From: a virus
DNA length: 28,423 bases
Virus record (IMG/VR): IMGVR_UViG_3300037246_001340
Span: 1 to 28,423 of that record
Strand: one strand, 5' to 3'
In this document: positions 1-28,423 of the stretch, one piece after another
Position numbering within the stretch: the first letter of the stretch is position 1
Layout of the letters: the number at the start of each line of letters is the position of its first letter
The notes under the pieces: generated by a model
Told to the model about the DNA's origin: nothing
What the model saw: only the letters and a program-made list of their open reading frames with translations
Databases searched by the model: none
Made by a program: the position numbers and the translations under genes

Positions 1-138
1 CGTGGCGGAACCGCTCTCCCGGAGGAGGAATTGAAGGCGTACCTCGAAGGCGCTGCAGATGACGACGGGCTGACCCCGGAGCAGGTCGAGGTCCTTCGGA
101 GCTTGCGAGAAGATGCGGGATGCAGCCAGATTGAGTAA
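1..138 (+). CDS. Hypothetical protein, 3' end only (truncated by window edge)
   Basis: An open frame runs from the first base to a TAA stop, giving 45 C-terminal residues that end in VLRSLREDAGCSQIE. It is acidic and mostly helical in character, with the segment LTPEQVEVLRSLRE looking like a short amphipathic helix. The start lies outside the window. It is followed by 27 bases and then another small gene on the same strand, so it probably belongs to the same late operon. No family is recognised and no function is proposed. The frame is supported by GC-rich third codon positions and by its continuity with the gene series. Confidence 0.6.
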   Translation, partial: RGGTALPEEELKAYLEGAADDDGLTPEQVEVLRSLREDAGCSQIE

Positions 139-165
139 CCGCCACCACCCAGGACGGAGTCACCG

Positions 166-555
166 ATGAGCTTCCCGAAGATCCCCAGCGGCCTACTCAA
201 GGCGCTTGCAGGACTCGCGATAGGCGAAGTCACCAAACGCCTTGGCGACGACGAAGAGGACGACCCGACGCCAGAGAACATGGCCGAGGCGTTCGAGGCG
301 CTGGAGCTTCCAGACTCGGACGCATCCCTCTTCGCCGCGCAGGTCGTGGCGGACCTCTTCACCGAGGAGCGGACGGACCAGATGCTGGCACTCCTCGCGG
401 AGAAGATCAGCCTGCCTCTCGGGGTGGAGGGTGTGGTCATCCGTGCGCTCGACGATCAGTTGCCCGAAGTCTTGCGCGGCCCGATCCTCGGGTCGCTCGG
501 GTATCAGTGGACGGAATCGGGGGTCGAACCCCTCCCGGAGCAGCCACCTGAATAG
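166..555 (+). CDS. Hypothetical small acidic phage protein
   Basis: This 129-residue protein starts at an ATG with GGAG about nine bases upstream. The N-terminus (residues 1-25) is basic and hydrophobic (PSGLLKALAGLAIGEVTKRL), followed by an acidic patch (DDEEDDP) and then a predicted all-helical body. The C-terminus ends in a Pro/Glu-rich tail. The hydrophobic N-terminus could be an amphipathic helix, but no clear signal peptidase site follows it. It lies two genes upstream of the large terminase, where small terminases or membrane proteins often sit. No DNA-binding motif is evident, so a small-terminase role is only positional speculation. Function unknown. Confidence 0.75.
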   Translation: MSFPKIPSGLLKALAGLAIGEVTKRLGDDEEDDPTPENMAEAFEALELPDSDASLFAAQVVADLFTEERTDQMLALLAEKISLPLGVEGVVIRALDDQLPEVLRGPILGSLGYQWTESGVEPLPEQPPE

Positions 556-570
556 AGAGGGGCCCGTGTC

Positions 571-903
571 ATGTGGGATTCTCTCAACGAGGTACTTACC
601 GCGTTGCCACCGACCATGAAGGCGGTCTCCGCCCTCATCGGGTCTGCGTCGGTGGGCGCACTCGCGATGCTCGGTGTCGGGGGGTGGCTGGGCATCCCCG
701 CCAAAGTCGAAACCCAAACCCTGGACATCGCCCGCAACAGGGCATCGATCACCATTATGCAGGCCGACCTTGCCAACGGCTCGGCGGAACGGAGGCGGAT
801 CCTGTGCCTCATCGAATTGCAGCTTCGCGATATCGTGGTAGCTCCGCTCGAAGTGAACCGCCTGTGCCCCATAACCAGGTCGCGTACGGCGGGCGATGAC
901 TGA
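571..903 (+). CDS. Small membrane protein upstream of terminase
   Basis: The protein has 110 residues and starts at an ATG preceded by an AGAGAGG-like ribosome site. Residues about 19-43 (AVSALIGSASVGALAMLGVG and onward) form one credible membrane segment. The following 50 residues look like a helical, possibly coiled-coil soluble part (VETQTLDIARNRASITIMQ). This layout of one membrane helix plus a coiled coil is seen in small phage membrane proteins such as holin accessory or spanin-like proteins. No lipobox or Rz-type motif is present, so the role is unassigned. Its last 8 bases overlap the terminase start (ATGACTGA), implying translational coupling. Confidence 0.75.
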   Translation: MWDSLNEVLTALPPTMKAVSALIGSASVGALAMLGVGGWLGIPAKVETQTLDIARNRASITIMQADLANGSAERRRILCLIELQLRDIVVAPLEVNRLCPITRSRTAGDD

Positions 904-2398
904 ACAGAAGGTCGTCTGGAAGCCACTCAGTGAGCCCCAGAGGGCCTTCTGTGCCTCGACGGAGACTGAGGTTCTGTACGGCGGAGCCAAGGGCTGCGCG
1001 AAGAGTGACGCGATCCTGTTCGCCGCCCTCTCTCAGGTACACCTGGAGCGCTACAAAGCCCTGATTCTCAGGCAGACGTTTCCGGAGGTCCAGGAACTCA
1101 TTGACCGATCCCACCGCAGCTTCCCCGAGATGTCCAATCCGCCCAAGTGGGCCGGGGACCTGAGGAGGTGGACGTTCCCTGGTGGTGGCATTTTGCAGTT
1201 CGGATACTGCAAGACGAAGGATGAGGTCCAGCGCTACCACGGCCAGGAGTGGGCCTACATCGGGTTCGATGAGGTCGGCGACGTTCAGGACGAGCGCGTC
1301 TGGGTCATGCTCATGGCGGAGAACCGGTGCCCGAATCCGGAGGTGATCCGGATGATGCGCGGAACCGCGAACCCCGGTAAGCCTGGGCACCCCTGGATCA
1401 AGCGGCGCTTCATCGACAAGTGCGGGAAGAAGGGCGAGAAGATCTACAGGTTCAAGTACAAGATGCCCGGCGGCCTGGAGGCCACGATCAGCAGGCGTTT
1501 CATCCCGGCCAGGGTGACCGACAACCCCATCTACGCCAACGATGCCACCTACATGGCGACCCTGTTCAGCCTGCCCGAGATGCTCCGCCGGCAGCTTCTG
1601 TACGGGGACTGGGACGCGGGCTTCGGGATGGCGCTCGACGAACTCAACGAGGACATACACCTCGTGCGGGCGTTCCCGATCCCGCCCAACTGGATCCAAT
1701 TCGGAGCCTTCGACTGGGGCTTCAGCCACCCCTGGGTCTTCGGTCACTACGCCGTGAGCGAGGACGGCGTGATCTTCAAGGTGAACTCCTACACCGGCCG
1801 CCTGCAGTCCGACCGACTCATCGGCGAAGCGATCAAGCACCACGTCAACGTGGAGGATCTTCGCTACATCGTCGCTGGCCATGACTGCTGGGCCCACCAC
1901 GGTGCCCGTAGAGACGACACGACGCCCTCCACGTCCGAGAGATTCGCCGACATGGGCATCCACCTCACACGAGCGTCTGTGGCGCGTTACGCGGGCCTCA
2001 GGAACTTCAGGGAGCAGGTCGCTTACAAGGGCCAACTGGAGGGCGGAGACGATGGCGAGCCCAACTTCTACATCATGGACACGCCCGGCAATATAGGTTG
2101 CTTCGAGAGCATCCAGAACATGATCGTCAACCCGGACGATCCGGAGGACGCGCTGAAGGTGAACGCCGACCCGATCACCGGGGAGGGCGGAGACGACTTC
2201 TACGACGAGACGCGCTACGCCCTGGCCTCACGTCCCGGCCGCGCCAAGTCCAACTGGGCGGACCAGGAAGTGCGGGCGTTTGCACGCTCAACCCTCATGT
2301 TCGAGATGGAGAAGAGCCGCCGCCACACGAGCAGGGGCACGATCGTGACCCCACAGGACCAGGAACTACATGACCTATTCGTTGAAGGGATGATCTGA
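896..2398 (+). CDS. terL: Terminase large subunit (DNA-packaging ATPase/nuclease)
   Basis: This 500-residue protein is the motor that cuts concatemeric phage DNA and pumps it through the portal. The ATPase half shows a Walker A-type loop at residues 29-39 (GGAKGCAKSDA) and a Walker B at 121-126 (YIGFDE, with D125 and E126). A GTANPG coupling-type motif follows. The nuclease half has the expected spaced acidic residues: D273 in FDWGFSHPW, D330 in AGHDCW, and D433/D434/D437 in GGDDFYDE. Length and motif order fit Terminase_6-type large subunits. It overlaps the previous gene by 8 bases and the next by 1 (TGATG). The packaging type (cos, pac or direct terminal repeats) cannot be read from the sequence alone. 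Confidence 0.96.
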   Translation: MTEQKVVWKPLSEPQRAFCASTETEVLYGGAKGCAKSDAILFAALSQVHLERYKALILRQTFPEVQELIDRSHRSFPEMSNPPKWAGDLRRWTFPGGGILQFGYCKTKDEVQRYHGQEWAYIGFDEVGDVQDERVWVMLMAENRCPNPEVIRMMRGTANPGKPGHPWIKRRFIDKCGKKGEKIYRFKYKMPGGLEATISRRFIPARVTDNPIYANDATYMATLFSLPEMLRRQLLYGDWDAGFGMALDELNEDIHLVRAFPIPPNWIQFGAFDWGFSHPWVFGHYAVSEDGVIFKVNSYTGRLQSDRLIGEAIKHHVNVEDLRYIVAGHDCWAHHGARRDDTTPSTSERFADMGIHLTRASVARYAGLRNFREQVAYKGQLEGGDDGEPNFYIMDTPGNIGCFESIQNMIVNPDDPEDALKVNADPITGEGGDDFYDETRYALASRPGRAKSNWADQEVRAFARSTLMFEMEKSRRHTSRGTIVTPQDQELHDLFVEGMI

Positions 2399-2673
2399 TG
2401 GCTGCAGGAGATAACGGCGAGGCCGAGAAAGGCCCTCAACTGATGGTCGGGGCCGAGACCCTGGAAGAGTTTTTCCATGAGTCGAGAAGGGGGATCCGGG
2501 TCACCCGCGAGCAGCTACTCCGGGTGATTGCGCTCTACGCCCAGAAGCTGGACGTGCAGGAGGCCATGGAGGTCCTCGCGTTCGGGCTTCGCGGCTCTCT
2601 CCGGCAGATGATCAAGGAAGAGCGGGAGGCGCAGGAGGCGGAGAGCAAGAGCGGCATCCTCATAGTCCCATGA
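2398..2673 (+). CDS. Hypothetical small helical protein downstream of terL
   Basis: This 91-residue protein starts at the ATG overlapping the terminase stop (TGATG), so it is probably translated by re-initiation. The central part (residues 20-75) is predicted helical, and a charged segment near the C-terminus (KEEREAQEAESKS) could form a coiled coil. The segment TREQLLRVIALYAQKLD could be a short helical DNA- or protein-binding bundle. A small-terminase role would fit the neighbourhood, but no recognised helix-turn-helix is present and the protein is short for that family. Function unknown. It overlaps the next gene by four bases. Confidence 0.75.
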   Translation: MAAGDNGEAEKGPQLMVGAETLEEFFHESRRGIRVTREQLLRVIALYAQKLDVQEAMEVLAFGLRGSLRQMIKEEREAQEAESKSGILIVP

Positions 2674-3056
2674 TGGCACTCGGGGTTCTGGGCTGGGTTC
2701 TGGCAGCCCTGATGGTCGGATTATGGCTTGGGGAAAGGACTTCCAGGCTATATCTCCAGAACATCCAGTTCTACGGGCAACCGAACCCCCTGCAGACTGC
2801 CACGGCCTGGTCTGACGAAACCCCAGAGGATCGCGTCGAGAAGACGATCGACCAGATCGAGGATGTCATGGGCACTCGCGTGACGAGGTCGGGCCCCGGC
2901 GTGGACGGCAAGGTCGAGTACGACGAGGACACGATCGAGAACGGCGTGGAATACCTGCTGTCTGAGGCCAGGGAGCACGGTGAACAGTTGAGCAGGGAGG
3001 CGGCGACAGAGGAGGTCGAGCGCATGCTCGCGGCCGAGGGACCGAACATGGAATGA
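2670..3056 (+). CDS. Hypothetical protein with N-terminal membrane anchor
   Basis: The protein has 128 residues, with an ATG overlapping the previous stop as ATGA; a second in-frame ATG follows directly (MMAL). Residues about 3-21 (ALGVLGWVLAALMVGLWLG) form a single strongly hydrophobic helix at the extreme N-terminus. An acidic soluble tail of about 100 residues follows, so the product is probably an N-terminally anchored inner-membrane protein or an uncleaved signal anchor. The tail is rich in Glu and Asp and predicted helical at its end. No family is recognised. It is the second membrane protein near terL and may be part of a host-takeover or lysis-control set, but that is inference. Confidence 0.75.
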   Translation: MMALGVLGWVLAALMVGLWLGERTSRLYLQNIQFYGQPNPLQTATAWSDETPEDRVEKTIDQIEDVMGTRVTRSGPGVDGKVEYDEDTIENGVEYLLSEAREHGEQLSREAATEEVERMLAAEGPNME

Positions 3057-3361
3057 GGGAAGACGCTGCAGATCTCAGGGCGAACCTCCCGCCATGGCCC
3101 AGGGTCCCGTTGTTCGAGGCCTTCACCACGATGGAGAGCCTCGTGGTGGCCCTGATCGTACGTGGCGAGACCTACCGGCAGGTGTCGTTGAGGCTGCATA
3201 TCGGGCGGACCACGGTGAATTTCCACGCCAAAAACGCAGCCCGCAAGATTCCAGGCGACGACACGCTGAAGCCGCAAACGAAGCTGCACTTCTGGGCTCG
3301 TGGTGCGACCCTCGAACAGCTTACAGGAGAGGCCTGGCTGCCCACCCCACCGTCGAAATGA
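3053..3361 (+). CDS. LuxR/GerE-type helix-turn-helix protein
   Basis: This 102-residue protein overlaps the previous gene by ATGA. Residues about 25-66 match the LuxR/GerE DNA-binding pattern: a hydrophobic first helix (MESLVVALIVRGET), the turn and helix YRQVSLRLHIG, and the recognition helix RTTVNFHAKNAARKI, equivalent to the conserved TVxxHxxxixxKL. There is no receiver or ligand-binding domain, so it is a stand-alone HTH. Such proteins in phages may regulate transcription or, beside terL, could serve as the DNA-recognition small terminase. An inverted repeat lies directly downstream (3397-3434) and is a possible target. Confidence in the HTH is good; the role is uncertain. Confidence 0.8.
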   Translation: MREDAADLRANLPPWPRVPLFEAFTTMESLVVALIVRGETYRQVSLRLHIGRTTVNFHAKNAARKIPGDDTLKPQTKLHFWARGATLEQLTGEAWLPTPPSK

Positions 3362-3393
3362 TGCGCGGGCGAAGAGTTTGTTGTATAGATAGG

Positions 3394-3440
3394 GCCATAC
3401 GCTAACTCCCACCCACCCACAAAATTGAGCGTATCATGGC
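3394..3440 (+). promoter_or_regulatory. Inverted repeat or hairpin spanning the start codon of the 3436 gene
   Basis: ATACGCT at 3397-3403 is the exact reverse complement of AGCGTAT at 3428-3434, with a C-rich spacer between them. GCC at 3394-3396 can also pair with GGC at 3438-3440, leaving C-A-T at 3435-3437 bulged. In RNA this would place the AUG of the 3436 gene inside a hairpin. In DNA it could be an operator for the HTH protein encoded just upstream. No strong Shine-Dalgarno precedes this start. Seen in sequence; the regulatory role is inference. Confidence 0.4.
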
Positions 3441-4599
3441 AGAGAAACCAACACGTCTGAAGCTCCCATCCCCCGACGCCCGCGTGGCGCGTTCTCCGTT
3501 CGAGGGCCGACCGGCCGGCTTCCTGGATGTAGGCGGCGTGGCCGCTTCCGGCATCCTGACCCTCGTAGGGGAACCGGCTGCAGGTGATGTCGTCGTCCTC
3601 GACGCCAAGACGTACACCTTCGAGGGGGTCGCCGCTGAAGAGATCCTGACCTTCGGGGCGAACGCCTCCGACCTCGAAACCGTCACCATCGACGGCAAGG
3701 TCTACACCTTCGATGACACTACGCTCGATAACATCGACGGGCATGTTCTGATCGGGGCCTTGGCCACGGACTCGCTCGACAACCTGATCGCCGCGATCAC
3801 GCTGGGCGCGGGCTCTGGGACGCTCTACGCAGCCGCCACGACCCTGCATCCGACCGTGTCTGTGGCAGCCGGAGCGGGCGACACGATGGACGCCATCGCC
3901 AAAGCCAAAGGCACCGCTGGCAACTCCATAGCGGTCCTCAGCGGCGTCACGGGCGGCTGGGGTGCCAGTCCCATGTCCGGTGGCCTGAGCCTCACGAACG
4001 TGAACGGAAACGTCTTCATCGGAGACTCGGGGCCAGATGGGGCGATCGCGAACCTCGTAGCCGCCATCGTCCTGGGCGCTGGCTCGGGCACCGCGTATGC
4101 AGCCGCGATGACGCTCCACCCGACCATCACCGCTGCCGAAGGTGCCCTCATCACGATGGACGCCACGGCCAAGGATCAGGGCGTGGCCGGAAACGCCCTC
4201 GTGAGCACCACGGACATATCGGCGGCTACGTGGGCCCCTGCCGCAACCCTGGGAGGCGGCGTAGATCCTGGGGATGCGGTCGCCTTCGTGCCCATCGTCC
4301 AGTGGGGCAAGATGCGTATCAGGCTGCAGGTCACGGGTGCGGACGGCACCCTTGGCGTCGAATTCTGCAGGCCCGCTCGTAATAGGGTGCCCTCGACGGG
4401 CCTGGCCTTCATCTACGGAGAGGACCAGCCAGCCGTCGATGCGTCGGCCTTTGCGGACGGTGTGGAATTGTCCCTGGAGATCACCGCCACAGAGCACCAG
4501 GGGGAGAACTGGCTGAAGCTCACCCTGAGCCCCACAGACGACGGCGCCGTCCTCGACTTCCTCGACATCAGCGGCGAACTGCTCGGCCTGTACCACTAG
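3436..4599 (+). CDS. Virion surface or fibre-like protein with repeated beta modules
   Basis: The product has 387 residues. Residues about 70-183 and 184-275 are two copies of a module with the pattern VTIDGKVYTF ... NGxVxIG ... SLDNLIAAI ... GAGSGTxYAAAxTLHPT ... TMDAxAK; a decayed partial copy (residues 39-64) precedes them. The 124-165 and 214-256 segments are about 90 residues apart and clearly similar. The same module occurs in the protein encoded at 17893. From memory, this pattern recurs in phage fibre and tail proteins. The C-terminal 100 residues look like a beta-sandwich (MRIRLQVTGADGTLGVEF). It starts the first structural gene block after a non-coding gap. A fibre or decoration role is inferred. 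Confidence 0.85.
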   Translation: MAEKPTRLKLPSPDARVARSPFEGRPAGFLDVGGVAASGILTLVGEPAAGDVVVLDAKTYTFEGVAAEEILTFGANASDLETVTIDGKVYTFDDTTLDNIDGHVLIGALATDSLDNLIAAITLGAGSGTLYAAATTLHPTVSVAAGAGDTMDAIAKAKGTAGNSIAVLSGVTGGWGASPMSGGLSLTNVNGNVFIGDSGPDGAIANLVAAIVLGAGSGTAYAAAMTLHPTITAAEGALITMDATAKDQGVAGNALVSTTDISAATWAPAATLGGGVDPGDAVAFVPIVQWGKMRIRLQVTGADGTLGVEFCRPARNRVPSTGLAFIYGEDQPAVDASAFADGVELSLEITATEHQGENWLKLTLSPTDDGAVLDFLDISGELLGLYH

Positions 4600-4602
4600 G
4601 CC

Positions 4603-5478
4603 ATGGGGTTCTCTGGCACGGAGGTAAGTGAGAAGGGATTCCCCAAGGGCTGGAACCCTGACGCGGACGACCTGGCTTCGCAGCGGGTCTTCCGCGTCAC
4701 CCAGCTTCTTGAGGCCATGGTCTTCCGGCCCTGGTCCTGGGACATCTTCAACTCCCTCCACCTCAAGTACGCCTTCCACGGAGGCCTGATCGACACAGGG
4801 GCCGACTGGCTGCTCATCCCGGACGGCACCGTGACCCTGGTGGATGACGCCACCAACTTCGTTGAGCGTTCCGATGGCGGGGTGGTTGCGGTGAACCAGG
4901 TCGGCTTCACCTACGTCGGATTCATTCCGATGGCCCAGATTGGGGCTGCAAACGGCGGCTTCGTCTCCACCAGCTACATCGATCGACGCCCAGATATCGG
5001 AGGGGCTCCGTCTGGTGGAGGCGGCACGACTTCATTCAGTCAGTTGACAGGCCAGATCTTCGACGCTCAGGTACCGCTGTCAGCCGTGAAACAGTGGGAA
5101 GCGTTCCTCGATATCTCGTTCGCCCAGATGACCGATCAGATCTTCGATGCTCAGGTGCCGGAGAGCGCGGTCACGCAGCATGAGGCGGCCCTCAGCCTGC
5201 TGTTCACCCAGCTAACGGATCAGATCGCAGATGCTCAGGTACCAGAGTCGGCCGTGACTCAGCACGAGGCCGCCTTGAGCCTGCTGTTCACTCAACTCAC
5301 CGACCAGATTGCGGACGCTCAGGTGCCCAAGAGTGCCGTGTGGCAGCACATCCTTCCGGAGCTACCGGCACCCTTCGAGACCCTGGCAGGGGCCCTGGAC
5401 TTTCTGGTCGCCAGAGCTACGCTCAAGCGTCCGAGAACACCGTCAGATCGAGTTTTCGCCAACGTCACTTTTACCTGA
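4603..5478 (+). CDS. Tail fibre-like protein with four 28-residue repeats
   Basis: This 291-residue protein starts 3 bases after the previous stop. Residues 1-135 are a mixed N-terminal domain with a beta-rich section (LLIPDGTVTLVDD). A Gly/Ser hinge (GGAPSGGGGTTS) leads into four head-to-tail repeats starting at residue 145, each of the type F-x-Q-L/M-T-x-Q-I-x-D-A-Q-V-P-x-S-A-V-x-Q. The repeat phrase QVPxSAVTQHEAAL is a common element of phage tail fibre shafts, where it probably packs as a trimeric helical or beta stalk. The C-terminus is short and basic. The product is probably a host-recognition fibre or its adaptor; the receptor is unknown. Confidence 0.85.
   Translation: MGFSGTEVSEKGFPKGWNPDADDLASQRVFRVTQLLEAMVFRPWSWDIFNSLHLKYAFHGGLIDTGADWLLIPDGTVTLVDDATNFVERSDGGVVAVNQVGFTYVGFIPMAQIGAANGGFVSTSYIDRRPDIGGAPSGGGGTTSFSQLTGQIFDAQVPLSAVKQWEAFLDISFAQMTDQIFDAQVPESAVTQHEAALSLLFTQLTDQIADAQVPESAVTQHEAALSLLFTQLTDQIADAQVPKSAVWQHILPELPAPFETLAGALDFLVARATLKRPRTPSDRVFANVTFT
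5035..5349 (+). repeat. 84-bp in-frame tandem repeat, four copies (last partial)
   Basis: Units begin at 5035, 5119, 5203 and 5287, exactly 84 bp (28 codons) apart, each opening with TTC for Phe. Units 2 and 3 encode nearly the same peptide (differences at the third residue or so and at IFD/IAD), yet their DNA differs at many third codon positions. The duplication is therefore not very recent. The fourth unit stops after SAVWQH at about 5349. Repeat number may vary between related phages. Confidence 0.9.
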
Positions 5479-5485
5479 CTGAACC

Positions 5486-5905
5486 ATGGCAAAAAACACA
5501 GAGCCTGTCTTCACCAAGAGCCCCGTCCTGGGGCAAGCGGCGATCAGCGCGGCCAACACCAACATCGACGGCAGCGGTACTATCGTGGCCGTCGTGGACG
5601 GAGGGGTGGACGGCATCCGAATCGACCAGATCGAGGCCAAGGCGGAGGTGGCCACGACTGCGGGGATGGTCCGACTCTTCCTGTCGATCGACTCGGGCAC
5701 GACCTGGGAACTGTGGCGAGAGATCGACGTGGCAGCGCTCACGCCATCGGCCACCGTACAAGCCTTCGTTGCAGCCCTGAATCTCTCGGTCGCCCTGGAC
5801 GACCCCCCGCTCCTGCTGGCCGACGCCACGATGGTCCTGGGGGCCTCCACCAATAACGCTGAAGCGTTCAACGTCTTCGCGAGAGGTGGCAGCTTCACCG
5901 CATGA
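5486..5905 (+). CDS. Conserved phage structural protein, tail or head associated
   Basis: The product has 139 residues. It has the look of a widespread small phage family, with an opening like MAxxTxPxF, then AAISAANTNIDGSGTIV, a TTAGMVRLFLSIDSG core, LWREIDVAALTPSATVQAF and a closing ASTNNAEAFNVFARGG. It is predicted to be a single beta-sandwich domain without signal or membrane segment. Family members I recall sit beside tail or fibre genes and are annotated as hypothetical or structural, so a virion role is likely but unproven. It starts 8 bases after the fibre gene and overlaps the next gene by four bases (ATGA), showing it is part of one translated block. Confidence 0.85.
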   Translation: MAKNTEPVFTKSPVLGQAAISAANTNIDGSGTIVAVVDGGVDGIRIDQIEAKAEVATTAGMVRLFLSIDSGTTWELWREIDVAALTPSATVQAFVAALNLSVALDDPPLLLADATMVLGASTNNAEAFNVFARGGSFTA

Positions 5906-6714
5906 ACGAGGGTCTCCACGCATCGTCGCAGGGCGGATTCTTCCGCGTCCTCATCGATCAGGCCGACTTTTTCTTTCGGCTCGCGAAGGACGAGATTCCC
6001 AACGCCGGCTACATCAATAAGTTCGGCCACAACGAGGATGTGAGTACGGCCACGACGCCTGAGGACATGTGGCACATCGGAGGCCTCTGGGTGCCTCCTA
6101 CGCAAGCCCGGATCCACAACCTCACCAGCACTGAGGTCAACGACACGATCCTCGGCTCAGGGGCCCGAACGGTGAAGGTCACTGGCCTGACCGCCTGGGA
6201 CCTGCTCCCGGTCACCGAGATCGTCGAGATGGACGGCCAGGGTGACGTGCCCACGGACAACGCCTATGTGATAATCTACCGGATGGAGGTGCTGACATTC
6301 GGGGCGCTGGCCGAGAATGAGGGCCTAATCACAGCTACTGCAGTAACCGACGCCACGATCACGGCGTCGATCGAGGAGAACCACGGCCAGACCATGATGG
6401 CCATTTTCGGGATTCCGGCGCAGCAGAGCCTGCAGTTGTTGAGCTACTACATTGGCTGGAGCCGAACCGGTGGGGCGTCCAACAACGCTGGCGTAACTTT
6501 GCGCGTGAATCAGAGGCCCGACCAGGCGGACGGAGGCTTCGTCGCGAAGCACCACCTGGGCCTCTTCGGGGGGGGAAACACCTATATCCAGCACAAATTC
6601 AAGCCGTATTTCGTCATCGAAGGGCCTGCAATTGTCAAGGTCCAGATCGATGACGTGAGCGCCAACAACACGGACCTCACCGCTGGCTTCGACGGGATCA
6701 TTGTTACAAACTGA
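5902..6714 (+). CDS. Conserved phage virion protein of unknown role
   Basis: This 270-residue protein has the features of a family common in environmental phages. These are an NKFGHNEDVSTATTPEDMWHIGG motif near residues 40-62 (here split over several residues), a beta-rich middle (GSGARTVKVTGL), and an IPAQQSLQLLSYY segment near residue 175. Relatives are usually described as hypothetical structural proteins; a capsid-surface or tail-surface location is plausible. It overlaps the previous gene by ATGA. The C-terminus is again beta-rich and ends with FDGIIVTN. There is no catalytic motif. The next gene, the portal, follows after 28 bases that include an AAGGGA ribosome site. Confidence 0.85.
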   Translation: MNEGLHASSQGGFFRVLIDQADFFFRLAKDEIPNAGYINKFGHNEDVSTATTPEDMWHIGGLWVPPTQARIHNLTSTEVNDTILGSGARTVKVTGLTAWDLLPVTEIVEMDGQGDVPTDNAYVIIYRMEVLTFGALAENEGLITATAVTDATITASIEENHGQTMMAIFGIPAQQSLQLLSYYIGWSRTGGASNNAGVTLRVNQRPDQADGGFVAKHHLGLFGGGNTYIQHKFKPYFVIEGPAIVKVQIDDVSANNTDLTAGFDGIIVTN

Positions 6715-6742
6715 TCGGGAACGACTCTAAGGGACGGACGAC

Positions 6743-9127
6743 ATGGCTCTTTCATCTACACGCTTCGGGGGAGGCAGCGGATCCTCGACCACGACGCTCG
6801 CGCCTGGTGGGAAGAGCTTCACGTTCGATGAGATCCCGGACATTCGCGAGGAGAGCGAGGACGGTCACGGCACGCCCGACGAGAGTGACAACGACCGCAT
6901 AGGGTGGGCGACCTTCCTCTTCGACTCTCAGGACGACGTACTCAGGCGCTGGATGCGTCAGGTGGAGGAGAACGTCAGGATGTTGGCGGGCCAGCAGTGG
7001 TCGGTCTTCAATCCCCGCATGGGCCGGTTCGTGGACGTTACCCAGTGGATGACCGCCGAAGAGAAGAAGTGGCGTCAGAGGCCGGTGTTCAACCGCCTGC
7101 TAACGTGGTTCATCATCACACATGCGAGGATGACGGAGAACCCGCCGATCGTCACGTTCACGCCGGGGCCTGACCGCATCGACGCCATGCTTGCCGCCAC
7201 GATGGACGTGATCTTCAAGACGAAGTGGCGCGAAGTGAAGATGGCGGAAATCTGGGACCGGGCGAGCGCCTGGCTGATTCCGGCCGGCATGGTCTATCTG
7301 CAGAGCACCATCGACCTGAACAAGGGCGACTTCATCCGGTTCGAGGGCCAGCCATCGGAGGAAGACCTGGAGGGGTTCAGCACGGAGCAGCAGGACGTGC
7401 TACGAGAGTTCCAGGGCGGCGAAGAGAACATCGGCTTCGACGCGGACGGGAGGCCACAGTTTGACGAAGAGACCGGTCAGGTAATGGGCCCTGAGTCTGG
7501 CTTTGCAGAGCGAAAAGGCGACCTGGCGGTGGAGGTCCTGAACCCTGTGCAGGTTCGTGGCGAGTGGGGACCGAGTCCCTGGCACGAGAAAAGCTGGCAC
7601 AGCGTGCGGAGCTTCCTGACGAGCGCCGAGGTCTTCGAGACCTACGGCGTGAGACTCACTGGATCTTCTACGCCCAAGGTCGGTGGCAGCAACACCGGAG
7701 TCGCCGAACGCCTCACCTACGGTGACGGATACTTCGGGGCCGCAGATCCTGCGGTATTCGGTGGCGGCTTCAGCGCCGACGTGACGATCCCAGAGCCCAC
7801 GCATGAGGTCTTCACGCTCTGGCACAAGCCAGCGCCCTACGCTCGCATGCAGGAGACCCCGGAAGAGCCCGGCGGCCGGCTGTTGGTGGTCACTCGCAAA
7901 GAGGTCCTGCACGACAGCACGCGCCCAGTGCGCTATCCCAGCACGAGCCCCATACGGCGCTTTGAGTTCATTCGTCTCCCAGGGCGGCCCGCCAGTGGCT
8001 CGACGCCTCAAGAGGCCATGAACCAGCCCCAGAGGGTCTTCAACAAGGTCGCAGCGCTCATCATCGAGCACACGAACCTGTCCGCGAACCCGATCAAGAT
8101 CATCGACACGAATAGTGGCATCGAAGAGAGCATGATCACGAACCGGCCCGGCCTGAACCTGAAGGTGAACCGCCGGGACCGGATCCCGCCGTTCGAGTGG
8201 GTCGCTCCGCCCCCGCTTTCCCAGGACGCCTACCGCACCCTGGAGTTCATGCGGAACGAGATCGATGACATCGGGAATCTGACTGGCACCGAAGGTGAGA
8301 CGCCCACCCAGGATGCGTCCGGTGAGCTAATCAAAGAGCTTCGGTTCAACTCAGACCGCTTCCTCGGCCCCACGATGCGTCGGGCTGCAGAAGAGATGGC
8401 CAGGATGGCGGAAGACTGGAAGGTCATCCTCCCCGTCATCTACGATGAAGAGCAGATCCTCACGTACGCCGGGGCCGACAACGTCGCCCGTACGATCGTG
8501 GTGCAGCCCGAGATGTTCGAGCAAGGCTCCGTGAACGCCCTGGCCGACGTGGAATCGATGCTCCCAGAGGGCAGGGGCGAGCGCCAGAAGAACATCACGG
8601 CCCTCTACGCCAACGGGCTCTTCGGTGCCCCAGGCACCCCTCAGGCCACGGCCACCTTCTTCGAGCTTTCCCAGTTCCCACACCTCGGTCGAGCCGGCAA
8701 GTTCGGTGGAGTACACCGGATCACGGCAGACCAGGAGAACGGCAAGATCCTGCAGGGGGTTCCTGCGATGGAGATCCCTGTGTTCGAGTGGTACAACGAC
8801 CTGGTCCACCTCCTCTCCCACGAGGAATTCATGTCCTCGCCGGAGTTCCTGGAGTTGGATCCGACCATTCAATCCCAGTTCGATATCCACAGGAAAATGC
8901 ACATCATCAACATCACGATTAAGACCCAGCAGTCCGCAGAGGCCGACCCCGATGGTGGCGAGGCTGGAGACAACCAGTTCAGTGGGAACGATCGCCCCGA
9001 GGGCGGTGGTGCTGCCGGGTCACCTGAAGGCGCTGCGACTTCGAGTTCGAGTCCAGCGGTCACACCTGGATCCGCAACCCGGAATCCTGAAGGCATCCAA
9101 GAGGCACCAGCAGCGGCGGGCCAGTAG
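6743..9127 (+). CDS. Portal protein (P22-like)
   Basis: This 794-residue protein is the predicted dodecameric DNA gateway at one capsid vertex, which docks terminase and later the tail. Typical P22-type portal features are visible: an N-terminal helix with LRRWMRQVEENVRMLAGQQW, RQRPVFNRLLTWFIITHARMTENPP soon after (two adjoining segments), and a long wing/stem region with FNKVAALIIEHTNLSANP and NLTGTEGETPTQDASGELIKEL. The family is usually about 700-750 residues. The extra length is in a Ser/Pro/Ala-rich low-complexity tail after residue about 740. Position immediately before scaffold and capsid genes supports the call. A ribosome site (AAGGGA) lies about nine bases upstream of the ATG. Confidence 0.93.
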   Translation: MALSSTRFGGGSGSSTTTLAPGGKSFTFDEIPDIREESEDGHGTPDESDNDRIGWATFLFDSQDDVLRRWMRQVEENVRMLAGQQWSVFNPRMGRFVDVTQWMTAEEKKWRQRPVFNRLLTWFIITHARMTENPPIVTFTPGPDRIDAMLAATMDVIFKTKWREVKMAEIWDRASAWLIPAGMVYLQSTIDLNKGDFIRFEGQPSEEDLEGFSTEQQDVLREFQGGEENIGFDADGRPQFDEETGQVMGPESGFAERKGDLAVEVLNPVQVRGEWGPSPWHEKSWHSVRSFLTSAEVFETYGVRLTGSSTPKVGGSNTGVAERLTYGDGYFGAADPAVFGGGFSADVTIPEPTHEVFTLWHKPAPYARMQETPEEPGGRLLVVTRKEVLHDSTRPVRYPSTSPIRRFEFIRLPGRPASGSTPQEAMNQPQRVFNKVAALIIEHTNLSANPIKIIDTNSGIEESMITNRPGLNLKVNRRDRIPPFEWVAPPPLSQDAYRTLEFMRNEIDDIGNLTGTEGETPTQDASGELIKELRFNSDRFLGPTMRRAAEEMARMAEDWKVILPVIYDEEQILTYAGADNVARTIVVQPEMFEQGSVNALADVESMLPEGRGERQKNITALYANGLFGAPGTPQATATFFELSQFPHLGRAGKFGGVHRITADQENGKILQGVPAMEIPVFEWYNDLVHLLSHEEFMSSPEFLELDPTIQSQFDIHRKMHIINITIKTQQSAEADPDGGEAGDNQFSGNDRPEGGGAAGSPEGAATSSSSPAVTPGSATRNPEGIQEAPAAAGQ

Positions 9128-9159
9128 ACCCCCCGCGAAAATAACCTGGAGGTACGACA

Positions 9160-10458
9160 GTGAGTGATCAGGCCGATGCCGCCGCCGCCGATGACGGCGC
9201 AGGCGACGACGACAAGGACGAAGGAACCAAGGGCCCCCCGACGATTGAAGAAGCTCTTGCTCGGGCACGGAGCACGCTGAAGGAAAAGGGCACCATGTTT
9301 GCGGCTGCAGATGACGACGACGCGGACGACGATGCGGACGACGATGCGGATGACGACGCGGACGACGACGCGGATGACGACGACGATGATGATGACGCGG
9401 ACGCGGACGACGACGACGACGCGGACGACGCGGACGGGGATGATGATGATGATGATGATGATGATGACGCGGACGATGGGGATGATGCGGATGACGACGC
9501 GGACGACGACGACGCGGATGGGGATGACGACGACGACGACGATGATGACGATGATGACGATGATGATGAGCCCGAGACCTTCACCGTAAAGCTCCCCGGC
9601 AGGGAGCCGGGCAGCGACGACGTTGAGATCGAGGTCACCGACAAGGAAACGGCCGAACGCCTCAACCAGATGCGTAACGGCTTCATGCGCGGCGAAGCAG
9701 TACGCACCAGAGAATCCGAACTACAGGTGGTTCAGAACGAATTGCAGGGGATCAGTGAGCAGTTCGAGCTAGATCCGGCTGGATTCGTGCTGGATTACGT
9801 AGAAGACGAGAAGAGCCTCGCCCAGGTCGCTTTGGCGCTGCTAACCGAGAAGAGCGTCTGGGCTACACTGGAGCCAGTGCTCGACAAGCTCCTGTCGGAC
9901 CCCGGTGAACTCAGGACCCTGCAGGCCGAAGCCAAGGCGGCACGCCTGGAGGCGAAGGGTGAGTTGAAAGAGGTGATCGCGGCTCGTCAGGAGCAGAGCA
10001 AGAACGGCCAGCAACTGCGCGAAGCCATTGACCTAATGGTGCCTGAGGTGATGGGCTCAGGGGTCAGAGAGCAACTGATCCAGGACTTGACTCGGGACGT
10101 TGTTAGCCATATCGATAGGAACAAGCTGCAGAAACTCGAAGTCAAGGATCTCCCTACGATTGTGGCGGATCGGCTTCAACTTTCTGGGATCGACCCTCTC
10201 GAAGCTAGAAAGGCGATCAAGGACGGCTCCCGGAGCCGGGCTAAGGTTTCGACCAAGAAGAGTCCGAAGAAGAAGGCGAAATCCGGGAAAGAACTCGTCA
10301 GGGCCAGTGCCAAAAGGAAAAAAGTGGCGGCAGCGCCGGGACCCGGCAAGAAGTCTGCCCTCACCCAACCTACGAAGCTGCCGGCGGGCCAGTCGATCAA
10401 GGAACGTCTCGCACACGTCCGGAAACAGGGCGGAATCGGGAAGTTCATTGGTGGGTAA
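9160..10458 (+). CDS. Scaffold protein with extreme poly-aspartate tract
   Basis: The GTG start has a strong GGAGG seven bases upstream. The 432-residue product lies between portal and major capsid genes, the standard scaffold position. Residues 51-136 are almost pure Asp with Ala and Gly interruptions (70 Asp in 86). Residues 137-345 are predicted helical, with charged coiled-coil character (TAERLNQMRNGFMRG, LRTLQAEAKAARLEAKGELKE). Residues 353-432 are strongly basic and Lys-rich and end in GGIGKFIGG. A basic C-terminal coat-binding segment is typical of scaffolds. The acidic tract is far longer than anything I know in scaffolds. No protease motif is seen. Confidence 0.85.
   Translation: MSDQADAAAADDGAGDDDKDEGTKGPPTIEEALARARSTLKEKGTMFAAADDDDADDDADDDADDDADDDADDDDDDDDADADDDDDADDADGDDDDDDDDDDADDGDDADDDADDDDADGDDDDDDDDDDDDDDDEPETFTVKLPGREPGSDDVEIEVTDKETAERLNQMRNGFMRGEAVRTRESELQVVQNELQGISEQFELDPAGFVLDYVEDEKSLAQVALALLTEKSVWATLEPVLDKLLSDPGELRTLQAEAKAARLEAKGELKEVIAARQEQSKNGQQLREAIDLMVPEVMGSGVREQLIQDLTRDVVSHIDRNKLQKLEVKDLPTIVADRLQLSGIDPLEARKAIKDGSRSRAKVSTKKSPKKKAKSGKELVRASAKRKKVAAAPGPGKKSALTQPTKLPAGQSIKERLAHVRKQGGIGKFIGG
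9310..9567 (+). repeat. GAY/GCG trinucleotide repeat encoding 86-residue Asp-rich tract
   Basis: 86 consecutive codons are GAC or GAT (70), alanine, mostly GCG (13), or GGG/GGT-type glycine (3). Early units follow a four-residue D-D-D-A period (GAYGAYGAYGCG); the end is 15 Asp in a row. Mixing of GAC and GAT means the DNA is not a perfect repeat, but slippage-driven length change is likely. The antisense strand yields a spurious poly-Ser frame over the same bases. Confidence 0.95.
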
Positions 10459-10483
10459 CCCTCTGAATTAAAGGTTGGGGATC

Positions 10484-11833
10484 ATGGCCAGTGCGACAAC
10501 TACGACCAGTGCCATCACCGAAGCGATGAAAGTCATCTTCGCTGACCCCCTGATCACGAACATCGTCGAGGACTCCGAGTTGCTGTCCATTTTCCAAACG
10601 GACATGAACGTCAACGTGGACGATACGACTGGTGGCCGGTACATCGAGATGGCTCACTACTTCCAGCTTCCGGCTGGCGTAGGGGCCCGTGGGGAGAACG
10701 AGTACATCCCCGAGGCCGATGACCCCGTCTTCAAGAACTCCAGGCTCTTCCTCAGGAAGATCCAGGGGACCGTGGAGATGACCGGCGACACGATGCGTCG
10801 TGTGGTGGGTGATGAAGGTGCTTTCATCAATTACATGGAGCGGGCCCTTCCGGACCTCGTGACCAGGTTGGTCAACGAGATCGATCGGATGTATATCGGC
10901 TTCGGTGCCGGTATCAAGGCTCGCGCCGAACTCACTCCGGTACGCCCCTCCTCGGGCGTGCTCGAAGTAACCGTCAACCGCGCACTCGGCGTGGACGGCT
11001 TCACCGACGCCTTCCTGCAGTTCCTGGAGGGCGAGCGGATCGTCTTCGACCCGGCTGCAGACGGCCAGACGCTCACGACCGGAGGCGGCTTCCAGTCGCT
11101 CAGGGTCACGGACATCGATGAGGACAACAACCTCATCACCTTCGTCGGAAACGACACCCTGGTGGCGGCCATCGTGTCTGCAGGGGCAGATCAGTATCTG
11201 TTCCCCGGCGACGAGGCCGGAACGTCCACCCAGAACTCCTCGGGCGTCGATCGAGAGATCGCCGGGCTGATGGCTGGTGCGGACGACGGCGGGATCATCG
11301 CCACGTACAACAACATCTCTCGGACTGGTGCCAATTCCAGGCTGTGGAAGTCCATCATCATCGATGGGTCGGATGCGGTTTGGGGCGGGCAACTGACGGA
11401 AGAGTTGCTGAGTTTCGCGGACGATGAGGTCGCCGTGAAGGGCGCGGGCAAGATCGACACCATCGTGTCGTCTCGTTCCGCCGCTCGTGGGTACTGGCAG
11501 TCCCTCAAGGGCGACCGGGTCTTCAACGACCCGAGGAGCTTCTCTGGGGGCAAGGGCGGCCTGAGCATCCTCCTGGGTGACCGCGAGGTGCAGATGAAGG
11601 TGGCGCGTAAGCTGCCGCCTGAGGTCTGTTTCGCTCTGCAGGCCGATACCTGGCGTCGGTTGACGTTGGGTACGTGGGACTGGGACGACCGTACGGGATC
11701 CATCTGGAACAGGGTCATCGACGCGGTCGGCCGGAAGGATGCGTTTTTTGCAGCGGGGAACATGTACGAGCAGTTGTTCTGCACGGCCCCGAGAAAGAAC
11801 GTCCGCATCGACAATCTGAACGCGGCGTTCTAG
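10484..11833 (+). CDS. Major capsid protein
   Basis: I place the start at ATG 10484 (MASATTTTSAITEAMK), which has AAAGG about nine bases upstream, rather than at the in-frame TTG at 10475. The 449-residue product follows the scaffold, as expected for the HK97-fold coat protein that forms the icosahedral shell. Supporting features are an N-terminal helix with LITNIVEDSELLSIFQ, a GARGENEYIPEADDPVFKN stretch that fits an E-loop-like region, and the segment SRLFLRKIQGTVEMTGDTM followed by a long helix (INYMERALPDLVTRLVNEID). A YQ-type C-terminal segment (AAGNMYEQLFCTAPRKNVR) closes it. Identification rests on order, length and fold-like features. A UUCG-capped hairpin follows the stop codon. Confidence 0.88.
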   Translation: MASATTTTSAITEAMKVIFADPLITNIVEDSELLSIFQTDMNVNVDDTTGGRYIEMAHYFQLPAGVGARGENEYIPEADDPVFKNSRLFLRKIQGTVEMTGDTMRRVVGDEGAFINYMERALPDLVTRLVNEIDRMYIGFGAGIKARAELTPVRPSSGVLEVTVNRALGVDGFTDAFLQFLEGERIVFDPAADGQTLTTGGGFQSLRVTDIDEDNNLITFVGNDTLVAAIVSAGADQYLFPGDEAGTSTQNSSGVDREIAGLMAGADDGGIIATYNNISRTGANSRLWKSIIIDGSDAVWGGQLTEELLSFADDEVAVKGAGKIDTIVSSRSAARGYWQSLKGDRVFNDPRSFSGGKGGLSILLGDREVQMKVARKLPPEVCFALQADTWRRLTLGTWDWDDRTGSIWNRVIDAVGRKDAFFAAGNMYEQLFCTAPRKNVRIDNLNAAF

Positions 11834-11851
11834 CAGCAGCAGGTGGATAAA

Positions 11852-11877
11852 CTGGGGGGGGCTTCGGTCTCCCCCAG
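11852..11877 (+). terminator. Stable UUCG-capped hairpin after the capsid gene
   Basis: CTGGGGGGGG at 11852-11861 pairs with TCTCCCCCAG at 11868-11877 around C-TTCG-G (11862-11867), giving 11 base pairs including two G-T wobbles. The cUUCGg loop is an exceptionally stable RNA tetraloop. There is no T-run after it, so it is a weak fit to an intrinsic terminator. It may instead attenuate read-through or protect the 3' end of capsid mRNA, which is needed in large amounts. Confidence 0.65.
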
Positions 11878-11912
11878 CGCCACATCAATGCTCACTGAAC
11901 CACGAGGACCAC

Positions 11913-12773
11913 ATGTCTACCCAAGATCGCAACATCCACAGGGACGCCATCGCTCTTCGCAGAGTTTTGAGCATCCCGGTCACGGTACCGGTAGCGGGGA
12001 ACGATCAGGACGAGCCCCTCTACGCCTACCAGCCCCGGTACAACTACCGGGTCTCAGACCTCAGCGCCTATGCGGCCGTCGTCGCCACTGCGGCCGTGAT
12101 CGTGAAGGCTCAGGTAGTTCCGCCCCTGGCCACGGTCGGCGAGCCCCAGCTTGGCGATGATTCGGCGATTACGTTCACCATCGAGGAGTTGTGGCAGAAC
12201 GACCTCGGCGTCCTCACGAACGTCGCCGCCGACGCCACAGCGGACTTCTCAGCGGCCTTCACGGTGCTGGACGGGTTCTGGGGTGTCGTGCTCGTCCTGC
12301 TGGACGGAGCACAGGCTCAGACGACCGTGGCGCAGGCTCCGGTCATGGCCTTCGCGACCGAGGCCCTCGCGCTGGCAAACGCACCGAGGGTCCCAGCGGG
12401 CCGTGGTGTCGTAGCGATCCTCACGATCAATGCGGTCGGTGCAGACTTCGTGGGGCTGACGGACGACACGGACACGGCCGACTCCTTCAACACGGCCCCG
12501 CGTGATGGGCATGTCGCCAACCTGGCGATCAACACCGGTTCCCAGCAGGTCAACGCGACCCTCGCCCAGAGCCTCGAAGACGCTTCCGGGACGCGGATCC
12601 TCCAGGGCAAGGGCGGGGTCGGCGGAGATCTCCTGGTCGTTACCGGCCGCATGACCGGTTCGGCCGTTCTGACCGACGCGGTGGCCCATGTGGACATCAG
12701 GCCCTTCCCGGCGCAGGGTGAGGGCATGGGCAACATCTCGGCGTCGAACACTGAGCCTTCGTTCGTGCCGTAG
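11913..12773 (+). CDS. Hypothetical virion protein downstream of capsid
   Basis: The product has 286 residues. An ATG preceded by an ACGAGGA ribosome site begins the frame. It is neutral to acidic and Ala/Val-rich, with alternating hydrophobic strands (VLDGFWGVVLVLLDGAQAQ, GRGVVAILTINAVGADFVG), so it is probably beta-rich. It has no membrane helix of clear quality and no catalytic motif. Its place immediately after the major capsid gene, separated by the hairpin, would suit a head decoration or capsid-associated protein. That is positional inference only; no family is recognised. Confidence 0.8.
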   Translation: MSTQDRNIHRDAIALRRVLSIPVTVPVAGNDQDEPLYAYQPRYNYRVSDLSAYAAVVATAAVIVKAQVVPPLATVGEPQLGDDSAITFTIEELWQNDLGVLTNVAADATADFSAAFTVLDGFWGVVLVLLDGAQAQTTVAQAPVMAFATEALALANAPRVPAGRGVVAILTINAVGADFVGLTDDTDTADSFNTAPRDGHVANLAINTGSQQVNATLAQSLEDASGTRILQGKGGVGGDLLVVTGRMTGSAVLTDAVAHVDIRPFPAQGEGMGNISASNTEPSFVP

Positions 12774-12774
12774 G

Positions 12775-13284
12775 TTGGAACGCTTCATCGATATCCCGGT
12801 TGAGAAAGAGGTGCCCGAGTGGGTTATCGGGCACCTCCGGGAGATCCATCCCATGGCCGAACTCATCTACGTGGACAACGGCTGGTGGTGGGTCGGCATC
12901 GTCAAGCCAGAGGCTCCCGCCCGCGAGGCCGCGAGGACCGCCCTGGACCGAATGCCTTCCGACACACCGTGGCCAATCAGGAGACGTTGGCTGCTCCAAG
13001 AGCAGGGGTTCGCGCTCTGTGGCAAGTACAGGTTCGGAGACGAGGGCCCCGAGTGGAGCGCCATCGTTGAGGACTTCCGGTTCGCCGACTTCGTGTGGAC
13101 GAACTGGGGCACACCGAACGAAACAATCCGGGCCCAGATTGACGAGTCCGGTGTACTGGATGACGAAATCCGCCTCAAGGCCCGTGCGGCTACGGTCGAG
13201 AGGCTGAAGGCTGACGAGAGATACCTGTTCAGCCGTCTAATTCGACAGAATCCGGCACCCGTGTCGGTGGGAGTTGATCTGTAA
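12775..13284 (+). CDS. Hypothetical protein, probable TTG start
   Basis: The frame is open upstream into the previous gene, but that part merely shadows it. The likely start is TTG at 12775, one base after the previous stop, giving a 169-residue product beginning MERFIDIPVEKEVPEW. GTG 12811 and ATG 12853 are alternatives; the first preserves the well-formed segment up to HPMAEL. The protein has a Trp-rich N-terminal part (GWWWVGIV), then a charged helical C-terminal half ending in PVSVGVDL. No family is identified with confidence. Its stop overlaps the next start as TAATG. A head-completion or structural role is plausible from position. Confidence 0.7.
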   Translation: MERFIDIPVEKEVPEWVIGHLREIHPMAELIYVDNGWWWVGIVKPEAPAREAARTALDRMPSDTPWPIRRRWLLQEQGFALCGKYRFGDEGPEWSAIVEDFRFADFVWTNWGTPNETIRAQIDESGVLDDEIRLKARAATVERLKADERYLFSRLIRQNPAPVSVGVDL

Positions 13285-13814
13285 TGGGCCACTTTGGATC
13301 TCGTGTAATCGGAACGAAACGGGCGGCGGAAGAGGCAGTAGTCGCGGAGGTTCGCGCAGACCACTTCGGGCCACGGGTCATCGGCGAGGTGCTCAGGCGC
13401 AGGCGTGCGATAGCCGGCATTTCCACCGCCGACGACGCCAACGCTGAGGCTGCAGAAAAGGACACCCGTTCCGATCCGAAGAAGAAGAAGAAGAAGCGGG
13501 CGAAGAAGGCGAAGAAGGCCGAGGCCAAGGTGGAGGCGACGGGCGTTGCCACCCCCGAAGAGAAGTCCGAACTGCGTGCAAAGGCGGACCTCGAAGACGT
13601 GGAGGTCTCCACGACCACCATCGAAGAGCTTCAGAAGGCCCTGGCCGACAACCCGACCTTCTACGAGCCCCTGTATAGGTCCGAGTTCGCCCGCGCATCG
13701 GGCCCGAGGAAGACGGCACTGAGGATCTTCCTGCTCTACGAGATGGATCACGAGAACCGTGACAGCAGGAAGCTGGAGATCGAAGAAGCGATCGAGGGAA
13801 AACAAGCCAAGTAG
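13284..13814 (+). CDS. Lys/Ala-rich structural-type protein with duplicated HFGxRVIG motif
   Basis: This 176-residue protein begins with two copies of a short motif, HFGSRVIG (residues 3-10) and HFGPRVIG (residues 27-34), separated by a charged helix. Residues about 60-85 are a Lys/Ala linker with six Lys in a row. The C-terminal third (TIEELQKALADNPTFYEPL and beyond) is a compact helical domain resembling small adaptor domains in phage proteins. It overlaps the previous gene as TAATG. The linker could bind nucleic acid or tether two domains. Function unknown; a head-tail region structural role is inferred from its neighbours. Confidence 0.78.
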   Translation: MGHFGSRVIGTKRAAEEAVVAEVRADHFGPRVIGEVLRRRRAIAGISTADDANAEAAEKDTRSDPKKKKKKRAKKAKKAEAKVEATGVATPEEKSELRAKADLEDVEVSTTTIEELQKALADNPTFYEPLYRSEFARASGPRKTALRIFLLYEMDHENRDSRKLEIEEAIEGKQAK

Positions 13815-13823
13815 GGGGACCCT

Positions 13824-15002
13824 ATGACGTTGGTGCGGCCTACGGCCGATCTCTCATCGTTTCCAGCACCTGGCTGGACGACAGCGCCTCTCTTCTCCAA
13901 GGTCAATTCGGAGGATCCGGATGATGCGACCTTCCTGACGGCGCTAGCTCCGGGTGCCGAGGACCCTCAAGTCGCGCTGCAGATTGCGGACCTGGAGATC
14001 CCGTACGGCTCCTCCGGACGCATCGAAGTTCGTGTGCGGATGCGCTGGAACGAGGTCCTCACGGAACTACCCACCTTCGTGAGGATCGGGCTCGCCGACG
14101 CTGCAGACCTGGGCGTCACAGACCCGACGCTGCTCTTCGAGAGGTCCCTCCTGGGGACCAACATCGTGAGCCTCAGCGCCCTCGACTTCGAGACCTACGA
14201 GGTGGCGTTCGACTTCGACGACTTCGCTGGCCTGGCTTCGGCCATGGGCGTCTACGTCGAGATGACGCCCAACGCGGCGGACGCGACTGCAGTTGGGCAC
14301 ATCTCCTGGATCGAAGTGCTCGCGTGCGTGTCGGCGGTCCAGGTCGAGGGCTGCAGCCTGGGGAGCCTGACGGCCGGAGAGGTCATCAACAACGCCAGGG
14401 ACCACCACACCAGCTTCGACGCCAGGAAGCACCCCAACGCGACACTCCTCCGGCTGCTCTCCAGCTACCAGAGGGACATCACCGCGAAGATCGCTCAGGT
14501 GAACGGAGCGCTGTGCGCCTCCGACATCCTGGTCACGCTCCCGCTGGACGACTTCAGCGCCGGGGTCACGCTGCCGTCGTTCGTCTACATGATGCCCAAC
14601 GTCACGCTCCGCACGCTGGCTGGCACGATAGAGCCCATCGACCTGGTGAATGCGACGTTCCGATCCGAGTTCGAGATGGACAGGAAGTTCGCGTACCTGA
14701 GGGGAAACAAGCTCTTCCTGGGTCGGATCGAGGAGAACTACACCTCGTACAATCAACTGCAACTGCAGCTTGTACTGACTCCGCCGAACCTGGTGGCCCT
14801 CACGGATCCGCTCGTGCTCCCCGACTACGGCGTGGACGCCTACGTGGGGCACCTCGTGATGAAGATGGCGCTCCGGGATGGCCTGGAGGGCTCACTGCTC
14901 AACCAGGCCGGCACACTGGAGACCGCCTTCCTGAACGCCGTCGCCCAGCAGAAGGGCGCAGAGGCGTCCCACACGCTCGACGCCTGGCCTGGGGGCTTCT
15001 AA
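13824..15002 (+). CDS. Beta-sandwich plus connector-like domain protein
   Basis: This 392-residue protein appears to be a two-domain fusion. Residues 1-175 look like a beta-sandwich (jelly-roll or carbohydrate-binding-like), with strands such as GRIEVRVRMRW and FVRIGLADAADLG. Residues about 183-392 begin with a helix pair (AGEVINNARDHHTSF, LLRLLSSYQRDITAKI), continue with a beta-rich middle, and end with helices (VGHLVMKMALRDG). That second part resembles the whole of the next two proteins. The layout helix-helix-beta-helix suits a head-tail connector or tail-attachment protein. AGGGGG lies upstream of its ATG. The assignment is moderate for the architecture and low for exact function. Confidence 0.82.
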   Translation: MTLVRPTADLSSFPAPGWTTAPLFSKVNSEDPDDATFLTALAPGAEDPQVALQIADLEIPYGSSGRIEVRVRMRWNEVLTELPTFVRIGLADAADLGVTDPTLLFERSLLGTNIVSLSALDFETYEVAFDFDDFAGLASAMGVYVEMTPNAADATAVGHISWIEVLACVSAVQVEGCSLGSLTAGEVINNARDHHTSFDARKHPNATLLRLLSSYQRDITAKIAQVNGALCASDILVTLPLDDFSAGVTLPSFVYMMPNVTLRTLAGTIEPIDLVNATFRSEFEMDRKFAYLRGNKLFLGRIEENYTSYNQLQLQLVLTPPNLVALTDPLVLPDYGVDAYVGHLVMKMALRDGLEGSLLNQAGTLETAFLNAVAQQKGAEASHTLDAWPGGF

Positions 15003-15685
15003 TGGCCGTCACGACCACCGTACAGGACATCCTGGATGCGGCCTACGCCAAGTCCACGAAGAACCAGCCCGGAACGATCGCCAACGAAGCCGTCGAGCTT
15101 CTCAGCGTCGTCGCGAGGAAGCTGGCCGGGCTCTACTCGTTTGCAGCCCGAATCGATCCGACGCACTTCGCGGTAACGGCCAATGTCGTGGGCTCGGGGA
15201 GTGTCTGGATCAAGCCAGAGGCAGCGGAGGTGATCTTCCGCATCGAGGACTCGGCTGACACCGAGGTCGTGGTGGTGCCGATCGATGACCGACTGGCTGC
15301 AGATCCCAAGCCCGCCCTGTACGAGTTCGGCCAGACGTTCATCGCGGAATCGACTCAGGCCGCCCCGCCAGGTGCCACCGACACACTGACGTTCTGGTTC
15401 TCCAAGCGCCCGGACGATCCCAACCCGAACGACCTCACGGGGGTGCTGGATCTCTCCTGGGACGAGGCCTACAACGAGCTTCTGATTCTTGAGGTGGCGC
15501 TCTACCTGGCCCTGAAGGATGGGCGTGCAGACGAGGTTGAGATGCTGAAGCAAGAGCGGAACACATGGGCCGCTCTGTTCGCGAGCCACCTGGCCAACAG
15601 GATCGCGAACCTGCAGCGGCGCTTCGGCCACAAGAGCTTCGTGAACGTCGAGACACTGCTTCCAATGCTGACTGGGGGTGCTTGA
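15002..15685 (+). CDS. Connector-like structural protein, paralogue 2 of 3
   Basis: The start is the ATG in the TAATG overlap with the previous stop; longer upstream frames are shadows. The 227-residue product opens with TTVQDILDAAYAKST, a helix like those of its neighbours, then a second helix (AVELLSVVARKLAGLYSFAAR). A beta-rich core follows (VWIKPEAAEVIFRIEDS, VVVVPIDDRL), and finally long helices (YNELLILEVALYLALKDGR, EVEMLKQERNTW). The arrangement matches the C-terminal half of the preceding protein and the following one. Likely a ring-forming head-completion or adaptor protein. Exact family not identified. Confidence 0.82.
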   Translation: MAVTTTVQDILDAAYAKSTKNQPGTIANEAVELLSVVARKLAGLYSFAARIDPTHFAVTANVVGSGSVWIKPEAAEVIFRIEDSADTEVVVVPIDDRLAADPKPALYEFGQTFIAESTQAAPPGATDTLTFWFSKRPDDPNPNDLTGVLDLSWDEAYNELLILEVALYLALKDGRADEVEMLKQERNTWAALFASHLANRIANLQRRFGHKSFVNVETLLPMLTGGA

Positions 15686-15688
15686 GCC

Positions 15689-16384
15689 GTGACGTTCGAC
15701 GAGATCATTGACAACGCCAAGGCACGCGGCCTGGAATTCGGGTCGAGCTTCCCGACCACCAACCGGGTGCTGTACAGGCGCATCGAGATCCACCAGCAGG
15801 AGCTTTTCAGCCAAGCGAGCCGGATCAACCCGGACTACTTCGGGGTGTCCGCCAAGGGCCCCCTCGACGCCGAGTTCGCCCTCGACCTGAAGGGCCTTGA
15901 GGTATCGGTCGGCGTGGACCCGGCATCCGCCGTCACCAGGGTGGAAATCCAGGACGCAGGAACGCACCCTACGCTGGTCACGGGCGATCAGGTGAACCTC
16001 GTGTCCCAGTCAGACCGCGAGGCCGCTCTAGCGCCACGTATGACCCTCAGAAACTTCGTTCTGAGAGGTATCGGCACCGACCTGACCGGGGTCGTGAGCG
16101 TTTGTGTGTACTACGGGTACCGTCCGGAGAATTTTGCAACGCCGATGGACGGTACCGAAGAAGCTGAATTGCCTGACGTGTACCAGGAGCTTCTGGTCAT
16201 CGATGCCACGAAGTGGATGCTGAAGCAAACCCTCAGCATGAATGTCGAAGCGAGGGCTGGTGCGATAGCCGCGCTGTCCGAGGAAGAGGATGAGATGAGC
16301 GGCGCGTTCATGGCGGAGGTGGCCGATTACGCTGGTGGCCAGGTCTCCAGGTTCGGGGACGTGCGCGGTTCCCAGAGGCTGTAG
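15689..16384 (+). CDS. Connector-like structural protein, paralogue 3 of 3
   Basis: The GTG start is 3 bases after the previous stop, with GGGGGTG upstream. The 231-residue product begins with TFDEIIDNAKARGLEF, then a helix (LYRRIEIHQQELFSQASRI), a beta-rich core (EFALDLKGLEVSVGV, VTRVEIQDAG) and terminal helices (VYQELLVIDATKWMLKQTL). This is the same order as the two preceding genes, suggesting an ancient tandem duplication. The C-terminus ends with FGDVRGSQRL. A head-tail joining role is inferred from the position between capsid and tail genes; no catalytic motif is visible. Confidence 0.82.
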   Translation: MTFDEIIDNAKARGLEFGSSFPTTNRVLYRRIEIHQQELFSQASRINPDYFGVSAKGPLDAEFALDLKGLEVSVGVDPASAVTRVEIQDAGTHPTLVTGDQVNLVSQSDREAALAPRMTLRNFVLRGIGTDLTGVVSVCVYYGYRPENFATPMDGTEEAELPDVYQELLVIDATKWMLKQTLSMNVEARAGAIAALSEEEDEMSGAFMAEVADYAGGQVSRFGDVRGSQRL

Positions 16385-16387
16385 TTC

Positions 16388-17893
16388 ATGCCGATCAAGC
16401 CCGTTCTCCCGGACCTGGAAATCGAGTACGACGCCAGGAACATCACGGTGGCGGATCTCGCGACCGTCACGCTCTGGCCGGATTCCAGCGGGAACGCAAA
16501 CGACGCCACCCTGATCACGGGCTCGCCCCAGTTCCAACAGCGAGGCTGGGTGTGTGACAACCAGTTCGCGGATGCGGTGGAGTTCGTGATCTCTCCCGCC
16601 GAGGTCCTGGGCTTTGACGGAACCCCGTTCATCAACACGGACATGACCTGGTTCTTCGTCGGCGAGATCACGGACTTCGCTGTAGGGCTGCTCTTCACGG
16701 GCGGCACGGCACCTGGTAACGCCACGAGGAGCATGGTGCAGGCGTTCGCCTGTGGCACCAACTGCGGTCTCGATGCCGGGGCCGTGGGTGTCGCGATGTT
16801 CGACACCGACCCTGGCAACCCGTCTGATATCATTTCTGCACCCGGTTTGGTGGAGCAGGGCAGCAAGTTCATCCTCACCTATCGGACTGATGCTGCAACG
16901 CTCACTGGCAAGATCCTCCGGCTGAACGGCGAGCAGGTTGCCTTCCTGTCCGACCGGAGGAAGCTGATAAGCTGGCCGGGTGCTGCCATGAACCGGGTCC
17001 TCTCGTCCCTGCATGGAAGCGGAAGGGTCCTGTGGATCTCTGGGCACACGTCGGCGCTCTCAGATTCTGAGATCGTCGCCATGGAGTCCTACCTGGCCGG
17101 GTGCTTCCCGTGCCTTGGCGCGAGCCTGCTTGTGGGCTGCAAGCCGCCGGTCTCCACGACCTGGTCGGCCTGCGATGCGGAGCCTGGCCCTCCTCCGGTC
17201 CCGAAGCCGGAGATCGCTGGACTCGAAGTCGAGTTCGACGCTCGCGAGATCGTCGGGCTCTCGGACCTGGAGTCGATCGTCACCTGGCCAGACAGCAGCG
17301 GGAATGCCAACGACGCGACCGCGAGCGGCACCCCCACGTACGAGGCGACCGGATGGGTCGAGAATGCCCTCCCGGACGTGCTGATGGACAAGGTCGCCGG
17401 GAACGACTTCTTCGCCTTTGACGGCTCGGGATTCATCGGGACGGAATTCTGCTGGTTCTTCGTCGTCGAGGCAACCTCGCTGGCCGCAAGCGTGGTCATA
17501 ACCGGCGGATCGAATGTCGGCAATCTGCAGTGCATTGAGATCGCGATCCTGTCCAGCGGCGGCATCCTGTTCAGCAAGAACGTCTCGGAGACCGGCGCTG
17601 ATGTCGCCACCACTGCGACAGGGCTGGTATCCGAAGGGGATCGCGTCATCATCACCTGCCGCCACACAAATGCGGAGGGCATGATCATCCGCCTGAACGG
17701 CACCCAGGTTGGGGTGGCCGCTGGTGGCGTGAACGACTTGAATGGCTGGCCGGATCCGTTCATCGGCAACATCATCAGCGTTGCCTTCAGCACCGAAGCC
17801 AGGCTAGCATGGCTCTCTGGGTACACGAGCGATGTCTCGGATGCGGACATTCTGCTCATGGAAGAGTTCCTGGACAGCGTCTGGTTCGCCTAA
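16388..17893 (+). CDS. Tandem lectin-like (LamG/concanavalin-type) virion protein
   Basis: This 501-residue protein contains two copies of a domain of about 230 residues. Copy 1 starts LEIEYDARNITVADL with TLWPDSSGNANDAT. Copy 2 starts LEVEFDAREIVGLSDL with TWPDSSGNANDAT. Each copy continues with FDGTPFINTDMTWFFVGEI or FDGSGFIGTEFCWFFVVEA, then a RLNGEQV or RLNGTQV strand, and ends WISGHTSALSDSEI or WLSGYTSDVSDADI. This is the pattern of LamG/concanavalin-like jelly rolls, which bind glycans. A linker with four Cys (CFPC, GCK, ACD) and a Pro run joins them. Probably surface-exposed and receptor-binding. The next gene starts at the TAATG overlap. Confidence 0.85.
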   Translation: MPIKPVLPDLEIEYDARNITVADLATVTLWPDSSGNANDATLITGSPQFQQRGWVCDNQFADAVEFVISPAEVLGFDGTPFINTDMTWFFVGEITDFAVGLLFTGGTAPGNATRSMVQAFACGTNCGLDAGAVGVAMFDTDPGNPSDIISAPGLVEQGSKFILTYRTDAATLTGKILRLNGEQVAFLSDRRKLISWPGAAMNRVLSSLHGSGRVLWISGHTSALSDSEIVAMESYLAGCFPCLGASLLVGCKPPVSTTWSACDAEPGPPPVPKPEIAGLEVEFDAREIVGLSDLESIVTWPDSSGNANDATASGTPTYEATGWVENALPDVLMDKVAGNDFFAFDGSGFIGTEFCWFFVVEATSLAASVVITGGSNVGNLQCIEIAILSSGGILFSKNVSETGADVATTATGLVSEGDRVIITCRHTNAEGMIIRLNGTQVGVAAGGVNDLNGWPDPFIGNIISVAFSTEARLAWLSGYTSDVSDADILLMEEFLDSVWFA

Positions 17894-20472
17894 TGCCGAT
17901 CATCCCACTCCCCTTCGGTGAGGGCCTTCGCAGGTCCGATGGCAGAATGGTCGTCGCGCCCAACACCTTCGACGATCTTCGCAACGTGTACCAGTACGAG
18001 GGCAAGGCTCAGGTCCGCGCAGGCATGACGGAAACCGACCGACTGCTCCACGGGAACGAGGCCACCGGGATCCTGACCCTGACAGGGCAGCCCGGTGACA
18101 CCGAGACGGTCACGATCGACACCAAGGTCTACACGTTCCAGACGGTCCTCACCGACGTGAACGGAAACGTCTTCATCGGTGCTACGGCCTCGGATTCGTT
18201 GGACAATCTCATCGCTGCGATCAACCTGGACGCTGGGGCCGGTACGCTCTACGCCGCCTCGATGACGCTGCATCCCACCGTGGAGGCATCTGCAGGCACA
18301 GGTGACACCATGGATGCGATCGCCAAGACCGCCGGGCTCGCGGGCGACAGCATCGCCACCACCCAGACCCTGACCAGTGGGACGTGGGGCGAGGTGACGT
18401 TGACGCGGGACCTGGACGTGGCGCTGGCGCTTTCTCCGCTCCGCTCTGAGAACGCGGCCGTGGGCGTGGGGCAGATCACGGTCAATCCGGACCCCCTGCT
18501 GATCGACGAGATATGGGTGAACCGCCTCAGCATCGGAGGGCTAAACGCCACCGAACTCGGGCTCTACGGCCAACTGGCCGGAGGTTTCACGTTCAACCCG
18601 CCGATCATCATCCTGGCGGACTCCGACAACAAGGTCTTCATCGCCCACGACGAGCCGAACGTGAGCGCTCGCCTGGTCACGAAGTATTACGACCCGACTG
18701 CGTTCCCCCAGCTAGTCGATCTGCAGGCCGATCTCGACGGTGACGGCCTGGCGGACGTGTTCTTCCGGGGCGTCGTTCGGCACCTGAGCTACATCTTCGG
18801 ATGGGGTTACGGGAGTGCCCTTGAGCCCGACCGCATCGACGTGGTCCGTGTGAGCGATGGCGGCAATCCGACGATCTTCAAGGACTTCGGTTTCTTCGAA
18901 GCCGGCCAACGCGGCGAGCCCGTGATGGTCTGTCGCCCTGCAGGAAAGTCTCTGATGGTTTTCAAGGAGACCGAGACATACCAGATATTCGGGTACTCTC
19001 CAGACACGTTCGGAATTCGGCCTGCAGATACGCTATTCGGCTGCGTCGGGTCTCGATTGGCTGTCAGTGTTTCTGGGACTGTGTTCTTCTGGAGTGTCCA
19101 GGGTCCTCGGATTATCACAGGCGGTGCAGATTCGGTGGACATCGCCGTACCGCTCGACCTCGACGGCCCGGATCCCGCCACCCTGGTAGCGGAGTCCGAC
19201 CCCCAGGACGCCTTCGCCGAGTACGACCCCGCGACGAGGGTGGTCAACTTCGTCTGGGGGAAGCGTGTCTACGCCCTGTCGATCAGGAACCAGAGTCGCC
19301 CGAGGTGGAGCTATTACGAACTCCAAGAGACCGCTCAGTGTGGCGCTCAGTTCTTCGACACCCAGAGCACTGCCGGTGGTGGTGGACAGCCTGCAGATGG
19401 GCCCGTGTTCGGCTCGCTCACGACGCTCGACTCGGAGAGCATCCAGGTAGACTGGGACAACATCGGCGCGACCGGCGGGGAGCAGATCGAGATCCACGTC
19501 TCCTCCGATGGCAAGGTCTCGTACCTGCAGTTGGGTGAGGTGACGTACGACGGCACCGCACAGCAGACCGCCGTGATCACCGGGCTCCAGCCGAACACGT
19601 TGTACGACTTCAGCCTCCGGTATCGCCGTGCGGGCCTCTACAACCCCAGCGCATCTCCTGGCGGAAGCGATCCCAGCACCTGGCCCGCTGGCGCTCAGTC
19701 GTCCATCACCACTCCGATCGGGCTTCCCGCTCCGATCCTGAGGGGCGCAAGCAACGGCACTTGGGAGCCAACTGGGATAGGGACCCAGCAGATCACGATC
19801 GGATGGACGATCCCCGCTGGCCACTCCCTGTTGGACATCGAAGTCGAACGTAGGATCTACACAGAGGGGCTGACTACCACCCAGGACGTGGACGGTCGCG
19901 GCATAGGCCCACCGGACACCGCTGGGGTTCCTGGTGCCTTCGGGGCCCTGGTGACGCTCCCCGCCGGCACGACCGAGTACGTGGACACCGCCATCACGTC
20001 CCACCGTTGGCATGAGTACAGGTTCCGGTTCGTGAGCGGCACGCCGTACACGGCCGTCATGCCGTGCTGGGCTGGGCCCGACGCTCCGGCTGCAGATTGG
20101 ACTGCGATCGGCGCTGGCATCAGGGACCGGTTCGAGTCAGCGTGGACCAACGCTAACCAGCCCATCGGTCGCTTGCTCTGCCCTGGTCCCGTGAACCCAC
20201 CGGACAACCACGTCACGCTCGGGTACACGAACAACATGACGCAGACCGCAACGTCCGATAACTGGCTGGTCGGCGAGACCTGGGAGCAGGCACCACCGTA
20301 CAACACTGCAGGCATCACGACCGTCAAGGAAACCCCGGCTGGAGATGACGAGACTGCACGCATCGGCCTGCGCCACGAGGTGACGTGTTTCGGGACGGTT
20401 TACCCAAGCTACTGGGCCAAAGTCACGGCGACGGCGAACTACCGTGTGGGCCTCGTGGGGCCAGCGCTCTAA
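17893..20472 (+). CDS. Large tail protein: repeat module, propeller-like core, two fibronectin-type domains
   Basis: The start is ATG 17893, overlapping the previous stop; the longer upstream frame is spurious. The 859-residue product begins MPIIPLPFGEGLRRSDG, an opening typical of P22 gp10/T7 gp12-like tail hub or stabilisation proteins. Residues 58-170 hold the module found twice in the 3436 gene. Residues 171-500 are beta-rich with blade-like segments (HLSYIFGWGYGSA, RGEPVMVCRPAGKSLMVFKE, FGCVGSRLAVSVSGTVFFW), consistent with a propeller. Residues about 505-605 and 611-722 look like fibronectin type III domains (GLQPNTLYDFSLRYR, TSHRWHEYRFRFVSG). Likely the tail tube or hub with surface-exposed binding domains. 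Confidence 0.87.
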   Translation: MPIIPLPFGEGLRRSDGRMVVAPNTFDDLRNVYQYEGKAQVRAGMTETDRLLHGNEATGILTLTGQPGDTETVTIDTKVYTFQTVLTDVNGNVFIGATASDSLDNLIAAINLDAGAGTLYAASMTLHPTVEASAGTGDTMDAIAKTAGLAGDSIATTQTLTSGTWGEVTLTRDLDVALALSPLRSENAAVGVGQITVNPDPLLIDEIWVNRLSIGGLNATELGLYGQLAGGFTFNPPIIILADSDNKVFIAHDEPNVSARLVTKYYDPTAFPQLVDLQADLDGDGLADVFFRGVVRHLSYIFGWGYGSALEPDRIDVVRVSDGGNPTIFKDFGFFEAGQRGEPVMVCRPAGKSLMVFKETETYQIFGYSPDTFGIRPADTLFGCVGSRLAVSVSGTVFFWSVQGPRIITGGADSVDIAVPLDLDGPDPATLVAESDPQDAFAEYDPATRVVNFVWGKRVYALSIRNQSRPRWSYYELQETAQCGAQFFDTQSTAGGGGQPADGPVFGSLTTLDSESIQVDWDNIGATGGEQIEIHVSSDGKVSYLQLGEVTYDGTAQQTAVITGLQPNTLYDFSLRYRRAGLYNPSASPGGSDPSTWPAGAQSSITTPIGLPAPILRGASNGTWEPTGIGTQQITIGWTIPAGHSLLDIEVERRIYTEGLTTTQDVDGRGIGPPDTAGVPGAFGALVTLPAGTTEYVDTAITSHRWHEYRFRFVSGTPYTAVMPCWAGPDAPAADWTAIGAGIRDRFESAWTNANQPIGRLLCPGPVNPPDNHVTLGYTNNMTQTATSDNWLVGETWEQAPPYNTAGITTVKETPAGDDETARIGLRHEVTCFGTVYPSYWAKVTATANYRVGLVGPAL

Positions 20473-20981
20473 TGGCCGGCACGCCTATCCCCACCCTGTT
20501 TTTCGGGGGCCGAGACGTAGTAGCTGGCGTCCTGAAGACGAACGACGGCTTCAAGGACAACACGGTCGATTACGCGGTCCTGGCCAAGTCGAATCCGGTG
20601 GCCCCTGTCGGAGCCGCTGGAGAGTGCATCTTCAAGAACGTCTACATCACCCTGACCCACTCGATGGCCGTCACGGTGAGGTTCGTCCCCATCGTGGACT
20701 TCGTTGCGCTGGATGGCACGGGTGGGCAGCCAGACGAGAGGCTCTCCATCGTGCTCCCGGATCTCACGGGGCCCGGCAGGCTCACTGAGCGCTTCGAGAT
20801 GGGCCTGTCGCTACCCTTCCCACTGACAGGTACGGAGCGCATCAGAAATGCGCTGCGTGGTGCCTGGTTTCAGTTGCAGGCCGAAACCGTTGGCTCACTG
20901 GCGGCAGGGGATTTGATCTTCGAGCAGATTGAACTTGACTACGAGGTGGTGCGCGAGAGTTTGGTCGCGGAAACGCCGTAA
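20472..20981 (+). CDS. Conserved phage tail-region structural protein
   Basis: The start is the ATG of a TAATG overlap with the large tail gene. The 169-residue product is probably a single beta-sandwich: GRDVVAGVLKTNDGFKDNT, YAVLAKSNPVAPVGAAGE, FKNVYITLTHSMAVTVRFV, and a C-terminal strand FEQIELDYEVV. Small proteins of this look commonly follow the propeller-type tail gene in environmental phages, and I regard it as a tail accessory or distal protein. There is no enzymatic motif. Downstream are 39 non-coding bases before the ejection-protein genes, the second clearest break in the operon. Confidence 0.82.
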   Translation: MAGTPIPTLFFGGRDVVAGVLKTNDGFKDNTVDYAVLAKSNPVAPVGAAGECIFKNVYITLTHSMAVTVRFVPIVDFVALDGTGGQPDERLSIVLPDLTGPGRLTERFEMGLSLPFPLTGTERIRNALRGAWFQLQAETVGSLAAGDLIFEQIELDYEVVRESLVAETP

Positions 20982-21020
20982 GGGTATTAGCATTCTACTT
21001 CACGCTGCAGGGGTTTCGTA

Positions 21021-21593
21021 ATGGCTAGAGACGATTTCTTCACCCGTCAACGCCCGAAGCTGGAGGAGGAGTTCACCTCACTCCGCGAGGGTCTCGGTGA
21101 TCGTGCCACAAGGGCCTCAGAGGCTGGCGTGGCCGGCGCGGAAGCGTTCGACCCATCCCAGGCGGTCACCAACTTCGGCAGCGGCTTCCTGGACGAAGCA
21201 CGCGAAGGCCTCGGGCAGGACTTCGAGTCCCTGGTCGGGGAGTCGGTCGGATCCGGGAGGCTCCGCACGGGGTTCTTCCAGCGGGACGCAGGCCGCCTCT
21301 TCCAGGACTTCAACCGCCGGGTGTCCAACGCGATCGCCCTGCAGTCGCTTGAGGCCTCGCGCCAGAGCCTCTCGAACATCCAGGGGCTCCAGCGCACCGG
21401 TAGCGACCTGCTCGGCCAGCAGATCGACGTACTCGGGGGCGCATTCGATCGCTCCACTGCAGAGGAGAACGCCAAGGGCGGCAGTCTCTTCGGGAGAATC
21501 TTGGGAGGAGCGGCCGGGCTCGTCCTGCCGGGGGTGGCCGGTAAGGTCGCCGGGAAACTCGGTGACAAGGTCTCAGGGGCGCTCGGGCTATGA
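21021..21593 (+). CDS. Internal virion (ejection) protein, small
   Basis: This 190-residue protein is Gln/Arg/Ala-rich and helical, with a GSGRLRTGFFQRDAGRLFQDF segment (split at residues 76-96) and SLEASRQSLSNIQGLQRTGSDLL. The C-terminal 45 residues are Gly/Val/Leu-rich (GRILGGAAGLVLPGVAGKV) and could insert in a membrane. This fits the small ejection proteins of podoviruses (T7 gp14-like, P22 gp7-like), which leave the virion with DNA and help build a trans-envelope conduit. An AGGGG sequence ten bases upstream serves as the ribosome site. It overlaps the next gene by ATGA. Family assignment is by character and order. Confidence 0.8.
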   Translation: MARDDFFTRQRPKLEEEFTSLREGLGDRATRASEAGVAGAEAFDPSQAVTNFGSGFLDEAREGLGQDFESLVGESVGSGRLRTGFFQRDAGRLFQDFNRRVSNAIALQSLEASRQSLSNIQGLQRTGSDLLGQQIDVLGGAFDRSTAEENAKGGSLFGRILGGAAGLVLPGVAGKVAGKLGDKVSGALGL

Positions 21594-22711
21594 CCTTCCG
21601 TCCTTCGGTGGTTCCGGACAGGGACAATGACATCGTCTCGACGTTCACCAGGAGCTTCGAGCGTGCCCGCAATCTCGTACGTCAGGATCAGGCAGATGTG
21701 AGGGAGCGGAAGGCGTTCGATCTCGAACAGCGCGTGCGTACACAGGCCCTGGAGGACCGTGAGTTCGAAGCCGGAGTCAGGCGTGGTCAGCCGGGCGTGT
21801 TCAGGACCGATGGAGGTGCCGGTCAGGCCGGTGGCGCAGAGCCGATCGCTGAAGCGCTGGGGGCGGCAGGGGCCGTCTCTCCGGCGTTCGGTCCTGACCT
21901 CGGGGCCGTTCGTGAGGTCGCGAAGGGTGGCGTAGGCGTACGCACGGAACCTGGCCCTGCAGATGCAGTCGATGTCGGGGGCGGGTTCGCGTTCTCCCGC
22001 AGGATGCAGCAGGAAATCGAGGCCGGGGAACTCCTCACTGAACAGGAGGCCGAAGAGGTCTCGCCTGCAGCGGAGCGTGAGGGGCTGGAGACCAGGGCGG
22101 AGGCGCGTAGGCTTCGCGGCGAAGAGCGTACGGCGGAGGCGGAGGCCACCGGGCGAGAGCACTCCAAGGCGAACGCGCTGCGTGCACAGTTCCCAGACGA
22201 GCTTGAGGGCATCGCCGACGACGTTCAGGTCATCGAGCAGGGTAGGTTGCTCGTACAGCAGGCCATTCGTTCGACGCCCACGGGATCCCAGATCACGAGC
22301 GCGGGCACCCGTAGGGACCAGTCGAGGGCCGCCATCCTGGCCAACTTCCAGAGGAAGCTGGCCGTGCAAGAGCGTGAGGCGAGCGGTCAAACGCTGGGCG
22401 AGAGAATGATCGCCAAGCGTCTCGGAGAGACCCCTGCCGAGATCGATCGCGGAGAAATCATGCGCGAGACGATCCGTGAATCTGCAGCGGCAGGGGACAT
22501 TACGGCCGCAGAAGCACAGAACCTCATGGGCGACGTGGAGGCCATGCTGACCGAATCGAGTGCGACCGGTCCTGCTGGCGGTATCCTGTCCCAGTCTGAG
22601 ATCGAGGCATTTGCGGCTGCAGTTGAGGACCTCCCGGCGGCAGAGAGGGATGCGGAACTCCGCGACCTCGGGCTCGACGACGACGCCATCAAGCAGATCC
22701 TTGGCGGGTAG
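21590..22711 (+). CDS. Internal virion (ejection) protein, mid-size
   Basis: The product has 373 residues and overlaps the previous gene by ATGA. It is almost wholly helical and highly charged: residues 15-65 (RSFERARNLVRQDQADVRER), 150-200 (ELLTEQEAEEVSPAAEREG) and 255-290 look like coiled coils. A flexible Gly/Ala-rich region lies at 75-135. No membrane segment or enzyme motif is evident. Placed between a small glycine-rich ejection protein and a giant polyvalent protein, it matches the middle member of podovirus ejection cassettes (T7 gp15-like, P22 gp20-like) by order, not by sequence recognition. Confidence 0.8.
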   Translation: MTFRPSVVPDRDNDIVSTFTRSFERARNLVRQDQADVRERKAFDLEQRVRTQALEDREFEAGVRRGQPGVFRTDGGAGQAGGAEPIAEALGAAGAVSPAFGPDLGAVREVAKGGVGVRTEPGPADAVDVGGGFAFSRRMQQEIEAGELLTEQEAEEVSPAAEREGLETRAEARRLRGEERTAEAEATGREHSKANALRAQFPDELEGIADDVQVIEQGRLLVQQAIRSTPTGSQITSAGTRRDQSRAAILANFQRKLAVQEREASGQTLGERMIAKRLGETPAEIDRGEIMRETIRESAAAGDITAAEAQNLMGDVEAMLTESSATGPAGGILSQSEIEAFAAAVEDLPAAERDAELRDLGLDDDAIKQILGG

Positions 22712-22714
22712 GCC

Positions 22715-25700
22715 GTGCCAACCCAGGCCCCAGCCGCCAGAGGTCAGGACGCTCTAGCTGCAGCGAAGAGACGCCGGGCCCTGCGGGAAGCCAAGAAGCG
22801 CCGTGAGGCCAGGACGAAGACCGGCACCGGTAGTGCACTAGACCAGGTCCGCTCGGACGTTGCAGTCGATGCGCCTCGGGACACTACGGGCAGCAGGTTC
22901 AAGGCAGCCACGGGCCCGGACACGAAGCTCGCCGATCTCGCGACTTCTGGTGCCGCACAGATCCTCACCCGAACTGCAGAAGGGGTCACCAAGCTGGGGC
23001 GGACGGTCCTGGAACTCGGTCAGAGGATCGGAATCGACGACCCGACTCGTACGCCCCAGGCGGTAGCCAACCTACGGGCGAGAGAGGAACTCCTCGCAGA
23101 GGTCCTGCCTGAGCCGGAAGGCAAGGTCGGGCAGATCGGCGCGGCCCTCGTGCGCGAGGCTCCATCCTTCCTGGCGGCATCGGTGCTCTCGGCTGGTGCG
23201 GCGGGACCGGCGAAGGCCGCCTCGTTTGTAGGCCGTACTCTGCACAGGGCCAAGCGAGGGGCGGGACTCGGAGCCGCGTTCGAGGTCACGAGCGGGGATG
23301 TCCTGGAGGAGGGCCTGGTCGGTGTGGCCAAGGAAGCTGCCCTCTTCGCCGGGCTCGAAGCTGGCATCATCGGCCCGTTGGCTGAACTCATCCTCCCGAG
23401 TGGTGCTCGTGCGGTGGCCAGGAGACGCGCTGCAGCGGGCAAGGACCGCGCTCGGGTCCTGAAGGCCAACAGGGAGAGGCGTACAGGCGCGAGGCTCGTC
23501 GCAGAGGGCGCTGAGGGCCGTGTAGGGCCAGAGAGACAGCTTGGGCCGGGTGGTGAGGCCCCCCAGGGTGCCATACCGGCGACAGGCGACATAGCTCCCC
23601 TGCGTGAGCGCGTCTTCCCTGGCACAGAGCCCGCCCGTCGTACCAGGGCCTTCGTGGGACCGGAGAGGGCAGAACTTATCTCCAGTCCTCCGGAATTCTT
23701 CGCGCCAGAGACGCCCGTCAGGCCCTCCCGTCCCACTGGCGTGACAGGTGCAGCCGAGAGAATCATGGCCACGTCACCGCCTACGCCCGTGGGCCAGAAG
23801 CGCTCGCTACGTCGGCGACTCGCTGAGGTGATCGACCCCAGCATTTCCAGCGAACTGGAGTCGGCATTCACCGACCAACTCACGGGCCTGCGTAACCGAG
23901 ACGCCTGGCTGATCGCCCGGCCTCGTATCGAGGCTGATCCCAACCTGGAACTGACGTTCATCGACCTGATCAACTTCAAGGGCTGGAACGACATCGTGTC
24001 CAGGGAAGCCGGCGACCAAGCGCTCCGGAAGGCGGCTAAGGATATCAGACGCGCATCGGGAGTGCCGGAGAGAGACATCTTCCGCGCTGGTGGCGACGAA
24101 TTTGTGGTCGTGTCGAGGCGTGGTACCGGCGAGGGCATAGGCAGGAAGATCGCTGATGCGATCGGCGAGACGCCCATCGGCGACAGCGGCCTGATCTCCA
24201 GCGCACGCTTCGGGGTCGGCCCCAATCTTGAGGCTGCAGATGCAGCGATAAACCTTGCGAAAAAGGCTGAAGCTGGCCCCCGTTTCCGTACTACGGGCAG
24301 CGGGAGTCTTTCGCAAACCACACCTCTCCCGAGGGTTCTCCCGAACTCCAAGAACGCACTGGCCACGAGGAAGGCCTCGACCCGCCAGGCCACACGCGCA
24401 CGGGTGGTGTCGGAGCCTACGCCCACCGGCCGTGCAGCGAACAAGCCGCCAGCGAACGCTGAGAAGGGACCCGGAGGTCCCGTAGACAACACAGTCGAGC
24501 AGACGACCGGCAAGGTCATCCCGAATGAGCGGACGCAAAGCACCCGCCTCAAGCAAGCTCTCGTCGAGGGCGAGGGCGGCTTCGCCGAGGCCACTCGCGA
24601 CGTGATGGAGATCCGGCCAGAGACCGGCCTTTCCGCCCACTCGGGTCGTATCCAGAACCAGATCAGCGTGGGCGAAGGCGGCAAGACGCTTCGCGAGCGA
24701 CTGCCCAGCATCCTGGACATCTACACCAGCCTGGTACGACGCACCGCCGGGCTCGAATCTGCAGGCAAGAAGCTGCGTGGCAGGCGGCCGGATGTCGTCA
24801 CACAGAACGACATTGAGGCTGCTGTTGGTCTCTCGACGGGGAGCGCCCGTAGGGCTGAGGCCTTCCTGGAGTATGGCCCCGGACGCTGGACTCGGGACGG
24901 CAACTGGGAGGTCACTGGTACGCCTGGGCTCATGGAGATCCTCGCGCCCCTGCGTGGCAAGCTCAACCAGTTCCGACGCTACACCCTCTCGAAGCGTACG
25001 ATCGAGGTAGGGCGGAGGGACATTCAGACCGGCATCTCGCTGGACGACGCGGCCCTGGAAGTGAGCGGAGCTACCGGTGAAATAGCTCAGGCCCAGCGTC
25101 AGTCGGTCGAGTACCTGAGGGACGTGGCCAGGTACTACGGTGAGGCCACCGACATGCCAGCCAAAAGGCTGGAGGGCATGTTCGCTCTCGGTGAGGACTA
25201 CATGCCCCTGGGCAGGGTGTTCGAGGGCAAGGACCCCCTGGAGATCGCCGGAGGTGGCACGGTAGGCAAGCCTGGGCGTGTGTTCGAGCGCCTCACGGGT
25301 AGCAAGCGCCGGGTCGTCGATCCGATCGAGGCCATGGTGGACTACACCAACCGGCTGATTCGGGCTGCAGATATCAACCGGATCGGGCGGACTCTTGTGG
25401 ACGCGGCCGAGGCGAACCCCGAGGCGGCGGTGGGCATGGTGCAGCGGATCGAGCGGATCCCCACCAACCAGGTCACGAAGGCAGCCGAGAATCTGCAGAG
25501 GTCAGCCGCCGGCAGGGGCCGTGAGATGTCCATAGAAGAGGCCACAGAGCTTGCGGAGGCACTGGGTGCCGACCAACTCAACCTGGCCGACGACGTGATC
25601 CGTGTGTGGCGTGAGGGCGAGCTTCAGGCCTTCCGTGTTGCGCCCTCCATCGCCAAGGGCATCCGGGCGATGCAGCCGAAGGACATGGACATGTTCCTGC

Positions 25701-27376
25701 AGTTGATGGCCGTCCCGGCGCGGCTGGCGCGGGCTGGGATCACCCTGAACCCCGGCTTCCAGGGATTCAACATCATCCGGGACACGTTTGACGCTGCAAT
25801 TCAGAGCCAGTACGGCTTCCGCCTCGGTGTCGATTCGTTCATCGGTTTCTACGAGTCGTCGAAGGCGACCTGGTTCGGCAGGCCCTCCAAGATCTACAAG
25901 GAGTTCGCCTCTGCTGGTGGTGGATTCTCCACGGAACGTGGGGCGGGACGGATCACGACTCAGGCACAGATCCGGAAGCTCTTGCCCAAGGTGGAGAGCA
26001 GGTCTGGCAGGACGATCGACGTGTTGACGATCCCGATCCGCCATCCCGTGCAGGCCCTGAAGGAAATGGCCACACCGTTCGAGGAGGCGGCCCGGATCGG
26101 CGAGTTCATGCGAGCGAAGTCCAAGGGTGCCAACACGGTGCAGAGTGTGCTGGCGTCGAAGAGCGTGACGGTGGACTTCCAGCAGATCGGCTCGCAGATG
26201 CAGGGGATGGCTTACGTCACCAAGTTCCTGAACGCTGGGATCCAGTCCCTGGACACTGCGGCCAGGGTGGGCATCCGGCCAGTGACCAAGGCGATTGCCG
26301 CCAAGGCCGGCGGAGAGACCAACGCTGAGGCTGCAAAAATCCTCTCGAAGGAAGCTCTCAAGGTCTACGGAACAGCCATCGCAGGCATCTCGATCCCGTC
26401 CATCTACTTCTGGGCTGCATCGAGAGACGACGTTGAGATCACCGACCTCCGGAAGAGCAACGCTGGCTTGATCTATTGGTTCTACCGCGATCCCTCTAGG
26501 GTGGACGTTGACGGCAACCCGGAGATCAATCGGATGCCGAAGCCGTTCCTCTGGGGGCAGATCTTCGGTACCGGCATGGAGGCCATCCTCGACCAGTTGT
26601 GGGACGAGGACCCGGAGGCCATGGCTCGCTTCGCTACGGGCGTGCGCGAGCAGGCGACGGTGAACATGTTCCCGGACGCGATCGTGATCCCCGCAGAGCA
26701 GTGGGCGAACAAGGACTTCTTCTTCGGCACGCCGATCGTCCCGGAGGAACTTGAGGGTGCAGAACCGGCGCTCCAGGCCACCGACCGCACCACCAAGATC
26801 GCCCGCAAGCTGGGCGAGATCTCCAACGTCGCCCCGGTCAGGCTGGAGAAGGTCTTCAGGGACGTTCTTGGCACGCTGCCGGCGGATCTCCTGAGGTACG
26901 TTGACCAGTCCATCGACCGGTTCGAGGGTGATGCCATCACCGATCCCGCGCCCGTGGCTGCAGACATGCTGTTCTTCGGCCGGTTCACTGCCCGCACTCC
27001 CAGCCTGAGCGTGCTCCCGGTGCAGACCTTCTGGGAGAACGCCAGGAAGTCAGAGCAGGCGCTGGAATCGTTCAAGATCGTCGAGGGCAACCAGGCGAAG
27101 ATGGACGACCTTTTCGATCGGCGGTTCGAGGACTTCGTCGTGGCCGAGATCTACGAAGGTAGCAGGCGCAATATCTCCGAAATCCGGAACAGCATCGACG
27201 CCGTCCGCGTGATGCCCGACGCGCTCTTCCGTGAGGGCGACGACGTGGCTGTGGCCAAGCGCCAACTGATCAACGAGTTCGTGAGGCAGTACGTAGAGAT
27301 CGCCCGGATCACCAACGAAGTGGCTGCAGAAATTATCGGAGCTATCCCCCCGAAACCCGACGCTGAAGCAAACTGA
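22715..27376 (+). CDS. Giant ejected polyvalent protein with GGDEF diguanylate cyclase and LPD38-like domain
   Basis: The GTG start lies 3 bases after the previous stop; the product has 1,553 residues. Residues 1-40 are basic. Residues 149-227 are hydrophobic and may insert in membrane. Residues 383-520 are a GGDEF domain: DQLTGLRNR (387-395), FIDLINFKGWND (415-426), AGD (432-434), GGDEF (459-463) and AADAAINLAKKAEAG at its end. Aligned to PleD, D417, N425, D434, R457, D461 and E462 match the catalytic and guanine-binding residues. The RxxD inhibitory site is absent. Residues 520-600 are a linker. Residues about 970-1330 resemble the LPD38 domain of phage polyvalent proteins (ARAGITLNPGFQGFNIIRD). 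Likely ejected with DNA; cyclic di-GMP synthesis is inferred. Confidence 0.9.
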   Translation: MPTQAPAARGQDALAAAKRRRALREAKKRREARTKTGTGSALDQVRSDVAVDAPRDTTGSRFKAATGPDTKLADLATSGAAQILTRTAEGVTKLGRTVLELGQRIGIDDPTRTPQAVANLRAREELLAEVLPEPEGKVGQIGAALVREAPSFLAASVLSAGAAGPAKAASFVGRTLHRAKRGAGLGAAFEVTSGDVLEEGLVGVAKEAALFAGLEAGIIGPLAELILPSGARAVARRRAAAGKDRARVLKANRERRTGARLVAEGAEGRVGPERQLGPGGEAPQGAIPATGDIAPLRERVFPGTEPARRTRAFVGPERAELISSPPEFFAPETPVRPSRPTGVTGAAERIMATSPPTPVGQKRSLRRRLAEVIDPSISSELESAFTDQLTGLRNRDAWLIARPRIEADPNLELTFIDLINFKGWNDIVSREAGDQALRKAAKDIRRASGVPERDIFRAGGDEFVVVSRRGTGEGIGRKIADAIGETPIGDSGLISSARFGVGPNLEAADAAINLAKKAEAGPRFRTTGSGSLSQTTPLPRVLPNSKNALATRKASTRQATRARVVSEPTPTGRAANKPPANAEKGPGGPVDNTVEQTTGKVIPNERTQSTRLKQALVEGEGGFAEATRDVMEIRPETGLSAHSGRIQNQISVGEGGKTLRERLPSILDIYTSLVRRTAGLESAGKKLRGRRPDVVTQNDIEAAVGLSTGSARRAEAFLEYGPGRWTRDGNWEVTGTPGLMEILAPLRGKLNQFRRYTLSKRTIEVGRRDIQTGISLDDAALEVSGATGEIAQAQRQSVEYLRDVARYYGEATDMPAKRLEGMFALGEDYMPLGRVFEGKDPLEIAGGGTVGKPGRVFERLTGSKRRVVDPIEAMVDYTNRLIRAADINRIGRTLVDAAEANPEAAVGMVQRIERIPTNQVTKAAENLQRSAAGRGREMSIEEATELAEALGADQLNLADDVIRVWREGELQAFRVAPSIAKGIRAMQPKDMDMFLQLMAVPARLARAGITLNPGFQGFNIIRDTFDAAIQSQYGFRLGVDSFIGFYESSKATWFGRPSKIYKEFASAGGGFSTERGAGRITTQAQIRKLLPKVESRSGRTIDVLTIPIRHPVQALKEMATPFEEAARIGEFMRAKSKGANTVQSVLASKSVTVDFQQIGSQMQGMAYVTKFLNAGIQSLDTAARVGIRPVTKAIAAKAGGETNAEAAKILSKEALKVYGTAIAGISIPSIYFWAASRDDVEITDLRKSNAGLIYWFYRDPSRVDVDGNPEINRMPKPFLWGQIFGTGMEAILDQLWDEDPEAMARFATGVREQATVNMFPDAIVIPAEQWANKDFFFGTPIVPEELEGAEPALQATDRTTKIARKLGEISNVAPVRLEKVFRDVLGTLPADLLRYVDQSIDRFEGDAITDPAPVAADMLFFGRFTARTPSLSVLPVQTFWENARKSEQALESFKIVEGNQAKMDDLFDRRFEDFVVAEIYEGSRRNISEIRNSIDAVRVMPDALFREGDDVAVAKRQLINEFVRQYVEIARITNEVAAEIIGAIPPKPDAEAN

Positions 27377-27660
27377 TGAGGCGGACTGACGAGAGCGGGT
27401 ACTGGCGGTCCGTGCGCCTGCTCAAGGGTGTGTTGGGGGTGCTGTCGCTGGTGTTGGCCGTGATCGTGTACGTCACCCCGCAGGAAGGACTTGGCCACAA
27501 CCACTTCGTGCACGCCGCGATCTCCGTGGGGTTCATCCTATTCGCTGGCATGATGATCGACGTTGAGGGCACCACGCGGCTGGCGAGGCTGGTGATAGAC
27601 GCCCTGCCGTGGACGCCCAACCCACCCCTGCCCCCACCCGACCCTGACGAGGAAGACTGA
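27376..27660 (+). CDS. Holin candidate (two membrane segments)
   Basis: This 94-residue protein starts in a TGATG overlap with the giant gene. Two hydrophobic helices are visible at about residues 16-34 (LKGVLGVLSLVLAVIVYV) and 45-61 (VHAAISVGFILFAGMMI), joined by a short polar loop. The N-terminus is charged (MRRTDESGYWR) and the C-terminus is Pro-rich and acidic (PPLPPPDPDEED). Size, two-helix topology and the adjacent endolysin gene (one-base overlap) fit a class II-type holin that permeabilises the inner membrane. No dual-start motif is seen. Function is inferred from topology and position. Confidence 0.75.
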   Translation: MRRTDESGYWRSVRLLKGVLGVLSLVLAVIVYVTPQEGLGHNHFVHAAISVGFILFAGMMIDVEGTTRLARLVIDALPWTPNPPLPPPDPDEED

Positions 27661-28088
27661 TGTCCACATGGGAGTCGCCGCTCAAGGACGTGCCGAAAGA
27701 GTACGCCAAGATGGGGCACCCCGTCTGGGCAGAGATTCACGAATACCTGTCTCCCCACGAGTTCAGGTTCCCGTACGAGATGGACGTTGAGTTTTTGCGG
27801 CTGCTGTTCAGGATCAGGGTGGACGCCGGGGTGCCCTTCCGGCTTCTGTCGGACGCGAGGGACCCGGAGGGCGACGTGGGTGCCAGCAAGTCGGCGCACA
27901 AGAGGCGGCCGTGCCGGGCCATCGATCTGAAGGTCTACAACTCGTACGAGCGGGCGAGGGTTGGGATCGCGGCGACCAGGGCAGGCATCGTGAGGCTCGG
28001 CGTCTATCCTGAGAAGAAGAAGTCGCTGCACATCGACGCCGAAGACCACCCGGACAACGCAAGCCCCAGGTGGTGGACGAAATACTAG
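27660..28088 (+). CDS. Endolysin, M15-type peptidase
   Basis: This 142-residue protein contains the zinc-peptidase signature of the M15 D-Ala-D-Ala carboxypeptidase/endolysin group. It has SDARDPEGDVGASKSAHK with H80, CRAIDLKV with D89, and SLHIDAE with H124 and D126. H80, D89 and H124 are the probable zinc ligands. The enzyme would cut peptide cross-links in peptidoglycan. There is no signal peptide, so it needs the upstream holin. Single-domain size is typical for hosts with thin walls. The start overlaps the holin stop (TGATG), and its TAG stop shares a CTAG palindrome with the converging - strand gene. Confidence 0.9.
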   Translation: MSTWESPLKDVPKEYAKMGHPVWAEIHEYLSPHEFRFPYEMDVEFLRLLFRIRVDAGVPFRLLSDARDPEGDVGASKSAHKRRPCRAIDLKVYNSYERARVGIAATRAGIVRLGVYPEKKKSLHIDAEDHPDNASPRWWTKY

Positions 28089-28423
28089 CGGAGTATCCCC
28101 AACTCCACGAGCTTGGCGGTCGCGGTTGACAGAGGGCCTAAGATGTAGGTGTGCCCTACCGACTCAACGTGCTGCTGAAAGGCCTTCTGGTGAGGCGTCT
28201 GGCCATACTGAACCTTGTAATATTCGGGACCCTGGCGGCGCTTTACTTCGTGCCACCACGAGGTATTCACCTTCGGGTGGTCGAGGAGGATCAGAAGGTC
28301 CGCGATCCCTCGCGTCTGCTGGGCTCTCAGGTTCTGGCTGAACTTGATGACGGTGCACCCAGTTTGTTCATATAGCTGGATGATGAAGCGCTCTTCCATC
28401 TCTTCGCTCGGGGGCTTGGTCTT
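28085..28423 (-). CDS. VRR-NUC domain nuclease (5' end possibly outside window)
   Basis: On the - strand the frame is open to the window edge. An internal ATG at 28399 gives 104 residues, but GAAGAG abuts it with no spacer and eight in-frame codons precede it, so the true start may lie beyond 28423. The sequence fits VRR-NUC: QTRGIADLLILLD, then WWHEVKRRQGPEYY, QTPHQKAFQQHVESVGHTYILG. D and the E-V-K motif are the expected metal-binding residues. Such nucleases occur in phage replication or recombination modules and may cut branched DNA. It converges with the endolysin gene, sharing a CTAG with both stop codons. Confidence 0.88.
   Translation of the reverse strand, partial: KTKPPSEEMEERFIIQLYEQTGCTVIKFSQNLRAQQTRGIADLLILLDHPKVNTSWWHEVKRRQGPEYYKVQYGQTPHQKAFQQHVESVGHTYILGPLSTATAKLVELGILR

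Follow-up and report, generated by a model that had tools for sequence, protein, structure and literature searches.

Phage polyvalent proteins carrying a GGDEF domain were recognized by Iyer et al. in 2017 (PMC5512222), who listed LPD38 among the domains of such proteins, predicted their delivery at invasion, and proposed that they may interfere with host nucleotide responses or serve in a response against rival elements. Their example, WP_004096050.1 from an Acetonema longum prophage, places a GGDEF domain in a giant multidomain phage protein. Within the podophages, the DarB-like protein gp69 of JC1, of the Bcep22-like group, is the last gene of its virion module and has LPD38 near its C-terminus (residues 4195-4401), and 51 unique peptides of it were detected by mass spectrometry in CsCl-purified virions (PMC9144972). 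Phages also carry annotated solo GGDEF proteins (Pseudomonas YuA gp44 and MP1412, Bordetella FP1/LK3, and Bacillus phage G gp350), which are small and free-standing and, in YuA and MP1412, are encoded upstream of and outside the terminase and structural genes. In a Bordetella study, lysogens reportedly formed more biofilm, with the role of the GGDEF gene there unproven. A literature search by set phrases, covering few subscription papers and no preprints, returned nothing on phage-encoded diguanylate cyclases or on such enzymes in ejection proteins, and we found no experimental test of a GGDEF domain in a phage polyvalent protein in the literature searched.

The locus described here lies in a viral record 28,423 bases long, with 63% G+C, which was analyzed at full length and is referred to as the window. 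Its 1,553-residue protein resembles WP_004096050.1 in the fusion of GGDEF to a large phage protein; however, the latter also contains SWI2/SNF2, methyltransferase, peptidase, and ART domains, whereas only GGDEF and LPD38 are seen by Pfam in the window protein, and the window phage differs in that its portal is P22-like and that several relatives share its synteny. It shares with JC1 gp69 the LPD38 domain and the gene position, yet gp69 has 4,515 residues, among them regions resembling lytic transglycosylases, methylases, and helicases, and a GGDEF domain has not been reported in it. The solo phage GGDEF proteins are approximately 34-36% identical to the window domain by tblastn. The original prediction for this DNA knew of no described virion-delivered diguanylate cyclase; this has to yield to the 2017 work as far as the idea is concerned and holds in that the work was a prediction only. 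The window protein is thus not a first description; to the 2017 prediction it adds a setting among syntenic virion genes and the exchange of one effector for another, besides enlarging the family.

A polyvalent protein at the end of the virion gene module

The window presents a module of terminase, P22-like portal, and head protein, followed by weakly matched internal-virion-type genes and then by the 1,553-residue ORF as its last large gene, with small ORFs downstream (Table 1). The two PHROG families matched by the gene at 17809-20472 are virion structural and internal virion protein families; its product also shows a sub-threshold fibronectin III/purple acid phosphatase N-domain match at residues ~536-609. 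Searches for Rfam RNAs and tRNAs found neither in the window. The polyvalent gene stands 3' of the same terminase-portal-capsid module in four relatives (G005, G006, G001, and G002); the terminase, portal, and head protein of G005 are 84%, 82%, and 89% identical to those of the window.

Table 1. Features of the window, and the GGDEF polyvalent proteins of related records (positions refer to the window unless another record is named)
Feature	Positions	Strand	Evidence or content
Terminase large subunit	896..2398	+	PHROG 979, E 5.5e-39
P22-like portal protein	6743..9127	+	Pfam E 1.6e-11; PHROG 156
Major head protein	10475..11833	+	PHROG 14242, E 1.1e-26
Virion-module gene upstream of polyvalent gene	17809..20472	+	Weak: PHROG 3287, E 1.8e-5; PHROG 511, E 4.4e-4
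Upstream gene	20385..20981	+	Homologues in same module of relatives
Upstream gene	21021..21593	+	Order kept in G005 and G006; weak tape-measure-like match, PHROG 973, E 0.003
Gene immediately 5' of polyvalent gene	21590..22711	+	Homologue at same place in G005
Polyvalent protein, 1,553 aa, GTG start	22715..27376	+	Pfam GGDEF and LPD38; PHROG 9854, E 1.2e-47
Hydrophobic stretch, residues 201-228	23315..23398	+	Kyte-Doolittle window >1.4; weak
GGDEF domain, residues 384-520	23864..24274	+	Pfam, AlphaFold, Foldseek, VIA-align
D417, equivalent of PleD D327 (first metal Asp)	23963..23965	+	PleD alignment; invariant in seven polyvalent GGDEFs
GGDEF signature, residues 459-463	24089..24103	+	Direct reading
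Conserved C-terminal backbone, residues 613-1547	24551..27355	+	phmmer/BLASTP to L005, L006, L001, L002, L014
LPD38 domain, residues 1268-1407	26516..26935	+	Pfam PF18857, E 1.2e-20
L001 (G001)			2,906 aa; GGDEF and LPD38 (Pfam)
L002 (G002)			2,738 aa; GGDEF and LPD38 (Pfam)
L003 (G003)			1,814 aa; GGDEF; no LPD38 by Pfam
L005 (G005)			1,744 aa; GGDEF and LPD38 (Pfam)
L013	6530-15118 (own record)		~2,864 aa; GGDEF, ddrB-ParB, weak acetyltransferase match; no LPD38 by Pfam
L014			2,354 aa; GGDEF and LPD38 (Pfam)

The ORF is intact and its start lies 3 bases past the stop of the preceding gene. Since LPD38 and an effector domain occur in one long protein, it is classified from its sequence as encoding a phage-type polyvalent protein of the LPD38 type. 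None of its PHROG matches gave a named function. The C-terminal backbone is common also to phages without GGDEF; an AlphaFold model of it (953 residues, six sequences) had a pLDDT of 43, too low for a fold search. Toward the N-terminus, the hydrophobic stretch could possibly be a membrane-active segment.

A genuine GGDEF fold

It is virtually certain that the window protein holds a genuine GGDEF fold. Pfam GGDEF (PF00990) matches residues 384-469 with an E value of 9.5e-9, at 35.7 bits against a curated cut-off of 23.8, and PleD is the top match of a phmmer search against PDB sequences (E 1.7e-8). The AlphaFold model of residues 362-545, built from 48 rows, has a core pLDDT of 97-98 and the helix and strand order of a palm-type GGDEF domain, and VIA-align superimposes it on the isolated GGDEF domain of WspR (3i5b) over 138 residues at 2.4 A (Z 17.2) and on PleD (2v0n) with Z 15.7. 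The domain extends to about residue 520 and includes a last helix with K516. The original prediction, which had read GGDEF signatures at residues ~383-520 and proposed the Pfam search and a structure prediction, is therefore borne out on each of these points. A motif arising by chance was considered and rejected, as, given the composition of the protein, the expected number of exact GGDEF 5-mers is 0.002.

Active site and absence of the inhibitory site

With this fold and catalytic core the domain is like WspR and PleD, and it differs from them in lacking a receiver or sensor domain, an I-site, and, by hand alignment, an R446-type residue, and in being fused to a virion-type backbone. Across the seven polyvalent GGDEF domains, D417, K422, N425, G460, D461, and E462 are invariant; the window additionally keeps D426, D434, R457, and G459, and R430 is present. 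The metal Asp, the exact GGDEF signature, and the guanine-contact pair N425 and D434 expected of a diguanylate cyclase are thus all found. Direct reading confirms the 17-residue spacing from D417 to D434, the exact signature at residues 459-463, and the retention of D417, N425, D434, R457, D461, and E462, as had been predicted.

Two departures from the consensus had also been noted and were placed in context by comparison with relatives. The His of GHxxGD is indeed Arg in the window; the four closest relatives have L, L, M, and E at this position, and L013, L014, and the cellular sequences retain H. The second Asp of DxD is Ile419, as had been read; this position is D, T, E, or N in relatives and D or N in cellular sequences. 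The side-chain metal ligands of PleD are D327 and, in GGEEF, the third residue, and the change to Ile is a mild one in which no metal side chain is lost. Hand alignment further places K516 at the position of PleD K442 and A520 at that of R446, the phosphate-contact Lys and Arg of the last helix; the absence of the R446 equivalent did not figure among the residues originally named.

The I-site RxxD is missing, as predicted, with V450 and R453 at the positions of PleD R359 and D362, and product inhibition through RxxD is consequently removed. The proposal that any synthase would be unrestrained is nevertheless overstated: some cyclases are active although they have no I-site, and cyclization requires the pairing of two GGDEF domains. 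Judged by its residues, the active site is mostly intact; whether the domain is catalytically active we regard as evenly balanced on the same residues and, were it active, cyclic di-GMP would be the likely product.

Relatives and erosion of the motif

Relatives were gathered from IMG/VR scans, partly by motif patterns, and motif conservation among them is inflated because most were found in this way. Seven long GGDEF polyvalent proteins were retained: the window protein, L001, L002, L003, L005, L013, and L014. GGDEF occurs in 4 of the 28 LPD38-type loci from one of the scans, all four being among these seven. Two long GGDEF ORFs in which no LPD38 was found (L017 and L023) were excluded from the family count, and cellular diguanylate cyclases from a genome scan served as comparison only. 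Two further viral-contig candidates were rejected as resembling host-type cyclases, namely L016, with a dCache sensor domain, and L020, with dCache, PAS, HAMP, GAF, and EAL domains.

In some sister proteins the motif has decayed. The GGDEF domain of L005 (6234-6662), a protein found via its LPD38 part too, is degenerate, reading RPRSTGDEF with TG for GG, a 2-residue insert immediately ahead of this, and ND changed to NT; L013 has HG for GG; and L003 and L014 have N at the guanine-contact D434 position. From these sequences, activity may be dispensable in places, as fits an accessory effector, or may have been lost in part of the family. Many cellular GGDEF domains are degenerate sensors, and it could be speculated that the domain here likewise has little or no catalytic activity and serves either to sense GTP or nucleotides by binding them or as a structural spacer within the virion protein. 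The erosion in these four sisters and the A520 substitution speak for such a role; however, the degenerate members are others, and the window itself keeps the metal Asp, the DE pair, K422, N425, and D434, so that we consider it rather unlikely for this protein. As an observation apart, L005 is the closest full-length relative and offers itself as a candidate inactive form, whereas the most canonical domain is that of L001.

The D434 position affects base choice in other GGDEF domains, and its replacement by N in two relatives would be in keeping with an active domain that makes another product (linear pppGpG, a cGAMP-type or a mixed dinucleotide) and thereby decoys or competes with CBASS, Panoptes, or type III CRISPR. 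Such a product is improbable for the window, where N425 and D434 both suit guanine, even though polyvalent proteins are regarded as effectors in conflicts and Iyer et al. counted disturbance of the nucleotide responses of the host among their proposed uses.

A tree of 48 GGDEF rows unites the seven polyvalent domains and L015, a 248-residue viral protein, in one clade (95/95), within which the window clusters with L001, L002, L003, and L005 at 100/98, the bootstrap being not fully settled. As the polyvalent GGDEF domains form one phage clade, the domain is by its phylogeny no recent acquisition from a host and has been retained in phages through deep divergence, with an identity between phages of 44-50%. 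Within the domain dN is lower than dS, in line with this retention, and dN/dS of ~0.3-0.45, a rough guide only since dS is near saturation in most pairs, is no lower than in adjacent parts; purifying selection that is only moderate adds to the case for a weak or dead domain considered above.

What stands ahead of the backbone is itself variable. The L006 (G006) protein has a backbone 44% identical to that of the window and a Zeta toxin/AAA_33 match in place of GGDEF, and most other LPD38 proteins have an N-terminal half without a Pfam match. Because the region is occupied by a domain of the Zeta toxin type in this sister phage, the N-terminal half looks, on sequence grounds, like a swappable effector slot ahead of a constant backbone. 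Relatives of the C-terminal half occur in cultured phages of Pelagibacter, Vibrio, Bacillus, Thalassomonas, and others; all matches listed for cultured phages begin past residue 700, and the GGDEF region is thus not common to them.

Probable packaging and delivery, and a proposed function

JC1 gp69 was likened to the window protein through shared LPD38 and gene position; tblastn with the window protein gave no Burkholderia phage among the matches listed. Since JC1 virions contain an LPD38 protein whose gene is similarly placed, it is likely by analogy that the window protein is packaged as well; the JC1 finding is the strongest evidence for packaging of this protein class. In the Pelagibacter phage HTVC034P, the homologue lies 3' of the tail tubular genes and immediately 5' of the tail fiber gene, two genes past one that is internal-virion-B-like. 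Given presence in the virion, delivery into the host is probable from the protein class and gene position. It is conceivable that the protein instead stays out of the cytoplasm, or acts late or in lysogeny, with the cyclase working in the producing cell, in which the product of a virion-module gene is made late. With LPD38 proteins being virion components in JC1 and the gene position agreeing with ejection proteins, we regard this as quite unlikely.

We propose that the LPD38 C-terminal backbone would place the protein in the virion among the internal (ejection) proteins, its N-terminal effector slot being filled here by a GGDEF nucleotide cyclase. At infection the protein would pass into the host along with the DNA; there, pairing of two GGDEF domains on GTP could yield cyclic di-GMP or a related dinucleotide. 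Synthesis would precede phage gene expression and might bias the envelope or motility state of the host or its nucleotide-based defense. That the protein is a GGDEF effector which is packaged, delivered, and to some degree active on nucleotides or able to bind them we hold to be somewhat favored. The fuller reading, of a lineage with a virion-borne active diguanylate cyclase that imposes a cyclic di-GMP pulse moments after DNA entry from a swappable slot, is tentative, as we infer catalysis, product, and benefit to the phage, the first from residues only. If true, some phages would reset a host second messenger ahead of any gene expression of their own, and the earliest moments of infection would be linked to motility, envelope state, and cyclic-nucleotide defense. 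A family in which one backbone bears GGDEF domains that look intact, degenerate ones, and replacements by other domains makes the 2017 prediction testable.

Other contents of LPD38 proteins

The Zeta toxin/AAA_33 match of L006 lies at 5931-6392, residues 567-720 of the ORF at 4233-9728, in its N-terminal half. Another LPD38 protein, L132 (4108-9804), carries in its N-terminal half a strongly matched histidine phosphatase domain (His_Phos_1, E 1.5e-40) and a Zeta toxin match, and L138 has a weak nucleotidyltransferase match. The LPD38 protein L129 (5987-12700) has a RadC-like JAB domain; RadC was listed only in the polyvalent proteins of conjugative elements by Iyer et al. (PMC5512222). Finally, a Synechococcus phage gene annotated as RelA/SpoT (OQ594354.1, 23473-24159) matches the LPD38 backbone and, if this annotation holds, would represent another nucleotide-signal enzyme on the same protein type.
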